Assembly: GCF_024437735.1 (NCBI RefSeq)
Contig: NZ_JANFQO010000001.1
Location: 186,001-250,000, forward strand
From: Tahibacter harae
Lineage (GTDB): Bacteria; Pseudomonadota; Gammaproteobacteria; Xanthomonadales; Rhodanobacteraceae
Direction of reading: 5' to 3'
Length of the DNA: 64,000 bases
Both the position numbers and the translations under genes were made by a program. The notes beneath the pieces are model-generated. The model saw only the letters and a list, made by a program, of their open reading frames with translations. It had not been told where the DNA came from and ran no database searches. Of the stretch, positions 1 to 64,000 are shown one piece after another (the first letter of the stretch is position 1; the number at the start of each line of letters is the position of its first letter).

Positions 1-644
1 ACACCGAGAACTCCACCCGCATTGGCTACAACCCCAAGTCGGCCAGCGCCAGCACCCTGACCGGCTACGGCGCGGCCAGCGCCTACGATGTGGTGCTCGA
101 CGCCACGCCCGGCTCCACGCCGTCCGGCGGCCGTTTCGGCGTGCCCGGCGATTACCTCTACCGCGGCTGGACCGCGAACATGTTCCAGGCCGGCGCCTGG
201 GGCCTGTTCCGCGTTGCGCCGTGGACGCCGCGCGCCGGCGGTGCCGCACTGCCCGATACCGTCGGCATCAGCGCGGTGGAGCACGGCAAGGACGGCGTCA
301 TCGTGCGCGGCTTCGTCACGCCCTGCCCGTACGCGGTCAGCGACAGCGAAGGCCGCAGGGTCTGCGCGGCCGGCGGCCATGTGCGCGAAGTGGCGATCGA
401 GGGCGTGGGCAAGGCCACGGTGAACAACGGCCGGTGGATCTTGCAGACGCGCCGCGACCTGCCGGCGGAATTCGCTGTGCGTTCGCCCGCCGGCGGCTAC
501 GCCCGCTGGGGCGACACGGTGGCGGCACAGAAGGCCTTCGCCAAGTCGCTCAAGGCGCCGGCCGCGACCGCCGCCGCGACACCGGCACAACCGCCGCCGC
601 AGCGCCAGGCGCCCCAGCGCACCAAACGGCTGCCGCGGCAATGA
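1..644 (+). CDS. C-terminal part of a multicopper-oxidase-like protein (5' end outside window)
   Basis: The reading frame is open from the left edge (first full codon at 3) to TGA at 642-644, so only the last 213 residues are visible. Near the start is a stretch containing PGDYLYRGW and, shortly after, AGAWGLFRV. This resembles the end of the last cupredoxin domain of large multicopper oxidases, where G-D-Y-L-Y-R and G-x-W-G-x-x-R-V are typical. No copper-ligand His/Cys cluster is visible, so the ligands must lie upstream if it is an active oxidase. After the cupredoxin-like part comes a roughly 100-residue beta-rich extension containing two cysteines and an Ala/Pro/Gln-rich basic tail. The stop codon overlaps the ATG of the next gene (ATGA), which indicates translational coupling. 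The nearby SCO gene supports a copper protein. The family call rests on one motif and is moderate. Confidence 0.5.
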   Translation, partial: TENSTRIGYNPKSASASTLTGYGAASAYDVVLDATPGSTPSGGRFGVPGDYLYRGWTANMFQAGAWGLFRVAPWTPRAGGAALPDTVGISAVEHGKDGVIVRGFVTPCPYAVSDSEGRRVCAAGGHVREVAIEGVGKATVNNGRWILQTRRDLPAEFAVRSPAGGYARWGDTVAAQKAFAKSLKAPAATAAATPAQPPPQRQAPQRTKRLPRQ

Positions 645-2476
645 GGCAATCCGTCCTGGAACGGCGGCGCTGCCGGCGCCGTCCCGGCATGGCACTGCTG
701 TTCGCGCTGCTGCCGCTGCCGGCCCTGGCCGGCGGCGGCGTGCGCCAGCAGCACGACGACCAGGGCATAGCGATCGCTTTCGAGACCCGCGGCGATGACA
801 CCGACACCCCGGTCGAATTCCGCTTCGCCCTGAGCGACAAGGCCAGCGGCCGTCCCATCAGCGGCATACGCCCGGCCGCCTGGCTGGGCCTGCGCGACGA
901 CAGGGCCGCGCCGGGCCAGGCCTGCAAGCAGCGCATCGCCAATTACCTGGCCGGCGATCTGTTCCACCGCGCCGACGTCGATCTGAACAGCTATTTCGTG
1001 CTGGCCATGAACGACGAAGCCTCGATCAGCGTGGTCGATCCGCTGTTCGGCTTCGGCGGCTCCAAGCTGCTCGCCCTGCTCACGCTGGAGCAGCCCGGAC
1101 TGGACTGGCAGCTCACACCCGAACGCGAACGCCTGTTCGTGTCCATGCCGGCCGCGGGCAAGGTCGCCGTTGCCGATACGCGCCTGTGGAACGTGGAACG
1201 CAGCATCGCCACCGGGCCGAATCCGCGCCAGCTGCGCCAGAACGACGACTACATCTGGGTTGCCGATGACGCCGGGCTCACGCGCATCGACCGGCGCGAT
1301 CTGTCCGTGCAGCGCGTGGCCCTGGGCACGGTGCGCGATCTGGAACTGGACGCGCGCGGCGAAAAGCTCGCCGCCCTGGCCGGCAAGAAACTGATCGTGG
1401 TGGATGCGCACAGCGCCGCGCGCCTGGCCGAGATCGAACTGCCCGGCACGCCGCAGCAGCTGGCCTACTCCGCCGCCGCGCAGGCGGTGTACGCGCTGGA
1501 CGCGGAAGCCGGCCAGGTCCACGCCGTCGATCCCGCATCCGGCCGCCTGCGCGCCAGCATCGCCGTGGAAAGCGGCGCCGCGCAGATCCGCTTCGCCCCG
1601 GACGGCCGCCACGCCCTGCTGCCCAATCCGCAGCGCAACCGCCTGCAGGTGCTGGACGCGGCCAGCAATGCCATTGTGCAGAATGCGGATATTTCCGGCG
1701 CACCCGACCAAGTCGCGTTCACCCCGCTGCAAGCCTATGTGCGCCGGCGCGGCAGCGAGATCGTGCAGCTGATCGCGCTGGACCAGCTCGGCCGCACCGG
1801 CCAGCCGCTGAACGTGGCCGAATTCCCCGCCGGGCAGAACCCGCTGGGCCCTGCGCCCGCCGACGGCGGCGACAGCATCGTCGCCGCGCCCGAAGGCCCG
1901 GCCGTACTGGTGGCCAATGCGGCCGACAAGATGATCTACCTCTACCGCGAGGGCATGGCCGCGCCGGCCGGCGGCCTGCGCACCTACGGCCGCGTGCCGC
2001 GCGCGCTGCTGGTGGTCGACCACGGCCTGCGCGAAGGCCGCCGCGGCGAATACACCGCGCGCATGCCGGTACCGAAGGCCGGCAGCTACGACGTGGCGCT
2101 GTTCGCCGATTCGCCGCGCATCGCGAGCTGTTTCCGCCTGGACATCACCGACAAGCGTCCGCCGCCGCCCGCCCCCGCGCGCGTGGTCGCCCTGGATCCG
2201 CCGGCCCAACTCAAGGCCGGCATACCGGCGGAGCTGCGTTTCGCCCTGCTCGACGGCGCCGACGGCCGCCGCCGCAGCGGCGCCGACGTGCACGGCCTGG
2301 CCTTTCTCGCGCCGGGCATCTGGCAGAACCGCAGCACCCTCGCCGCCGCCGCCGACGGCAGCTACGCCCTGCGCTTCACCCCGCCGCAGGCGGGCCTGTA
2401 CTACGTCTGGATCGAGGCGGAATCGCTGGGTCTGGCGCGCCGGCACAACCAGTTCCTGGTCTACGAAGCCAAGTAG
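641..2476 (+). CDS. Secreted YncE-like beta-propeller protein
   Basis: A 611-residue protein. The ATG at 641 overlaps the preceding stop codon; an internal Met at residue 17 (base 689) is an alternative start. An Arg-rich n-region is followed by MALLFALLPLPALA, a typical signal peptide, so the mature protein is periplasmic or surface-bound. Residues from about 130 to 430 contain repeated short strands of the type V-V-D-x-x-S/T and G-x-x-P-x-Q-L, as in the seven-bladed YncE/cytochrome-cd1-like propellers. There is no CxxCH, so no haem is attached. The C-terminal 170 residues look like two Ig/copper-resistance-type beta domains ending in LYYVWIEAESLG. In known clusters such propeller proteins accompany multicopper oxidases. 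A structural or electron-transfer partner role for the upstream oxidase is inference. Confidence 0.6.
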   Translation: MRQSVLERRRCRRRPGMALLFALLPLPALAGGGVRQQHDDQGIAIAFETRGDDTDTPVEFRFALSDKASGRPISGIRPAAWLGLRDDRAAPGQACKQRIANYLAGDLFHRADVDLNSYFVLAMNDEASISVVDPLFGFGGSKLLALLTLEQPGLDWQLTPERERLFVSMPAAGKVAVADTRLWNVERSIATGPNPRQLRQNDDYIWVADDAGLTRIDRRDLSVQRVALGTVRDLELDARGEKLAALAGKKLIVVDAHSAARLAEIELPGTPQQLAYSAAAQAVYALDAEAGQVHAVDPASGRLRASIAVESGAAQIRFAPDGRHALLPNPQRNRLQVLDAASNAIVQNADISGAPDQVAFTPLQAYVRRRGSEIVQLIALDQLGRTGQPLNVAEFPAGQNPLGPAPADGGDSIVAAPEGPAVLVANAADKMIYLYREGMAAPAGGLRTYGRVPRALLVVDHGLREGRRGEYTARMPVPKAGSYDVALFADSPRIASCFRLDITDKRPPPPAPARVVALDPPAQLKAGIPAELRFALLDGADGRRRSGADVHGLAFLAPGIWQNRSTLAAAADGSYALRFTPPQAGLYYVWIEAESLGLARRHNQFLVYEAK

Positions 2477-2524
2477 TCCGTCCACCGCAGTTCTCACTTG
2501 CAGTTCCCACAAGGAGCCCCAGCC

Positions 2525-4432
2525 ATGTCGAACGACCCAGGTAACTCCGGCGGCAGTTCATCCAATCCACTGATCGGCCACACCGCAGTACCCGTCGCGC
2601 CGAAGTACGTGCTCGACAACGGCAGCTACCAGCTGCAGGCCTTCACCACGCCGGCCTGCAACAACGACTTTCCCGACGATCCGGCCGCCTACGCCCGCCT
2701 CGCCGCGCTGTGGAGCCAGAACGTCGACGGCTTCACCAACCAGGCCATCACCGGCAATCCGTGGAATTCGCTGTTCGCCGCGCAGCAGACCGGCTACTAC
2801 AACCCGCTCGATACCGGCATTCCGGACAAATCCACCATCGTCGATGTGGCCTGGATCGCCTTTCCCAACCGCCTGATCCAGTACCTGGGCCAGAACCAGG
2901 TGCCGCCCAATCCCTACAACCTGCCGCAGAGCGTGCTGAACCAGCTCGCCGACACCGGCGAATTGTCCAAATATCCCATTCCGTCCATCCGCTGCCCGCA
3001 GGCCGACTGGAGCGGCGAGCTGCAGCCCTACGGCCCCTACGGCCCGCGCGGCTGGCTGGATGAATACTGCGAGTTCAGCGTGGTGCGCAACGCGGCCAAC
3101 AAGATCACCCGCATCGACTTCACCTGCGAGAACCCGGAGTACTACCAGACCTTGTGGCGCATCAGCCCCGAGCGCGTCTGCCAGGTGTACGAACAGGCGC
3201 TCAACGCCGGCGCGCCGCAGGACCAGTGGGTCAGCGTCAGCGTGGCCGACCTGCAGCTGGTGGATCCGGTCAGCGGCCAGCCGGTGATCGATCCGGAAAC
3301 CGGGCGCCCGGCCTACAACCCGCTCAACCGCTTCAACAACGGCCCCGCGGCCACGCGCGGCGGCAGCGGCGCCAGCGGCGGCGCCATGCACCTGACCGCC
3401 ACGCCCAATACCTTGCAGACCGAACTGGGCCTGGGCGCCGGCGCCACCGTGCAGCGCAGCTCCGGCAATACCGATCCGCAGGCGCTGATCTGCTGCGGCC
3501 AGTACGGCCAGAACTATCGCAACAGCGATCCGCATATCGGCCAGACCATCAACCTCGCCGTGGGCGCGGGGCTCAACATCTCGCTGGCCGATCCGCCGGG
3601 CCTGTACATCCAGATGCCCAGCTTCGCCCAGTACCAGCTGCCCAATGACCCCAAGCTGCCCAAGGGCGCCACCGCGGCCGACTGCTGGCACATCATCCGC
3701 GGCTTCGAGCAGATCCACGACGAGATCACCGGCCGGCCCTTCCCGGGCTCGCTAATCCTGCACGCCGCCTTCCAGATCCCGCAGTCCTGGATAGACGCCG
3801 GGGTCAGCTTCACCGTCGGCGACATCACCATCGCCGGCGAACCCATCGAGTACGGCTCGCAGGTGCAGGCCACGCTGGAAATCGCCCTGTTCGGCCGGCC
3901 CATCGCGCCGGTGGCAAAGACGCCGACGCTGGCCTGCGTAGGCTCACCTTCCGTCGTCACCCAGGCCCAGCCGCTGCAAATACTTTTCCAGAATGTGTGG
4001 GATGCCTACTACGGCACCACGGTCAACACGCCCTCGGGCGTGAGCATGGTGCTGGCGAGCAATTCCAGCATTATCCCGCCCACGGTATCGCCGGGCGAGA
4101 AGAATGTCGCCCTGGCCCTGACCTATGCCGCACCGACCGCGAACAGCCCGCTGCCGCCCACGCAGTGGCCCAGCGTCTACTTCACCCTGCCCGACGGCAG
4201 CGCCGATACCAGCATCACGGCGAGCGTCGCCGACTTCGTGCCCGAAGTGACCTACGCGGTGCCGGGCAATACCTATCCCAGCCCGTCGCAGCTGCTCAAG
4301 CTCAAGGTCAGCATCGGCATCAATGCGCCCGCCGGCGTGCGCGGCATCGTCATCGTCCCGGCCGGCCAGGTGTTCAGCCCGGCCATTACGCCGGCGCCGG
4401 CTTTCCTGGTCGTCGCCGCCACCACTGCCTGA
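2525..4432 (+). CDS. Uncharacterised 635-aa protein in the copper/haem cluster
   Basis: The start at 2525 has a good Shine-Dalgarno sequence (AAGGAG) about nine bases upstream; a longer reading frame from 2498 lacks one. The 635-residue product has no signal peptide or membrane segment: it opens with a Gly/Ser/Asn-rich stretch. Residues 150-230 are aromatic and cysteine-containing (ELQPYGPYGPRGWLDEYCEF, then IDFTCENPEYY). A central region has an adjacent Cys-Cys pair (ALICCGQYGQNY) and an HIGQ sequence. The last 200 residues are Pro/Thr-rich beta-type sequence. I cannot assign a family or reaction. It sits 48 bases after the propeller gene and 11 bases before the haem lipoprotein gene, so co-transcription is very likely. 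The missing export signal is odd beside exported neighbours; either it is cytoplasmic or it leaves the cell by a signal-peptide-independent route. Confidence 0.75.
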   Translation: MSNDPGNSGGSSSNPLIGHTAVPVAPKYVLDNGSYQLQAFTTPACNNDFPDDPAAYARLAALWSQNVDGFTNQAITGNPWNSLFAAQQTGYYNPLDTGIPDKSTIVDVAWIAFPNRLIQYLGQNQVPPNPYNLPQSVLNQLADTGELSKYPIPSIRCPQADWSGELQPYGPYGPRGWLDEYCEFSVVRNAANKITRIDFTCENPEYYQTLWRISPERVCQVYEQALNAGAPQDQWVSVSVADLQLVDPVSGQPVIDPETGRPAYNPLNRFNNGPAATRGGSGASGGAMHLTATPNTLQTELGLGAGATVQRSSGNTDPQALICCGQYGQNYRNSDPHIGQTINLAVGAGLNISLADPPGLYIQMPSFAQYQLPNDPKLPKGATAADCWHIIRGFEQIHDEITGRPFPGSLILHAAFQIPQSWIDAGVSFTVGDITIAGEPIEYGSQVQATLEIALFGRPIAPVAKTPTLACVGSPSVVTQAQPLQILFQNVWDAYYGTTVNTPSGVSMVLASNSSIIPPTVSPGEKNVALALTYAAPTANSPLPPTQWPSVYFTLPDGSADTSITASVADFVPEVTYAVPGNTYPSPSQLLKLKVSIGINAPAGVRGIVIVPAGQVFSPAITPAPAFLVVAATTA

Positions 4433-4443
4433 GGAGCGAAGTC

Positions 4444-5988
4444 ATGAAAAATTCCACACTGATGCTTCGTTCCGGCCTGCTCGCCCTGGCCGTGCTGGGC
4501 GCCATCTCCTGCAGCCGCGACCAGACGCGCAGCAGCGACACGACGCCCGCGACACCGGCAACGCCCGCAGCACCGGCCGCCCCCGCGACACCGGCCGCGG
4601 GCGGCGCCGCCACCATGCCGCAGGGCTCGACCAGCAACTGCCTCGCGCCACCGACGCTGAACTACACCGTGCCCAAGGATTTCGCCCTGACCCGCCAGGC
4701 CGACGCCAACTGCTTCGCCTGGCAGCAATTCCTCGCCCTGAACTGGGTCGCCGCCAGCGGCCAGCGCGGCCAGCCCGACACCGGCGTGCCGGCCAGCCAG
4801 TTCGGCGACCCCAACGACGAACGCGCGACGGTATGGGAGACCTACAAGGAATCCGACGAAGTCTTCCTGGCCGATGCCAAGGATCCCGGCCCGTGGAACA
4901 GCTGGGCCGGCGGCGCCAGTGTGAAACTGCTGGGCGGCATGAAATCCGAAACCGCGCCGGAACCCGAGCTGGATCTCAGCGCCATAGGCCAGGCCTCCCA
5001 GGGCAGCCCCTGGCTCACCGCGCAGAGCGGCATACTCACGCTGTACGAGCGCCGCATGAACGAGGACGAGTACAACTACATCGTCAAGAACAAGCTGTAC
5101 AACGCCAATGTGCAGCAGACCTTCGTCAAGTCGCCCGGCATCAGCCTGCCCGACGGCACGGCCAGCAGTGCGGCCTACGGCAGCATCGGCGCCATCGAGA
5201 CCAAGGCCGCCTGGCTGGAACTGCCCAACGCCGCCGACTGGCCGCGCTACAAGATCTCCAAGGCCGTGGTCACCTATCCGGGACAGAAGCCGAAACAGGT
5301 CATCGTCGGCCTGGTCGGCCTGCACATCATCCACAAGACCGCGCTGGGCCAGCAGTTCATCTGGGCCACCTTCGAGCACCGCGACAACGTGCCCAGCAAG
5401 AGCCAGGTCGCCGCGGGCAGGCTGGACCGTCCGTATACCTACTACAACCCCAACTGCAATCCGGCGACCGACTACTACAAGTGCGTGGTGAACGCCAATC
5501 CGGCCAAGGTCAACGGCGGCAAGAACCCGTACAACGCGCCCATCCAGGCCGTGCGCGAGACCGACATTCCGACCCGGCCCAACAACGATGTGGCCGGCCT
5601 CAACCAGTACGTCTGGTCCCAGGTCATCGCCGCGCAGAATCCCGATTCGGTGTATCTGAACTACGAGCTGGTCAACACCTTGTGGTCCAACCAGAACACC
5701 ACCATCGCGCCCGGCTCGCGCGTGCCGCTGCCCGCGCCGCAGCTCTCGCCCGGTCCCAGCCAGGAACCGGTCGCGAACACAACGATGGAAACCTATGTGC
5801 AGAGCCTGACCTGCCTGGCCTGCCATGCCTCCGCGGCGATCGCGACGGTGAAGCCGAGCAAGTTCACCAAGATCTACGACCCCGCCACCGCCGGCAGCAG
5901 CGCCACCGCACAGAACCCATATGCCGCCGACTACTCCTTCCTGCTCAACAACGCGCAGCAGCCGGCGGCGCATCAGGGGAATCGCTGA
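4444..5988 (+). CDS. Haem-binding (CxxCH) lipoprotein, cytochrome c-like
   Basis: A 514-residue protein starting at 4444 with GAGGAG upstream. The N-terminus is a lipoprotein signal peptide: a hydrophobic run followed by A-I-S-C with Cys23 as the predicted lipidated residue, then a Thr/Pro/Ala-rich linker. One covalent haem motif, CLACH, lies at 457-461 near the C-terminus. The rest is a large aromatic-rich domain (for example CFAWQQFLALNW and VWETYKESDEVF) that does not resemble an ordinary small cytochrome c. A single haem near the end of a 500-residue domain suggests electron transfer from or to a bound substrate, but the substrate is unknown. It is followed by a REP-type palindrome rather than directly by the next gene. 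Confidence 0.65.
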   Translation: MKNSTLMLRSGLLALAVLGAISCSRDQTRSSDTTPATPATPAAPAAPATPAAGGAATMPQGSTSNCLAPPTLNYTVPKDFALTRQADANCFAWQQFLALNWVAASGQRGQPDTGVPASQFGDPNDERATVWETYKESDEVFLADAKDPGPWNSWAGGASVKLLGGMKSETAPEPELDLSAIGQASQGSPWLTAQSGILTLYERRMNEDEYNYIVKNKLYNANVQQTFVKSPGISLPDGTASSAAYGSIGAIETKAAWLELPNAADWPRYKISKAVVTYPGQKPKQVIVGLVGLHIIHKTALGQQFIWATFEHRDNVPSKSQVAAGRLDRPYTYYNPNCNPATDYYKCVVNANPAKVNGGKNPYNAPIQAVRETDIPTRPNNDVAGLNQYVWSQVIAAQNPDSVYLNYELVNTLWSNQNTTIAPGSRVPLPAPQLSPGPSQEPVANTTMETYVQSLTCLACHASAAIATVKPSKFTKIYDPATAGSSATAQNPYAADYSFLLNNAQQPAAHQGNR

Positions 5989-6287
5989 AGGAGCTTTTTG
6001 GCTTTGAGCCGAAGCAGAAAAAGTAAAGAACGCTACCTCTCCCCCGGCTGCGCCGGGGGAGAGGGTTGGGGTGAGGGGGAAACCTCTGAACTCGCGGCCT
6101 GATTTGGTTTTCGCGGAAATCCACGAACCGCAAAAAACCAAACTGATCGCAAGATCCAGGCGCCGCCCCCTCACCCAACCCTCTCCCCCCAAGCGAGCTT
6201 GGGGAGTGGGCTCCGAGCACATTCCGCTTCACAACGCAGCAGATCAGCGACATCGCCGCCTCACACCAACCGTTTAGGGGGAATGCC
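5989..6287. other. Intergenic region holding a REP pair
   Basis: About 300 bases between the haem lipoprotein gene and the 275-aa gene. It contains the inverted REP pair described separately, no convincing reading frame, and a strong ribosome-binding site (AGGGGGAA) just before the ATG at 6288. The REP pair may end or stabilise the upstream transcript. Confidence 0.6.
6036..6210. repeat. Inverted pair of REP-like elements (BIME-type palindrome)
   Basis: A CCTCTCCCCC...GGGGGAGAGG hairpin followed by GTTGGGGTGAGGGG at 6036-6079 is mirrored at 6166-6210 by CCCCTCACCCAACCCTCTCC and a second small hairpin. Between them, TTTGGTTTTCGCGG (6103-6116) pairs imperfectly with CCGCAAAAAACCAAA (6128-6142). 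The whole segment is thus a long imperfect palindrome. GC-rich REP elements with a GTTGGGGTGAGG core are widespread in gammaproteobacterial intergenic regions and are mobilised by RAYT-type transposases. No such transposase gene is in this window. Confidence 0.75.
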
Positions 6288-7115
6288 ATGTCCACACCCG
6301 TCCCGTCCTGGATAACCGCGTCCTGGGAGCGTCTCTGGGTCATCAACAACAACCAGGGCCCGCCGGAAAACACTGTCAACGTGCGCAATATCCAGACGCC
6401 GACGCTGTTCGGCGACTGCCGCATTCCCAAGGACCGGCCGCGCTATCCGCAGGCACATTCGCTGGCCGACCTGTCCAATGCGGAGCTGGCCACGCTGTAT
6501 CCGCAGGAAGGCTTCAGCGGCTACACCACCACCGACGGCTACATCATCACCTGGCATCACGAGATCGATTACCAGCCGCCGGACGGCTCCATCGACATAG
6601 GCCGCTTTGAGCTGCTGGGCGGGCGCAACGTGCTGGAGCACGGCGTGCAGTCGGTCTATCTGGAGCACTGGTGGCGGCTGGAGGAACCCGGCGGCTACTT
6701 TCTCGGCATCAAGGTGATGCGCAACCTCGGCCACGGCCAGCAGCGCGTGCACGAGATACTGTCCGTATCGGGCGATCACTTCATCTACGCGCGCAACCGC
6801 GCCTTCGACCTGCCCATGGCCAACAACCTGGCCGACCTGATCAAGAAAGAAAAATACAGCCGCAAGCAGATCCTCGCCGTGCTCGACTGCGAGGTCTCGC
6901 ACGGCTTCGTGCTCGGCGGCCGCCAGCCCTGGGAAGTGCAGTTCTCCACTTTGCCATTCAAGGAGGACAAGCCGCTCGAATTCGCCCAGCGCATCCGCGT
7001 GGATCCGAAGACCGGCCAGCTCAGCCAGCCCGGGCTCGCACCGGACCTGATCTGGTCCGTGCCGATCAACACGCTGGGTGTGGAAGACCTGCTCGTCCTG
7101 TTTCCGCCGGCCTGA
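6288..7115 (+). CDS. Uncharacterised 275-aa protein with QTPTLFGDCRIPKDRP motif
   Basis: A 275-residue protein with no signal peptide and no membrane segment; the ATG at 6288 has a strong Shine-Dalgarno sequence. Near the N-terminus it carries QTPTLFGDCRIPKDRP, followed by EGFSGYTTTDG, a His-His pair in IITWHHEIDYQPP and YLEHWWRLEE. The alternation of short strands and turns looks like a beta-barrel, lipocalin-like fold; that is inference. I recall uncharacterised bacterial proteins with a similar (W)xQxPxLxxDxRxPxxRP opening, but no function. It sits between two haem-protein genes and 28 bases before the second one, so it probably belongs to the same pathway. Confidence 0.7.
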   Translation: MSTPVPSWITASWERLWVINNNQGPPENTVNVRNIQTPTLFGDCRIPKDRPRYPQAHSLADLSNAELATLYPQEGFSGYTTTDGYIITWHHEIDYQPPDGSIDIGRFELLGGRNVLEHGVQSVYLEHWWRLEEPGGYFLGIKVMRNLGHGQQRVHEILSVSGDHFIYARNRAFDLPMANNLADLIKKEKYSRKQILAVLDCEVSHGFVLGGRQPWEVQFSTLPFKEDKPLEFAQRIRVDPKTGQLSQPGLAPDLIWSVPINTLGVEDLLVLFPPA

Positions 7116-7143
7116 GCGCCGGCTTTGCTCTGGGGGAATCACC

Positions 7144-8856
7144 ATGAAGCTTCTGATCGCCACGCTGGCACTGGCCGCGCTCGCCGGCCAGGCCCAGGCC
7201 GCCGCCGACAAGAATCCCGCCGAACGCTGCCAGATCCAGAACAACACCAGCGGCAACGTGCTGCCGCCCGACGCCCACGGCGACGCGCTGTTCAAGCTGC
7301 TCAGCGCCCAGCCCTGGTGTCCGGGCAATGCACTGGAATTCCGCGCCCTGGTGCTGGCCAACAAGATGGTCTCGCGGCCGTCCATGGTCGCCAACCGCGG
7401 CTTCCACAATCCGCTGCCACAGGGCAGTTTCAGCTTTTTTGAATCCATCGACGGCAGCTACGCCGGGCAGACCCTGGTCCCCGGCGACTGGTTCTTCGGC
7501 CACTTCACCGCGGCCTCCATCGACAATACCGCGCTGACCAGCATCCTGGCGCCGCAGCAGGCGGCGACGCCGGACAACCTGCTGCTGGAAACCCTGGTCT
7601 GGGATCCGCGCAAGCAGGCCTACAATTTTTACGAGATCCGCGGCACCGGCCAGGGTGGCCAGTGGTTCTACCGCGGCGATTCCTACGATATCCAGGCCGA
7701 TATCCAGAACCTCTGGCGCGCCTACGATCCCTCGCAGCCGGTATTCATGGGGCCGCCCGACGCAGGCAAGGCCACGCTGCCGCGCCTGCGCTGCTCCGGC
7801 TGCCATATGAACGGCGGGCCGATCATGAAGGAGCTGAGCTTCCCGCATGATTCCTGGTGGCGTCCGGAACGCCCGCTGCCGCTGGGCGCGCTGCGCATCG
7901 CGCCGGAATACAAGAACATCATCGACAGCCTGGTCAGCTCGGAAACCTTCTCCGGCTGGATCAAGGCCGGCAACGAAAAGCTCGCCTCGGCCGAGGCCTA
8001 CATGAAGAAGCGCGCAACGCTGCCGCTGCAGGAACAGCTGCGGCCGGTGTTCTGCGAGCAGGAAGTGAACCTGGATTCCGACCTGCTGCCGCTGCAGGGC
8101 GACGCCGCCCAGATCAAGGCGCCGGTCGGCGCCTTCATCGACCAGCGCCTGGCCGGCGACATCCAGGCCATCAGCATCGACAAGACGCTCTACGTCAACG
8201 CGCTCAACCTGTTCCAGGCGCAGTTCTTCGACTACCAGAGCGGCAACTTCCAGAACTCGGTGCAGCCGATCAACCAGATCGACGCCGACCACGCCTTCGA
8301 GACGCCGGTGAAGTCGCATACCGACATGCTGCTGGCACAGAAGATGATCAAATCCGGCCTGATCGACGAGAAATTCCTCTACGACGTACTCAGCATCGAT
8401 CCTACCCGGCCCATGTTCTCCGCCGAACGCTGCGGCCTGCTGCAACTGGTGCCCGGCAGCGCGCCCACGCCGGACTGGCGCAAGCAGTTCGCGCAGAACC
8501 TGGCCAATTCGCCGCGCCCGGCCGCGCAGCAATTGCTGGCCAATTTCAACGACGCCAGCCGCACGCCGGCCTGGCATCGCGCCCAGGCCAAGCAGATCCT
8601 GACCAAGGTGCAGACCCTGGCCGGCCAGCAGCTGCCGGTCAACGGCTACGTGCGCCTGCTGGCCGGACGCCGCATCGCGGTCTACCAGGCGCAGATCTCG
8701 CAGCATCCGCAGGGCCAGATCTTCGAGCCTGGTTTCCGCCTGATCTTCCCCACCATGCAGTTGTTCCAGAAGAACCAGCAGCAGATCGCCTACGGCGGCG
8801 TGCCGGAGCAGTATTGGCTGAATCCGGCCACGGGCGCGGTGGAGCTGGCGCCCTGA
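7144..8856 (+). CDS. Exported cytochrome c-like protein with a single CxxCH
   Basis: A 570-residue protein starting at 7144 with GGGGGAA upstream. A clear signal peptide (MKLLIATLALAALAGQAQA) directs it to the periplasm. It has one haem motif, CSGCH at 217-221, followed closely by MNGGPIMKEL; the Met after the haem motif could be an axial ligand. The haem lies in the middle of a long chain instead of at one end, and the flanking regions (SFSFFESIDGSYAG, FFDYQSGNFQNS) match no standard cytochrome I know. Two further cysteines occur in the N-terminal part (CQIQNN and WCPGNA) and may form a disulfide. With the haem lipoprotein and the multicopper-oxidase-like protein it could form an extracytoplasmic electron chain. 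Function unassigned. Confidence 0.65.
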   Translation: MKLLIATLALAALAGQAQAAADKNPAERCQIQNNTSGNVLPPDAHGDALFKLLSAQPWCPGNALEFRALVLANKMVSRPSMVANRGFHNPLPQGSFSFFESIDGSYAGQTLVPGDWFFGHFTAASIDNTALTSILAPQQAATPDNLLLETLVWDPRKQAYNFYEIRGTGQGGQWFYRGDSYDIQADIQNLWRAYDPSQPVFMGPPDAGKATLPRLRCSGCHMNGGPIMKELSFPHDSWWRPERPLPLGALRIAPEYKNIIDSLVSSETFSGWIKAGNEKLASAEAYMKKRATLPLQEQLRPVFCEQEVNLDSDLLPLQGDAAQIKAPVGAFIDQRLAGDIQAISIDKTLYVNALNLFQAQFFDYQSGNFQNSVQPINQIDADHAFETPVKSHTDMLLAQKMIKSGLIDEKFLYDVLSIDPTRPMFSAERCGLLQLVPGSAPTPDWRKQFAQNLANSPRPAAQQLLANFNDASRTPAWHRAQAKQILTKVQTLAGQQLPVNGYVRLLAGRRIAVYQAQISQHPQGQIFEPGFRLIFPTMQLFQKNQQQIAYGGVPEQYWLNPATGAVELAP

Positions 8857-8866
8857 GGGGCGCCGG

Positions 8867-8891
8867 GATTGGGGATTGGGGATGCCGGGAT
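8867..8891. repeat. Short GGGATTG tandem repeat
   Basis: Directly after the cytochrome gene the sequence GGGATTGGGGATTGGGGATG repeats a GGGATTG unit and then decays. Short purine-rich tandem repeats of this kind are common between genes in xanthomonads. No function is evident; the gap also holds the region upstream of the SCO start. Confidence 0.5.
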
Positions 8892-8941
8892 TCGCGAAAA
8901 CGGACCCGGCAGCTCGCTCCGGTGCGGGAGCTGTCGAAGCG

Positions 8942-9592
8942 ATGAAGCCGGGAACTGCCTTGTATAAAAACATCAGACCCATAAGTCGGATCGCGCCGGC
9001 TCTGCTGCTGGCTGCGGCCGGCGCCGCTTGCGCCGAGCCGGAGACGTCAGCGCGGGAAAAATCCGCTCAGGCGACAACCGCGCAGGAAACGGCAACGCCG
9101 CGCAACGGCGCGGCAATCTATCTGGCCGACCTGCCGCTGGTCGATGCGGACGGCAACACCGTGGATCTCTACCGCGACCTGATCCAGGGCCACAGTGTCG
9201 TGATCCACAGCTTCTTCGCCCGCTGCGAAGGCAGCTGCCCGGTGATGATGAGCACTTTGCAAAGTCTGCAGAAAAGGCTGGGCGGACATCTGGGCCGCGA
9301 GGTGCGCATCGTCTCCATCACGGTGGATCCGAAGCATGACGGCCAGGCCGAACTGGCCGCCTACGCGCGCCGCGTACAGGCCGGGCCGGGCTGGTATTTC
9401 CTCGGCGGCTCGGAGCAGCAGGTCAGCACCGCACTGCGCCGTATCGGCCAGTACACCGACGCGCCGCAGGACCACATGAACCTCATCATCGTCGGCAACG
9501 ACCGCAGCGGCGACTGGCGCAAGCTGCACGGCCTGGCGCCGGCGCGCGACGTGGTCGCCGGCATACTGGAGGCCATCGCACTGCCCGACTGA
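8942..9592 (+). CDS. SCO1/SenC-family copper chaperone / thiol-disulfide protein
   Basis: A 216-residue protein from ATG 8942. A start at 8876 would read through the repeat region; 8942 places a hydrophobic signal (PALLLAAAGAAC) correctly, possibly with a lipidated cysteine. The SCO signature is complete: CEGSC at 95-99 (CxxxC, within FFARCEGSCPVM) and the distal copper-ligand His178 in DHMNLIIV. The thioredoxin-like core includes IVSITVDPKHD. SCO proteins deliver copper to the CuA site of cytochrome oxidase or to other periplasmic cuproenzymes. Here the nearest candidate client is the multicopper-oxidase-like protein at the start of the cluster, since no cytochrome oxidase genes are nearby. 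That client assignment is inference. Confidence 0.88.
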   Translation: MKPGTALYKNIRPISRIAPALLLAAAGAACAEPETSAREKSAQATTAQETATPRNGAAIYLADLPLVDADGNTVDLYRDLIQGHSVVIHSFFARCEGSCPVMMSTLQSLQKRLGGHLGREVRIVSITVDPKHDGQAELAAYARRVQAGPGWYFLGGSEQQVSTALRRIGQYTDAPQDHMNLIIVGNDRSGDWRKLHGLAPARDVVAGILEAIALPD

Positions 9593-9609
9593 AACCTGCC
9601 GCCACCGCG

Positions 9610-9632
9610 GCGCGGCCTGGCGCCGCGCTTTC
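9610..9632 (+). terminator. Candidate terminator after the SCO gene
   Basis: GCGCGGC, a five-base loop, then GCCGCGC followed by only three T residues, starting 18 bases after the SCO stop. The stem is strong but the T tract is short, so termination efficiency is uncertain. Confidence 0.4.
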
Positions 9633-9829
9633 ACGCATCGGCCTGCCCTTCGCGCCGGCCGCAGAGGTTTTGCGCATCGTGAAAAAAGCGGCGCAGTTGG
9701 TTTATGCTGGCCGCGGGAAAACAGGACGAAACCACAGCCGCACTGCGCGCCGCTCCGGTGCGCGCAGCCGCCCGCCTGCGGTTCCGGCTCACACCAGTGC
9801 GTAGGCAGCTCATTCACGGGGGCGCGGGC

Positions 9830-10456
9830 ATGGAGGGACTGGGAGGCGACGGCGAGAATGATCAGCCCTCCGGGACGGCGGCGCTGACCGAATCCGAAAT
9901 AGCCCCGCACCTGAAAGGCGTCACCGCCATGCTCCTGAGGCGGACCCGCGACGCCCAACTGGCCCACGATCTCACCCAGGACGTGGCCCTGGCCGTGCTG
10001 CTGGCCGTCCGCGAAGGGCGCCTGCGCGAACGCGGCGCGCTCTACGCCTACATGCTCCAGGCCGCGCGCAATCTGCTCATGGCCAGCCAGCGCAAGAAGG
10101 CGCCGGAGACCGTGGACACACTGCCGGAAGACAGCGCGCTCTGGCAGGAGCAGATCCTGCTGCCCGAACAGGTCTTCGAGCGCGGGCAACTGCATGATCT
10201 GATCGTCGAAGTGCTGGGCGGCCTTTCCGTGGAACGCGACCGCCAGCTGCTGCGCGGCTACTACGTCGACGGCCTGGACAAGCCCGAACTGATGCAGATT
10301 CTGCAGATGGACGCCACCCTGTTCGACAAGACCCTGTTCCGCGCGCGCGAGCGCATCTGTGAGGCAATGCGCAAAAAAATGCAGCGAAGCCCGGCGAACG
10401 TGGAAGAATCCGCGCCCTCGGCCGTCCCTGTCGGCGGCAAGCCGAGGTTTTCATGA
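9830..10456 (+). CDS. ECF-type RNA polymerase sigma factor
   Basis: A 208-residue protein. ATG 9830 was chosen because it follows a GGGGG stretch and begins just before the conserved part; the frame is open further upstream, but that sequence looks non-coding. Region 2 spans about residues 30-90 (LAHDLTQDVALAVLLA, then LYAYMLQAARNLLMASQRKK). Region 4 spans about 130-190 (LSVERDRQLLRGYYVDG and the helix ending in RARERICEAMRKK). The spacing and length fit ECF sigma factors, although the family match is not close. Its stop overlaps the start of the next gene by four bases (ATGA), the usual arrangement for a sigma factor and its membrane inhibitor. Targets are unknown; the delta-60 protein gene downstream and the upstream redox cluster are candidates by proximity only. 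Confidence 0.75.
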   Translation: MEGLGGDGENDQPSGTAALTESEIAPHLKGVTAMLLRRTRDAQLAHDLTQDVALAVLLAVREGRLRERGALYAYMLQAARNLLMASQRKKAPETVDTLPEDSALWQEQILLPEQVFERGQLHDLIVEVLGGLSVERDRQLLRGYYVDGLDKPELMQILQMDATLFDKTLFRARERICEAMRKKMQRSPANVEESAPSAVPVGGKPRFS

Positions 10457-11214
10457 TCACTGCGCTGGACAAATACCTGCTGCGCGCCTACCTCGACGAC
10501 AGCATGGACGAGGCCGCGGCCGAGGCCTTCGAGCTGCTGCTGATCGAACGCCCCGAGCTGGCCGAGCTGGTCATTGCCGATGTCGCGCTGGACCTGGGGC
10601 TCAAGGCCGAGGCCGACAGCGGCCTGCTGCCGCCGGCGCTGCACCGCGCCGCACCGGCGTCCGCCGCCAGTACCCGGCAAACCGGGGCGGCGCCGAAGGA
10701 GCCTGCGCCGCAGACCGCGGCCGTGGTGCCGCTGCGCACGGGCCAGCCCGCCGCGCCGGAAACGTCGCAGACAGGCCCGGCACGCGGCGAAATCCACCCA
10801 CCCTTGCGCGAGCGCCGCCGCAGCGCGGCACCCTACCTCGCCGCTGCCGCGGCACTGCTCGCCGTGGGCCTGGGCCTGGGACGCCAGCTGCAACCCGGCC
10901 AGCCCATGCTCAGCGCCACCGAAGTCGCGGTAGCCGATACCTTGCGCGGCAGCGGCTTACGCCAGGTGCGCCTGCCGGCCGCGGGCGCGCTCACCTTGTC
11001 CGTGCCGGTGATACTGACCCAGGAATGTACGCCGCCCCTGCTGCTCAGCCTGGCCCAGGGCGGCCGGCGCTGGGAAATCGAGCCGAACAAGCCGGTGGAC
11101 GACTATGTCCACGTCCGCGTCGACGCCGGCCGGCTGCAACCCGGCACGGCGGAAATCCAGCTCAGCTGCGCCGGCAAACCGCTGCAGACCACGGGCGTGG
11201 AGTTCACGCGCTGA
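10453..11214 (+). CDS. Membrane protein, probable anti-sigma factor
   Basis: A 253-residue protein whose ATG lies inside the end of the sigma gene. The first 50 residues are helical and acidic (DDSMDEAAAEAFELLLIERP), compatible with an anti-sigma domain, but the zinc-binding HxxxCxxC motif is absent. A Pro/Ala/Thr-rich linker precedes one transmembrane helix at about 126-145 (PYLAAAAALLAVGLGLG). The C-terminal 105 residues are periplasmic beta-type sequence with two cysteines (TQECTPP and QLSCAGK) that could form a disulfide and sense redox or envelope stress. The role as partner of the upstream sigma factor rests on gene overlap and topology, not on a recognised domain. Confidence 0.65.
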   Translation: MITALDKYLLRAYLDDSMDEAAAEAFELLLIERPELAELVIADVALDLGLKAEADSGLLPPALHRAAPASAASTRQTGAAPKEPAPQTAAVVPLRTGQPAAPETSQTGPARGEIHPPLRERRRSAAPYLAAAAALLAVGLGLGRQLQPGQPMLSATEVAVADTLRGSGLRQVRLPAAGALTLSVPVILTQECTPPLLLSLAQGGRRWEIEPNKPVDDYVHVRVDAGRLQPGTAEIQLSCAGKPLQTTGVEFTR

Positions 11215-11226
11215 AGCATTGCCGGA

Positions 11227-11258
11227 GGCAGGCGCCGCGCGGCGCCTGCCCGGTTTTT
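11227..11258 (+). terminator. Rho-independent terminator between convergent genes
   Basis: A perfect 10-bp stem (GGCAGGCGCC / GGCGCCTGCC) with loop GCGC is followed by CGG and five T residues, 13 bases after the anti-sigma-like stop codon. It ends the sigma operon just before the convergent gene's stop codon. Confidence 0.85.
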
Positions 11259-11263
11259 CCCGC

Positions 11264-12685
11264 TCAGTCGCCCAGCCTGTCGGCGAAGATCAGCTCGTTG
11301 TCCAGCCGCGCCAGGACCAGCTCGGTGATATTGCTCTGCGTATCGCGCTTGGCGTGGCCGACCAGCACCGGCCTGCCCGCCTGCAAGGTCAGGCTCATCG
11401 CATCGGCGTACGCTCCCTGGGGCACGATGTCGAACAGCGCGATACCGCCGCTGCCGAAGCTCGCGTCCGGCGTGCCGTGGCGTTCCAGGCGCACCGCGGC
11501 AAAGCCGGAGCGCTCGGGGAATACGCCGGTGACCACGCTGAGCACGGCCTTGCCGTCGGACTGCTGGCGCAGCGCCGTGGCGTACTGGCTGCCCGCCTTG
11601 GGCAGCACATCGACGGGCTGGAAGCCGGCCAGCAGCGGATCGCCGTAGTTCGCATCCGGCGCGCCGCTGGCAGTACGCCGGCCGACCACCAGTTTGTAGG
11701 CCGAATCGCCCGCATCGTAGTGGCCGGCAAACAACACCCCTCCATCGCGCTGCACCAGCAGCCGCTCCACGCTGTCGGCACCCGAAGCCGGCGTGAGCCA
11801 GTCCGCGCCGAACAGGTCCCAGCCGTCGCCGGAATAGCTGCTGTCGTAGCCGCCGTCGACATTCAGCCGCACCAGCAGGAAATCGTTGTTCTCCGGCAGT
11901 TCCGGCAATGGCACCTGCTGCATGCCGCCGACCATGATGCGGTCGTCCGGCAGCAGGCCCAGCGTGGTCAGGTTGCCGACATGCTCCAGCACCGCGCCGT
12001 TCTCGGTGCGCAGCAGCTCCACCATGCCGCCGCTGCCGAAGGCGGTATCCGGCTCGCCGCCGGGCAGGAAACGCGCGACCACGCCGCGCGGGAACGAAAC
12101 GCCGCCGACGCGCTCGCCGCAGACCACGATGCGGCCCTGGCTGTCCACGGCCAGGTCATGCCACTGCACCTGCGGCGTGAGACGCAGGCCGCGCTCGCCG
12201 AAACTGTCGTCATTGCTGCCGTCCGCATGCAGCTTCATCACGAAGCCCTGCGCCGGTCCGCGCACGAAGGCCGAGCCCGCGATCACGATGCCGCCGTCGG
12301 CCAGCACCTGCATGCCCTCGGTGATCTGCATGCCCATGGCTTCCACCGGCTCGGGCAGCACGACCACGCCGGGGTTGGCCGGGTCGGCGCCGAAGCCCGT
12401 ATCCGGCGTGCCGTCCGCATTCGTGCGGATCAGCGCGGGCCGGTAATGCGGCTCCCAGGGATGGGTGGGCTCGAAGTAATTGCGTGCGCCGCCCAGCAGC
12501 AATTTACCGTCGGCCAGAGTTGCCGCCGTGGTGGGGCGGAATTCGTGGATGTCGTTGCCGTCGGGCGTGACGAAGGCCACGCCGCCCTGGCCGAAACCGG
12601 CATCCAGGGAACCGTCGGCCGCCGCCGCCGCGGCCGCCAGTACCAACAGACAGGTACCGCTTATGTTTGCTATCGATTTGCTCAC
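11264..12685 (-). CDS. Secreted delta-60-repeat protein
   Basis: A 473-residue protein. The start is GTG at 12685-12683, supported by GAGG about seven bases upstream and a signal peptide (NISGTCLLVLAAAAAAADG) directly after it; the frame is open further upstream with non-coding-like sequence. The mature protein is built of repeats of the type D-G-x-x-D-x-x-F-G-x-x-G followed by strand motifs such as ADGKLLLGG and QSDGKAVLSVV. This is the delta-60 repeat pattern, predicted to form a propeller. The C-terminus ends in NELIFADRLGD, a variant of the I-F-A-x-G-F tail seen on the giant protein at 25951-31533. It converges on the sigma/anti-sigma operon across a shared terminator. Exact function is unknown; extracellular or surface location is likely. 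Confidence 0.8.
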   Translation of the reverse strand: MSKSIANISGTCLLVLAAAAAAADGSLDAGFGQGGVAFVTPDGNDIHEFRPTTAATLADGKLLLGGARNYFEPTHPWEPHYRPALIRTNADGTPDTGFGADPANPGVVVLPEPVEAMGMQITEGMQVLADGGIVIAGSAFVRGPAQGFVMKLHADGSNDDSFGERGLRLTPQVQWHDLAVDSQGRIVVCGERVGGVSFPRGVVARFLPGGEPDTAFGSGGMVELLRTENGAVLEHVGNLTTLGLLPDDRIMVGGMQQVPLPELPENNDFLLVRLNVDGGYDSSYSGDGWDLFGADWLTPASGADSVERLLVQRDGGVLFAGHYDAGDSAYKLVVGRRTASGAPDANYGDPLLAGFQPVDVLPKAGSQYATALRQQSDGKAVLSVVTGVFPERSGFAAVRLERHGTPDASFGSGGIALFDIVPQGAYADAMSLTLQAGRPVLVGHAKRDTQSNITELVLARLDNELIFADRLGD

Positions 12686-13140
12686 GATAAACCTCGTTGC
12701 GGGGAGATGGCGCCAGTCCTGGCGCCCGACCCGGCTTGCGCCGGGACCGCAGCGGCGGACGCACCGCCGCCGCGCAGGGTCGCAGCCTGGAAAAATTTTT
12801 CCGCAAAACGCCAAGGCGTTGGCAATGAATTGAAAACAACCGGTTAAGAAAATCGCGCATGTGACAGTTATTGCGCGCAGCGGCGCAGCGTGACGATCGC
12901 GGAACCGCGCTGAAATTCCGTGCCGAATTGCAAACGATGCGGATGGCCCCGGCGCAGAACGCGCGATACGCAAACACGGCTCGCACGCAAACCGGTTGCG
13001 GTGTTGCACGCGCGCAATACGCAGACCACGACGGCGACGCACCGACCCGCGGCCTCGCATCGCCCGGCGCAGACACCCGGCGCGCAGGAACAGATATGCC
13101 GCGCCGCCGGCGCCTGATCCCGCACTCGCGCCGCCCGCAC
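12686..13140. other. 455-bp non-coding region upstream of the delta-60 gene
   Basis: No convincing gene on either strand. It should hold the promoter of the leftward delta-60 gene. Visible structure: a perfect GGAAAAATTTTTCC palindrome at 12789-12802, then AACGCC-AA-GGCGTT at 12807-12820, plus smaller GC hairpins at about 12709-12765. No clear -35/-10 pair was found. Confidence 0.5.
12789..12820. promoter_or_regulatory. Paired palindromes, candidate operator
   Basis: GGAAAAATTTTTCC (12789-12802), four bases, then the inverted repeat AACGCC/GGCGTT around AA (12807-12820). It lies 104 bp before the GTG of the delta-60 gene. An AT palindrome in such GC-rich sequence stands out; a regulatory role is inference. 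Confidence 0.35.
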
Positions 13141-13641
13141 TCACGCCGCCCGCGTCCGCCGTTCGCGCAGGCAGCGCAACAGCTCTTCCAGGACGAACCC
13201 GCCCGACACAAGAAAAACCAGCACGACGACGGCGACCGCCCAGCCCGGCGCCGCAGGCGCCGCGGAGCCCGCGTCCGCATACAGCCACAGCGCCAGCGCC
13301 CAGGCCACCACCGGCAGGCTGATGAGGAACGCATGGCAGTGGTTTTCCGCGATCGAGATATAGCGCCCGGGCCGCGCGCAGCGCTCATCCCACCAGGCGG
13401 TGAGGCTGTGCGCGAGCACGCAGGCCGCGCCGGCGGCCAGCGTCCAGGGACGCAGTCCGAAGCCCAGTACCAGCAGCACCGGCAATACGATCTGCGTCCA
13501 CTGCAGCAGATGCAGCAGGGATTCGCGCACGCCGACCGAAGTCGCCGAATTGCGCGCGGCACGGTGGCACAGATAATCGCCCAGGCCGCCCAGCGCCCAC
13601 AGCGGCAGCAACACGGCGAAGGCGAACCAGCCCAGGCTCAT
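13141..13641 (-). CDS. Small integral membrane protein
   Basis: A 166-residue protein with four to five hydrophobic segments (about 5-22, 50-70, 72-85, 105-125 and 135-155). Near the N-terminus it has GDYLCHRAARNSATSVGVRE, resembling the (D)YxxHRxxxIExTSGxxES signature of a small uncharacterised membrane family; a DxxxHR pattern in a membrane protein could bind a metal or haem. The start lies one base after the stop of the DUF2269 gene, so it is the last gene of a three-gene operon. No reaction can be assigned. Confidence 0.7.
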   Translation of the reverse strand: MSLGWFAFAVLLPLWALGGLGDYLCHRAARNSATSVGVRESLLHLLQWTQIVLPVLLVLGFGLRPWTLAAGAACVLAHSLTAWWDERCARPGRYISIAENHCHAFLISLPVVAWALALWLYADAGSAAPAAPGWAVAVVVLVFLVSGGFVLEELLRCLRERRTRAA

Positions 13642-13642
13642 C

Positions 13643-14110
13643 TCAGCGCACCGGACGGAACACCATGAAATAGAAAATACCCAGGAAGCAGAACAGGGCG
13701 ACGAAACCCAGCACTACCCACTGGCGCAAACAGCGGCCGAACTGCGCCGGCAGCGCCGTCCCGGCCGCGACCGCCTCGCGCGCCAGCGTGCGCATGCGCA
13801 GCTGCAGCACCACTACGCGCAGCCAGCACAGCGCCGCCACGGCGAACAGCAGCAGGGAGCCGCGCAGCCAGGTGCTGCTCCAGGCCAGCCCGGAGCGGTG
13901 CACCAGCCAGGCGCCGCTCAGCGGCTGCAGCAGCAGGGTCGTCGCGGTGAACAGCCCGTCGGCCAGCACCAGGGCCTCGGCGACGAAGGCGACGATGCGC
14001 GGATCGCGCGAACGCGCGGCGACCAGGAAATACCAGGCCGAGCCCACGCCGGTGCCGAACACGATCGTCGCGGACAGCACATGGATCCACTTAACGACGA
14101 GATAGTCCAC
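13643..14110 (-). CDS. DUF2269-family integral membrane protein
   Basis: A 155-residue protein with four transmembrane segments. The opening (KWIHVLSATIVFGTGVGSAW) and the middle (ADGLFTATTLLLQPLSG) match the DUF2269 pattern: a His in the first helix, G-T-G in the turn, and L-Q-P-L-(T/S)-G. The conserved His suggests haem or quinone contact, but the family is uncharacterised. Its ATG lies 20 bases inside the end of the upstream epimerase-DoxX gene, so the two are translationally coupled. Confidence 0.82.
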   Translation of the reverse strand: MDYLVVKWIHVLSATIVFGTGVGSAWYFLVAARSRDPRIVAFVAEALVLADGLFTATTLLLQPLSGAWLVHRSGLAWSSTWLRGSLLLFAVAALCWLRVVVLQLRMRTLAREAVAAGTALPAQFGRCLRQWVVLGFVALFCFLGIFYFMVFRPVR

Positions 14111-15374
14111 GGGGAGCCTCCACCAGCAACAGCAGCAGGGTCAGCGCCGCGACCGGCACGTTCTTCGCGACAGGCGCATACGGATGCAGCCAGAACTCCG
14201 GCAGCGCGAAGCTGATTACAGCGGTATAGCCCGCCATCAGCAGCAGCTGCAGCCCATAGGCGGCGCGGCGCCAGCGCCGCCACAGCAGCGCCGCGCCCGC
14301 GGCGATGTCCAGCAAGGCCGCGCTCCACAGCGCCGCAACGGCAAGGCCGCCGCGCAGGCCCGTGCGCGCAAGCCAGCCCAGGCTGATATCCGGTGGATAC
14401 AGCAGCGAGGCCACGCCGCTCCAGATCCACAGCAGCACCAGCGATCCGCGCGCCAGCGGTGCCAGCCAGAACCAGGCGGACTGCCAGCGCGCCCAGTCCA
14501 GGTCGGCCGCGGCGAGGAACTGGCACGGATCGCGCGGCGGCCGCCCCAGCAGCGCAGCCAGTGGCGCGGCGTCGGCGCAGTTGCCGCGGTCCAGCATGGC
14601 CAGCGCTTCAGCGTCGGCGAGATCGCGCAGCGGCGTGAGCCGCGCCAGCCGCCGCGCCACACCGGGCGCCACCGCAATGACGCGCGCCGGCCTTGCGCCC
14701 AGTTGTCCGCGCAGCGCGGCGACGTACTCGCGCAGCGTGATGCAGCGCGGACCTGCCAGCGCGATCCGGCCTTCATAGCGGTTCTCCACCAGGCGCAGCA
14801 GCGCTGCCAGCGCGTCGTCGCGGTGCAGCGGCTGCAGTCGCTGGCCGCCGCCGCCGGGCAGGAGCAGCAGCGGCAGCCGGGCCAGCGCCAGGAACAGCCG
14901 CGCACTCGCGCCGCCCGGGCCGAACACCAGCGAAGGCTGCGCCACCGCGACGCTGAGCGGCAGGGCCAGCAGGAACTCGTCCAGGCGGCGCTTGCTGCGG
15001 TGATAGCCGCTGGCCGCCTGCGCGTCGGCGCCCAGTGCAGAAATATGCACAATGCGGCACACCCCGGCTTCGACGCAGGCGGTGTAGAGCGCCTGCGGTC
15101 CGTGCACATGCGCCGCATTGAAATCGCCCGGGCGATTTTCACGGAACAGGCCGGCGGCATTGACGACCACGTCCACGCCGCGCAGCAGGCCGGTCCAGTC
15201 GGCCACGCCGCGCCGCAGACTGAAGTCGACCTGCCGCAGCGCGATTCCGGCCCAGCGGCGCCGCGCCGCCGCCAGATCGCGCACGCCGGCGGTGACCTGG
15301 TGACCCGCATCCTGCAGTGCGGCTACCAGGGCCGAGCCGAGAAATCCGGATGCACCGATCACCAGCACATGCAT
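14091..15374 (-). CDS. NAD(P)-binding epimerase-like protein fused to a DoxX-like membrane domain
   Basis: A 427-residue protein. ATG 15374 is placed by the Rossmann opening MHVLVIGASGFLGSALV (GxxGxxG); earlier in-frame sequence is non-coding-like. Residues 1-290 follow the atypical extended SDR (NAD-dependent epimerase / NmrA-like) pattern: VVNAAGLFRE, then YHRSKRRLDE with the Y-x-x-x-K catalytic pair, then QPSLVFGPGG. Residues about 300-427 contain four membrane helices resembling DoxX (LLWIWSGVASLLYPPDISL and VAKNVPVAALTLLLLLVEAP). The same SDR-DoxX fusion followed by DUF2269 is known in other proteobacteria, supporting a membrane-associated redox operon of unknown substrate. The start codon directly abuts that of the divergent gene at 15369. 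Confidence 0.8.
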   Translation of the reverse strand: MHVLVIGASGFLGSALVAALQDAGHQVTAGVRDLAAARRRWAGIALRQVDFSLRRGVADWTGLLRGVDVVVNAAGLFRENRPGDFNAAHVHGPQALYTACVEAGVCRIVHISALGADAQAASGYHRSKRRLDEFLLALPLSVAVAQPSLVFGPGGASARLFLALARLPLLLLPGGGGQRLQPLHRDDALAALLRLVENRYEGRIALAGPRCITLREYVAALRGQLGARPARVIAVAPGVARRLARLTPLRDLADAEALAMLDRGNCADAAPLAALLGRPPRDPCQFLAAADLDWARWQSAWFWLAPLARGSLVLLWIWSGVASLLYPPDISLGWLARTGLRGGLAVAALWSAALLDIAAGAALLWRRWRRAAYGLQLLLMAGYTAVISFALPEFWLHPYAPVAKNVPVAALTLLLLLVEAPRGLSRR

Positions 15375-15899
15375 ACGCCTGCTCCCGTCCGTGACACCCC
15401 GCGCCCGGGCCTTGTGCGCGCCGCCTGGCGTTCCGGCGCATTCGCCGCGCTGGGTTCCACGCTCGCCGCCGCCGCGCTGAGCCGGCATTTCACCCGGCAC
15501 GCCGCCAGCACCACCAATGCGACCAGCCACTGGCTGTGGGACCGCGCCGCGTTCCGCGTGCACCGCGTCACGCTGCGCCATACCGTGGCGGGCTATCTGA
15601 TCCACCACGCCAGTTCCGTCTTCTGGGCGCTGTTCTTCGAAGCCTGGCGGCAGCGCGCGCCGCGCCGCGCCGCGACCAAGGCCGCGACGGTGGCCGTGAC
15701 CGCGGCCCTGGTCGACTACCGCGTAGTGCCGCGACGGCTGACGCCGGGCTTCGAGGCACACCTGCCGCGGGGCGCGGTCGCCCTGGTCTACGCGGCATTC
15801 GCGCTGGGCCTGCTCGCGGGCAGCCGGCGGCGCGGGACGCGGACTCATCGCCGCGCCGCCGCCGCGCCCCGCGCGCCGCAACGGCGCCGGGCCCCATGA
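15369..15899 (+). CDS. Small membrane protein, divergent from the epimerase-DoxX operon
   Basis: A 176-residue product from ATG 15369; GTG 15414 is a plausible later start, and neither has an obvious Shine-Dalgarno sequence. It has three hydrophobic stretches and conserved-looking His residues (TSHWLWDRAAFRVHRVTLRH, then YLIHHASSVFWALFFEAW), followed by a VDYRVVP motif and an Arg/Ala-rich tail. The clustered histidines and tryptophans suggest a real membrane protein, not a shadow frame; I do not recognise the family. If ATG 15369 is used, the two divergent genes leave no intergenic DNA, so their promoters would lie inside each other's coding region. Confidence 0.55.
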   Translation: MHTPAPVRDTPRPGLVRAAWRSGAFAALGSTLAAAALSRHFTRHAASTTNATSHWLWDRAAFRVHRVTLRHTVAGYLIHHASSVFWALFFEAWRQRAPRRAATKAATVAVTAALVDYRVVPRRLTPGFEAHLPRGAVALVYAAFALGLLAGSRRRGTRTHRRAAAAPRAPQRRRAP

Positions 15900-15918
15900 C
15901 GGTGCGCCGCGGGCGGGC

Positions 15919-16703
15919 TCATTGCCTCGCGCTGCCCGGCCTGGCCACCTTGGCGTGCTTGGCGGCGAGACGCTCGTCCGAGGTGAGGCTGGCCATGGCC
16001 ACTTCCAGCTTGTTGCGCCAGCCCGCGATCACGTCCGCCTCGCCCCGGTTCATCGCGTCGTAGCCGATGCGGGCGACTTCGGCCGGATCCATCTTGCGGC
16101 CGGCGGCGAGCTTGGTGTCGAGCATGCCGGCGCGCTCGAAGAAATCCGTATCGGTCACGCCAGGCATCAGGCAGGACACGGTCACGCCGCTGTCCTTGAG
16201 TTCGTCGCGCACGGCCAGCGCGAACGAATCGACGAAGGCCTTGGTCGCGTTGTAGACCGCCTGGTAGCTGCCCGGCTCGAAGCCGGCGATGGAGCCCGTG
16301 ATCAGGATGCGGCCGCGGCCGGCCGTGCGCATGCGGTTGCCGATGGCGTGCAGCAGGGCCACGGTGCCGCTGACGTTTGTGTCGATCACATGCTGGATCT
16401 GCTGCGGCTGCTGGTCCAGGAATGCGCCGCCCAGGCCGTGCCCCGCGTTGGCGAACAGGGCATCGACGCTGCGCGTGTCCAGCGCGGCCAGCAGTTCGCG
16501 CAGGCCGCCCGGCGTGGCCAGGTCGGTTTCCACGGCGGTGACCTGCGCGCCCAGGCCCTGCAGCATCGCGCTGGCCTGCGCCAGCGGACGGTCCGCCGCA
16601 ATGAGCAAGTCGTAGCCGTCGCTGGCCGCGAGCTTGCCAGTTCCAGGCCTATGCCGGACGAAGCGCCGGTGACGATGGCGAAAAGACGGGTAGGCATGGG
16701 CAT
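15919..16703 (-). pseudogene. Short-chain dehydrogenase/reductase with a one-base frameshift
   Basis: A classical SDR split over two frames. From ATG 16703 (AGGAGAT six bases upstream) the frame gives MPMPTRLFAIVTGASSGIGL, then ELA, the complete TGxxxGIG cofactor loop. The sequence then loses one base near 16636, and the rest continues in another frame as KLAASDGYDLL to the end. That downstream part has the FANAG motif, the active-site Ser in ITGSIAG and the Y-x-x-x-K pair in YNATKAF, ending in a 30-residue tail. Restoring one C after GC at the break gives ELAKLAASDGYD, exactly what an SDR needs. All catalytic elements are intact, so the break is either a recent mutation or a sequencing error. 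Substrate unknown. Confidence 0.85.
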
Positions 16704-17162
16704 GACGATCTCCTGGCAAGGCCGCTGTCGCTGCCGGTAGTGCCTGCCGCGCAATGGCGCAACGGCGGGCGCGGCAGGTCGCGGCGTGGATGGATGCAGC
16801 GATGCCTGCGGCATCGGCGACGGCTGGTTCAGCAACACACATGCCACGGCAGTGCGGCGCGCGCTGCCGGCAATGCGGCGCGACGCGCACGCCGCGCAAT
16901 GCAGAGCCCGCATAATCCACAAGTCACTTATGCACGAATACCAATGAAAGCCCTTGCAGCCTGCACGAAGGGCGCGATCTGCGTTCACGCACCGCCCACG
17001 AGTGGCCGGGACAATGCAGGCCGGTGCCATCCGACGGCTGCGAGGATCGAAAATGACCAGACTGTTGCGCTGCTTCTGCGCCGAGTCCGCCATCAGGCCG
17101 CTACCGCATCACAGCGCGGCCTGCAGCAGAAAACGGCGCGCGTGCGCGGCAGTCCGCTGCCG
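16704..17162. other. 459-bp region between the SDR and the ABC1 kinase genes
   Basis: This gap separates two divergent genes and must hold both promoters. I see no convincing reading frame, RNA or repeat. No good -35/-10 pair stands out. The kinase start at 17163 lacks a strong Shine-Dalgarno sequence. Confidence 0.4.
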
Positions 17163-18797
17163 ATGAATGATTCCGCTTCCCAAGGTACCGGCCGCCTCGG
17201 GCTGATGGCGCGCTCGGCGCAGTTACTGCGCTTCGCTTCGCGCTACCGCCATCTGGCCGGCGCCGCCGGCGAGCGCGGCTCGCGCGAGGATGCCGACGAG
17301 TTCGTCGCCGATATTCAGCGCCTGGGCCCGGCCTTCATCAAGATCGGCCAGGCCCTGTCGGTACGTCCCGACCTGCTGCCGCTGAACCACCTCAAGGCGT
17401 TGCAGAAGCTGCAGGACGACGTGACGCCGGTGCCGGTGGCCGACGTGCGCGCGGTGATAGAACGCGAACTGGGCGTGCGCCTGTCGAAGATCTTTCCCGA
17501 GTTCGACGACGCGCCGCTGGCCGCGGCCTCGCTGGCTCAGGTGCATGCGGCCGTGCTGCGCGACGGGCGCGAGGTGGTGGTCAAGGTGCAGCGGCCGGGC
17601 ATCGCCGACAGCATGGAAAGCGATATGACCGTGCTGCGCGGCTTCGCCGGCGCGGCCGACCGCTTCACCGACCAGGGCCGCCGCATCGGCTTCGGCGACT
17701 GGATCGAGGAAATGGCCGAGACCCTGGCCGAGGAACTGGACTATCGCCTCGAAGCCGCCAACATGCGCGCCCTCGCCGGTCAGCTGGCGGACTATCCCGC
17801 CCTGTTCGTGCCGGCGCCCATCGCGGATTTCAGCACGCGCCAGGTGCTGACCATGGACCGCGTGCGCGGCAGCAAGATCAGCCAGCACCCCGGCCTGCAG
17901 CGGCTGGAACATCCGCTGGCGGACCTGGCGCGCGATCTGGTGCGGGCCTATCTCGACCAGATCTTCGTGCATCGCCTGGTCCATGCCGACCCGCATCCGG
18001 GCAACCTGATCCTCTGCGGCGAACGGCTCGCCCTGATCGACGCCGGCATGGTGCTGCGCCTGGCGCCGCGCATGCGCGACAACCTGCTCGCGCTGATGCA
18101 GGCCACAGTGGAAGGCGACAGCGGCCGCGCCGCGCAGCTGATCGAACGCATGGGCGAACGCCTGCCCGTATTCGACGAACGCGCCTGGCAGCGCCGCTGC
18201 GACCGCCTGGTGCTGCGCTACTGCAATCAATCCCTCAACGACGAGGTCGGCGCGGGCGAACTGCTGCTGGCGCTGGCACGGCAGAGCGTGGAATCCGGCC
18301 TGCGCCCGCCGCCGGAAATGCCCGCGCTGGGCCGCACCCTGCTCGCGCTGGAAGGCTCGGCCAAGCGCCTGGATCCACGCCTGCGGCCGAATCTGCTGGT
18401 GCGCGAAAAACTCGACGGCCTGATCGGCCGGCGCGTGAGCGAGGAATTTTCGCCGACACGCCTGCGCGCGCAGCTGATCGAACTGGCCGGTCTGGGCACG
18501 CGCCTGCCGCAGCAACTGCGCGACGCGCTGGAGCTGGTCGCGCAGAATCGTCTGCGCGTGCGCATCTCCGGCCTGGGCGAGGCGCGCCTGCTGGAAAACC
18601 TGCAGAAGATCGCCAACCGTATCAGCGCCGGGCTGATTTCCGCCGGACTGGTGGTGGCCGCGGCGCTGACCCTGCGCATCGACGCCGGCCCGCGCCTGCT
18701 CGGCTATCCGGCGCTGGCACTGATCCTGTTCCTCACCGCCTTCGGCCTGGGCGCCGCGCTGGTCGTCAGCGCGCTGCGTTCGGACCGCCGCAAATGA
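17163..18797 (+). CDS. ABC1/UbiB-family atypical kinase
   Basis: A 544-residue protein. The hallmarks of the ABC1 (AarF/UbiB) family are present in order: the KxGQ motif at 60-63 (FIKIGQALSVRPD), the Ala-rich loop AAAS at about 120-123 in place of a Gly-rich loop, the nucleotide-site Lys141 in VVVKVQRPG, the catalytic HADPHPGN at 274-281, and the metal-binding DAG at 293-295 (the DFG position). Two transmembrane helices lie at the C-terminus (about 490-540), as in UbiB. UbiB supports ubiquinone biosynthesis or its distribution in membranes. No other ubi gene is nearby, so this may be a second ABC1 paralogue rather than UbiB itself. The DUF72 gene follows after seven bases and is probably co-transcribed. 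Confidence 0.88.
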   Translation: MNDSASQGTGRLGLMARSAQLLRFASRYRHLAGAAGERGSREDADEFVADIQRLGPAFIKIGQALSVRPDLLPLNHLKALQKLQDDVTPVPVADVRAVIERELGVRLSKIFPEFDDAPLAAASLAQVHAAVLRDGREVVVKVQRPGIADSMESDMTVLRGFAGAADRFTDQGRRIGFGDWIEEMAETLAEELDYRLEAANMRALAGQLADYPALFVPAPIADFSTRQVLTMDRVRGSKISQHPGLQRLEHPLADLARDLVRAYLDQIFVHRLVHADPHPGNLILCGERLALIDAGMVLRLAPRMRDNLLALMQATVEGDSGRAAQLIERMGERLPVFDERAWQRRCDRLVLRYCNQSLNDEVGAGELLLALARQSVESGLRPPPEMPALGRTLLALEGSAKRLDPRLRPNLLVREKLDGLIGRRVSEEFSPTRLRAQLIELAGLGTRLPQQLRDALELVAQNRLRVRISGLGEARLLENLQKIANRISAGLISAGLVVAAALTLRIDAGPRLLGYPALALILFLTAFGLGAALVVSALRSDRRK

Positions 18798-18804
18798 CGC
18801 CGGC

Positions 18805-19557
18805 ATGAAGACCGTGCGCATCGGCTGCGCCGGCTGGTCCCTGGGCAGCGCGCACAAGGCGCATTTCCCCGCGGAGGGCACGCAGCTGGAGCGCTATGCG
18901 GCGGTGTTCAACGCGGTGGAAATCAATTCCTCGTTCTACCGCCCGCACCGTCCCGAAACCTATCGCCGCTGGAGCGCCAGCGTGCCCGGGGACTTCCGTT
19001 TCGCCGCCAAGCTGCCGCGCAGCATCACGCACGAACATCGCCTGGCCGGCACGACGGCGCTGCTGGATAAATTCCTGGCCGAAGTCGGCGCGCTCGGCGC
19101 CAGCCTCGGCGTGCTGTTGATCCAGCTGCCGCCCAGCCTGGCTTATGCGGAGGACCGCGCCGGCGCGTTCCTGCGCACGCTGCGCGAACGCCATGCCGGC
19201 GGCCTGTGCCTGGAGCCGCGGCACGCGAGCTGGTTCAGCGCGGCGGCCGAATCGCTGCTGGACGAATACCGCGTAGCGCGCGTGGGCGCGGATCCCGCGC
19301 TCAACGCCGCCGCGGCCGTGCCCGGCGGCGGCGCCGGGCCGCGCTATACGCGCCTGCACGGTTCGCCGCGCATGTACTGGTCTGACTACGGCCCTGAGCA
19401 GTTGCAGGCCGTCGCCCGGCGCCTGCGCGCGGAACAGGCCGCCGGTGCCGACAGCTGGTGCATCTTCGACAACACCGCCGCGGGCCACGCGCTGGGCAAT
19501 GCACTGGAACTGCGCCGGCTGCTGCGGACGGCAGCGGCAGGCGGCGATCCGTCCTGA
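18805..19557 (+). CDS. DUF72 (YecE-like) family protein
   Basis: A 250-residue protein with the DUF72 signature: the opening RIGCAGWSLG, then AVEINSSFYRPHRPETYRRW, VPGDFRFAAKLPRSITHEHR, and near the C-terminus the conserved YTRLHGSPRMYWSDYG followed by WCIFDNTAAGHA. The fold is a TIM-barrel-like domain and the length is normal. The biochemical role of the family is not established. It lies seven bases after the ABC1 kinase gene, in one transcription unit. Confidence 0.9.
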   Translation: MKTVRIGCAGWSLGSAHKAHFPAEGTQLERYAAVFNAVEINSSFYRPHRPETYRRWSASVPGDFRFAAKLPRSITHEHRLAGTTALLDKFLAEVGALGASLGVLLIQLPPSLAYAEDRAGAFLRTLRERHAGGLCLEPRHASWFSAAAESLLDEYRVARVGADPALNAAAAVPGGGAGPRYTRLHGSPRMYWSDYGPEQLQAVARRLRAEQAAGADSWCIFDNTAAGHALGNALELRRLLRTAAAGGDPS

Positions 19558-19870
19558 GCAGGCGCCGGCTGCGGATGGAGCGTTGCGCCCGGCACGATTT
19601 TAATTTTTGCCACTTTTATCATTTTTTCCACAACTGCTGTCACGCACGACCACAGCCATCGCATGGTGCACCCGCGCGCCTGCGACGCACACAGCCCCAT
19701 TCAGATTGCGCGCAATGCATCGGGCAAAATGCCTGCCATGGCGATGCGATTGCGGACTCTGTTTGCAAAACTCGCAAGAAACCGGCGGTCCGGCGCGGAA
19801 AATCACAAACTCGCCACGCCGTGCTGGTTAGAAACACCTACCAGGTTCGTTACTGCGCTCGCTCACGATC
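19558..19870. other. 313-bp region with an AT-rich phased T-tract block
   Basis: Between the DUF72 gene and the response-regulator gene. T runs lie at 19598-19601, 19604-19608, 19614-19617 and 19622-19627 in otherwise GC-rich DNA. The first two form a TTTTAATTTTT block that could serve as a weak terminator tail for the DUF72 gene; the approximate 9-bp spacing of the later ones could also bend DNA. No gene is convincing here. Confidence 0.4.
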
Positions 19871-20365
19871 ATGGACCGCACTCCGCATCCCCGCAGCCCG
19901 CCCGCGGCTGCCGCTCCGCCCTCAGGCCGGCCGGCTTCGCCGGATACCGCGCACCCCTCGCAGACCGGCGACCCCAGCACGGCGCGGGATGGCTTCGCAC
20001 ACCGCGTGCTGCTGGTGGAAGACCAGCCGGACGTGGCGCGCGCCACCGCCCTGGGACTGGAATTGCTGGGCGCGCAGGCCGTGATCGCCGCCAGCGGCGA
20101 AGAGGCCCTGCGGCAGGCACCGCAGCTGCGGCCGACCCTGGTGCTGCTCGACATAGACCTGCCCGATATCAGCGGCCACGAAGTCGGACGGCGCCTGCGC
20201 CAGATGCGCGAACTGGACGCCGCCGTGATCGTCGCGCTGACCAGCTGGAACACGCCGGAAATGCGCCGGCGCTCGGCCGAGGCCGGCTTCGCCGAACACG
20301 TGATAAAGCCGCTGGACCTGGACGGACTCAGCGCACTGCTGCAGCGAACCCGTCCAGCGCATTGA
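19871..20365 (+). CDS. Single-domain response regulator
   Basis: A 164-residue protein consisting of a 45-residue Pro/Ala-rich N-terminal arm and one receiver domain. Expected residues are present: acidic pair Glu50-Asp51, phospho-acceptor Asp94 (VLLDIDLPD), Thr124/Ser125 (ALTSWN) and Lys146 (IKPLD). There is no output domain, so it must act through a partner protein, like CheY-type regulators. Its 3' end overlaps that of the opposing histidine kinase gene by 38 bases. The kinase is the obvious partner, but this is inference. Confidence 0.85.
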   Translation: MDRTPHPRSPPAAAAPPSGRPASPDTAHPSQTGDPSTARDGFAHRVLLVEDQPDVARATALGLELLGAQAVIAASGEEALRQAPQLRPTLVLLDIDLPDISGHEVGRRLRQMRELDAAVIVALTSWNTPEMRRRSAEAGFAEHVIKPLDLDGLSALLQRTRPAH

Positions 20366-21488
20366 CCGCGGCGGCATCCGCATCCGGCGCCGGCGCAATT
20401 GGCAGATGCACGGAAAAGACCGTGCCTTCGACCGCATCGGATACCACCTCGACCTTGCCGCCGTGGCCGCGCGCGATCTCCTGCACGATGAACAGGCCCA
20501 GACCCAGGTGCGCGCCCGGCTTCGCATTCGAGCCGCGCGCCGTCGGCGAGAACAGGCCGGACAGTTCGGCCTGCGCAATCACCGGCCCGCGGTTGTGCAC
20601 CGACAGCACGACGCGGCGCGGATCCTTGTTCAGCACGACGCGGATCACGCCCTGGCTGTCGCCATGTATCGCCGCATTGCGCAGCAGGTTGGACACGAGC
20701 TGCCCCAGGCGCGCGCGGTCCCATTGACCGAAGCACTGGCCCTGCGTCTCCAGCACGAAACGGTGCGAAGGAAACTCGGCGTTCACTTCCGAAACGATCT
20801 CGGCCGCCAGCAGGGCCAGATCCATGTCCACCGGCCGCACCGTCATGCGGCTGTGCAGGCTGGCCGCGGCGACGCCCATCAGGTCATCGACCATGGGCAC
20901 CATGCGCGCCAGCGCGCGGCGCAGCTGGCCCATGGCCTCGTCCTCGCGCACTTGCGGATGACGGTGCGCCAGGATATGCGCGGTCATGGACGCGGTATGC
21001 AGCGGGCCGCGCAGGTCGTGCGCAACTATGCCCATCACCAGCGCGCGGTCGCGCTCGGCCGCCTGGGCGAAAGCGAGCACAGCTTCCGCGGTGATGCGGT
21101 CCAGCGATTCATTGAACATCACCAGATCGTCGAACGCCTCCGGACTGCGCACAAAACCCGCGCCCGCCCACAGGCGCAGCACCACGGCGCGCAGGGCGCG
21201 GAATTCCGACGTCATGGCGACCAGCGACAGCCCCGCGGCGTGGCGTTGCAGGCCGTGCTCGGAGCCGCCGGCGATCATGCTTTCGTTTCTCGCGGCGGAC
21301 TCCGCCGCGCCGCAGGCGCCCTGCGGCGCACGCATGTCGTCGGCTACCGCATCCAGCAGACGGCCTGCATGGGCATGCAGCTCGGCCGCCGAGGTCTGCC
21401 CGTTGAACGGCGGCAGCCCTTCCGCGAACTGCTGCCACGCTTCGACGATGCGGCCATGGTTCGCCTTGATGAACTCTGCCAAGCGCAC
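20328..21488 (-). CDS. Soluble sensor histidine kinase
   Basis: A 386-residue protein. The GTG start at 21488 is fixed by a near-perfect Shine-Dalgarno sequence (AGGAGGAG, six-base spacer). Residues 1-145 form an all-helical sensor region without membrane segments, similar to the N-terminal regions of cytoplasmic RsbT-/RsbR-type regulators. The H-box is IVAHDLRGPL (His157), the N-box NLLRNAAIHG (Asn267/Asn271), and the ATP lid has HLGLGLFIV (about 328-335). The gene is convergent with the single-domain response regulator and overlaps its 3' end. A cytoplasmic signal is likely; its nature is unknown. Confidence 0.88.
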   Translation of the reverse strand: MRLAEFIKANHGRIVEAWQQFAEGLPPFNGQTSAAELHAHAGRLLDAVADDMRAPQGACGAAESAARNESMIAGGSEHGLQRHAAGLSLVAMTSEFRALRAVVLRLWAGAGFVRSPEAFDDLVMFNESLDRITAEAVLAFAQAAERDRALVMGIVAHDLRGPLHTASMTAHILAHRHPQVREDEAMGQLRRALARMVPMVDDLMGVAAASLHSRMTVRPVDMDLALLAAEIVSEVNAEFPSHRFVLETQGQCFGQWDRARLGQLVSNLLRNAAIHGDSQGVIRVVLNKDPRRVVLSVHNRGPVIAQAELSGLFSPTARGSNAKPGAHLGLGLFIVQEIARGHGGKVEVVSDAVEGTVFSVHLPIAPAPDADAAAVNALDGFAAAVR

Positions 21489-21770
21489 GACGGGCTCCTC
21501 CTGCTGAGTTGGTTGATGCCTCCCCGGCCTCCTGAACTGTGCATGGAACCCAATGCGCGCAGGCGCGTCAACTGGGTGAAATCATTGTGTTACCGCCGCG
21601 ACCGGCAGCCCGGCGATCTTCATGTTGGAAAGCCGCGGCACCACCGGCGCCGGTCCGTCGATGAACACGCCCGTGGTCCGGCTGTGGGATACCGTGCTGT
21701 CGATCAGCTGGACGGCGCAGGGCGCGCCTATGGTCAGTGTGCCGATGACGGACGCTCCGCGCGCCGCGGT

Positions 21771-22598
21771 TCAGACCGTTTTCCTGCGCCATGCGGCCGC
21801 AAGCACGCAAAGCAGCCAGGTGCCGTTGATCGCACCGAGCAGCGTGAGCAGCTGCATTGCCTGCTCGTGCATGGCCTGGGCCGCGTCCGGGCGCCAGGCG
21901 AACAGCGCAATGTCCTCGGGAAGGTTCAGGCCGTGCTGTCCGGCTGCGCGGCGCGCGAGCCGCCAGTGCGGCGTGAAGCGGGTGAACCGCACCACTTCGC
22001 CGGGACGGTCCCAATCGCTCAGCGGCAGGCGCCCCACCTTGCCGGACAGATAGGTCGACGCGGCAACCCAGGCAATGACCGGATCGCCGCGCTTCCAGCC
22101 CGGCGCCAGCAGCGGCGCAATCCAGTAGGTTCCTACGTGCCTGCCGCGTGCCACCGTCATGGGCGTGTCCAAGGCAAATTCGCGCGCGATGCGCCAGCCG
22201 GCAGGCCGGTAGGCCGCCGTCAGCGGCGCCTCGCGCAGCAGCTCCGGCGCTGCATCGGCGATGCGGCCCAGCCAGGCGTTGTCGACGCAGAAGACGGCGA
22301 TGGTGCAGCCGCCGCCGAGAAACACCGCCGCCAGCCGCAGCCCGCGGCTGCGCGGCGCTATCCACCGCGAGAGCAGCGCCGGCAGTACGAACAACCCGCC
22401 CAGCGCAACCATCATCACGACAGCAAAGTGCTCCACATCCAGCGCCACCACGCCGCTGCCGGCCAGCACGATGACGAGGCTGAGGACGGAGAATTTGAGA
22501 AAAGTACGGATCATGCGGATGGACAGCCTGCGCGGAGTGAGGGCTTGCGCCAGCGCCGTGCCGGCAGCGGAGCCAGATCGCTGAACCAGAACGTCCAT
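21771..22598 (-). CDS. Membrane protein of unknown function
   Basis: A protein of 275 residues from 22598, or 247 if the ATG at 22514 (MIRTFLKF) is the start; the latter places a basic tip directly before the first transmembrane helix and may be correct. Neither start has a clear ribosome-binding site. There are three closely spaced N-terminal membrane helices, a roughly 140-residue extracytoplasmic domain (TYWIAPLLAPGWKRGDPVIA, then LPLSDWDRPGEVVRFTRFTP), and one C-terminal helix ending in basic WRRKTV. I do not recognise the family. It is separated from the protease gene by a strong terminator. Confidence 0.6.
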   Translation of the reverse strand: MDVLVQRSGSAAGTALAQALTPRRLSIRMIRTFLKFSVLSLVIVLAGSGVVALDVEHFAVVMMVALGGLFVLPALLSRWIAPRSRGLRLAAVFLGGGCTIAVFCVDNAWLGRIADAAPELLREAPLTAAYRPAGWRIAREFALDTPMTVARGRHVGTYWIAPLLAPGWKRGDPVIAWVAASTYLSGKVGRLPLSDWDRPGEVVRFTRFTPHWRLARRAAGQHGLNLPEDIALFAWRPDAAQAMHEQAMQLLTLLGAINGTWLLCVLAAAWRRKTV

Positions 22599-22786
22599 CC
22601 TGCGCCGGACCGGACATGGCCGCCGCGCGCCGCTGATCCGCGCTGTGCGGACAGGCTTGGCGGCGGTTGTCCGGGCCGTCGCAGCGGCGGTGCCGCGGTA
22701 CGGCAGCGGGCCGGCTGCACAGCCGGTCTCTCACGACATTGGCATCACCAGGGCACAGCGGCATGGCGCGGGCCGGAGCAGCTGCG

Positions 22787-22830
22787 GCAACGGAAAAACC
22801 CCGCATTTCTGCGGGGTTTTTCCTTGTTGC
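22787..22830. terminator. Strong bidirectional rho-independent terminator
   Basis: GGAAAAACCCCGC, loop ATTTCT, GCGGGGTTTTTCC (22792-22822), extended by outer GCAAC/GTTGC pairing. It has an A tract on one side and a T tract on the other, so it works in both directions. It lies 33 bases after the stop of the leftward protease gene and ends that transcription unit. Confidence 0.92.
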
Positions 22831-22862
22831 GTGCCGACGCTACACGGACGGGCCGCAGCCCA

Positions 22863-25853
22863 TCACCGCGTGGCGGGCGCCGCCGTGCCGCCGAGTTCGA
22901 TGCGCCGGCCGGCCGCCGTCGTGCCGGCTGCGCGGATCACCCAGTTGACCTCGCTGCCCACGCCGGCCTGCGTGGGCTGCAGATGCACCGCGGCGCTGCC
23001 CAGTACCGGGTCCTCGCCGGTGTAGGCACCGGCATAGGAGCGGCCGAGGAAGTTCGACAGCTCGCCCGTCGCCGGACGCGGCCCGGTGCCGGACGGGTTG
23101 GTCATGGCGATGACGATATCGCCCGGCCCGTCCAGCACGATGGGCTGCTCCAGCACCAGCGTGCGCAGGCGCGCGCCGGCGCTGGCGATGACGTAGCCCT
23201 TGCGGGAACCGACCAGGGTTGCGCCGTTGGCGGGATCGCGGTCGTCGTCCTGGTAGACGTAGAAGTCGTAGCGGTCGCCCGCGTGCACATAGGCCGACGA
23301 GCCAGTGAGGAAGGTGATCGTCGTCAGGGTGAGCGGGAATACCGCCGCCGGCGGCGAGTAGCGGTTGGCCCAGAGCATGGAACAGGCCGTGCCGCAGCCC
23401 ACGGCGCTGTAGCCGCTGACGAACTGGTCGGCGCGCAGCTCGCACTGGCCTTCGCTGCATTCCACGCTGACTTCATTGCCGCGCACCGCGACCGGCAATT
23501 GCTGCACGGGCACGTCGGCGCCGGCCTCGCGCAGCAGCAGGCGGCCGAAGCTCTTCTCCGCGGGCACCGTGATGTCGTCCACCGTTGCGGTGATGGTCAG
23601 CACCTGGCTCGCCCCCGGCGTCAGCGTGAAGCTGGCGGGTTCCACACTGAGCGCGTAGCCGGCCGGATGCTCGAAATCGGCCGTCCAGGTACCGCTGCGC
23701 GTCAACCGGCTGCGCACGGTGCGCGTCCACTGGCAGCGCTCGCCGCAGCTCATGTTGCGCAGCGACGGCAGGTTGAGCTGGTGTACGCGCAGCGATCCGC
23801 CATTCGGATTGGCCGCATCGTAGTTGGCCATGCTCTCGTCCAGGGTCAGGCCGGCCAGGGCTGCGCGGCTCAGGTCGACGCGGCCGCTGCCGACTTCCTC
23901 CGGCGTCCACGGCGTTATGCCGTCTTCCAGATGACCCGCGGTGACCGTAGTCGTCATCAGCGCCGACTTGATCTCGGCCACGGACCAGTCCGGATGTATC
24001 GCCCGCAGCAGCGCTGCACTGCCGGCGACGTGCGGACTGGCCATCGAGGTGCCGCTCAGCCACTGGTAGTCGCCCGAGGCCGGATCGGTCGCCGCGTAGA
24101 TGCCGACGCCGGGTGCGGCGATATCCGGCTTGGCCAGATCTTGCAGCGGCGGCGGCACCGGGCCGCGCAGGCTGAAGTTGCCGATGACATCGGGCTGCTG
24201 CGCGCGCTGCAGCGCGGGCTTGAAGTGGCCGCTGCTGCCGGCCCGCGGATCGAAGCCGTCGATGAATACCGCATCCGCCGGGCGCACTGGTTCGGGATGC
24301 GCGGCGAGGAAAGCCAGCAATGCCTGGGAAGTCTGCAGCGGCGTGATGCTGAACGCGCCTATCGTCTCCGGCGCACCGGTGGTGTCCATGCGGAACGGAT
24401 CGGCCTGCTGGTTGACGACGACGACCAGGTCGGCGCCCGCAGCCGCGGCGTTGATGATCTTCTCGGAGAAATTGCAATCGCCGCGCTGTACGACGGCGAT
24501 CGCGCCGTTGAAATATCCATCGGGAATTACACCGCCGGCGGTGCAGCCGCGCAGGTTTTGCGCGTAGCTGCGCAATGGGCTGCGCAAGCGCTCGCCCACG
24601 TCGAGCGCGGACAAGGTGGTGCTGCCGGGCACGACTTCCATGTCGGTCAGCAGCGCCGGCGGCGCGACCGGGCCGGTCACCGACAGCGCCGGCACGAAGG
24701 CGATTTCATGCGTGGACGCGGCCACCGTCGTCACCCACGGGCCGAGATTGGCGACGCGGCCGGCGGGATCCAGGCAGCCCGCATCGGTATTGCCGGCGGC
24801 GGCGGCCACGAACACGCCGGTGGACGCGGCGCCGCGGAAATCCGGATGGTCGACCCAGGGATTGCCATAACCGCAGGTGGGGCCGATGGAATAGTTGGCC
24901 ACGTCCACAGCGTCGGCCACGGCGGCCTGCACGCCGGCTTCCAGCGCATCGCTGAAGCAGCCGCCGGCGCCGCAGACCTTGTAGCTGATGACGGACGCGC
25001 AGGGCGCGACGCCGGACATGCTCCCGCCCGCCGGCAGTATCGGCGTGGGCACGGTGGCGGCATCCAGCGTGTTGCCGGCGGCGGTGGACGCCACGTGCAT
25101 GCCGTGGCCGACGCCGGGATCGGGTGCAGGATTGGTTCCGGTGCAGACGATGCCGTTGCTGGCCGTGCAATCGTGCGCCACCAGCTTGGGACGGCTCGCA
25201 TCGAAGCCGCAGGCCGGATCGTTCGCGAACGAGGGATGGCGCGCATCGGCGCCGGTGTCGATGACGCCGATGCGGATGCCCGCGCCGCGCGTGGCCGCGG
25301 CATAGGCCGGCACGGCGCTGCCGTCCCAGAGTTTGTCCGCACCGATGAAGGTCGGGCCGCGATAGGTCAGCGGCTGCTGCACCTGGACCGGAGCGACGCT
25401 GACGATGCCGGGCAGCGCCGCGACGGCGGCGGCCTCCTGCGGCGACAGCGGCAGGGAGACACCGTGATGGGTAACCTCGTAGTGGAACTGCGGCGTCACC
25501 GCGCGTCCCAGGAGCCGGCCGATCTGCTCCAGATGCAGCGCGCGCTGCGCGGCCAGATGCGCCGAATAGGCCCGCGCCGCCGGCGAGCGCACATCCAGGC
25601 GCGCAGCAAACGGCATGCGCAGCGGCGCCGTGCGCGCCAGGCCCGGCAGCGCGCCGTCGTAATCGGCCAGTCCCGGTTCGGCGAAGCGGACCAGATAGCG
25701 GCCGGCGGGCGATATCCCGATCTCGCGCACGGCCACGGCATCGGGCAGCGGATTCGCCGCGGCGCGTTCCGCCGCGCCCAGGGCGCACAGCGCCAGCAGG
25801 ATCGCGGACGGCAGGGCCGAGACGCGGGAAGAAAAACCAAGCAGATTCATCAT
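22863..25853 (-). CDS. Secreted subtilisin-like serine protease (S8) with PA domain
   Basis: A 996-residue protein with a signal peptide at about 10-34 and a pro-domain at about 40-165. The S8 catalytic domain has Asp199 (GVIDTGAD), His250 (GHGMHVAS), oxyanion Asn355 (AAAGN) and Ser603 (GTSMASPHVAG). The usual stretch between Asn and Ser is interrupted by a protease-associated (PA) domain at about 405-520 (VVQRGDCNFSEK is its core). After residue 680 come a fibronectin-like domain and a cysteine-rich C-terminal beta domain with several paired cysteines. Such proteases degrade extracellular protein. Unusually, VFIDGFDPRAG (529-539), a motif expected at the C-terminus of secreted proteins in this group, lies inside the catalytic region. 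It is 97 bases after the giant secreted protein gene, on the same strand. Confidence 0.92.
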   Translation of the reverse strand: MMNLLGFSSRVSALPSAILLALCALGAAERAAANPLPDAVAVREIGISPAGRYLVRFAEPGLADYDGALPGLARTAPLRMPFAARLDVRSPAARAYSAHLAAQRALHLEQIGRLLGRAVTPQFHYEVTHHGVSLPLSPQEAAAVAALPGIVSVAPVQVQQPLTYRGPTFIGADKLWDGSAVPAYAAATRGAGIRIGVIDTGADARHPSFANDPACGFDASRPKLVAHDCTASNGIVCTGTNPAPDPGVGHGMHVASTAAGNTLDAATVPTPILPAGGSMSGVAPCASVISYKVCGAGGCFSDALEAGVQAAVADAVDVANYSIGPTCGYGNPWVDHPDFRGAASTGVFVAAAAGNTDAGCLDPAGRVANLGPWVTTVAASTHEIAFVPALSVTGPVAPPALLTDMEVVPGSTTLSALDVGERLRSPLRSYAQNLRGCTAGGVIPDGYFNGAIAVVQRGDCNFSEKIINAAAAGADLVVVVNQQADPFRMDTTGAPETIGAFSITPLQTSQALLAFLAAHPEPVRPADAVFIDGFDPRAGSSGHFKPALQRAQQPDVIGNFSLRGPVPPPLQDLAKPDIAAPGVGIYAATDPASGDYQWLSGTSMASPHVAGSAALLRAIHPDWSVAEIKSALMTTTVTAGHLEDGITPWTPEEVGSGRVDLSRAALAGLTLDESMANYDAANPNGGSLRVHQLNLPSLRNMSCGERCQWTRTVRSRLTRSGTWTADFEHPAGYALSVEPASFTLTPGASQVLTITATVDDITVPAEKSFGRLLLREAGADVPVQQLPVAVRGNEVSVECSEGQCELRADQFVSGYSAVGCGTACSMLWANRYSPPAAVFPLTLTTITFLTGSSAYVHAGDRYDFYVYQDDDRDPANGATLVGSRKGYVIASAGARLRTLVLEQPIVLDGPGDIVIAMTNPSGTGPRPATGELSNFLGRSYAGAYTGEDPVLGSAAVHLQPTQAGVGSEVNWVIRAAGTTAAGRRIELGGTAAPATR

Positions 25854-25950
25854 GGGTGATTCCAGAACAGGGTAAGCACGTCCGTAGGACGGGAAGGTGA
25901 TCCGGCCGCGGCGAGCGGCCGGATCGCTTCATCGGCAGAGCGCGGAACGC

Positions 25951-28900
25951 TCAGGGCCTGGCCTCGAAGCCGCTGGCGAAGATCGCATCGCCGCCCGCGG
26001 TTACCGTCAGCGCCACCGGCACGCGCACCAGCGACTGCGTGCGGTCGTTGCTGAACACGCACAGGTTGGCCTGGTGCAGGCCCGGTGCGAGTTCGCGCGC
26101 ATCCAGGTCGACGCTGATCTGCGCCTGCGCACCCGGCGGCGTGGTTCCGGCGGTCTGCTGTACGCGCAGCCACGGCACCTGGCCCGGCACGGCGCAGTCG
26201 CCGCCGGCCACGGCGATGCTCAGACCGTCGATGCGCACCGCTTCGTTGCCGATCAGCAGCGGCGGACCGACCAGGGTCGCCGCGCCGGTGACTCGGTTCA
26301 CCGTGTACAGGCGGCTGCCGTTGGCCAGGTACAGCACGCCGCTGGATTCGTCGAAATCCGCGCTCAGGTTCGCGCCTTCGACAGGAAAGCCCAGCGGACC
26401 GACGACGGCCGCGGCGCCGGTGTTCTTGTCGATCGCCACCAGGCTGTTGTTGAAATCGTCGATGCCGTACAGCGCGCCGTCCGGCGCCACTGCAAGGGCG
26501 CGGATGCACACGTCCACCGATGCCGCGACGGGCGCGACAAACGTCGCCTGTGCGGTCTGCAGATCCAGGCGGTACAGGTCGGAGGCCGCCGCCGCCGCGC
26601 AGCTGCCGAGATCGGCGGCGGTGGTGGCGAACATGGTGTGGGTGCGGCTGTCCCAGGCCATGGACGACCAGCGCATGTACGGCGGCGTCTGTGCGTTCGC
26701 CATCACGGCATCGCCTATGCTGGTGGGCAGCAGCGTGTTGGTATCCGACCAGGCAAGGCCGATATCACCGCCGTAGCTGCCCAGGGTGTAGATGCGGGTG
26801 AAATCATTGCCGGCGAAATCGGCGACCAGGTAGTCGCCCGAATGCATGGGAATGCCGGTGCCCTGCACGACGCGGTCCGGCCGGCTCGCATCGAAGCTGA
26901 TCGCGCCGAGGTTGAAACCGTTCCAGAAATTTCTCGCATTGGCGTAGGCCGGCACGGCGAACACGGAATCCGGCGCCGATGCCGACGCGGCATTCGCGGC
27001 GGACTGGTGCGCGGCCGCGCGGTAGGCGTGCCTGTCCGAGCGCTGCAGGTCCGCCAGCCACGGGCCCAGGTCGGTCGGCGGGAAATGCGCGCGCGCCTGC
27101 GCCTCCTGCAGCGACCAGAGCAGATCGATCTCGCCGGCGTTGCCGATGCGCAGCGTGGCGCTGGTCTGTTCGCCGGCGCCCGCCTGGGCGCTGATCGCCG
27201 CGGCGGCAAGCGACAGGCGCGGCGCGCCCACGTCGACCGCGACCGCACCCGAGGCGTGGCGCGGCACGTCCACCGGCGTCCAGGTAATCACCTGGCCTTC
27301 GGCGAGCGTCGCGCTGTTGAAGGCGTATTCCCGGTACGGCGGATCGTCGGTCATGGGCGTGAAACCCACCAGACCGACCGTGGCTGAGCCGCCGAAATCC
27401 GGATTGGGTTCGGCCAGGACATCGAAGGTCAGATCACGGTAGACGTAGTGGATGCGGCCGGTGCCTTCCTCCAGCACCGTCTGGAAGGTGATGCCGCCGG
27501 CCTGGTTCGGATACAGCGCGTGGTCCTTGTCGTCCCACTGCACGATCAGGCGGCGGTTCGGCGCCGTGCCCACGGTGGCGTAGTAGACGGCGCCGTGGCC
27601 GCCCAGCAGGTCCCAATAGGCCGCGATGCCGTTGTAGCCGTAGAACGGAAAGCGGGCGTGCGCCACCGCGGCCATGGTGTCGTTGTCGCCGACGAACGGC
27701 GGCGGCACCACCAGCGGCTCCGGGCAGCCGTCCGTATCGTCGGCGGTGCGCAGCGTCAGGGTTCCGCTGTTGTTGATGCACAGCACGCTGCTGTCGCCTT
27801 CGTGGAAGTACTGGCCGTAGAAGCTGAACGGGAACGGCAGCGCGCCGAGCCGGTAGACGCCCTTCGCGCCCAGGGTCAGCGCCGTGCCGGTGGTGCGTAT
27901 GTCGGAGAACACGACGGCGGGATCCGAACCTTGCTCATAGCCCGGCCGCGACGCAGTGGCGTTCCAGGTGAAGCGCGGAGACTGGTCGCGGGTGCCGGCG
28001 GTGACGACGTGGTTGTAGCGGAAGCTGCCGCCGGGCGGCACGGCCTGCGGCAGCAGGTCGAACAGGCGGTCCCAGCCGGCGTATTCGTACTGGAACGGCG
28101 CGCCGGTCAGCATGGTCAGCGTGTGGTAGTTCAGCGTCACCGAACTGCGGTTGATGAGGGTGAAGCAGTAGTTGACCGGCTCGCCCGGCGTCACCGCGAT
28201 GTGCGTCGCCGTGCCGCAGGCCGGCGGCGGCAGCGTGCTGACGGTGACCTGCAGCTCGATGCCGCCCTGCGCGGCGGATTCGTTGGTCAGTGCGAAGCTG
28301 GCCTGCACGCCGGGCACGCTGGCGGTCACGGCGAAGCTGCCGGCCTGTCCGTTGGCGCGGGCGGTGATGCTCGCCAGGCCGTCCGCGCCGCTCACGGCGC
28401 TGCTGGCGGAAAGCGTTGCGCTGGCACCGGAGGCCGGCGCGCTGAAATTCACCACGGCGCCGTTCACCGGCTGTCCGTTCGCATCGCTCACGCGCACCGT
28501 CAGCGGCGTGGCGAAGGCGGTGTTGATCGCAGTGCTTTGCGCGCCACTGCCGGGCGTCAGCACGGCGGGCTTGTGGAAGCGCGCGACCACCGAGCAATTG
28601 GCCAGTATGTGATCGGTGGTATAGGTATTCGCGCTGAGCGTGCCGCCGCAGCCTTCGACACCAGCGAGGTAGTAGCCCGCATCCGGCACCAGCTGGAAGC
28701 TCGTGGTCTGCGCGAACAGCACCGACTGCGGCAGCGCCGGAACGATGGCGCCGTGGGCGCCGGCGGCCGGGATCACCGTGTAGGTGACGGTCTCCAGCAG
28801 GAATTCGACCGTGACGGTGCAATGGCTGCTGACCGGGCCGGTGGTGTAGACCAGTCCGTTGAGCGTGCCGGCGCAGCCGGTCACCGCGCCGATGACATAG

Positions 28901-31533
28901 CCGGGATCGGGCACCAGGGTGAATTGCGTCTGCGTTCCGGGCAGCGCTTCCTGCGGCGTGTTCGGCGCAATCGTTCCGTTGGCCCCGGCCAGCGGCGTGA
29001 TTACGAAGGCGTCCACGTCGATGCGGCCGTCGGGCTTCAGGCGGGCGAGGCCGCGGCGGGCAAGGCCGCTGACCTGGCTGAAATAGCCCGCAATCAGGAT
29101 CTTGCCGTCGCTCTGCAGCGCGATGTCCTTGACCCAGGTGTTGGGGCGCGCGGTGAAGCCGGCTTCCAGTTCGCCGGCGGCGCTCAGGCGCGCCAGGTTC
29201 GGCCGCACCACGCCGCCGATGGTGCGGAAGCCGCCGCCGATCAGGATGGCGCCGTCGGGCTGCACGGCGATGCTCTTCACGCCGCCGAGGCCGCCGTCCA
29301 CCTGGGCGATGAAACTCGGATCGCGCGTGCCGTTGGCCAGCAGGCGCACGAGTTGGGAATCCACCGGCGAGCCGTCGCCGAGGTTGATCTTGGCGACCGC
29401 GCCCACGAGATAGCGGCCGTCCGCCAGCCGGTGCAATGCAGTGACATCGGCAATGGTCGAGGTGGCCGGGAACAGCGTCTGCAGCGAACCGTCGGCGTTG
29501 AGCCTGCCCAGGTAGCCGCCGTTGACCGAGCCGCCGCCGACCAGGATGCGGCCGTTGGGTTCCAGCAGCAGCGAATAGATGCTGATGTCGTCATCCTCGC
29601 CGAAATCGGCGCTGAATCCTGTGTCCAGCGCGCCGTTGGCGTGCAGGCGCACCAGGTGCGGCACGGTGCTGGCCGTAAGCAGCTGCCGTCCGGCGACCAG
29701 GATCGCGCCGTCGGGCTGCACTATTACTTTTTCCACAAAGGCATCCGGCCCCAGCGCCGCGGCGAAGGTGGTGTCGCGGCTGCCGTCGGCGTTGTTGCGG
29801 ATCAGGCCCTCTTCGCCGCCGAACAGAATCTTTCCATCCGCCTGCGGCGCCACCGCATAGGCCACGGAACCGCCGGTATTGCCTTCCTGGTAGATGCCGC
29901 TGCCATCGGCGAAATTCGCCTCGGCGGCGCCATCGGTCGGCGCCAGCCGTGCGAACTTGAGCCGGTCGCGTCCGCCGATGCGGGTAAACCAGCCGGCGGC
30001 GAGGATGCGGCCGTCGGCCTGCACCTCGATGGATTCGACATTGGCATTGGGCGCGGGGTCGAACACCGCATTGGCCTCGGGCACGAAGCTGGCCGATACG
30101 GTGCAGTCGGCATAGACCCAGCCCGTGAGGTAATCGTTGCCGCTGCGGCGTCCTTCGCCGCAGCCCGAGACCGAGGCCAGCACCCGGCCCGGCGCCGGCG
30201 TGAAGGTAAACAGGGCCTTGCCGCCTTCGCTCACCGCCTGCGGCACCGCCGGGCTGGCGCTGCCGCCCTCGCTGACGCGCGGCGTGACCGACAGCGGCGC
30301 GGCGGCGGCGTTGTCCACGCGGCCGTCCGCATGCAGGCGTGCGATGCGGTTGCGCGACAGGCCGTTGATCTGGCTGAAATGCGCGCCCAGCACGAGCTTG
30401 CCGTCGGCCTGCAGCGCCACGTCGTAGACCGGCGCGGCGTTCATTTCCGCGTCCATCAGACTCGCATCGAGGCTGCCGTCGCTGTTCAGGCGGGCCAGAT
30501 TGCGGCGGATCACGCCGCCCACGGAGAGGATGCTGCCGGCGATCACGATGCGGCTGCCGTCGATGGCGATGGCGTCGATGTCGCCGCGCACGTTGGGCAG
30601 GAAGGCGGTGTCCACACTGCCGTCGGCGTGCAGGCGCACCAGGGTGCCGCGGTCGACGCCGCCCAGGGCGAAGCCGTAGCCGGCGCCGAGCAGGATCTTG
30701 CCGTCGGCCTGGAGTTTCAGCGTCCTGAGGTTGGCGTCGGCGGCCACCGGCGGCAAGGGTTGGCCGGTGTCGGCCTGGCCGTTGGGCAGCAGGCGCAGCA
30801 AGGTGCCGTAGCCGGCAATCAGGATGCGCCCGTCGGCCTGCACCGCGATGCTTTCGATGGGCAGCGACAAGCCCAGCGTGCCGGCATCGAAACTGGTGTC
30901 CAGGCTGCCGTCGGGGTTGAGGCGGGCGAGATTGGTGCGCGGCTGGCCGCCCATGGCGAGGAAGTCGCCGCCGATCAGGATGCGGCCGTCGGCCTGCAGC
31001 GCGATGCTGCGGATCGCCGGGGTGCCGCCAGTGGCGGCGTCGACGAAGCTGCTGTCGACACTGCCGTCGGCGTTGAGCCGCAGCAGGCCGCCGTTGCCCT
31101 GGACGCCCTTGCCGCCGATCAGCGCCTTGCCGTCGGGCTGCACCGCGATGGCATGGACGTCGCGGGCGACCAGGGAGTTGTGGAACGCGGCGTCCACGCT
31201 GCCGTCCGGGTTCAGGCGGGCGTAGTGATCGCGCGGCTGGCCGCCGACCGTGGTGAAGCTGCCGGCGATCAGGAGATCGCCGTCGGGGAAGGTCGCCACC
31301 TGGGTCACGAAGCTGTCGGCGTCGGGGTTGAATGCCTGCGCCGCGCCGGTGCCGAACAGGGCCAGGCAGGCCGCCAGCAGCCGCGCGCCGTTCCTCGACC
31401 AGGAACCCGGGCGCCGGGGCGCAGTGGAGGCCTCCATGGCGGCTATCTCGATGGCCGTGCTGGCCGGGCCGCCGCGCCGCCCGGGTGGCGGCGCATGGTT
31501 CTTGCTGATCACGTCATTCATTCGGGTTTCCAT
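25951..31533 (-). CDS. Giant secreted delta-60-repeat / Ig-like multidomain protein
   Basis: Up to 1860 residues from 31533; the Met at residue 5 (31521) is an alternative start. A long basic N-region precedes a signal-like segment (LLAACLALFGTGAAQA, about 52-67). Then follow: a delta-60-repeat block (about 70-405, units like LNPDGSVDAAF and QADGKILIGG), a cysteine-containing repeat (VSGCGEGRRSG), a second delta-60 block (about 500-850), two more such repeats (VTGCAGTLNG and VEGCGGTLSA), a Big_1/invasin-like domain (about 1015-1105), a nidogen-like region (about 1250-1390), and a propeller-like part. The C-terminus ends in AIFASGFEARP, the xanthomonad-type tail. The architecture suggests a cell-surface or released adhesin-like protein. 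It starts 304 bases downstream of the CadC-like regulator gene, and the gap holds an ordered repeat array that could control it. Confidence 0.85.
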   Translation of the reverse strand: METRMNDVISKNHAPPPGRRGGPASTAIEIAAMEASTAPRRPGSWSRNGARLLAACLALFGTGAAQAFNPDADSFVTQVATFPDGDLLIAGSFTTVGGQPRDHYARLNPDGSVDAAFHNSLVARDVHAIAVQPDGKALIGGKGVQGNGGLLRLNADGSVDSSFVDAATGGTPAIRSIALQADGRILIGGDFLAMGGQPRTNLARLNPDGSLDTSFDAGTLGLSLPIESIAVQADGRILIAGYGTLLRLLPNGQADTGQPLPPVAADANLRTLKLQADGKILLGAGYGFALGGVDRGTLVRLHADGSVDTAFLPNVRGDIDAIAIDGSRIVIAGSILSVGGVIRRNLARLNSDGSLDASLMDAEMNAAPVYDVALQADGKLVLGAHFSQINGLSRNRIARLHADGRVDNAAAAPLSVTPRVSEGGSASPAVPQAVSEGGKALFTFTPAPGRVLASVSGCGEGRRSGNDYLTGWVYADCTVSASFVPEANAVFDPAPNANVESIEVQADGRILAAGWFTRIGGRDRLKFARLAPTDGAAEANFADGSGIYQEGNTGGSVAYAVAPQADGKILFGGEEGLIRNNADGSRDTTFAAALGPDAFVEKVIVQPDGAILVAGRQLLTASTVPHLVRLHANGALDTGFSADFGEDDDISIYSLLLEPNGRILVGGGSVNGGYLGRLNADGSLQTLFPATSTIADVTALHRLADGRYLVGAVAKINLGDGSPVDSQLVRLLANGTRDPSFIAQVDGGLGGVKSIAVQPDGAILIGGGFRTIGGVVRPNLARLSAAGELEAGFTARPNTWVKDIALQSDGKILIAGYFSQVSGLARRGLARLKPDGRIDVDAFVITPLAGANGTIAPNTPQEALPGTQTQFTLVPDPGYVIGAVTGCAGTLNGLVYTTGPVSSHCTVTVEFLLETVTYTVIPAAGAHGAIVPALPQSVLFAQTTSFQLVPDAGYYLAGVEGCGGTLSANTYTTDHILANCSVVARFHKPAVLTPGSGAQSTAINTAFATPLTVRVSDANGQPVNGAVVNFSAPASGASATLSASSAVSGADGLASITARANGQAGSFAVTASVPGVQASFALTNESAAQGGIELQVTVSTLPPPACGTATHIAVTPGEPVNYCFTLINRSSVTLNYHTLTMLTGAPFQYEYAGWDRLFDLLPQAVPPGGSFRYNHVVTAGTRDQSPRFTWNATASRPGYEQGSDPAVVFSDIRTTGTALTLGAKGVYRLGALPFPFSFYGQYFHEGDSSVLCINNSGTLTLRTADDTDGCPEPLVVPPPFVGDNDTMAAVAHARFPFYGYNGIAAYWDLLGGHGAVYYATVGTAPNRRLIVQWDDKDHALYPNQAGGITFQTVLEEGTGRIHYVYRDLTFDVLAEPNPDFGGSATVGLVGFTPMTDDPPYREYAFNSATLAEGQVITWTPVDVPRHASGAVAVDVGAPRLSLAAAAISAQAGAGEQTSATLRIGNAGEIDLLWSLQEAQARAHFPPTDLGPWLADLQRSDRHAYRAAAHQSAANAASASAPDSVFAVPAYANARNFWNGFNLGAISFDASRPDRVVQGTGIPMHSGDYLVADFAGNDFTRIYTLGSYGGDIGLAWSDTNTLLPTSIGDAVMANAQTPPYMRWSSMAWDSRTHTMFATTAADLGSCAAAAASDLYRLDLQTAQATFVAPVAASVDVCIRALAVAPDGALYGIDDFNNSLVAIDKNTGAAAVVGPLGFPVEGANLSADFDESSGVLYLANGSRLYTVNRVTGAATLVGPPLLIGNEAVRIDGLSIAVAGGDCAVPGQVPWLRVQQTAGTTPPGAQAQISVDLDARELAPGLHQANLCVFSNDRTQSLVRVPVALTVTAGGDAIFASGFEARP

Positions 31534-31837
31534 GGAGGTTGTTGCCGCTGCCGCAGGGGCCTGACTGGCGCCCGTGGACCTGGAGCCACCCGCATCGGAT
31601 GGACGGGGATGGACAGTGCAAAACCTTTACGGGTCAGGCGCGTGACATACATGACAGGCGATGACAGGCGCTGACAGCGGCTGTCCGGCGCGTTTCGGCC
31701 GCTGACAGGCGCCCCGCCGGCGGCAGGCGCGGCCGTTTGCTGCGGCGGCGTCCGCCGGCCGCCGCATCCCCGCCCGGCTTCGTCCGTAGCGGTGTCGGCG
31801 CGGCACCCCAGCGGGCGGCACTGGCCCGGGCGCGGCC
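31534..31837. other. 304-bp regulatory gap between the CadC-like regulator and the giant gene
   Basis: No coding sequence. It contains the TGACA repeat array at 31643-31707 and should hold the promoter of the leftward giant gene and perhaps the protease gene. Read leftward, the region just past the array contains CCTGACCCGTAAAGG, which could hold a -10-like TAAAGG, but this is weak. Confidence 0.55.
31643..31707. promoter_or_regulatory. 10-bp-phased TGACA direct repeats, candidate OmpR/CadC-type operator
   Basis: TGACA starts at 31643, 31652, 31662, 31672 and 31703 (steps 9, 10, 10 and 31), with TGACAGGCG conserved in three copies. On the coding strand of the downstream gene this reads as CTGTCA repeated about every helical turn. 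OmpR/PhoB-fold winged-helix proteins bind such direct repeats on one DNA face. The array lies 110-174 bp before the start of the giant gene and just after a gene encoding that type of regulator. Confidence 0.55.
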
Positions 31838-34225
31838 TCAGCGGGCCGGCGGCGGCTCGGTCAGGCGGGCCGGAATGACCCGCTCGCCGGCCAGCTGGCG
31901 CGCCTTCTCCAGGGACTGGCGCCAGGCGTCGCGGCTGCCCAGCAGCTGGAACACCTTGACCCGGACCAGGGCGGATTCGTAATCGTCGTTGGCCCAGACG
32001 GCGACCCGGCCGGCCAGCTCGGCGGCCTTGTCGCGCCGGTCCTGGGCCAGCAGCCAGTCGACATAGGACTGGGCGACCAGGGACACCAGCACGGGCAGTC
32101 CCACGTCCTCGGCACGCGCCAGGGCGCGGTCGAACGCGGCCTGCACCGCGTCGGGTGCGGTCGCCTGCCGGGCCGCCCATTCGGCCTTGGCCAGCAGGAA
32201 GACGGCGGATACGCCGTCGCCGTCCGGCGGCAGCCAGGGTTCCACCAGCGCCGCCGTGGCACGGCCCTGGGCCAGCAGCGCGCGCTGGCGCAGCAGTACG
32301 AGGTAGGCGTAGCGGTCGAAGGAGGGATCCCGCGGCCAGGTCTCCAGCGCGGCATCCACCGCCGCGACGACCTTGTCCGGCTGGCCCGAGCGCGCGGCCA
32401 GTTCCGCCTGCATGTCGTGCAGGTAGCGCAGGCTGCCGGGGCGCAGGTCGCGGAAGCGGCGCTGCGCCTCGGCCACCACCGCGGCCGCCTCGCCGTAGCG
32501 CCCCACGCCCATCAGCACGCGGGCCTGGCGGTTGAAGACGACCAGGTTCAGGCCGGGATCGCCGATGCGCTCGCGCGCCTGCCACTGGCGTTCGGCCAGG
32601 GGCAGCACATCCGACCAGCGCAGCAGGTCGGTATAGACGTCGATCAGCATGCTGCGCAGCGTGACCACGCGCTCCACCACGCCGAAGGCCTCGTAGCGGT
32701 CGATGGCGGTGTTCAGGTGGGGCAGCGCCAGCTCCAGCCGGTGCCGGGCGATCTGCAGCTGCCCGAAGCCCGCCTCGATATGCGCCACGCGCAGGCGGTC
32801 GCCGGACTGCTCGGCCAGCAGATAGGCGCGGCCGTAGTCCGAAAGCGCGCCTTCGGAATCATTCAGCGCGACGCGGGTCAGGCCGCGGCGGGTCAGCGCA
32901 TCGCACAGATCCAGCGGCGCGGTGCCGGCGTCCAGCGCGGCGACGGCGGCGTTGAAATCGGTGAGCGCCTTGGCAAAGTCGGAGCGGCGGAAATTCAGGT
33001 TGCCGCGCAACACCAGCGCCCGGCCGCGGTGCACGTCGTCGGGGGCAATCGCCGCATCGGACAGCAGGCTTGCCAATGCCTCGGTAGCGCGGTCGTACTG
33101 GCCGGCGCGGAAATCCAGTTCCGCCAGGCGCAGGCGCACTTCGGGCAGGAATTCCGGCGTGTCTGGAATCGCCAGCAGGATATTGCGCGCCCGCTCCAGC
33201 TCGTTGGCCAGCGACGCGGCCTGGGCCTGCTGCAGGCGCTCGCGGATGGCATCGGCGGCGGGCGTGGTGCCGTCCCGCGGCGGTTCGCGCAGGGCCGCCG
33301 CCAGCAGCAGGTCGGCCGCCCCGCGCGCGGCCTTGATGGCGTCGCTGTCGCTGGTCTCGATGCGGTGTTCGGTGCCGGCGGCATTCACGGCCGCCAGTTC
33401 GACTCGCCAGCTGCCGTCGGCGCGGGCGGCCTTTCCCTGGATGATGAGGTCGGCGCCGAGCACGTCGCGGATTTGTGCGTAGTCGCTGGGATTGATCGCC
33501 GCGTGGGTGCCGTGCAGTGCAGTAACCACGGTGCGGCTGGGCGAAACGCGCAGGCCCGCCACGCGCAGGCGTTCGGCCACCAGGTCCATCGCACCCAGTT
33601 CCAGCCAGCCGGATTCGGAAGGCGCATCGACCAGGAACGGCAGCACCACGACGGCCTTGTCGGCAACCAGCACGTCCTCGGCCGGGGCCGGCACGACAGC
33701 GGCGCGCTGGCTGCGCAGCGCCCAGATTCCCGCGAGCACCACCAGCACGACGATGACGGCGTACCACCCGTAGCGCCGCCGCTGCACGGGCGGGCGCTGT
33801 GCGGCCTGGGGTTGCGTCGGCGCTTCCGGCGCAACCGGCGCAGCGGTGGCGGCAAGTACGGGCGTTTCCGGCGGTCTGGGCGCGATTTCCTCCGCGCTCC
33901 TGGCTTCGCGGATTTCCACCTCGCTCACCCAGCGATAGCCGAACCCCGACACCGTGCGGATCAGGCGCTGCGCCTGGGCGTTGTCGTCCAGCGCGCGGCG
34001 GGCGCGGGCGATGATCTGGTTGAGATGACCGTCGGTGATTTCAACGCGGCCCCAGACCGCAGCGACCAGCTCATCGCGGCCCACCGCCCGGTCGCGATGC
34101 TCGATCAGATAGGCGATGCAGTCGAAGACATGGCGGTTGACGGGCAGCAGCGCGTCGCCGCACCAGAGTTCGCGCTCGGCGACCTTGACGCGAAAACCTT
34201 CGAAGGAATATTCCGGCGCGGTCAC
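31838..34225 (-). CDS. CadC/ToxR-like membrane regulator with TPR sensor domain
   Basis: A 795-residue protein from a GTG at 34225. Residues 1-105 form an OmpR-type winged-helix DNA-binding domain (LPVNRHVFDCIAYLIEHRD, then QRLIRTVSGFGYRW). A Pro/Ala-rich linker leads to one transmembrane helix at about 153-170. The periplasmic part starts with a FlgO-like segment (VVVLPFLVDAPSESGW, DLIIQGKA) and continues as tetratricopeptide-like helical repeats (about 300-780). Such regulators bind DNA while anchored in the membrane and respond to an outside signal. Likely targets are the giant secreted protein and protease genes directly downstream on the same strand. The Shine-Dalgarno sequence is weak and a small open frame ends five bases before the start, so translation may depend on that frame. 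Confidence 0.87.
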   Translation of the reverse strand: MTAPEYSFEGFRVKVAERELWCGDALLPVNRHVFDCIAYLIEHRDRAVGRDELVAAVWGRVEITDGHLNQIIARARRALDDNAQAQRLIRTVSGFGYRWVSEVEIREARSAEEIAPRPPETPVLAATAAPVAPEAPTQPQAAQRPPVQRRRYGWYAVIVVLVVLAGIWALRSQRAAVVPAPAEDVLVADKAVVVLPFLVDAPSESGWLELGAMDLVAERLRVAGLRVSPSRTVVTALHGTHAAINPSDYAQIRDVLGADLIIQGKAARADGSWRVELAAVNAAGTEHRIETSDSDAIKAARGAADLLLAAALREPPRDGTTPAADAIRERLQQAQAASLANELERARNILLAIPDTPEFLPEVRLRLAELDFRAGQYDRATEALASLLSDAAIAPDDVHRGRALVLRGNLNFRRSDFAKALTDFNAAVAALDAGTAPLDLCDALTRRGLTRVALNDSEGALSDYGRAYLLAEQSGDRLRVAHIEAGFGQLQIARHRLELALPHLNTAIDRYEAFGVVERVVTLRSMLIDVYTDLLRWSDVLPLAERQWQARERIGDPGLNLVVFNRQARVLMGVGRYGEAAAVVAEAQRRFRDLRPGSLRYLHDMQAELAARSGQPDKVVAAVDAALETWPRDPSFDRYAYLVLLRQRALLAQGRATAALVEPWLPPDGDGVSAVFLLAKAEWAARQATAPDAVQAAFDRALARAEDVGLPVLVSLVAQSYVDWLLAQDRRDKAAELAGRVAVWANDDYESALVRVKVFQLLGSRDAWRQSLEKARQLAGERVIPARLTEPPPAR

Positions 34226-34230
34226 TGGCG

Positions 34231-34389
34231 TCAGCCGGCTCCAGGCGCTGCGGGAACGTCGCGGGCGGCCCCGTGCGGCCCTGCACCGGTCGGAATAGCG
34301 TGCGCTTCAGGCGCCGGCCGCCGCTGGACCGCCGGTGCGCGCAACAGGATCTGCGCCCGGCGATGCTTCGCCACGTTCTTCTTGCTCAT
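34231..34389 (-). CDS. Possible 52-aa leader ORF upstream of the CadC-like regulator
   Basis: ATG at 34389 with GAGG nine bases upstream; the frame runs to TGA at 34231, five bases before the regulator's GTG. The product starts MSKKNVAKHRRAQILLR and continues as a Pro/Ala/Arg-rich tail, with no recognised domain. The basic start, the ribosome-binding site and the tight spacing to a gene with a weak one suggest a real coupled leader. Its composition is also compatible with chance in GC-rich DNA. Confidence 0.3.
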   Translation of the reverse strand: MSKKNVAKHRRAQILLRAPAVQRRPAPEAHAIPTGAGPHGAARDVPAAPGAG

Positions 34390-34911
34390 GCTGCGTGCCT
34401 CGTCGCCCGGCTGGTGTCATAAGAGTTCACGACACCCGGCAACGCGATTCCTCCAGACACCGGGATCTTACCCCGTCCGGCCGGCGGGGACGCAATATGA
34501 CCATCGGGCCGGAACCGGCCGCCAGCGGGTGCTGTTTGCGTTCGCAAACGCGGCCGCCGCCGCGCCCCGGCCCGGCGACAAGAAACCGGCGGCCAGCCCC
34601 GCAAAGGTGCCGACCGGCAGCCTGCAAGTGCGGTTGATCACGCAGCCGCACAGGCAATGCGTGCAGCGAATCTACGCCGTGGATGTGCTTCGGCAGCCTG
34701 GCCGGCGCTGCATTGCCGGAGCCATCGCCACAGGCCGGCGTTCCGCAACGCCCGCCGCCAACCACTGACGGACACCATGAATTGCAAACCTATGCACAAA
34801 TAAACAGTTGCACAAACCTTGAACCTTCCGGCGCGGCAGGGATGCCGCCTGCCGCTGCAGCACGGGCGCGCCGAATTGCATCGCCCTGCCCCTCTGCGGC
34901 CATCCGGACCG
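34390..34911. other. Non-coding region between mutS and the CadC-like regulator locus
   Basis: About 520 bases without a convincing gene. On the leftward strand TTGCGT (34490-34495) and TAAGAT (34465-34470) are separated by 19 bp, a possible but stretched promoter for the leader/regulator unit. GGAGGAAT (about 34446-34453) followed by a TTG could start an even smaller frame that ends on the leader ATG. Confidence 0.35.
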
Positions 34912-37530
34912 CTACAGCAGCGCGCGCAGCCGGTACAGCGCTTCCAGCGCCGCCTTGGGCGTCAGCTCGTCCGGATCGATCTCGCGCAGCGCCCGCTCCG
35001 CCGCACTCGGCGCCGCAAACAATCCCATCTGCTGCGGCGCGGCCAGCGCCGCCGGCGTGGTTGCGGCCGTTGCCGGCGCGGGCTGCTGTTCCAGCGCGGC
35101 CAGGTAGCGCCGCGCGTTGCTGATGACGCCCTTGGGCAGGCCCGCCAGCGCGGCGACCTGCAGGCCGAAGCTGCGGTTGGCCGGACCTTCCTTGACCGCA
35201 TGCATGAACACCAGCGTGTCGCCGTATTCGACCGCGTCCAGATGCACGTTGGCGATGCCGCTGTACTGCGCGCTGAGTTCGGTCAGCTCGAAATAGTGCG
35301 TGGCGAACAAGGTGTAGGCGCGGTTGCGTTCAGCCAGCTGCACGGCGCAGGCCTTGGCCAGGGCCAGGCCGTCGTAGGTTGAGGTGCCGCGGCCGACTTC
35401 GTCCATCAGCACCAGGCTGTGCTCAGTGGCATTGTGGAGAATGTTGGCCGTCTCGGCCATTTCCACCATGAAGGTGGACTGGCCGCGCGACAGGTCATCG
35501 CCGGCGCCGATGCGGGTGAAGATGCGGTCTATCGGCCCTATGCGCGCCGCATCTGCCGGCACGTAGCTGCCGATGTGCGCCAGCAGCACGATCAGCGCGG
35601 CCTGGCGCATGTAGGTCGATTTGCCGCCCATGTTGGGGCCGGTGATGACCAGCATGCGGCGGCGCTCGTCCAGCACCAGGTCGTTGGGCTCGAACGGATC
35701 GTCGCGCACCTGCTCGACCACCGGATGGCGGCCGCGAGTGATGTGGATGCCGGGCTCGTCGCCCAGTTCCGGCGCGGCCCAGTTCAGCGCATCGGCGCGG
35801 TCGGCCAGGGCGGCGAGCACGTCCAGCTCGGCCACCGCGGCGGCGGCCTGCTTGAGCGCGTGCAGCTGCGCGTTGAGCGTATCCAGCACGCTGTCGTACA
35901 GCGCGCGCTCGCGCATCAGCGAGCGTTCGCGCGCCGACAGCACCTTGTCCTCGAACGCCTTGAGTTCCTCGGTGATGTAGCGCTCGGCGCCCTTGATGGT
36001 CTGGCGCCGGGTGTAGTGGGTCGGCGCGCGCGCGGAATGCGCGTTGGTGATCTCGATGTAGTAGCCGTGGACGCGGTTGTAGCCGACCTTGAGCGTGGGG
36101 ATGCCGCTGGCCTCGCGCTCGCGCTGCTCCAGGTCGAGCAGGAACTGGTCGGCATTGGTGGACAGCGTGCGCAATTCGTCCAGTTCCGCGTCGAAGCCGC
36201 TGCGCACCACGCCGCCGTCGCGCAGCAGGGCCGGCGGCTGCTCGACCAGGGCCTGGGCGAGGTAGTCGGCCGTCTGCGCGTGCTCGCCGATCTGCGCGAC
36301 CAGGCTGGCCAGCAGCGGATTGTCGGCGCCTTCGAGCTGGCTGCGCAGAACCGGCGTCAGCAGCAGGCCGTCGCGCAGGGTGGACAGGTCGCGCGGCCGC
36401 GCCGAGCGCAGCGCGACCCGCGCCAGTATGCGTTCCAGATCGCCGATGCCGCGCAAGGTGTCGCGCAACGCAGCGCCGCGGCGCTCCTCGATCAGCGCGG
36501 CGATGGCCTGGTAGCGGTGGCGCAGCAGTTCGCGGCTGCGCAGCGGCCGATGCAGCCAGCGCTTGAGCAGGCGTGCGCCCATCGGCGTGACGCTGTGATC
36601 GAGCACGCCGAGCAAGGTGTGCTCGCTGCGGCCGCTGGCGTGCGTATCCAATTCCAGATTGCGGCGCGTCGCCGCGTCCAGCGCGATGGTCTCCGCGGCG
36701 TTTTCCACGGCCAGCCCGGACAGATGCGGCAGCGCGCTCTTCTGCGTTTCCTCCACATAGCCGAGCAGGCAGCCCGCCGCAGCGACCGCCAGCGGCAGGC
36801 CCTCGCAGCCGAAGCCGGACAGATCGCGCGTGCCGAAGAAGCGGCACAGCTGGCGCGTGGCGGTATCGCCGTCGAAATGCCAGGGCGCGCGCTTGCGCAG
36901 GCCGGGCAGCTCGGTGACGAAGCGCGCCCAGGCCACGTCCTCGCTGACCAGGGTTTCCGCCGGCTGCAAGCGCGCCAGTTCCGACGCCAGCGCCTCGGGC
37001 GTGGCCGCCTCGCTAAGCAGGAAGCGGCCGCTGGCCAGATCCACCCAGGCCAGGCCGTAGCCGTTCTTGCCGGCGGCGATGGCGAGCAGGAAATTGTCGC
37101 GCCGCTCTTCCAGCAACGCTTCGTCGGTCACCGTGCCCGGCGTAATCACGCGCACGACCTTGCGTTCCACCAGGCCCTTGGCCAGGGCCGGATCGCCGAT
37201 CTGCTCGCAGATCGCCGCCGATTCGCCCAGCTTCACCAGGCGTGCCAGATAGCCTTCGGCCGAATGATGCGGAATGCCGGCCATGGGAATCGGCTGCCCG
37301 GCGGAATTGCCGCGCTGGGTCAGGGTGATGTCGAGCAGCCGCGCCGCCTTGCGGGCGTCGTCGTAGAACAGCTCGTAGAAATCGCCCATGCGGAAGAACA
37401 GCAGCGTGTCCGGATAGTCCGCCTTGGCGGCGAAGTACTGGCGCATCAGCGGCGTGTGTTCGCCATTACCCGGCTTGCCGGACGAATTTTCTTTTGAAAC
37501 AGTGTTTTGCTCGATGGTGTCGGCGGCCAT
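34912..37530 (-). CDS. mutS: DNA mismatch repair protein MutS
   Basis: An 872-residue protein from ATG 37530 (a GTG two codons earlier is possible). The mismatch-recognition domain has the Phe-x-Glu motif in [11 protein letters not shown] followed by DITLTQRG. The connector, lever and clamp domains follow, with the lever/clamp motif YIEITNAHS. The ATPase domain has the Walker A motif GPNMGGKST at 631-639, then [14 protein letters not shown] and the Walker B / switch region [16 protein letters not shown] and [11 protein letters not shown]. Length and order are normal for MutS1. It binds mispaired bases and recruits MutL. It appears to be transcribed alone; no recA/recX or cinA neighbour is present. 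Confidence 0.98.
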
Positions 37531-37845
37531 GATCACGGGGGCTTTGCTTCGGAATGTCGGTTCGCGTACGTCGGCATGTCCACCGGGGGTCCACGCGCGG
37601 CGGACGCCCGGGCGCGCAGGTCCACGGTCCGCGCCGGCGTACCGGCAGGGGACTCACGGAAACCGTGACGCCGCAAACCAAGGCCGTGGAGTATCGCCTG
37701 TCGCAGGCCCGGCTGCAGGTCTTGACGCGGGGCCAGGCCTGCGCGGCCTGCATGGCGAGACAGGGCGCCCCCGCACCGCGGGCCTTGCCGGTCCGCCGAC
37801 AGCTCGCAAGGTGCTCCGGCCGGCCCGCCGCGTGCGGGCCCGGCG
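37531..37845. other. 315-bp region upstream of mutS
   Basis: No convincing gene. A TCACGG-AAA-CCGTGA inverted repeat lies at 37654-37668 and could act as an operator or a weak hairpin. The mutS promoter is expected here, but no clear -35/-10 pair is visible. Confidence 0.35.
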
Positions 37846-38463
37846 CTACGGCGGCGAGGACGACGCGGGATGCCGCCGATACCGCGGCCGGCGGGCCTGG
37901 GCACCGGCGAACCGGAATGTCGTGGGCACGGCTGCGCCGGGATGCGACGGATCGGTGGACAGGACCGTGCGGCCGTTGCGGCCGTCGCCATTGCTGTCGT
38001 AGGCGGCGCAGGCCTGGTTGCGGATCGTCGCCGGCGGGGTGGCCACCACGTCCGCCTCAATGCGGATGGCGACCGCTGCCGCGCCGGAGGCCAGCGCACC
38101 GTTCCAGCGCACCCGGTTGCCGGCGAGATCGACCGTGATCGTGCCGGCGTCGGCATCCACGCGACGCAGCGCCAGTTCCGCGGGAAGCACATCGACGAGT
38201 TCATCGCTGACCGGATCGTCCGGCCGGTCGCCGCTGCCGCGGTTGAACAGCAGAATGTCGTAGATCACCGGCCGGCTCGCCGTGCCGGCCTGGGCGACGG
38301 ACAGGATGGCCGCGACCCGCGCGGCCGGCGCTTCGCCGCCGCGCGGGTTCGCTGCGGCATCGCACGCGAACGCCGGCATGTCCAGGAGCAGGAGCAGCAG
38401 CCAGCCCAGCGCCAGGCCATGGCGGCAGCAGCTCCTCACGGGCTTCCGCTGCCTGGCGCCCAC
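37846..38463 (-). CDS. Secreted DUF11-domain protein
   Basis: A 205-residue protein starting at GTG 38463, 22 bases after the stop of the 868-aa gene. Basic residues followed by GLALGWLLLLLLDMPAFA form a signal peptide. The mature part is one DUF11 (conserved repeat) domain: VIYDILLFNRGSG, then ELVDVLPAELALRRV and VRWNGALASGAAAVAIRIEA. It ends in an Arg/Pro-rich tail. DUF11 domains are beta-sandwiches common in surface proteins. It is the last gene of the beta-helix operon. Confidence 0.75.
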   Translation of the reverse strand: MGARQRKPVRSCCRHGLALGWLLLLLLDMPAFACDAAANPRGGEAPAARVAAILSVAQAGTASRPVIYDILLFNRGSGDRPDDPVSDELVDVLPAELALRRVDADAGTITVDLAGNRVRWNGALASGAAAVAIRIEADVVATPPATIRNQACAAYDSNGDGRNGRTVLSTDPSHPGAAVPTTFRFAGAQARRPRYRRHPASSSPP

Positions 38464-38485
38464 GCGACGACGAGCCGCGCAGCCG

Positions 38486-41092
38486 TCAGCGCAACCCCGC
38501 GCCGCCGCCGGCCGCCGCGCTGCGCGCCGGATCGGTCACACCCGCGCCATCGGCATACGGAACATCGACGCCGTCGCGGAAGATGACCAGCGTATTGCTG
38601 TCGGCTGCGTTCGTTGCGCCGGCGGCATGGGCGACGAAGGTGGCCGCTTCGGCAGGGCTGTCGCCGCGGACCGGCACCCGCACGATCCACACCAGACTGG
38701 TTCCGGGCGGCAGCGTCGCCATGTCGGCGAAACCGCCCGCACCGCCCAGTTCGTTGCAGGCAGTGCCGGGCGCGCCGCCCACACAGCGCCATTGCACGTT
38801 GGCTGCGTCGAAGGCGGGATCGAGGCTGGCGCCCAGTGCCACGTTCGCAGCGGTATCGTTGCCGCTGTTGGCGAGGGTGACGAAGTAGTCGCGCACCTGG
38901 CCGTAGCGCGCATAGTCGCCAGCATCGGTGACGCTGAGCTGCAATCGCGCGCCGCCCGCCGCACAGGTCACGCCGACATTGCTGACATTGGCACTGGCCA
39001 GCGTGCCTGCGGCGCCGGCCAGCGTGCAGTGCTGGCCGGCCGGCTGCGTGGTCACGCTGACGACGTAGCTGTCGCCCGGGGCGAAATGCGGTGTGAACAC
39101 GTAGGAGCCGTTGGCCGAGAGGGTCAGCGGATTGCCGCCGTTGATCGCCAGCGTGACCGTCGCCCCCGCTGCCAGACCGCTCAGCGTGCCGCCGACGGTA
39201 TACACAGCCGCGGCGCCGCAATGGATGACCACATTGCCGATATCGCTGTTGCCGACCGTGCCGCTGCCGTTGACCACCACGCAGGCTTGCGGCGGCAGGC
39301 TCGGCTGCGTGCCGACCGTCACGGCGTAGGGACTGCCGCTGGTGAGCGTGGTTCCGAACGCAAACGTGCCGTTCGCCTGGATGGGCAGGGCTTCATTGCC
39401 GCCGAGCAGGAGTACGAGACCGCTGCCGGCAAGTCCGGTGACGGTGCCGCCGATCGCGTACTGCGCCGGCGCGAACACCACCGCCAGCGTGCAACCGGTT
39501 TCCAGCGCTGCCGTGGTGAACATGCTGCCGACAAGACTGCCGCCGCAGCCGCTGACCGACTGCAGCACATTGCCGGCCGCGGGATGCAGCACGAGAGTGA
39601 CCGCCGCTGCATCGGGCTCGGCGCGATACCACGCGCTGCACGTGCCGCTGCTTTCTGCGCAATCGACCACGGCTGCACCCAGCAATGCCTGCGAAGCAAT
39701 CGCATCCACGTCGCCGGCCCCGGTGACGTCGACGACCAGCTGCGCCTGGCGCACTTCCACCGCGCCGATATCGCAGCCCGCGCCCTGCGGACGGGCGATG
39801 CCGCGCTGGTCGGCCGCCGGCGCGTCGGCGCAGGTTGCGGCATCGAGCGCGGCGCTGGCCGCGCCCGGCAGCATCACCGGCGTCGCGGCGCCGGCATCGT
39901 TCAGCGCGCCCAACTGTGGATCGCCGGCGACCAGATCGGCACAGACACTGCTTGCGGGGCAGCCGCCCTGGATGAGGCTGCGGCGCACGGTCACCCCGGT
40001 GCCGGTGATTGCATTCGGTCCGTTGTTCCAGACGATGGCGTTGACGAGCAGCGCAGCTGCAGTGCCGGTCTCGTCGGACGTCCAGTTGTAGACCGCGCCG
40101 GAGCCATCTTGGGGACCGATGTTGCCGCTGAACGTGACATTGTGCAGCACGGCAGTGCTGTCGCCGCCGGTGCCGCCGACGTTGGCGAAGGCAGCGCCGC
40201 CGAACGAAGCGCTGTTGCCGCTGAAGCTGCTGTTGCGCAGAACCGGGCTGGCACTGCCGTCGTCGATGCCGGCGCTCGCCAGCGCACCGCCGAAGCCAGC
40301 GCTGTTGCCGACGAAGGCGACGCTCTCCAGCGTCGCGCTGCAGCGGCCCTGGTTGCGTCCCAGACAGGCCATGCCGCCGCCGGTTGTCGCGCTATTGCCG
40401 CGGAAAACCAGCTGACGCAGGGTTGGACGGCAATCCTGTCCGGTGCCGGCGGCATGGCAGAGCAATCCGCCGCCGACGGCGTTTTCCATGCCGTTTGTGT
40501 CGTTGGCGAGACCGCCGCTGAGGATGAAGCCGTCCAGCACGGTGCTTGCCGCAGTGCTGCCATTCACTACGACGACGTGGTAGCTGTTGTCGCCGACGAT
40601 GCCGGCTGCGCTGGTAGTGACGCCCTGCGCATCGACGACATCGTCGCCGCCGATATCGCCGGACAGCACGCTGCGGTGGACGGCCGGATCGCGTTCGTCG
40701 CGGTTACTCTCGTTGCCGCCGAAGCCGCCGTATGCGGCAACGCCGGAGCGGAGCGCGAAGGCCGCCGTGCGATCCGTGCCGGCCGCCGGCGTGTACACGC
40801 CGGCGGCCACCCAGATTTCGCTGCACGCCGGACTGGCCAGCGCGGCCGGCAGAGGCTTCGCCTGCGCCCAGCTGCTGCCGTCGTTGCCCGCCACGCCGCT
40901 CGTGGTGACGCGGCAGGTGGCAGCCTGTGCCGAGGCGCCGATAACCAGCAACGCAACGCCAAGCAGCCGCGCTGACCAGGCGGATGCAGCAACGGCGACG
41001 GGCCGCGCGACGCCTCCGGACCGCACCAGATCCGGGCGCTGTCCCGCGCACGCCAAGGCCGGCAGCATCCCTTTCGCATCGAGGCGGCTCAT
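38486..41092 (-). CDS. Secreted beta-helix (choice-of-anchor Q-like) protein
   Basis: An 868-residue protein from ATG 41092, with GGAGAA upstream, inside the stop of the previous gene (ATGA overlap). The N-terminus is long, with a hydrophobic export signal at about 40-58 (LLGVALLVIGASAQA). Residues 60-400 are a right-handed beta-helix with repeats such as RGNSATTGGGMAC and SGNSASFGGAAFANVGG, ending in the DQRGIARPQGAGCDIGAVE motif typical of choice-of-anchor Q proteins. Two GTVTGLAGSGLVLLL-type beta modules and a DUF11-like domain (QVRDYFVTLANSG, VQWRCVGG) follow. The C-terminal half is paralogous to that of the 953-aa protein upstream. Confidence 0.82.
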   Translation of the reverse strand: MSRLDAKGMLPALACAGQRPDLVRSGGVARPVAVAASAWSARLLGVALLVIGASAQAATCRVTTSGVAGNDGSSWAQAKPLPAALASPACSEIWVAAGVYTPAAGTDRTAAFALRSGVAAYGGFGGNESNRDERDPAVHRSVLSGDIGGDDVVDAQGVTTSAAGIVGDNSYHVVVVNGSTAASTVLDGFILSGGLANDTNGMENAVGGGLLCHAAGTGQDCRPTLRQLVFRGNSATTGGGMACLGRNQGRCSATLESVAFVGNSAGFGGALASAGIDDGSASPVLRNSSFSGNSASFGGAAFANVGGTGGDSTAVLHNVTFSGNIGPQDGSGAVYNWTSDETGTAAALLVNAIVWNNGPNAITGTGVTVRRSLIQGGCPASSVCADLVAGDPQLGALNDAGAATPVMLPGAASAALDAATCADAPAADQRGIARPQGAGCDIGAVEVRQAQLVVDVTGAGDVDAIASQALLGAAVVDCAESSGTCSAWYRAEPDAAAVTLVLHPAAGNVLQSVSGCGGSLVGSMFTTAALETGCTLAVVFAPAQYAIGGTVTGLAGSGLVLLLGGNEALPIQANGTFAFGTTLTSGSPYAVTVGTQPSLPPQACVVVNGSGTVGNSDIGNVVIHCGAAAVYTVGGTLSGLAAGATVTLAINGGNPLTLSANGSYVFTPHFAPGDSYVVSVTTQPAGQHCTLAGAAGTLASANVSNVGVTCAAGGARLQLSVTDAGDYARYGQVRDYFVTLANSGNDTAANVALGASLDPAFDAANVQWRCVGGAPGTACNELGGAGGFADMATLPPGTSLVWIVRVPVRGDSPAEAATFVAHAAGATNAADSNTLVIFRDGVDVPYADGAGVTDPARSAAAGGGAGLR

Positions 41093-43950
41093 TGCAGTTC
41101 TCCGGTGGCATGGCTTGCGGGTTGCGGCAGCGCGAGCGGGCGCTGCGCGCCTTCGAGCAGCACGGTGGACGTGCCCGCCGCACCGGCGACACGGCCGGCG
41201 GCGAGCCGGGCGCCGGCGACGATGCGCGCCCAGCCGCTGGCCTGCTGCCGGCCGGCGCGATCCGTTCCGAGCAGACGCACGAACTCCGCGCCGAGGTACG
41301 CCAGGCGCTGCACCGCGACCTCCCCTTCCGGTGTCTGCAGCACACGCACGACGCTGATGCCGTCGCTGCGGGCGCGCGGCCAGTCGACCGTCACGCTTTG
41401 TTCGTCGGGCAGTTGCAGCGGTTCCACCGCGCGCGTGCCGTCGCCGTACGGCAGGTCCAGGCTGTCGCGGAAGAGGACCAGTGCATCGGTATCGGCATCG
41501 GAAAGGCCGCTGCCGGCAGGCGGCGGCAGCAGATTCACCGCGAACGTAGCGTCGATTGCGTCGCTGCCGCCCAGCACAGGCACGCTGACCAGCCAGGTGA
41601 CGCTGCTGTTGGGCGGCAGGTTGGCCGTGTCAGAGAAACCGCCGGCGCCGGCGCCGCCGCAAAGACTCGCGCCGCCCAGGCATTGCCACTGCACGTTCGC
41701 CACGTCGAACGCGGCGCTGAATACACCGGCGAGCGCCACACCGTTGGCCGCCCTGTTGCCGGTATTGCCCAGCGTGACGAAGTAGTCGCGCACGTAGCCG
41801 TAGCGCGCGAATGCGTGGCCGTCGTCGACGTCGAGGTGCAGCTCCGCCGCCAGCGGCGCGCAGCTCGCATCGACATTGGTGACGTCGGCACCCTGCACCG
41901 TGCCGCTGGCGTGGGTCATCGTGCACCAGTGTCCCTGCGGCTGCGTCTTCACGGTGACGACGTAGTTCGCACCGTCGACCAGCCGCGCCGCGAACGCATA
42001 GCTGCCGTTGACCGACCGCACGAGATCGCCGCCGCCGTTGAGTTGCAGTACCAGGCTGCCGCCGCCAAGGCCGCTCACCGCGCCGCCGATCGCGCGGGTG
42101 TCCGCCGCACCGCAATTGACGACGACATTGCCGACATCGGCGCTGCCCATCGTGCCGCTGCCGTTGATGACGACGCAGGACTGCGCCGGTGCCTGCGGCT
42201 GGGTGGCGACGCTGACCGCATAGGCCGCACCGGGCGCAAGCGCCGTCGTGAAGGCGAAACTGCCATCCGCGCCGACAGGCAGCGTTTCGCCGGCACCGGC
42301 CAGCGACAGCACGAGACCGTTGCCAAGCAGGCCGATCACGGTGCCGCCGACACGGTGCGGCGGTATCGCCGCTTCTTCGTTGACGGCCGATACATCCGGC
42401 GGGTCGATACCGGCGTAGGCCGGATCGGTACTGCCCGCCGGCCCGATCACAATGGTGTAGGCCTGGTCGCCGTCGCTGACGCCGTCGTCCAGTCCGGTGA
42501 CGGTGATGGTCTGCGGCCGGTTCCAGTTGGCCTGCGTGATGGTCAGGCTGGCCGGGAAGACAACGCCTTCGCTGGCGTCGCTGCTGGCCAGGGCCAGGCT
42601 GACATCGGCTTTCGGGTAGCGCGCGAGCACGATGCTGAAGGTCGCCGTGCCGCCGGTCTCGGAGGTGACCAGGCCGCTGGTCGGCGTGACGCGGATGCCG
42701 GCGGCGACGGAGTTGGCTTGGTATTCGTAGGCGCCTATGTCCAGGACAGGTGCGGGACCGTTGCCGGTATCGGCCACGCCGCTGTCGTCGAGCGGACGCG
42801 GGTTGCCGTCGAGATCCGGCCCGGCCCATCCGTAGCTGTTGTCGCCCGCGTCGATGGCCGGGCTGCCGGCATCCAGGTGATAGTCGTTGGGTCCGGCGAA
42901 GCCGGGCGGCTGGTCGAGGCTGCCAGCGGCAGCGCCCGCGCCGGGCATGATGTTATGGACGGACGTGACGTTGCCGATGCTGCCGTAATCGTTGTCCCAG
43001 ACGATGGAATTGCGCACCTGCACGTTCAGCGCCGGCCGCACGAACAGCGCGCCCTGCACCGAGTTGCCGGCGATCGTGACGTTGCGCAGTTCCGCCACGG
43101 CGGCGTCCTCGTGGAACTGCATCAGCGCGCTGCCGGCCGCGGCCAGATGGTTGCCGGTGACAAGGCTGCCGAGCATCCCGAAATGGCTTCTGTTCCAGAT
43201 GACCGAGCGGCTGTCGGCGGCGCCGTTGTCCTCGAAACGCGAGTGCACGACGGAGGTCACTTCCCCGCCGGGGATCGCATCGCCGTCGTCGCCGGCGATG
43301 GCGGCACCGTCCGGGGCAGCATTGCGCATGAAGCGCGAAGTGTTGATGTTCACCCTGGCCCGGGACGACAGCGCACCACCCAGCGTCGAGGCGACGTTGC
43401 CCTCGAATACGCAATCGTCCACCGTCAGCGCGCCCGCGGCGCGAATCGCGCCGCCGTCCGTCAGCGAGCGGCCGTTGCGCAGCTGCACCGCGCGCAGGCT
43501 GAGGTCGCCGCTGGCGCGAACATCGAGAAAGCGGAACGCCGGTGCCGATGCGCCGCGTTCCAGCACACCGTTGCGCAGGGCGAGCGTGCTGCTGACGAAG
43601 GGCAGCGCGTTGGCGCCGTTCGCATCGGTATACGGCGCATCGCCCAGGACCAGCGTGTTGCCGCCAAGATCAATCGTGTCGTCGGTCGTGTTGGCGTTGG
43701 CGCAGTCGATCGCCTGGCGCAGTTCCGCCACCCGCGCAGCGTTATTGGTGCCGGCCAAGGCGTAGGGGAATGCGAATCCGGCGCAACTGCCCGCCGTCTC
43801 CCCGCCTGCGCGGCCAGCGCCGGACACCGGGTCGCTGTCGCCGCTGCGCGGAACGCCGACGGTCTGCGCCGGCGCCGGCCCGCCGGCGCCGCACAGCAGC
43901 ATCGCCAGCCACAGCAGCGGGCGCTTTGCGCGAGGCGCGAAAATCTTCAT
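41089..43950 (-). CDS. Secreted beta-helix / Calx-beta-like protein
   Basis: A 953-residue protein. ATG 43950 is chosen because GGAGAA lies six bases upstream and a signal peptide (RPLLWLAMLLCGAGGPAPAQ) follows; the frame is open further upstream. Residues about 80-430 form a parallel beta-helix (CVFEGNVASTLGGALSSRAR, ATIAGNSVQG-like turns, ending LDIGAYEYQ). A Calx-beta-like domain (GGTATFSIVLARYPKADV) comes next, then two carboxypeptidase-regulatory-like modules (IGLLGNGLVLSLAGAGE, VSGLGGGSLVLQLNGGG) and a DUF11-like domain (YVRDYFVTLGNTGN). First gene of the operon, 212 bases after the hybrid regulator gene. Likely a surface or secreted carbohydrate- or matrix-associated protein. Confidence 0.82.
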   Translation of the reverse strand: MKIFAPRAKRPLLWLAMLLCGAGGPAPAQTVGVPRSGDSDPVSGAGRAGGETAGSCAGFAFPYALAGTNNAARVAELRQAIDCANANTTDDTIDLGGNTLVLGDAPYTDANGANALPFVSSTLALRNGVLERGASAPAFRFLDVRASGDLSLRAVQLRNGRSLTDGGAIRAAGALTVDDCVFEGNVASTLGGALSSRARVNINTSRFMRNAAPDGAAIAGDDGDAIPGGEVTSVVHSRFEDNGAADSRSVIWNRSHFGMLGSLVTGNHLAAAGSALMQFHEDAAVAELRNVTIAGNSVQGALFVRPALNVQVRNSIVWDNDYGSIGNVTSVHNIMPGAGAAAGSLDQPPGFAGPNDYHLDAGSPAIDAGDNSYGWAGPDLDGNPRPLDDSGVADTGNGPAPVLDIGAYEYQANSVAAGIRVTPTSGLVTSETGGTATFSIVLARYPKADVSLALASSDASEGVVFPASLTITQANWNRPQTITVTGLDDGVSDGDQAYTIVIGPAGSTDPAYAGIDPPDVSAVNEEAAIPPHRVGGTVIGLLGNGLVLSLAGAGETLPVGADGSFAFTTALAPGAAYAVSVATQPQAPAQSCVVINGSGTMGSADVGNVVVNCGAADTRAIGGAVSGLGGGSLVLQLNGGGDLVRSVNGSYAFAARLVDGANYVVTVKTQPQGHWCTMTHASGTVQGADVTNVDASCAPLAAELHLDVDDGHAFARYGYVRDYFVTLGNTGNRAANGVALAGVFSAAFDVANVQWQCLGGASLCGGAGAGGFSDTANLPPNSSVTWLVSVPVLGGSDAIDATFAVNLLPPPAGSGLSDADTDALVLFRDSLDLPYGDGTRAVEPLQLPDEQSVTVDWPRARSDGISVVRVLQTPEGEVAVQRLAYLGAEFVRLLGTDRAGRQQASGWARIVAGARLAAGRVAGAAGTSTVLLEGAQRPLALPQPASHATGELQ

Positions 43951-44060
43951 CGCTGTTCTCCGTGTGATCGGCCCTGCACGACCGGTTTCGCGTGCCGATA
44001 CGGCAGGCGCGGATCGCAGCAGCCCCAGCGCAAGCGTGGTCGGATCGTTCGCGAATGCCC

Positions 44061-44098
44061 ATGTCCTGAGCGGACATGCGCATGCACGCAGCGGACAT
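44061..44098. promoter_or_regulatory. Two AGCGGACAT direct repeats 21 bp apart, candidate AraC-type operator
   Basis: AGCGGACAT occurs at 44069-44077 and 44090-44098, exactly 21 bp (two helical turns) apart. ATGTCC at 44061-44066 also pairs with the GGACAT at 44072-44077. Tandem half-sites at about 21 bp are the classical binding pattern of AraC-family proteins. The site lies 111-148 bp before the beta-helix operon and just after the gene for an AraC-domain hybrid regulator. Confidence 0.55.
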
Positions 44099-44162
44099 CG
44101 CCCATCGCCGCGACGAAGGATCAATCACTTGCGCGCGGCCGCTCCGCGGCGGCGCCGGCGGA

Positions 44163-47100
44163 TCAGTGCTCGCCGAAGCGGGCGCGGTAGCTGCGGTAGA
44201 GCCAGGCCGGGTTGTCCAGGCCGCAGCGTGCGCCGGCCTCGGCCATGGTCTTGCAGGCGCCGCTGCGCAACAGGTGGCGCACGCGCAGCAGACGCTGTTC
44301 GCGCAGCCAGGTCTGCGGCGACAGGCCGGTGAGTTCGCCGACGCGGCGGCGCAGCTGCCGCTCCGACAGATGCGCCAGTTCCGCCCAGCGGGCTATCGCG
44401 AACGCGGCGTCGCCGAGTCCGTGCACGGCGATCGCGAGCAGCGGATCCAGCGTGGCCGGATCGGCGGGCGGCGCGATCAGGCGCGCCTGGGCTTCGGGCC
44501 AGGCGCACGCGACCGCGTGCAGCAGCGCCTCGAAACTGAAAGGCTTGGCCAGATACGCCGCCGCGCCAGCGGCGAGGCCGGCCTCGCGGTCGGTATCGGC
44601 GGCCCGCGCCGAAATCAGGATCACCGGCCGCTGCCGCGGCGCTGCTTCAGCGGAAATCTGCCGGCACAGTTCCAGCCCGCTGGCACCGGGCAGGACGACG
44701 TCGCTGACCACCAGCCGGATGTCGGCGGCATCCGCCAATACCTGCATGGCCTGTTCGGCACTGCCGACGCAGGTCACCGGCAGGTGTTCGCCCAGCCGCT
44801 CGGCGAGATAGGCGGCCAGGTCGGGATGGTCCTCGACCAGCAGCAGGCGTCCGTCGCCGCGCTGCGCCGGCGGGACCGGCGGCGGCGCGGCATCGGGCGC
44901 CGGATCGAGCGCCAGATCGTCGAGCGCGACATGGGCGCTGCCCAGCGGCAGCTCGACGCGGAATGTCGCGCCGGCGCCGGGCGTGCTGTCCGCGGCGATG
45001 CGGCCGCCGTGCAGCTCGACCAGCTCGCGCGCCAGCGCCAGGCCTATGCCCAGTCCCTCGCGCCCCTGGCGCGGCGGGCCCTCCGCCCGGTAGAAACGCT
45101 GGAACAGGTGCTGGCTCGCGGCGGAATCGAAACCGGGCCCCTGGTCGCACACCTCGACGGTCGCGCATTCGTCGCCGGCAGCGAGCCGCAGCGTGATCGT
45201 GCTGCCGTCCGGCGCGTACTTGATGGCGTTGTCGACCAGGTTGCCGAACACCGTGGTCAGGCGCTCGCCATCGGCGAACAGCACTACGCCTGCGGGCGGC
45301 CCCTGCACCAGCAGCCGGACGCCGGCGTGCTCTGCGGCCGGCCGGTAGCCCGCGGCAATATCCTGCAGCAGCCCGGCCAGATCGAACCGGCGCAGGCGCA
45401 GCCGCGCCTGCCCGGCCTCGACCTGCACCAGGTCGAGCAGCTGTTCGACCAGGCCGCCCAGGCGATCCAGCTGCTTGAGCGACAGTTCGAGCCGGCTGCG
45501 GTCCGCGGTCGCGAGCTGGCCGGCGTGCGCCTGCAATTCGCGCAGCGGCAGCGACACCAGCATCACCGGCGTGCGCAGTTCGTGGCTCACGTCGGCAAGC
45601 ACGCGCGTACGGAACTGGTCCAGCGCCGCGAGCCGCTGCGCCTGTTCGGCCAGGCGCTGGTTGCTGTCCTCGATTTCGCGATGCGTCAGCGCCAGTTCGG
45701 ACAGGGCCGTTTCCACGCGCGCTTTCTCGGCTACCAGTTCGCCGGTGCGCAGGCCGACCTGCCGATCCAGCTCGGCCGCGCGCCGGTGCAGGCGGCGCAG
45801 GCGCAGGCGTACCAGCGCGAGCGCGAGCAGGCCGGCGGCAACGAGTGCGGACCCGCGGAAGGTGCGTGTCTCGTGCCAGCGATGGGGCACGTCGAAGTCG
45901 ACCGCAGCCGGTTCCTGCGCCCAGATGCCGTCGCTGTTCCCGGCCAGCAGCTCGAAGCGGTAGCGGCCCGGCTGCAGGGCCGGAAACGCGGCCGAACGCG
46001 CGCCAGCCGCATCGGTCCAGTTGCGTTCCTGCGGCAGCAGCCGGTAGCGGAAACGTGTCTGGCTGCCGCTGCTCAGGTCGGAGGCGCCGTAGCGCACGAG
46101 AATGCTGCGCACGCCGAGCGGCAATTGGCCGGCCGCAGCGGGATGCAGCGGCTGGCCGTCGCTCTCCAGCCCTTCGATGATGGCGTGCGGCGGGTGTGCG
46201 CGCAGCGGTATCGCCAGCGGATCGAAGCGGACGACGCCCCGCTGCGACGGAAACCACAGCCGTCCGCGCCGGTCGAACGCGGCTGCCGGCTGCACGCCGC
46301 CATTGCCTTCCAGTTCGGTGAGTCCGTCGGACAGGCCCAGCACCAGCGGCGACAGGCGTGCTCCGCCATCGGCCAGAAATGCGAGCAATCCCGCACGGCT
46401 GATGCGGAAGATGCCCTGGTTGCTGTTCACCCAGACGTTGCCGTGCGCATCCTCGCGCACGGCATGGGGGCTGTTCGACGGCAGTCCCTGCGCCCGGCCC
46501 ATCTGCCGCGCGCGCTCGCCCAGCGGATCGTCGGCCGCCACGCGCACCAGCCCGCGGCCGTCAGTGCTGATCCACAGCGCACCGTCGGAGGTCCGGTACA
46601 GGTCGCGTACCGAGGTTCGCGACAGCAGCGCATCGGCCACCGCATGTCCCGACGCGCCCTGCTGCCGCCAGACGCCCTCGGCGCCGCCGAACCAGACCTC
46701 GCCGTGCTCCGACAGGGCCAACGCGCCTATGCGCAGCCGGCGCGGCGTGGATGGCCATTGCCGCTGCCACTCGCCGCCGTCCCTGCGCCAGGCACCGGCT
46801 GTCGTCCCCAGCCACAGCCGCCCGGCGCTGTCGAAGGCGATTGCCAGCACCTGTTCCCCGAGCAGTTCCGCAGGCAGCGCGACGGCGTCGAACCGCTCCG
46901 CGCCGGCCGCCAGGCGCCACAGCCCGGGGGCGTAGGTGCCGGCATAGACGCTGCCATCGGCCCCGGCGGCGACCAGCCAGGGGTTGTCGCCGGGCAGTCC
47001 TTCGGGACGGCCGAAATGCCGCACCTGCTCGTTGCGGTCGATCACGCTCAATCCGCCGCCGAGACTGCCCAGCCACATGCGGCCGTCGCGGTCTTGCGCC

Positions 47101-48398
47101 ACGCTGTAGACATTGCCGCCGGCGATGCCGGCGGATGCATCGAGCAGGTCCACGCGCGCGCGGTTGAGGCGGTAGATTCCGTCCCGCAGCGTCATCACCC
47201 AGACGACGTCATCGTCGCCGAACAGCACATTCTGGATCACGCCGGAACTGATCAGCACCGGCGCGCGCGCCAGGGCCGATTCGCCCTGGGGCTTCGGAAC
47301 TTGCCACAGGCGGCCGCCGCGGCTGATCCAGAGCACGCCGTCCGGTGCGCGCCAACTGCGGTAGCTGGCGGCGGTACTGGTGTCGTCTTGTTCTGCGAAG
47401 ACCCGGCGCGGACGATCCGCGGCCGCCGCGAACAGGCCGTTGGCCGCGCCTATCCACAGTTGTCCGTCATCGTCCAGACGCAGCTGCGAGAGATCGGACG
47501 GCATGTCGCGGTCGAGCCAGCGCGTGGCCTCGCCCGCGGCCGAGACGCGCAGCAACCGCCCGGCCGCATCGGTCCACAGCGCGCCATCCGCCGTTGCAAC
47601 CGCATCGCGCGGCGACTGCGGAATGGATACGGCCTGCGCGCGCCACACCACGCGCCACGCACCTCGACTGCGCAGCCATACGTCGCCCGTGGTGGTAATC
47701 ATCCAGGCGGCATCGGCGGCACCGGGCAAGGCCATCGCTGGTTCGGTATCCGGCGGGAAACGCAGGCGCAGCGGAAACGCGCCGCTGCCGTCCGGGCAGT
47801 ACAGCGCCTGCAAGGTGGTCACGCACAGGCTGGCCTCATCGACATGCCGCACGTTCTGCCGTGCGTCGTCGCCGAGCGGCACCCGCTCGATCCGGCCCGA
47901 GCGCACCGCCACCCAATCGCCATGCGCGGAATGCGCAAACAGGCGCTGGCGCGCGTCCCTGTGCAGCGACAGCATGCGATTGCCCGACAGCGCGGGAAAG
48001 CGCATCGATTCGTGCACGTCGAAACGCTGGCCGTCGAAGCGCGCCAGGCCGTCGTGCGTCGCCAGCCACAGGAATCCATCGGCATCGATGCGCGCGGAAG
48101 CGGCGCTGCTGACCGGCAATCCGTCAGTGGAGCCGTAATGGCGCCGCACCCAGGACGGCTCCGGCTCGTCCGCGCGGGCGCCGCACAAGAATCCCATCGC
48201 AGCCGCCGCCATCGCCAGGATGCGGGCGACACGGCGCAGGCGTGAAGGCGAAACAAGCGCAGGCCGCACCGATGCGGCCGCGCCGGCGTCCGGTGCCGCT
48301 TGAGCGCACGCCGTGTTCGCGATGACAGCCCGCAACGGACTCCTGCAACGAATGCCGCCGGCTTGTCGGGCGCTGTAGCGGATCTCCACTCCCCTCAT
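44163..48398 (-). CDS. Hybrid two-component regulator: propeller sensor, histidine kinase, receiver and AraC domain
   Basis: About 1411 residues from ATG 48398; a later GTG at 48269, right before the signal peptide (ARILAMAAAAMGFLCGARA), may be the true start. The periplasmic part has two-component-regulator propeller repeats (GFLWLATHDGLARFDGQRF, GALWISTDGRGLVRV, GNVWVNSNQGIFRI) and a Y_Y_Y-type domain (RFRYRLLPQERNWTDA). One transmembrane helix follows (SALVAAGLLALALVRL). The kinase has H-box VSHELRTPV, N-box NLVDNAIKYAP and GLGIGLALA; the receiver has LLLVEDHPDL and phospho-Asp in VVSDVVLPG. The C-terminus is an AraC helix-turn-helix domain (ERQLRRRVGELTGLSPQTWL). This one-protein architecture is best known from Bacteroidetes glycan-use loci. 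It probably controls the beta-helix operon downstream. Confidence 0.92.
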   Translation of the reverse strand: MRGVEIRYSARQAGGIRCRSPLRAVIANTACAQAAPDAGAAASVRPALVSPSRLRRVARILAMAAAAMGFLCGARADEPEPSWVRRHYGSTDGLPVSSAASARIDADGFLWLATHDGLARFDGQRFDVHESMRFPALSGNRMLSLHRDARQRLFAHSAHGDWVAVRSGRIERVPLGDDARQNVRHVDEASLCVTTLQALYCPDGSGAFPLRLRFPPDTEPAMALPGAADAAWMITTTGDVWLRSRGAWRVVWRAQAVSIPQSPRDAVATADGALWTDAAGRLLRVSAAGEATRWLDRDMPSDLSQLRLDDDGQLWIGAANGLFAAAADRPRRVFAEQDDTSTAASYRSWRAPDGVLWISRGGRLWQVPKPQGESALARAPVLISSGVIQNVLFGDDDVVWVMTLRDGIYRLNRARVDLLDASAGIAGGNVYSVAQDRDGRMWLGSLGGGLSVIDRNEQVRHFGRPEGLPGDNPWLVAAGADGSVYAGTYAPGLWRLAAGAERFDAVALPAELLGEQVLAIAFDSAGRLWLGTTAGAWRRDGGEWQRQWPSTPRRLRIGALALSEHGEVWFGGAEGVWRQQGASGHAVADALLSRTSVRDLYRTSDGALWISTDGRGLVRVAADDPLGERARQMGRAQGLPSNSPHAVREDAHGNVWVNSNQGIFRISRAGLLAFLADGGARLSPLVLGLSDGLTELEGNGGVQPAAAFDRRGRLWFPSQRGVVRFDPLAIPLRAHPPHAIIEGLESDGQPLHPAAAGQLPLGVRSILVRYGASDLSSGSQTRFRYRLLPQERNWTDAAGARSAAFPALQPGRYRFELLAGNSDGIWAQEPAAVDFDVPHRWHETRTFRGSALVAAGLLALALVRLRLRRLHRRAAELDRQVGLRTGELVAEKARVETALSELALTHREIEDSNQRLAEQAQRLAALDQFRTRVLADVSHELRTPVMLVSLPLRELQAHAGQLATADRSRLELSLKQLDRLGGLVEQLLDLVQVEAGQARLRLRRFDLAGLLQDIAAGYRPAAEHAGVRLLVQGPPAGVVLFADGERLTTVFGNLVDNAIKYAPDGSTITLRLAAGDECATVEVCDQGPGFDSAASQHLFQRFYRAEGPPRQGREGLGIGLALARELVELHGGRIAADSTPGAGATFRVELPLGSAHVALDDLALDPAPDAAPPPVPPAQRGDGRLLLVEDHPDLAAYLAERLGEHLPVTCVGSAEQAMQVLADAADIRLVVSDVVLPGASGLELCRQISAEAAPRQRPVILISARAADTDREAGLAAGAAAYLAKPFSFEALLHAVACAWPEAQARLIAPPADPATLDPLLAIAVHGLGDAAFAIARWAELAHLSERQLRRRVGELTGLSPQTWLREQRLLRVRHLLRSGACKTMAEAGARCGLDNPAWLYRSYRARFGEH

Positions 48399-48683
48399 CG
48401 GGCCATCGCCGGAAACGTCATCCCGTTCGCCAGGGTCGGGAACGGCCAGGATAGCAAGCGGCAATCACCGCAGCGATGAGCCGGAACTCCTGGGCTGCGG
48501 TTGCCGTAGTGAACTGCGCGGTACGAGTCCAGCCCCCATTCCGGCCCTGAAAGCTCAGCAACCGCCCTTCCACAACGCGGCGGCGCATGCCACCCGGCAG
48601 GCGAGGCCCGGCTTCAAGTCGCCTTCGGCAATCTGCCGATGCCGCAGAGACGCGAGCCGGCGGCCGCGGCGCCCGCCGTCCTG

Positions 48684-49094
48684 TCAGAGGCTGTCGATAT
48701 CGCCCAGCGCGCGTATCAGCCGCCGTGCGCGCTTGTCCGGCTTGGTCGCGGGCCTGGCATAGCCGGTGGCTTCGAGACGGCGCTGTTCGGCGGCCTGCTG
48801 GCGTGCCAGGCGGCTTTCTTCCGATTCGGAATACAGCGTTTGGGCGACGCTCGCCGGCCCGCGCTGTTCGCTCAGGCCGAGCACGACGATGGAATAGCGG
48901 TCCTCGCCGCGGGCAATGTGCAGGCGGTCGCCGACGCGCACGCTGCGGCTGGGTTTGCAGGCGGCGTCGTTCACCTGGATCTTGCCGCCTTCGATCATCT
49001 GCTTGGCCAGGCTGCGCGTCTTGAAGAAGCGCGCGGCCCAGAGCCAGATATCCAGGCGTACGCCGGGTGCGGGGGTCTCGGTCGGATTCTGCAT
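48684..49094 (-). CDS. hslR: S4-domain RNA-binding protein, Hsp15 (HslR)-like
   Basis: A 136-residue protein. The S4 RNA-binding domain covers residues 10-70: VRLDIWLWAARFFKTRSLAK, GGKIQVNDA, and VRVGDRLHIARG. The basic, helical C-terminus (KPDKRARRLIRALGDIDSL) is typical of heat-shock protein 15. Hsp15 binds stalled 50S subunits that carry nascent chain-tRNA and recycles them. The gene is 11 bases after the glycosyltransferase gene and, through it, close to htpG, another heat-shock gene on the same strand. Confidence 0.88.
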   Translation of the reverse strand: MQNPTETPAPGVRLDIWLWAARFFKTRSLAKQMIEGGKIQVNDAACKPSRSVRVGDRLHIARGEDRYSIVVLGLSEQRGPASVAQTLYSESEESRLARQQAAEQRRLEATGYARPATKPDKRARRLIRALGDIDSL

Positions 49095-49105
49095 GGTGTT
49101 TCGTT

Positions 49106-51217
49106 TCAGCTCGTGAGCGTGCCGGTTTGCAGCACCGCGGCCAGCGCGGCCAGGCCGCCATTGTCCTCGAACAGGCGCGGCGCACGCAGGCGCAGCTGTT
49201 CGCGCAGCTCCGCGGCGGCGGCCGGCCTGGCGAGCAGGTCGGTCACCTTGGCGATGTAGTCATCTTCGCCGGCGGCGATGGTCTGCGGCAGATCCAGCAG
49301 TTGCAGCATGCCGGCGGTCTGGCGCGAACGCATGAACTCGCCGGGCCAGGTCACTACTGGCGCGCCGACGTGGCAGGTATCCAGGCTGGTGGCGCCGCCG
49401 CTGAACCAGGGGGTATCGAGGATCGCGTCGGCGTCGGCGAGGCTCTGCAGGTAGTCGGCGTAGTCGTTGCGCCGGCGCAGTTGCAGATGTTGCTGCGGGT
49501 CCAGTCCCTGCGCGCGGAAGGCGGCGGAGACGCGCTCCAGGAAGCGCCGGTCCAGCGGCTGCGCGCCCTGGGCGCCGGCGAAGAAACTGATGCAGCCGCC
49601 GGTTTCGCGCGCAAGGCGCGCCAGGGTGTGGTCGAAGTGCGGCGTCACCTTGGCCAGGTTCTGTATGCACAGGAACTGCGGCGCACCGCCGCGGCGCGGC
49701 GCGGCAGCAATCGCCGGCCCCGGCCGCGCCGGCAGCGCGCCCAGGCCCGGCAGGCGCAGCAGGGGTTCTACGTAATGCGCATCGGCCTGCGGCGTTTCCA
49801 GCGCGGCGCCGCTGAGAAAGCCGCTCAGGCTGGTCATGCCGCTGCTGACCGGATGGCCGTAGGCCAGGTATTGCCGCGGCGCCAGCGCCAGGGCGGCCAG
49901 CGCGTGCATCTGCGGATCCATGCCCACGTCCAGCAGCACGACCACATCGAGTTCCGCGGCACGGATCTGCGCGGCCAGTTGCAGCGGCGCCAGGCGCACG
50001 TGAGCGAAATGCTCGACCTTGTGCGCCAGACGCGCAGTCATGGCGTCGGCGACGAAGCCGCAATGCCAGGCCCAGCGCTCGAAGCGGGTGGAATCGAGTT
50101 CTTCCAGCCAGCGGCTGAAATAGCGCGTGATGGTGTGCTCGCGCAGCTCCGCGCTGACGAAACCCACGCGCAGGCGTCCGTCGTGGCGGCGCGCTGGCGG
50201 CGGTTGCGCCAAGTCGCCGCCGGCGGCCTGCATCACGCGCTGCACCAGTTCGCCGAAACGGCGGCCTGTGGCGCGGTTGTCGCGCGGCAGGTAGTGCAGC
50301 GGGAACGGCAGCACGCGGCTGACGGCGGCGCAGGCGGATTCGATCTGGGCCGGGGTGTCCAGGCGCAGTTCGGCATGGATGCGTTCCAGTTGCGCGGCAA
50401 AATCGGCGCAGACGGCGTCGATCATGGCCTCGCTCTCGACCAGCGCCGGCAATGCCAGTGCGCCTATCCAGTCGATCAGGCGATGCTGCGGGTCCAGCGC
50501 GGCGGCACGGCGCAGGCTGGCGCGGCCGGTGGCGAAATCGGCGGCCTCGATCTGCGCCTGGCCCAGGTCGGCCAGCAGCGCGGCGTCCTGCGGCGCCTGC
50601 GCCACGGCCTGCTGCAAGGCCGGCAGGGCGCTGTCCAGATCGCGCCGCTCGCGCGAGGCCGCACCCAGCGTGCGCAGCGCAGCCGCATGCTGCGGCTGCT
50701 GCGCCAGCACCTGCCGCGCCAGCTGCTGCGCGGCAGCGGTTTCGCCGGCCTGCAAAGCGTGGCCGGCGGCAGCGGCGCACAGTTCCAGATCCTGCGGTTG
50801 CTGCTGCAGCAGTTGCCGCAGCAGCGGCCAGGCCTGCGCGGCGCGGCCGTCGCGCGCGAGCAGGCCGGCGAGATTGCGCAGGCTGTCGGCGTGGTCGGGC
50901 TGCACGGCCAGGGTGCGGCGGTAGAGGTCCTCGGCCGCGGCGGTGTCCTTGTCCAGCTCCAGCAGATAGCCCAGGTGGAACAGCAGGGCCACATCGCGCG
51001 GCCAGCGCTGCAGGGCGTTTTCCAGCAGCTGCCGCGCCAGCGCGGACTGGCCGCACTGGAACGCGCTCACCGCAGTCTGCAGCCACAGCCCTGCGTGCTG
51101 CGGCTGCAGCTGCAGGCACTGGCGCAACGGCGCCAGCGCGGCGGCCGCATCGCCGCGCTGCAGGGCTTGCTGGGCCTGTTGCCAGGCCGCCGCGAACGCG
51201 GCTTGCGCGCTGCTCAT
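49106..51217 (-). CDS. TPR-containing glycosyltransferase of the GT41 (O-GlcNAc transferase-like) family
   Basis: A 703-residue protein. Residues 1-240 are tetratricopeptide repeats rich in Leu, Ala and Gln (PDHADSLRNLAGLLARDGR). Residues about 325-700 match the SPINDLY/OGT C-terminal catalytic region: RLRVGFVSAELREHTITRYF, then VVLLDVGMDPQMHALAALAL with the conserved QYLAYGHPVSSGM, then DAILDTPWFSGGATSLDTCH and VVTWPGEFMRSRQTAGML. The usual glycine/threonine-rich nucleotide-sugar site is present. Family members transfer sugars to protein Ser/Thr or build glycoproteins at the cell surface. The acceptor is unknown; the many large secreted proteins encoded nearby are possible ones, by inference only. 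Confidence 0.87.
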   Translation of the reverse strand: MSSAQAAFAAAWQQAQQALQRGDAAAALAPLRQCLQLQPQHAGLWLQTAVSAFQCGQSALARQLLENALQRWPRDVALLFHLGYLLELDKDTAAAEDLYRRTLAVQPDHADSLRNLAGLLARDGRAAQAWPLLRQLLQQQPQDLELCAAAAGHALQAGETAAAQQLARQVLAQQPQHAAALRTLGAASRERRDLDSALPALQQAVAQAPQDAALLADLGQAQIEAADFATGRASLRRAAALDPQHRLIDWIGALALPALVESEAMIDAVCADFAAQLERIHAELRLDTPAQIESACAAVSRVLPFPLHYLPRDNRATGRRFGELVQRVMQAAGGDLAQPPPARRHDGRLRVGFVSAELREHTITRYFSRWLEELDSTRFERWAWHCGFVADAMTARLAHKVEHFAHVRLAPLQLAAQIRAAELDVVVLLDVGMDPQMHALAALALAPRQYLAYGHPVSSGMTSLSGFLSGAALETPQADAHYVEPLLRLPGLGALPARPGPAIAAAPRRGGAPQFLCIQNLAKVTPHFDHTLARLARETGGCISFFAGAQGAQPLDRRFLERVSAAFRAQGLDPQQHLQLRRRNDYADYLQSLADADAILDTPWFSGGATSLDTCHVGAPVVTWPGEFMRSRQTAGMLQLLDLPQTIAAGEDDYIAKVTDLLARPAAAAELREQLRLRAPRLFEDNGGLAALAAVLQTGTLTS

Positions 51218-51245
51218 GAGTGCGGCGCAGCGCGCAAGGCCGGGC

Positions 51246-53129
51246 TCAGACCGCGCCCAGCAGGGCGTTGATGCGGCGCACGAAGCCGGCCGGATCTTCC
51301 AGCTGGGCGCCGTCCATCAGCTGCGCCTGTTCAAACAGCAGCTGGCTGTATTCGCCGGCGCGGGCGGCATCCGTCTCGGCTTCGATGCGGCGGACCAGGG
51401 CGTGCTGCGGATTGATTTCGAGGATGGGCTTGGATGCCGGCATCTCATGGCCGGCTTCGCGCATCAGGCGCTGCATGTGCGAGGCCATGTCGAATTCATC
51501 CAGCACCAGGCAGGACGGCGAATCGGTCAGGCGCTGGCTGACGCGCACGTCGCGCACGCGCTCGCCCAGCAGTTCCTTCAGCCGTGCCACGACGGGCTCG
51601 GCGGCCTTGGCCGCATCCTCGCGCGCCTGCTTGTCCTCGCCGCCGCCGATGGCATCCAGGTCCAGGTCGCCCTTGGCCGCGTTGCGCAGCTTCTTGCCGG
51701 CGTAGTCGTTGAGATAGCCCAGCATCCATTCGTCGATGCGGTCGAACATCAGCAGCACTTCGACGTTGCGCGCGCGCAGCGCCTCGATCTGCGGGCTGCC
51801 CTTGGCCGCGGCGTAGCCGTCGGCGCTGATGTAGTAGATCGCTTCCTGGCCTACCGGCATGCGTGCGATGTAGTCGTCCAGCGACACGGTGCGGGCCTGG
51901 CCTTCCGAGGCGGTGGAAGCGAAGCGCAGCAGCTTGGCGATGCGCTCGCGGTTGGCCGTGTCCTCGGCGATGCCTTCCTTGAGCACGTTGCCGAAGCTGT
52001 CGATGAAGGTCTGGAACTTTTCCTTGTCGTCGTTGGCCAGCTTTTCCAGCAGGTCCAGCGTGCGCTTGACGCAGGCGGCGCGGATCTGCGCGACCAGACG
52101 GTTGTCCTGCAGGATCTCGCGGCTGACGTTGAGCGGCAGATCGTCCGAATCCACCACGCCGCGCATGAAGCGCAGATAGGCCGGCAGCAGTTGCTCGCTC
52201 GCATCCATGATGAAGACGCGGCGGATGTAGAGCTTGAGGCCCTTGCGCTCGTCGCGGCCGCTGAACATGGCGTCGAACGGCGGCTTGGACGGCAGGTACA
52301 GCAGCAGGGTGTAGCTCTGCGAGCCTTCGACGCGGTTGTGCGACCAGGCCGCGGCGTCGTTGAAATCGTGCGACAGCGACTTGTAGAAGCCCTGGTAATC
52401 CTCGTCCTTGAGTTCGGACTTGGGCCGGGTCCACAGTGCGGCGGCGTGGTTGACGGTCTCGTATTCGTCGGTCGATTTGCCGTCCTTCTGCACCGGCAGG
52501 CGGATCGGGAAGGCGATGTGGTCGGAATACTTGGCGATCAGGTCGCGCAACTTCCAGGCGCTGAGGAACTCGCTCTCGTCGGCCTTGAGATGCAGGATCA
52601 CGCTGGTGCCGCGCGGCGCCTCGATCGCCTCGATGGTGTATTCGCCGCTGCCGTCGGATTCCCAGCGCACGCCGTCGGCGGCCGGGCTGCCGGCGCGGCG
52701 CGTAATCAGGGTGACCTTGTCGGCAACGATGAAGGCGGAATAGAAGCCCACGCCGAACTGGCCGATCAGCTGGGTGTCCTTGCGTGCGTCGCCGGACAGG
52801 GATTCGAGGAACTTGCGCGTGCCGGAACGGGCGATGGTGCCGATGTTCTCGATCACCTCGTCGCGGCTCATGCCGATGCCGTTGTCGCGCAGGGTGAGGG
52901 TGCGGGCATCGGGGTCGAAGCTGATGTCCAGGCGAAGCTCGGCGTCGCCTTCGGTCAGGGCCGGGTTCGCCAGCGCCTCGAAGCGCAGCTTGTCGCAGGC
53001 GTCGGAGGCGTTGGAGATCAGCTCGCGCAGGAAGATTTCCTTGTGCGAATACAGCGAATGCGTGACCAGGTGCAGCACCTGGGCGACTTCGGCTTCGAAC
53101 TTGCGGGTCTGGGCGGCGGTTTCGGTCAT
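51246..53129 (-). CDS. htpG: Chaperone HtpG (Hsp90 family)
   Basis: A 627-residue protein from ATG 53129. The ATP-binding N-terminal domain shows SLYSHKEIFLRELISNASDA, TLRDNGIGMSRDEV, GTIARSGTRKF and the lid GQFGVGFYSAFIVAD. The middle domain has YIRRVFIMD and LPLNVSREILQDN with the catalytic Arg. The C-terminal dimerisation domain ends normally. It folds and reactivates proteins with DnaK. Upstream of the start lies the terminator of the rplS operon, so htpG has its own promoter; no obvious sigma-32 sequence was identified. Confidence 0.98.
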   Translation of the reverse strand: MTETAAQTRKFEAEVAQVLHLVTHSLYSHKEIFLRELISNASDACDKLRFEALANPALTEGDAELRLDISFDPDARTLTLRDNGIGMSRDEVIENIGTIARSGTRKFLESLSGDARKDTQLIGQFGVGFYSAFIVADKVTLITRRAGSPAADGVRWESDGSGEYTIEAIEAPRGTSVILHLKADESEFLSAWKLRDLIAKYSDHIAFPIRLPVQKDGKSTDEYETVNHAAALWTRPKSELKDEDYQGFYKSLSHDFNDAAAWSHNRVEGSQSYTLLLYLPSKPPFDAMFSGRDERKGLKLYIRRVFIMDASEQLLPAYLRFMRGVVDSDDLPLNVSREILQDNRLVAQIRAACVKRTLDLLEKLANDDKEKFQTFIDSFGNVLKEGIAEDTANRERIAKLLRFASTASEGQARTVSLDDYIARMPVGQEAIYYISADGYAAAKGSPQIEALRARNVEVLLMFDRIDEWMLGYLNDYAGKKLRNAAKGDLDLDAIGGGEDKQAREDAAKAAEPVVARLKELLGERVRDVRVSQRLTDSPSCLVLDEFDMASHMQRLMREAGHEMPASKPILEINPQHALVRRIEAETDAARAGEYSQLLFEQAQLMDGAQLEDPAGFVRRINALLGAV

Positions 53130-53242
53130 GGTCGGTGCTTCGGATGAATCGGTGGGTGCGCGTTGTATAGGGCCTGGCGGGACGGTTTCAACAGGCCGGG
53201 CGGGATCGGCCGCCGCCGGCTCCGCCTGTTGCAGGTTCCACA

Positions 53243-53277
53243 ACGCAAAAAGCCGCCCTGCGGCGGCTTCTTGCGTT
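53243..53277 (-). terminator. Terminator after rplS
   Basis: A stem of AAGCCGCC/GGCGGCTT around CTGC, flanked by ACGCAA/TTGCGT pairing. Read leftward the stem is followed by five T residues. It lies 15 bases after the rplS stop and ends the rpsP-rimM-trmD-rplS operon. Confidence 0.88.
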
Positions 53278-53291
53278 CCAGGTACGGCAGA

Positions 53292-53660
53292 TTACTCGGA
53301 CTTGCCGCCGTGCTTGGCCAGGTCTTCCTGGATGCGGGCAGCCTTGCCTTCCAGACCGCGCAGGTAGTACAGCTTGGCACCGCGCACCTTGCCGCGGCGC
53401 TTGACCGAGACCGAGTCGATCACGGCGCTGTGGGTCTGGAACACGCGCTCCACGCCGGTGCCGTGGGAGATCTTGCGCACGGTGAAGGCCGAGTTCAGGC
53501 CGGCGTTCTTCTTGGCGATGCAAACGCCTTCGTAAGCCTGCACGCGCTCGCGGTTGCCTTCCTTGACCTTGACGTTGACGACGACGGTGTCGCCCGGGCT
53601 GAAGTCCGGCAGGGAACGCTTGATCTGGGCGGCTTCGAACTGTTGAAGGAGGTTGCTCAT
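53292..53660 (-). CDS. rplS: Large ribosomal subunit protein bL19
   Basis: A 122-residue protein; the start at 53660 ([20 protein letters not shown]) is the usual one, with GGTGAG upstream. Characteristic bL19 sequence: [30 protein letters not shown] and [19 protein letters not shown]. It lies at the subunit interface of the 50S particle. Last gene of the conserved rpsP-rimM-trmD-rplS order. Confidence 0.98.
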
Positions 53661-53684
53661 GACACTCACCAATCTGGTCTGAAT

Positions 53685-54494
53685 TTATCTTTCCGGCGCC
53701 GTGCCGGCCCTTGGCTCTTGGCGCTGCGCCGCCGCTTCCGGCTCCGCAGCCCCGGCCGCGAGCCACTCGCGGCGGAATTCGTGCAACAACTCGCGCGCCT
53801 GCTTGTCCAGCGTCACGCGGGCGAGCAGGTCGGGACGGCGCAACCAGGTCCTGCCCAGCGATTGTTTCAGGCGCCAGCGCCGGATCATCGCATGGTTTCC
53901 CGATTGCAGCACTTCGGGTACCGCACCCAACTCGTCCTGCATGGGCCGCGTGTAGTGCGGGCAGTCGAGCAGGCCGTTGGCAAACGAGTCCTGTTCGGCC
54001 GACGCCGCATCGTTCAGCGCGCCTTCCTGCAGCCGGCCGACCGCGTCGATCAGCACCGCTGCACCGAGTTCGCCGCCGGACAGCACGTAGTCGCCGATGG
54101 AGATTTCCTCGTCGACCTCATGCGCCAGCAGGCGCTCGTCAACCCCTTCGTAGCGGCCGCAGAGCAGGATCAGTCGCTCCTGTCCCGCCAGTTCCACCAC
54201 CTTGGCCTGAGTCAGCCGGCTGCCCTGCGGACTCAGGTAAATCGTTCTTGCCTTGCCGGCCGCCGCCTGCCTTGCCGCCGCCAGGGCGGCGCGCAGGGGC
54301 TGAATCAGCATCACCATACCCGGACCGCCGCCGCAGGTGCGGCCGTCCACGGTGCGGTAGTTGTCGGTGGCGAAATCGCGCGGATTCCAGGCTTCCACCG
54401 CCAGCAGGCCGCGTTCCTGCGCCCGGCCTATGACGCCTACCGCCGCGGCCTGGCGCACGAATTCGGGAAACAGCGTGATGACGTCAATGCGCAC
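53685..54494 (-). CDS. trmD: tRNA (guanine37-N1)-methyltransferase TrmD
   Basis: 269 residues from GTG 54494 ([11 protein letters not shown] opening); a TTG six codons upstream is an alternative. The deep trefoil-knot SAM site is visible: [32 protein letters not shown] and [14 protein letters not shown]. Catalytic Asp and Arg residues sit in these segments. TrmD methylates G37 of tRNAs to prevent +1 frameshifting. Ends 24 bases before rplS. Confidence 0.97.
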
Positions 54495-54513
54495 CGCGCC
54501 CTGCCCCTTCAAC

Positions 54514-55029
54514 TCAAAAATCCGGATCCCAGTCGACCACGATGCGGCGCGCGTCGAGATCCACCTGCTTCACGTGATGCTCAAGCACGAAAGGCACCAT
54601 GCGCTCGCGCTCGCCGTCGCGGATCACCAGCACGTCGTTGGCGCCGGTCGCGAACAGATGCGACACCTTGCCGAACGGCACGCCTTCCAGATTGACCACG
54701 TCCAGGCCTTCCAGGTCGGCCCAGTAGTATTCACCGGGCTTGGGCCTGGGCAGCGCCGAACGCAGCACCCAGATCTCGGTACCGATCAGCGCCGCCGCCT
54801 GCTCGCGGTCGTCGATGCCGGGCAAGGTGGCAATCATGCCCTTGCCCTGCTCGCGACCGCGGCAGCCGCTCAGCTGCCGCTCGGTCTGGGCAGATTTCAG
54901 GATCCAAGGCTGGTACCTGAAGATCTGCATGCGGGGATCGGTCCACGATTCGAGCTTGACCGCTCCGGCCGTTCCCGAGACCCCGACTATCCTGCCGACC
55001 AGAACGCGGCGTTCTTCCTCCGCGCCCAT
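54514..55029 (-). CDS. rimM: 16S rRNA processing protein RimM
   Basis: A 171-residue protein. The N-terminal RimM domain has [20 protein letters not shown] (family: GRI-x-G-x-x-G-x-x-G) and the PRC-barrel C-terminal half contains [28 protein letters not shown] and the ending [10 protein letters not shown], all typical. It assists 30S maturation. Lies between rpsP and trmD as usual, with short spacers. Confidence 0.97.
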
Positions 55030-55041
55030 GTCTGCCGGTGC

Positions 55042-55305
55042 TTAGGCCGCAGCCGCCGCAACCTGCTTGGCGGCCTGCTTGAGCAGCGCGCGCACTTTCT
55101 CGGTCGGCTGGGCGCCCTTGGCGATCCACTCATTCGCGCGGGTGACGTTCAGCTCCAGCGGCACTTCCTTGCCGGCGGCGACCGGGTTGAAGAAGCCCAG
55201 ACGCTCGATGCTGCGGCCGTCGCGCGCATAGCGCTCGTCGGCAACCACGATGTGATAGAACGGGCGCCCCTTGGCGCCGCCGCGGGACAGGCGAATCTTG
55301 ACCAT
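55042..55305 (-). CDS. rpsP: Small ribosomal subunit protein bS16
   Basis: An 87-residue protein starting [20 protein letters not shown] at 55305. [20 protein letters not shown] and the ARANEW-type region ([15 protein letters not shown]) confirm bS16. First gene of the ribosomal/tRNA-modification operon; a promoter lies 63-90 bases upstream. Confidence 0.98.
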
Positions 55306-55367
55306 TTGCTTGATCTTCTCTGTGAGATGGGCCGGTCGCGGACGCAACGAGCCCCGGGAAACGCGGC

Positions 55368-55395
55368 ATTCTATGCCAAGGCCCGCCAAAAACAA
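55368..55395 (-). promoter_or_regulatory. Candidate sigma-70 promoter of the rpsP operon
   Basis: On the leftward strand TTGTTT (55390-55395) and TAGAAT (55368-55373) are separated by 16 bp, 63 bases before rpsP. The -35 region sits in the loop of a GGCCCGC/GCGGGCC hairpin (55380-55403), which may also attenuate ffh read-through. Confidence 0.5.
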
Positions 55396-55455
55396 AGCGG
55401 GCCGGCGAGGATACAGCAAACCGGCCGCCGCGGCAGCCGGCAGCCGGCAGCGGGC

Positions 55456-56841
55456 TCAGCGCATCATGCCGCCGCCCGGGAAGCCACCGCCGCCCATGCC
55501 CTTCATGGCGGAAGACATGGTGCGCATCAGACCCTTGATGCCGCCGCCGGCCAGCTTGGACATCATCTTTTCCATCTGCTGGTACTGCTTGAGCAGCTTG
55601 TTCACGTCGGCCGGCTGGGTGCCCGAGCCGCGCGCGACGCGCGCCTTGCGCGAGCCGTTGAGCAGGTCCGGATGGCGCCGTTCCTTCTTGGTCATGGAGT
55701 TGATGATGGCGATCATGCGGTGCACTTCGCGGTCGTTGGCCTTGGCCTTGACGTGGTCCGGCAGGGTGTTGACGCCGGGCAGCTTGTCGATCAGCGAGCC
55801 TATGCCGCCCATGCTCAGCATCTGCTGCAGCTGATCGCGCATGTCGTTGAGATCGAAGCGCTTGCCCTTCATGACCTTCTCGGCCAGCTTCTGGGCTTTT
55901 TCCTGGTCGACCTTCTGCTCGACCTGCTCCACCAGCGACAGCACATCGCCCATGCCCAGGATGCGCTGGGCCAGGCGGTCGGGATGGAAGGGTTCCAGCG
56001 CCTCGGTCTTCTCGCCGGCGCCGATGAACTTGATCGGCCGGCCGGTGATGTAGCGCACCGACAGGGCCGCGCCGCCGCGGGCGTCGCCGTCGGTCTTGGT
56101 CAGGATCACGCCCGACAGCGGCAGCGCCTCGGCGAAGGCCTTGGCGGTGTTGGCCGCATCCTGGCCGGTCATGGCATCGACCACGAACAGGGTCTCGATC
56201 GGGCTCAGGGCCGCGTGCAGGGCCTTGATCTCGGTCATCATGGCCGCGTCGACGTGCAGGCGGCCGGCGGTGTCGACCAGCAGTACGTCGGCGAAATTCT
56301 TCTTCGCCGCATCCAGCGCGCCGCGGGCGATGGCGACCGGATCCTGTTCGCCGCTGGACGGGTGGAACAGCACTTCGACCTGCTCGGCCAGCACGCGCAG
56401 CTGCTCGATCGCTGCCGGGCGGTACACGTCGCAGCTGACCACCATCACTTTCTTCTTCTTGCGCTCCTTGAGGAAGCGCGCGAGCTTGGCCGTGGTGGTG
56501 GTCTTGCCGGCGCCCTGCAGGCCGGCCATCAGCACCACGGCCGGGGGCTGCGCTGCGAGGTTCAGGTCGGTATTGACCGTGCCCATGACCGCGGTGAGTT
56601 CGTCGCGCACCACGCGCACCAGGGCCTGGCCCGGGGTGAGGCTCTTGAGCACGTCCTGGCCGACGGCGCGCACCTTGACCCGTTCGATCAGGGCCTGCAC
56701 CACGGGCAAGGCGACGTCGGCCTCCAGCAGGGCGATGCGCACCTCGCGCAGCGACTCGCGGATATTTTCCTCGGTCAGGCGGGCGCGGCCGCGCAGGCGC
56801 TCGATGGTGGAAGACAGGCGCTGACTCAGGGACTCGAACAT
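55456..56841 (-). CDS. ffh: Signal recognition particle protein Ffh
   Basis: A 461-residue protein from ATG 56841. The N domain contains LTEENIRESLREVRIALLEA (ALLEADV). The GTPase domain shows G1 MAGLQGAGKTTTTAKLA, DTAGRLHVD, and TKTDGDARGG. The C-terminal M domain is methionine-rich (QMLSMGG, QMEKMMSKLAGG) and ends in GGMMR. It binds signal sequences and 4.5S RNA. Position next to rpsP and divergent to a YpjD-like gene is conserved in gammaproteobacteria. Confidence 0.98.
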   Translation of the reverse strand: MFESLSQRLSSTIERLRGRARLTEENIRESLREVRIALLEADVALPVVQALIERVKVRAVGQDVLKSLTPGQALVRVVRDELTAVMGTVNTDLNLAAQPPAVVLMAGLQGAGKTTTTAKLARFLKERKKKKVMVVSCDVYRPAAIEQLRVLAEQVEVLFHPSSGEQDPVAIARGALDAAKKNFADVLLVDTAGRLHVDAAMMTEIKALHAALSPIETLFVVDAMTGQDAANTAKAFAEALPLSGVILTKTDGDARGGAALSVRYITGRPIKFIGAGEKTEALEPFHPDRLAQRILGMGDVLSLVEQVEQKVDQEKAQKLAEKVMKGKRFDLNDMRDQLQQMLSMGGIGSLIDKLPGVNTLPDHVKAKANDREVHRMIAIINSMTKKERRHPDLLNGSRKARVARGSGTQPADVNKLLKQYQQMEKMMSKLAGGGIKGLMRTMSSAMKGMGGGGFPGGGMMR

Positions 56842-56978
56842 GGAGACGCTTCGACGCTGGACAAAAGGGCGGCGATTATAGCAGCGGCGGCCGCCCGCCG
56901 TTGCGCCGGCCGCGGCGGCGGCCAATCGGTATTGCGAATCAACAGCAGGCAGCCCCGCGCTGTGCCACACTTGCTGCC

Positions 56979-57779
56979 ATGCCGATCTCGTTCCTGGCCG
57001 CCCTGGCGGTCGCCGCCTATCTGGTCGCGACCCTGCTCGCCGCCCTGCCCGCCCTGCGCGACAGCAAACTGCCGCGTTCGCTCAACCTGGGCGTCGCCGC
57101 CGTCGCGGTGGTCGCCCACGCCGTCTGCGTGCTGGGCGCGCACCGCGGCGGCATGGATCTGCACTTCTTCGCCGCCCTGTCCTTCGTCGCTCTGCTGATC
57201 GCCGCGACCACGCTGCTGGTCAACCTGGCGCGGCCGGTGGCGGCGCTGGGCGTGATCGTGTTCCCGCTGGCCGCGGCCCTGCTCGGCGTGGATGCCTGGA
57301 TCGCACCGCCTACCCAGCCCAACAGCATGGGCTGGCAGATCAAGCTGCATGTGATCGTGGCCCTGCTGGGCTATGCCCTGCTCAGCGTGTCGGCAGTGCT
57401 GGCCCTGCTGCTGCTGGCGCAGGAGCGGGCCCTGCGCACTCGCCGGGTGGCCGGGCACTGGCTGCGCGTGCTGCCACCGCTGACCCTGACCGAGGCGCTG
57501 ATGTTCCGCCTGGTTGGCGCCGGCTTCATCCTGCTCACCGTCACCCTGCTCAGCGGCGTGCTGTTCGTGGAGAACCTGTTCGCCCAGCACCTGGTGCACA
57601 AGACCCTGCTTTCGATCGTCGCCTGGCTGGTGTTCGGCACCCTGCTGCTGGGGCGCTGGCGCTTTGGCTGGCGCGGCCGCCGCGCAGTGCACCTGCTGCT
57701 GTGCGGCATGGGTGTGCTGCTGCTGGCTTTCTTCGGCAGCAAGTTCGTACTGGAACTGCTGCTGGCGCGCACGCCCTGA
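56979..57779 (+). CDS. ypjD: YpjD/CcsA-like inner membrane protein
   Basis: A 266-residue protein from ATG 56979, divergent from ffh. About eight transmembrane helices are visible throughout. The CcsA-type core HVIVALLGYALLSVSAVLALLLL and SGVLFVENLF with conserved His residues matches the cytochrome c assembly (CcsA/YpjD) family. E. coli ypjD has the same neighbour (ffh), so I take it as the orthologue; family members with this context are not required for cytochrome c maturation, and YpjD is linked to CorC-like proteins. Confidence 0.85.
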   Translation: MPISFLAALAVAAYLVATLLAALPALRDSKLPRSLNLGVAAVAVVAHAVCVLGAHRGGMDLHFFAALSFVALLIAATTLLVNLARPVAALGVIVFPLAAALLGVDAWIAPPTQPNSMGWQIKLHVIVALLGYALLSVSAVLALLLLAQERALRTRRVAGHWLRVLPPLTLTEALMFRLVGAGFILLTVTLLSGVLFVENLFAQHLVHKTLLSIVAWLVFGTLLLGRWRFGWRGRRAVHLLLCGMGVLLLAFFGSKFVLELLLARTP

Positions 57780-57887
57780 GCGCCCGGCCCGGCGCTGGAG
57801 CCGGTGCTTGCCGGCGATGCGGCTGCAAGCGCAGAATCCCACGCCAGCAGCGACTTATGCGACTGACTTGAGACCCATTCGCAGCCC

Positions 57888-58256
57888 ATGAAGCCCGAAT
57901 CCGCCGACGAACGCCGCCGCTTCCAGCGCTTCAATTTCGAGGGCACCGTGCGCCTGTACTCGGGCACGGCAATGTGGGAGACCAAGCTGGTCGACATCTC
58001 GCTCAAAGGCGTGCTGATCGAGCGGCCGGTCGAGTGGAACGGCAAGATCGGCGGCGGCTACCGCATGGATCTGCGCATCAACAACAGCGTGATCATCAGC
58101 ATGGGCGTGTCGATCGCCCACATCATGCCGCACCGCCTGGGCTGCCGCTGGGAAAAGATCGACCTGGACAGTTTCTCCCAGCTCAAGCGCCTGATCGAAC
58201 TCAACCTCGGCGATCCGGCCCTGCTCAACCGCGAGCTTTCCGCACTCGGCAGCTGA
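57888..58256 (+). CDS. PilZ-domain (c-di-GMP-binding) protein
   Basis: A 122-residue single-domain protein. The c-di-GMP motifs are present: RRRFQRF near the N-terminus (RxxxR) and DISLKGVLIE (D/NxSxxG) about 23 residues later. No output domain. It probably transduces c-di-GMP levels to a partner, such as a motility or surface system; the partner is not identifiable from this window. Confidence 0.88.
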   Translation: MKPESADERRRFQRFNFEGTVRLYSGTAMWETKLVDISLKGVLIERPVEWNGKIGGGYRMDLRINNSVIISMGVSIAHIMPHRLGCRWEKIDLDSFSQLKRLIELNLGDPALLNRELSALGS

Positions 58257-58340
58257 GCCCGCTCCACTACGACCAAGGTCGGATGGCACACCCGGGGTTT
58301 TAGATAGCCTGCTCCAGCGCGCTGCGGCATGTTGCGGTGC

Positions 58341-58955
58341 ATGAAAACGTCCGCCAGTCGTACCGCCACCATGAGCACCTACCGGTCCAGGACACGCCCG
58401 CCGGAACGCCTGCGTTTCGACGCCGCAAACGATGCTCCGGCGCCATCCGGCGAGATCATCCACAGCCGCGACGGGGTTCCGCTGAGCATCCGCCCCATTC
58501 ATGCCGATGACGTTGCTGCACTGCAGCGCGGCTTCTCTCATCTGCAGCCCGAGGAAGTGCGCATGCGCTTTCTGCATACCCTGAGCGAACTGTCCGCGCC
58601 GCTGGCCCAGCGCCTGTGCCAGCTCGATCCGGAGCAGGAGCTGGCCTTCGTCCTGGCCAGCCCGGCCGGCACGGCCGAGCCGGAAATCCACGGCGTCGCC
58701 CGCGCCTACATCGATCCCACCACCGACAGCGCCGAATTCGCCCTCATCGTGCAGCGCCGTTTCACCGGCCAGGGCTTCGGCAGCCGCCTGCTCAAGCGCG
58801 TGATCGCCGCCTGCCGCGCCCGCGGCGTGCAGGAGATCTGGGGCGACGTGCTGACCGAGAACCACGCCATGCTGGAACTCTGCGACGAGTTCGGCTTCCG
58901 CCGCGAAAGCGTGTTCCACGACGCTTCGCTGACGCGGGTACGCCTCGCGCTGTGA
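58341..58955 (+). CDS. GNAT-family N-acetyltransferase
   Basis: A 204-residue product from ATG 58341; starts at 58329 and 58371 are also possible, none with a good ribosome-binding site. The first 60 residues are basic and poorly conserved. The GNAT core begins at LSIRPIHADDVAALQRGFSH and includes the acetyl-CoA-binding QRRFTGQGFGSRLLKRVI (Q/RxxGxG) and ENHAMLELCDEFGFRRES. It resembles the C-terminal acetyltransferase domain of Pat-type protein acetylases, but here it stands alone. Substrate unknown. Confidence 0.85.
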   Translation: MKTSASRTATMSTYRSRTRPPERLRFDAANDAPAPSGEIIHSRDGVPLSIRPIHADDVAALQRGFSHLQPEEVRMRFLHTLSELSAPLAQRLCQLDPEQELAFVLASPAGTAEPEIHGVARAYIDPTTDSAEFALIVQRRFTGQGFGSRLLKRVIAACRARGVQEIWGDVLTENHAMLELCDEFGFRRESVFHDASLTRVRLAL

Positions 58956-59183
58956 CGCATCACCGGCGGCGGCCATGCCGCCGCCGTGTCCGCTCCGCAG
59001 CGCCAACACCATCGTCGTCCTTACTCGCGACGACGACACCAGCACCACTGCCGGCGCAGCGATCTCTGCAGCAGGAGCACCGCTCCGGCCCGGCCCGCGC
59101 CGCCATGCCAGGCGGTTGCGGCCTGCTAGACTACGCGGTCCCGCCGTCCGCCCGCCTGGCCGACGGCGCCTACCTGTGCCGCG

Positions 59184-62100
59184 ATGAATCCGATCCTGCT
59201 CTGCCCGCCGCTACCTACGTCCGCCAAAGTCCGCCGCTACTGGGAGACGCCGCCCGGCTCCGCCCTGGCCCTGGTGCTGGAGGAACTGGGACGCAGCCAC
59301 GCCGGCCTGGTCGTCACGGTCACGCGCGACACGCATGCCGCCCACGCGCTTGAAACCGAACTGGCCAGCTTCGCCGGCGATGCGGTGGAGATCCTGCATT
59401 TTCCCGACTGGGAAACCCTGCCCTACGACCTGTTCGCGCCGCATCCGGAAATCGTCTCCCAGCGCATAGCCACCTTGTACCGCCTGCCGGCGCTCAAGCG
59501 CGGCGTGCTGGTGGTGCCGGTGGCGACATTGATGCAGCGGCTGGCGCCGCGCAGCTATATCGGCGGCACCGGGCTGGTGCTGCAGGTCGGCCAGAAGCTG
59601 GACCTGGGCGCCGAGCAGCGCCGCCTGGAAGCCGCCGGCTACCGCAACGTGCCGCAGGTGCTGGAACCCGGCGATTTCGCCGTGCGCGGCGCGCTGATCG
59701 ACATTTACCCCATGGGCGCGGCCGAGCCTTACCGCATCGAGCTGTTCGACGAGGAAATCGAGTCGATCCGCAACTTCGACGCGGAAACCCAGCGCTCGCT
59801 GCACAAAGTGGAATCCGTGCGTCTGCTGCCGGGGCGCGAATTCCCGCTCACCGATGAATCGGCCAAGGCCTTCCGCACCCGCCTGCGCGAGCGCTTTCCC
59901 ATCGATATCCGGCGCTGTCCGCTGTATCAGGACATCAAGGAAGGCGCGACGCCGGCCGGCATCGACTACTACCTGCCGCTGTTCTTCGAGCAGACCGCGA
60001 CGCTGTTCGACTATCTCGCCGAAGGCGCGCTGTTCGTGCTCGGCGACGGCACGCTGGAGGCCTCGGAACAATTCTGGCGCCAGACCGCCGAACGCTACGA
60101 GCAGCGCGCCCACGACATCGAACGCCCGGTGCTGCCGCCGCAGGAGCTGTACCTCGCCCCCGACCAGCTGCGCGAGCGCCTCAACCGCGAGCTGCGCGTG
60201 GACCTGGTCGCCCGCGGCCACAACGAGCACGTCAAGGCGCTGGGCGTACAGCCCGCACCGATGCTGCCGATCAACCGCAAGGGCGATGCGCCGGCCGAGG
60301 AACTCAGCCGCTTTCTCGCCGCCTATCCCGGCCGCGTGCTGATCGCGGCGGAAACCGCCGGCCGGCGCGAGGCGCTGATCGAACAGCTGCATGCCGCCGC
60401 GCTGCGCCCGGTGACGATTGCCTCATGGCAGGAGTTCGCCCGCGGCAGCGAGCGCTTCGCCATCACTGTCGCGCCGCTGAGCGCCGGCTTCGCCGTGACC
60501 GAGCCCGCGCTCGCCGTGCTGACCGAACGCGAGCTGTTCGGCGAACGGGTGCAGCAGCAGCGCCGGCGCAAGCGCGCCGCGCGCGATCCGGAAACCATAG
60601 TCCGCGACCTGAGCGAACTGGCAATGGGTTCGCCCATCGTCCACGTCGACCACGGCGTGGGCCGCTACCAGGGCCTGATCAAGCTCGACGTCGGCGGCAG
60701 CGCGAATGAATTCCTCGCCATCGAATACGCCAAGGGCGACAAGCTCTACGTGCCGGTGGCCCAGCTCAACCTGGTGTCGCGCTATTCCGGCACCTCGCCG
60801 GAGCTGGCGCCGCTGCATTCGCTGGGCGGCGACGCCTGGGAGCGGGCCAAGCGCAAGGCCGCGGAAAAAGTGCGCGACGTGGCGGCGGAACTGCTCGCCA
60901 TCTACGCCCAGCGCGAAGCGCGCCAGGGCGTGGCGCTGCAGATCGACCGCACCAGCTACGAGCAGTTCGCCGCCGCCTTCCCGTTCGAGGAAACGCCGGA
61001 TCAGGTCAGCGCCATCGACGCCGTCATCGCCGATCTCGCCACCGGCAAGCCCATGGACCGCGTGGTCTGCGGCGACGTGGGCTTCGGCAAGACCGAAGTC
61101 GCCCTGCGCGCGGCCTTCGTCACCGCCATGGCCGGCAAGCAGGTCGGCGTACTGGTGCCGACCACGCTGCTGGCGCAGCAGCATTACCAGAATTTCCGCG
61201 ACCGCTACGCCGACTGGCCCATCCGCGTCGACGTGCTCAGCCGCTTCAAGACCAAGAAAGAGGTCGAGGAAGCCATGGGCAAGCTCGCCGCCGGCCAGAT
61301 CGACGTGATGATAGGCACCCACCGCCTGCTGCAGCAGGATGTGAAGTTCAAGGAACTGGGCCTGGTCATCGTCGACGAGGAACAGCGCTTCGGCGTGCGG
61401 CAGAAGGAACAATTGAAGAAATTGCGCGCCGAGGTCGACCTGCTCACCCTGACCGCGACGCCGATCCCGCGCACCCTGAACATGGCCATGGCCGGCATGC
61501 GCGATCTTTCGATCATCGCCACGCCGCCGGCGCATCGCCTGGCGGTGAAGACCTTCATCGCGCCGTGGGATCCGGCGCAGCTGCGCGAAGCCTTCCAGCG
61601 CGAGCTGCAGCGCGGCGGCCAGGTGTATTTCCTGCACAACGAGGTCGACACCATCGAGAAGATGGAGCGCGACCTGCAGGCGCTGGTGCCCGAGGCGCGC
61701 ATCCGCATCGCCCACGGCCAGATGCCGGAGAAGGAACTGGAACAGGTGATGCTGGATTTCCACCGCCAGCGCTTCAACGTGCTGCTGTGCACAACCATCA
61801 TCGAATCCGGCATCGACATTCCCAGCGCCAACACCATCATCGTCAACCGCGCCGACCGCTTCGGCCTGGCCCAGCTGCACCAGCTGCGCGGCCGCGTCGG
61901 CCGCTCGCACCACCGCGCCTATGCCTATCTGATCGTGCCGGACCGGCGCCAGATGACGGCAGATGCGGAGAAGCGCCTGGAAGCGCTGGCCTCGATGGAA
62001 GAACTCGGCGCGGGCTTCACCCTGGCCACGCACGATCTGGAAATCCGCGGCGCCGGCGAACTGCTGGGCGAGGAACAGAGCGGGCAGATGCAGGAAGTCG

Positions 62101-62636
62101 GCTTCTCGCTCTATACCGAGCTGCTGGAGCGCGCGGTCAAGGCGCTGCGCAGCGGCAAGGTGCCGGATTTCGAGCTGGTCAGCGCGCACGAGACCGAGGT
62201 CGAGCTGCATCTGCCGGCGCTGATTCCGGACGATTACCTGCCCGACGTGCACGCCCGCCTGACCCTGTACAAACGCATCGCCAGCGCCCGCGACGCCGAA
62301 CGCCTGCGCGAACTGCAAGTGGAGATGATCGACCGCTTCGGCCTGCTGCCCGATCCGGTCAAGCACCTGTTTGCGGTGACCGAGATCAAGCAGCGCGCGA
62401 CCGAGCTGGGCATACGCAAGATCGACTTCGGTGCCCAGGGCGGCCGCGTCGTGTTCGCGCCGCAGCCCAATCTGGATCCGCTCAACGTCATCAAGCTGAT
62501 CCAGAGCCAGCCGCGCGTATTCACCCTGGACGGCCAGGACAAGCTCAAGGTCAAGCTGGAAATGCCCGGCGCGGCCGAGCGCCTGCGCTCGGCCAATGAT
62601 CTCCTTACCGCGCTGGGCGCGCGCAAGGCCGCCTGA
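59184..62636 (+). CDS. mfd: Transcription-repair coupling factor Mfd
   Basis: A 1150-residue protein. The N-terminal UvrB-like region includes LHFPDWETLPYDLFAPHPEI and VLEPGDFAVRGALIDIYPMG. The RNA-polymerase-interaction domain (FVHVDHGVG-type GSPIVHVDHGVGRYQGL) precedes the RecG-like translocase, with Walker A GDVGFGKTE at 630-638, DEEQ at 731-734, LTATPIPRTLNMA and QLRGRVGRSHHRAYAY. The C-terminal TRCF domain is present. It removes RNA polymerase stalled at lesions and recruits UvrA. Transcribed rightward after a 228-bp gap without visible genes. Confidence 0.98.
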   Translation: MNPILLCPPLPTSAKVRRYWETPPGSALALVLEELGRSHAGLVVTVTRDTHAAHALETELASFAGDAVEILHFPDWETLPYDLFAPHPEIVSQRIATLYRLPALKRGVLVVPVATLMQRLAPRSYIGGTGLVLQVGQKLDLGAEQRRLEAAGYRNVPQVLEPGDFAVRGALIDIYPMGAAEPYRIELFDEEIESIRNFDAETQRSLHKVESVRLLPGREFPLTDESAKAFRTRLRERFPIDIRRCPLYQDIKEGATPAGIDYYLPLFFEQTATLFDYLAEGALFVLGDGTLEASEQFWRQTAERYEQRAHDIERPVLPPQELYLAPDQLRERLNRELRVDLVARGHNEHVKALGVQPAPMLPINRKGDAPAEELSRFLAAYPGRVLIAAETAGRREALIEQLHAAALRPVTIASWQEFARGSERFAITVAPLSAGFAVTEPALAVLTERELFGERVQQQRRRKRAARDPETIVRDLSELAMGSPIVHVDHGVGRYQGLIKLDVGGSANEFLAIEYAKGDKLYVPVAQLNLVSRYSGTSPELAPLHSLGGDAWERAKRKAAEKVRDVAAELLAIYAQREARQGVALQIDRTSYEQFAAAFPFEETPDQVSAIDAVIADLATGKPMDRVVCGDVGFGKTEVALRAAFVTAMAGKQVGVLVPTTLLAQQHYQNFRDRYADWPIRVDVLSRFKTKKEVEEAMGKLAAGQIDVMIGTHRLLQQDVKFKELGLVIVDEEQRFGVRQKEQLKKLRAEVDLLTLTATPIPRTLNMAMAGMRDLSIIATPPAHRLAVKTFIAPWDPAQLREAFQRELQRGGQVYFLHNEVDTIEKMERDLQALVPEARIRIAHGQMPEKELEQVMLDFHRQRFNVLLCTTIIESGIDIPSANTIIVNRADRFGLAQLHQLRGRVGRSHHRAYAYLIVPDRRQMTADAEKRLEALASMEELGAGFTLATHDLEIRGAGELLGEEQSGQMQEVGFSLYTELLERAVKALRSGKVPDFELVSAHETEVELHLPALIPDDYLPDVHARLTLYKRIASARDAERLRELQVEMIDRFGLLPDPVKHLFAVTEIKQRATELGIRKIDFGAQGGRVVFAPQPNLDPLNVIKLIQSQPRVFTLDGQDKLKVKLEMPGAAERLRSANDLLTALGARKAA

Positions 62637-62685
62637 CCACTGCGCGCCAGCCCGGCGCGCCCGCACCGGAGTCTGAACCACGAAC

Positions 62686-63168
62686 ATGCATACGCGAGCC
62701 GAAGAACTGATCCGCGCGCTGCAGCTGGAACCGCATATCGAAGGCGGCCACTACCGCCGCATCTACGAATCCTCCACCCGGGTGGCCTACGGCGACAGCA
62801 GCCAGCGCGCGGTGGCGACGTCGATTTATTTCCTGCTCGCCGACGGCGAGCTGAGCCGCTGGCACCGCGTCGACGCGGACGAAGTCTGGCATTACTACGA
62901 AGGCCAGCCGCTGGAACTGCTGCGCTACGACCCGGCCGAAGGCGTGCTGACCACGCATACGCTGGGGCCGGCCTCACGCGAATCCGCGCCGGTGTTCGTG
63001 GTGCCCGCCGGCATGTGGCAGGCGGCGCGGCCGCGCGGCGCCTATACCCTGGTCGGCTGCACCGTCGCGCCGGGCTACGAATACCGCGGTTTCGCCCTGC
63101 TCGACCAGGCGCCGGAAGTGGCGCGCCAGCTTGGCGCGATCGACGACAGCCTGCTGGACCTGGCCTGA
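62686..63168 (+). CDS. Cupin-5 (DUF985) family protein
   Basis: A 160-residue protein with the cupin_5 pattern: LEPHIEGGHYRRIYES, TSIYFLLADGELSRWHRVDADEVWHYYEG, VPAGMWQAARPRGAYTLVGC and CTVAPGYEYRGFAL. The histidines in HRVDADEVWHYYEG would bind metal. The family is related to sugar-epimerase-like or plant-type storage folds, and its reaction is not known. Its stop shares one base with the ATG of the yaeQ-like gene. Confidence 0.9.
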   Translation: MHTRAEELIRALQLEPHIEGGHYRRIYESSTRVAYGDSSQRAVATSIYFLLADGELSRWHRVDADEVWHYYEGQPLELLRYDPAEGVLTTHTLGPASRESAPVFVVPAGMWQAARPRGAYTLVGCTVAPGYEYRGFALLDQAPEVARQLGAIDDSLLDLA

Positions 63169-63704
63169 TGGCGCTGACCGCGACGGTATACAAAGTCGAG
63201 CTGCAGGTCAGCGACATGGACCGGCACTACTACGCCACCCACGCGCTGACCGTGGCGCGGCATCCGTCGGAGACCGAGGAACGCCTGATGCTGCGCGTGC
63301 TCGCCTTCGCCCTGAACGCCGATGAAGCCCTGGCCTTCGGCAAGGGCCTCAGCGACACCGACGAGCCGGACCTGTGGCGCAAGGATCTCACCGGCGCGAT
63401 AGAGCAATGGGTGGAACTGGGCCAGCCCGATGAACAGCGCCTGCGCCAGGCCGCCGGCCGCGCGCGCGACGTGCGCGTCTACGGCTACGGCCGCGCTGCC
63501 GCTATCTGGTGGGACAAGAATGCCGCCGCGCTGAACCGCCTGCGCAACCTGCGCGTGTTCGAGGTGATGCCGGCGACCTGCCAGGCCCTGGCCGCGATCG
63601 CCGCGCGCAAGCTCGCGCTGCAATGCCTGATCCAGGACGGCGCGATCCAGCTGCTGCACGACGGCGGCTGCATCGACGTGGAACTGAAGACCTGCAAGGA
63701 ATGA
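63168..63704 (+). CDS. yaeQ: YaeQ family protein
   Basis: A 178-residue protein. The start at 63168 overlaps the preceding TGA by one base. Family sequence is clear: YKVELQVSDMDRHYYATHAL, RHPSETEERLMLRVLAFALNA, WVELGQPDEQRLRQAAGRA and WWDKNAAALNRLRNL. YaeQ has a PD-(D/E)XK nuclease-like fold; its cellular role is unresolved (E. coli YaeQ was linked to RfaH suppression). Translationally coupled to the cupin gene. Confidence 0.93.
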   Translation: MALTATVYKVELQVSDMDRHYYATHALTVARHPSETEERLMLRVLAFALNADEALAFGKGLSDTDEPDLWRKDLTGAIEQWVELGQPDEQRLRQAAGRARDVRVYGYGRAAAIWWDKNAAALNRLRNLRVFEVMPATCQALAAIAARKLALQCLIQDGAIQLLHDGGCIDVELKTCKE

Positions 63705-63759
63705 GGCGGCGGCACTAGTGGAAAACGCAGCGCCCGCAGCGCTGCGCCTCCCATCCCAC

Positions 63760-64000
63760 TCAGTACTCTGCCACCGGTTCGCCGCCGGAAAGCCGCAGCT
63801 TCAATGCACCCTCGCCGCTGTCCTCCAGCCGCTCCGGCGTCAGCTCGGCGCGTTCGTGGCCGACGCGGTCGGCGCGCAGGAACACCACGCCGCTGGCGCG
63901 CAGTGCGGCGGTGTAGTGGGCGAACACTGCCGCGCGCAGCTCGCCGCTGAGATCCAGCTCGCATTCGGCCCAGTCGGCCCAGGCGAAATAACGTTCCTCG
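63760..64000 (-). CDS. C-terminal fragment of an unknown protein (5' end outside window)
   Basis: The leftward frame is open from the right edge to TGA at 63760-63762, giving 79 visible residues: starting EERYFAWADWAECELDLSGE and ending RLSGGEPVAEY. Composition and frame bias look coding. No domain is recognised. It converges on the yaeQ-like gene across 55 bases that contain a CGCAGCG/CGCTGCG hairpin (63727-63747) without a T tract. Confidence 0.6.
   Translation of the reverse strand, partial: EERYFAWADWAECELDLSGELRAAVFAHYTAALRASGVVFLRADRVGHERAELTPERLEDSGEGALKLRLSGGEPVAEY

Follow-up and report, generated by a model that had tools for sequence, protein, structure and literature searches.

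Gene content of the locus

The window studied here is a stretch of 64,000 nt from Tahibacter harae (GCF_024437735.1, contig NZ_JANFQO010000001.1, forward-strand positions 186,001-250,000). Seven genes lie on the same strand at its left edge, as an earlier note on this DNA had claimed: the C-terminal part of an oxidase gene (g1), a propeller gene (g2), g3, g4, g5, g6 and an SCO gene (g7). The tight spacing that the note described is found in every gap but the 299 nt between g4 and g5, where inverted repeats form a dispersed palindromic (REP-like) element without assigned strand (6030..6210).

The seven genes are found together in other genomes when the loci of relatives are searched. Their order is conserved, with identities of 52-92%, in three other genomes, two from the same genus and one from another. 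Of 97 Rhodanobacteraceae genomes, the 6 that have the oxidase are exactly those that have g3 and g6. The association of these three genes and the retained gene order are more than chance, and the observations support co-inheritance of the cluster as one unit. A sigma factor gene comes after g7. The ECF-sigma and antisigma-like pair at this position (9704-11214) has no match in the 12 loci compared, whose downstream side is partly covered, and was left out of the cluster for this reason. Genes in the fetched loci were called with a home-made script that uses open reading frames and codon usage, so short or weak neighbour genes may be missed. Signal peptides were assessed by eye and with a crude rule.

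A giant multicopper oxidase and its companions

The first gene, g1 (3..644, + strand), is the 3' part of a gene for a giant multicopper oxidase of the MnxG-like kind; it encodes the C-terminal 213 aa, and the reading frame extends left of the window. Following it leftward recovered a complete giant multicopper oxidase gene at positions 9921-15644 of the fetched locus L009. The frame is 1907 aa from a TTG codon, and the start is probably the ATG at L009:10002, giving 1880 aa. Four copper motifs (HxxHxH, HCHxxxHxxxxM, HxH and HxH) begin at frame residues 493, 547, 844 and 952. All lie left of the window, whose 213-aa fragment has none, and they are conserved in all nine aligned oxidases, the Tahibacter sequence included. 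Together with a match to the NCBIfam MnxG model NF041487 (1105.7 bits, E 0), these motifs bear out the multicopper-oxidase-like assignment of the earlier note. The solved MnxG structure PDB 9bxa is matched at E 1.2e-75. Judged by its sequence, the protein is a member of the MnxG (manganese oxidase) family.

Mn(II) may be the substrate of this oxidase. The score of 1105.7 bits is far under the curated equivalog threshold of 3100 bits for NF041487, and this makes Mn(II) oxidation less than certain. In the portion of PMC7734401 that was available, a table includes a sole Tahibacter isolate, which apparently was not classed as Mn-oxidizing; this one row is all that our literature search returned on manganese work with Tahibacter.

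Next to the oxidase is g2 (641..2476, + strand), a YncE/YVTN-type beta-propeller gene whose ATG overlaps the oxidase stop codon and whose product has a signal peptide by eye. Its propeller matches are weak (PF21783, E 2.9e-4; TIGR03866, E 2.2e-8), both being under the curated cut-offs. Of 8 relatives, 7 have the propeller gene beside the oxidase gene and on its strand, and in the remaining one (G028) it is on the opposite strand. SCO genes flank the oxidase. The SCO1/SenC copper chaperone proposed in the note is confirmed for g7 (8876..9592, + strand; alternative start ATG 8942) by a CxxxC motif and a PF02630 match at E 9.6e-15. A second SCO gene (L009:8915-9901, - strand) is divergent and just left of the oxidase gene, and is accompanied by a cytochrome c gene in the same orientation (L009:7776-8918, - strand; PF00034, E 3.9e-5). 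Pfam finds no periplasmic-binding domain in this cytochrome c, and finds one in its G154 relative. A CinA gene adjoins the divergent cytochrome c gene.

Relationship to described manganese oxidase operons

The putative mnxG operon of Pseudomonas putida GB-1, as given in Table 4 in the accessible part of PMC11409713, consists of mnxG, a YVTN propeller gene, two SCO genes, a gene for an ABC-type protein with a cytochrome c domain, and surA. The Tahibacter locus shares with it a giant MnxG-family oxidase gene followed by a propeller gene, two SCO genes and a gene for a cytochrome c-domain protein. The view that the cluster has no known pathway therefore does not stand, because its core matches this published operon. 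Homology and gene order establish its identity as an operon of the mnxG type. It differs from the GB-1 operon in several respects. Genes g3 to g6 are additional and lie between the propeller and SCO genes; the second SCO and cytochrome c genes form a divergent unit; CinA rather than SurA adjoins the cytochrome gene (SurA was sought at the locus only); and the oxidase scores under the MnxG equivalog cut-off.

The mofABC genes of Leptothrix and the mof operon of Rubrivivax A210 likewise combine a multicopper oxidase of the manganese oxidase type with a cytochrome c protein, and the Rubrivivax operon has a copper chaperone, as in Tahibacter (PMC8218464, available in part). Unlike mofABC, the Tahibacter window has no Pfam match to a MofB-like PPIase family among genes g2-g9.

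The new part of the locus is the four-gene insert g3-g6 within an operon of known type. MnxG-type loci that lack this block exist in G581, G154 and Indioceanicola, and also in G033 and G028 within the stretch examined, so the block is dispensable for the core function. The available portions of PMC11930936 and PMC10732223 hold nothing on the insert.

The genes of the insert

The longest protein of the insert, g3 (2525..4432, + strand; 635 aa), belongs to an unannotated family that spans several phyla. The window protein matches no Pfam or NCBIfam family, and sequence searches of solved structures give no convincing match. Its AlphaFold2 model has a pLDDT of 93, and a fold search with it gave nothing in the PDB at E<=0.001. 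H289 and H413 are among the invariant residues. No signal peptide is seen in g3 by eye or in most of its relatives by the crude rule, under which only 8 of 86 homologues look exported, one of them resembling a start-site artefact. No signal peptide is seen by eye in g5 either. The term 'extracytoplasmic' therefore cannot be claimed for these two proteins, and g3 may occupy a different compartment from g4 and the oxidase.

A resemblance to the LodA-like enzymes was considered for g3, since Cys323 and Trp388 of the window protein are separated by 65 residues, which resembles the CTQ spacing of LodA. This candidate was rejected. Across 58 rows the distance between Cys and Trp ranges from 59 to 76, and four rows have Phe in place of the Trp. 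An hhalign comparison of g3 with the LodA-family protein of locus L010 gives a probability of 0.05%, and LodA is absent among the 50 listed of 721 Foldseek matches.

The next gene, g4 (4444..5988, + strand), encodes a 514-aa protein that is lipoprotein-like by eye and carries one CxxCH motif near its C-terminus (CLACH, residues 457-461). Among 80 homologues, 78 conserve this motif. The two exceptions are a sequence with CxxxCH and one that is truncated at a contig end. Searches of Pfam, NCBIfam and solved structures with the window protein were fruitless, and its AlphaFold2 model (pLDDT 82) resembles no PDB fold at E<=0.001. The best family scores among 51 members are to an MtrC/F domain (E 0.0091, one member) and to cytochrome c551 (E 0.026, two members).

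The product of g6 (7144..8856, + strand) is 570 aa long, shows a signal peptide by eye and has a single mid-chain CxxCH (CSGCH, residues 217-221). It matches nothing in Pfam, NCBIfam or the PDB. The motif is present in 7/7 sequences of the genome-contig set and lost in 5/5 translated plasmid relatives, which are from rhizobia, Microvirga and Azospirillum. Haem is presumably attached to both g4 and g6. The possibility that they form a single family was rejected: hhalign aligns just nine columns around the CxxCH, with a probability of 4%. The earlier note had described the two haem-motif proteins as unrelated and as fitting no standard cytochrome. Both descriptions agree with this alignment and with the lack of a convincing Pfam or NCBIfam family for either protein.

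Between them lies g5 (6288..7115, + strand; 275 aa), which has no assigned function. Its only family match, to HRI1, is sub-threshold (E 0.048), and a solved-structure search gave no result. Of 298 other genomes in the phylum draw, 6 have relatives of g5.

Distribution and partners of g3

The search for g3 relatives found 153, and the counts that follow rest on the loci of the best 80 of these. In 76 of the 80, the gene that immediately follows g3 is a g4. Two of the remaining four sequences end after g3, and in the other two g4 is upstream; one of the latter (L072) has a second g3 on the other strand with a g4 after it. The g3-g4 combination is a widespread gene pair of several phyla that is undescribed in the family libraries searched, and no description of it was found in the literature. 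Relatives of g6 precede a divergent g3 in all nine plasmid matches, and Azospirillum argentinense has a 954-aa g6-g3 fusion protein. Adjacency and this one fusion demonstrate the g3-g4 and g6-g3 partnerships.

Oxidase genes of different kinds accompany a minority of these loci. Multicopper oxidase or propeller genes are found in 7, tyrosinase genes in 10, of which two are weak or partial, and LodA-like genes in 3. In 63 of the 80 loci, neither a multicopper oxidase/propeller gene nor a tyrosinase gene is in the examined flank. A plasmid of Paracoccus denitrificans (NC_008688) carries homologues of both g3 and g4, with 34-35% identity and unchanged order, beside a copper oxidase gene. There a tyrosinase replaces the giant multicopper oxidase, and no propeller, SCO or g6 match is found within 25 kb.

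Other g4-like proteins have flavoprotein neighbours. FAD-dependent three-subunit dehydrogenases consist of a GMC subunit, a small subunit and a cytochrome c. At two loci g4-like proteins take the place of this cytochrome: at L160 beside an FAD-SLDH-like small subunit gene and a GMC-like reading frame, and at L164 beside genes for a small protein and for a GMC oxidoreductase confirmed by Pfam. This reading of the neighbours of g4-like genes covered the loci other than L168 and part of L167. In contrast to those dehydrogenases, no GMC or small subunit is matched among g1-g9 in the Tahibacter window, and in g4, which carries a single haem motif, Pfam recognises no cytochrome domain.

A possible redox module within the operon

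The best reading of the locus, and in our judgement a fairly probable one, is that an operon of the MnxG type has gained a dedicated redox module built on single-haem proteins. SCO proteins would deliver copper into the exported oxidase, which would draw electrons from Mn(II), or from a phenolic reductant, beyond the cytoplasmic membrane. Its customary companions would be the propeller and the divergent SCO/cytochrome c unit. The inserted four-gene block would have as its core a widespread unannotated redox module, with g3 as a conserved catalytic or binding subunit. The unrelated putative single-haem c proteins g4 and g6 could each be the electron-transfer partner of a g3-family protein, and may carry electrons among g3, the substrate or product of the oxidase, and the respiratory chain. 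Both the path of electrons through the haem proteins and its direction are putative.

The reason for bacterial Mn(II) oxidation and its link to cytochrome maturation are questions on which these genes bear. A role of c-type cytochrome maturation genes in Mn(II) oxidation by Pseudomonas is noted in the accessible part of PMC11409713. An MnxG-type operon with two dedicated haem-motif proteins offers named genes with which the passage of electrons through haem can be tested. The libraries searched provide no family, structure or function for the widespread g3-g4 pair, of which g3 has a confidently predicted model.

The g3-g4 block might instead form an independent enzyme system that acts on a substrate of its own, such as an aromatic compound or an amine, and has no more than its promoter and neighbourhood in common with the oxidase operon. 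Such an arrangement would suit the 60 of the best 80 of 153 g3 loci with no multicopper oxidase/propeller, tyrosinase or LodA-like gene in the examined flank, and the clustering of called genes, in which no third family occurs in more than 8 of these 80 loci. We consider it rather unlikely. The block is located within the operon, ahead of the SCO gene; g3 and g6 are never apart from the oxidase in the 97 Rhodanobacteraceae genomes; and the g3 proteins adjacent to multicopper oxidase operons in Tahibacter, Pseudolysobacter and Massilia form a single clade with a support of 100.

A more far-reaching extension of the redox-module reading, which we offer as speculation, is that g3, g4 and g6 represent an unrecognised multi-phylum redox system. 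In this system g3 would pair with one or the other of the single-haem c proteins, themselves unrelated, and plug into MnxG-like, tyrosinase and LodA-like oxidases. MnxG-type oxidation in Tahibacter would then shift from a side reaction with O2 to one linked to the respiratory chain by electrons passing to or from it.

It is improbable that g3, g4 and g6 help to mature or export the oxidase, for instance as redox chaperones or in the assembly of its copper sites, instead of serving substrate electron transfer: the three neighbouring enzyme classes (MnxG-like, tyrosinase and LodA-like) do need metal or cofactor assembly, one g6 branch lacks the haem motif and most g3 proteins lack a signal peptide, but block-free MnxG-type loci exist, and g4-like proteins adjoin genes for GMC flavoproteins, an enzyme type whose known third subunit is a cytochrome c.

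The sequence of the g4-g5 gap has 87 matches in its own genome, itself included, and the palindromic element within it probably has no part in the function of the system.

An MnxG-like oxidase with a known operon core

The operon is a previously undescribed variant built on an mnxG-type core that is already known. Its partial left-edge gene (3-644, + strand) is the end of a giant multicopper oxidase whose whole frame, 1907 aa, lies at L009:9921-15644 in a fetched stretch that includes the left flank. The initial 27 codons of this frame are probably non-coding, because three close relatives have a stop within that stretch; an ATG with a Sec-type signal, recognized by eye, follows them and gives a protein of 1880 aa. 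The NCBIfam MnxG model matches the oxidase in four stretches with 1105.7 bits (E 0), a score under the equivalog cut-off, and the solved MnxG chain 9bxa matches it with E 1.2e-75. Four copper patterns (HxxHxH, HCHxxxHxxxxM, HxH and HxH) are conserved in all nine aligned oxidases, this one included; the fragment inside the window holds none of them. Identity to the top match to the MnxG model, from genome G033, is 42%. In a draw of 274 genomes from the class, T. harae counted in that number, the model finds matches in six at E <= 0.001, two by short weak matches only. MnxG-family oxidases carry out Mn(II) oxidation with O2, and we infer that Mn(II) is also the substrate here.

To the right of the oxidase, the gene succession agrees with the earlier note, which had described seven same-strand genes: the oxidase is followed by a propeller gene (641-2476), g3 (2525-4432), g4 (4444-5988), g5 (6288-7115), g6 (7144-8856) and an SCO gene (8876 or 8942 to 9592). 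SCO proteins function in copper delivery. To the left, and divergent from the oxidase, are a second SCO gene (PF02630, E 1e-16) and then a gene whose 380-aa product contains CMNCH and, according to Pfam, a cytochrome c domain; beyond it lies CinA. The gap between g4 and g5 contains a dispersed REP-like palindromic element (6030-6210), one of many in this genome: a search with the whole gap as query returned 87 genomic matches (E <= 0.001), counting the gap itself. Immediately after the SCO gene, at 9704-11214, come a gene for an ECF-type sigma factor and, overlapping it, one of antisigma-like type; this pair has no match in the compared stretches of relatives.

One study (PMC11409713) describes a putative mnxG operon of six genes, present in P. 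putida GB-1 and in two isolates that tolerate cold. Five of the six GB-1 genes given there are present in T. harae: the oxidase, the propeller, two SCO genes and the cytochrome c-domain protein. Another report places the same mnxG-type operon in Pseudomonas OF001 and a mof operon in Rubrivivax A210 (PMC8218464). In more distant genomes the core stands without g3-g6, as oxidase, propeller and two SCO genes (G581, G154 and an Indioceanicola profundi plasmid) or, in the stretches compared, as oxidase and propeller (G033 and G028, on opposite strands in the latter).

Linkage of the insert to the oxidase

The order oxidase, propeller, g3, g4, g5, g6 and SCO is conserved, at 52-92% identity, in two genomes of the same genus (G560, G558) and one of another (G577). 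In G562 a contig ends within the propeller gene, and a different contig carries g3 and g6 together. Among 97 family genomes, the same six and no others (T. harae, G558, G560, G562, G577 and G611) have a match to each of oxidase, g3 and g6, a count from related and hence not fully independent genomes. Within the genus, all three are present in four of seven genomes and all absent in three. Outside the family, Massilia horti carries the propeller, g3, g4, two SCO genes and cytochrome c, but neither g5 nor g6 is matched there. In a MAG filed under Candidatus Kuenenia, two g3-g4 pairs come after an oxidase end, the propeller and SCO.

The g3-g4 pair

Across 84,980 species genomes, a profile scan for relatives of g3 yielded 153 stretches. 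Among the best 80, which were fetched, 76 have g4 on the strand of g3 and no more than 471 bases downstream; two others end less than 200 bases past g3 (L078, L096) and two have g4 upstream (L058, L072). Among the hosts are members of the Pseudomonadota, Cyanobacteriota, Myxococcota, Bacteroidota and Bdellovibrionota, and a Planctomycetota MAG. Exactly one CxxCH is found in 78 of 80 g4 homologues; L127 has CxxxCH, and the L094 sequence ends before the motif.

Pfam scans gave scattered weak matches only, the best being a Tat signal in one of 58 g3 sequences (E 0.0036) and an MtrC/F domain in one of 51 g4 sequences (E 0.0091). AlphaFold2 models (mean pLDDT 93.0 for g3, 82.4 for g4) found no fold among solved structures at E <= 0.001 with Foldseek; many of the weak matches of g3 are cohesin or Ig-like domains. 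The N-terminal part of a Microvirga protein annotated as phospholipase D-like (L175:9427-11916) matches g3.

The pair has varied neighbors. By tblastn of the fetched flanks, the 80 loci divide into seven with an oxidase or propeller, ten with a tyrosinase (counting L106, at 25% identity, and the partial L125), three with a LodA-like gene and 60 with none of these. Pfam confirmed all three tyrosinases scanned. When called genes were clustered, every family apart from g3 and g4 occurred in at most eight loci. In a g3 tree of 58 rows, made by a quick method and containing long branches, a single clade (support 100) unites the oxidase-linked proteins from the window, Tahibacter, a Rhodanobacteraceae MAG, Pseudolysobacter and Massilia; both Kuenenia proteins fall outside it, and tyrosinase-linked g3 likewise require three changes.

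Neighbors of g6 and g5 relatives

In all nine plasmid records, the g6 relative lies immediately upstream of a g3 relative and shares its strand. An Azospirillum argentinense plasmid encodes a 954-aa fusion of the two types that lacks CxxCH (L176:7341-10205, - strand), and the Nostoc order is g6, g3, tyrosinase. Thus, g4 and g6 both partner g3-family proteins elsewhere, and this accounts for the presence of two unrelated haem-motif proteins in one operon. Both cysteines are lost in all five g6 relatives translated (rhizobial, Microvirga and Azospirillum), which counts against a simple electron-carrier role. The 298 other genomes of the phylum draw gave no g6 match.

On a Bradyrhizobium barranii plasmid (L010:10057-29355), relatives of g4, g6 and g3 occur near a radical SAM gene, a flavoprotein annotated as a halogenase and an oxidase of the LodA/GoxA family; several genes of this region also match Microvirga lotononidis (L178).

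In other genomes, relatives of g5 (L169-L172) sit near genes that resemble, by eye, creatininase or substrate-binding proteins; g5 may therefore have no link with the redox cluster.

Proposed roles

In the proposed mechanism for this operon, whose make-up, copper motifs, conserved haem motifs and linkage are established at the level of sequence, g4 and g6 would carry haem and g3 would link them to the chemistry of the oxidase. The main weakness is the location of g3 and g5: g4 and the oxidase look exported, and these two do not. A role outside is possible for the g3 family because some relatives have signals of the lipoprotein, Sec or Tat-like kind: a crude rule picks out 8 of 86, one of them doubtful, and Pfam gave the one Tat match noted above. 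Searches of family libraries did not find the g3-g4/g6 module, and literature searches of open-licence PMC articles listed no description of it.

More distant g4-like proteins exist without g3. One (L160) adjoins a small subunit of FAD-SLDH-like type (E 0.0028, below cut-off) and a frame with an end that resembles, by eye, a GMC flavoprotein; another (L164) adjoins a 178-aa protein without a Pfam match and a Pfam-confirmed GMC oxidoreductase. These GMC neighbors suggest that g4 is an electron-transfer subunit. No GMC gene was recognized beside the g4-like proteins of L159, L161, L162, L163, L165 and L166. Those in L161:6603-10108 and L165:6999-9769 adjoin a further protein with a single CxxCH, roughly 450-466 aa long and with no Pfam match. 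T. harae itself encodes a second, distant g4-like single-CxxCH protein apart from g3 (L159:6559-8151, - strand), and the one in G415 (L166) occupies what seems to be the same neighborhood.
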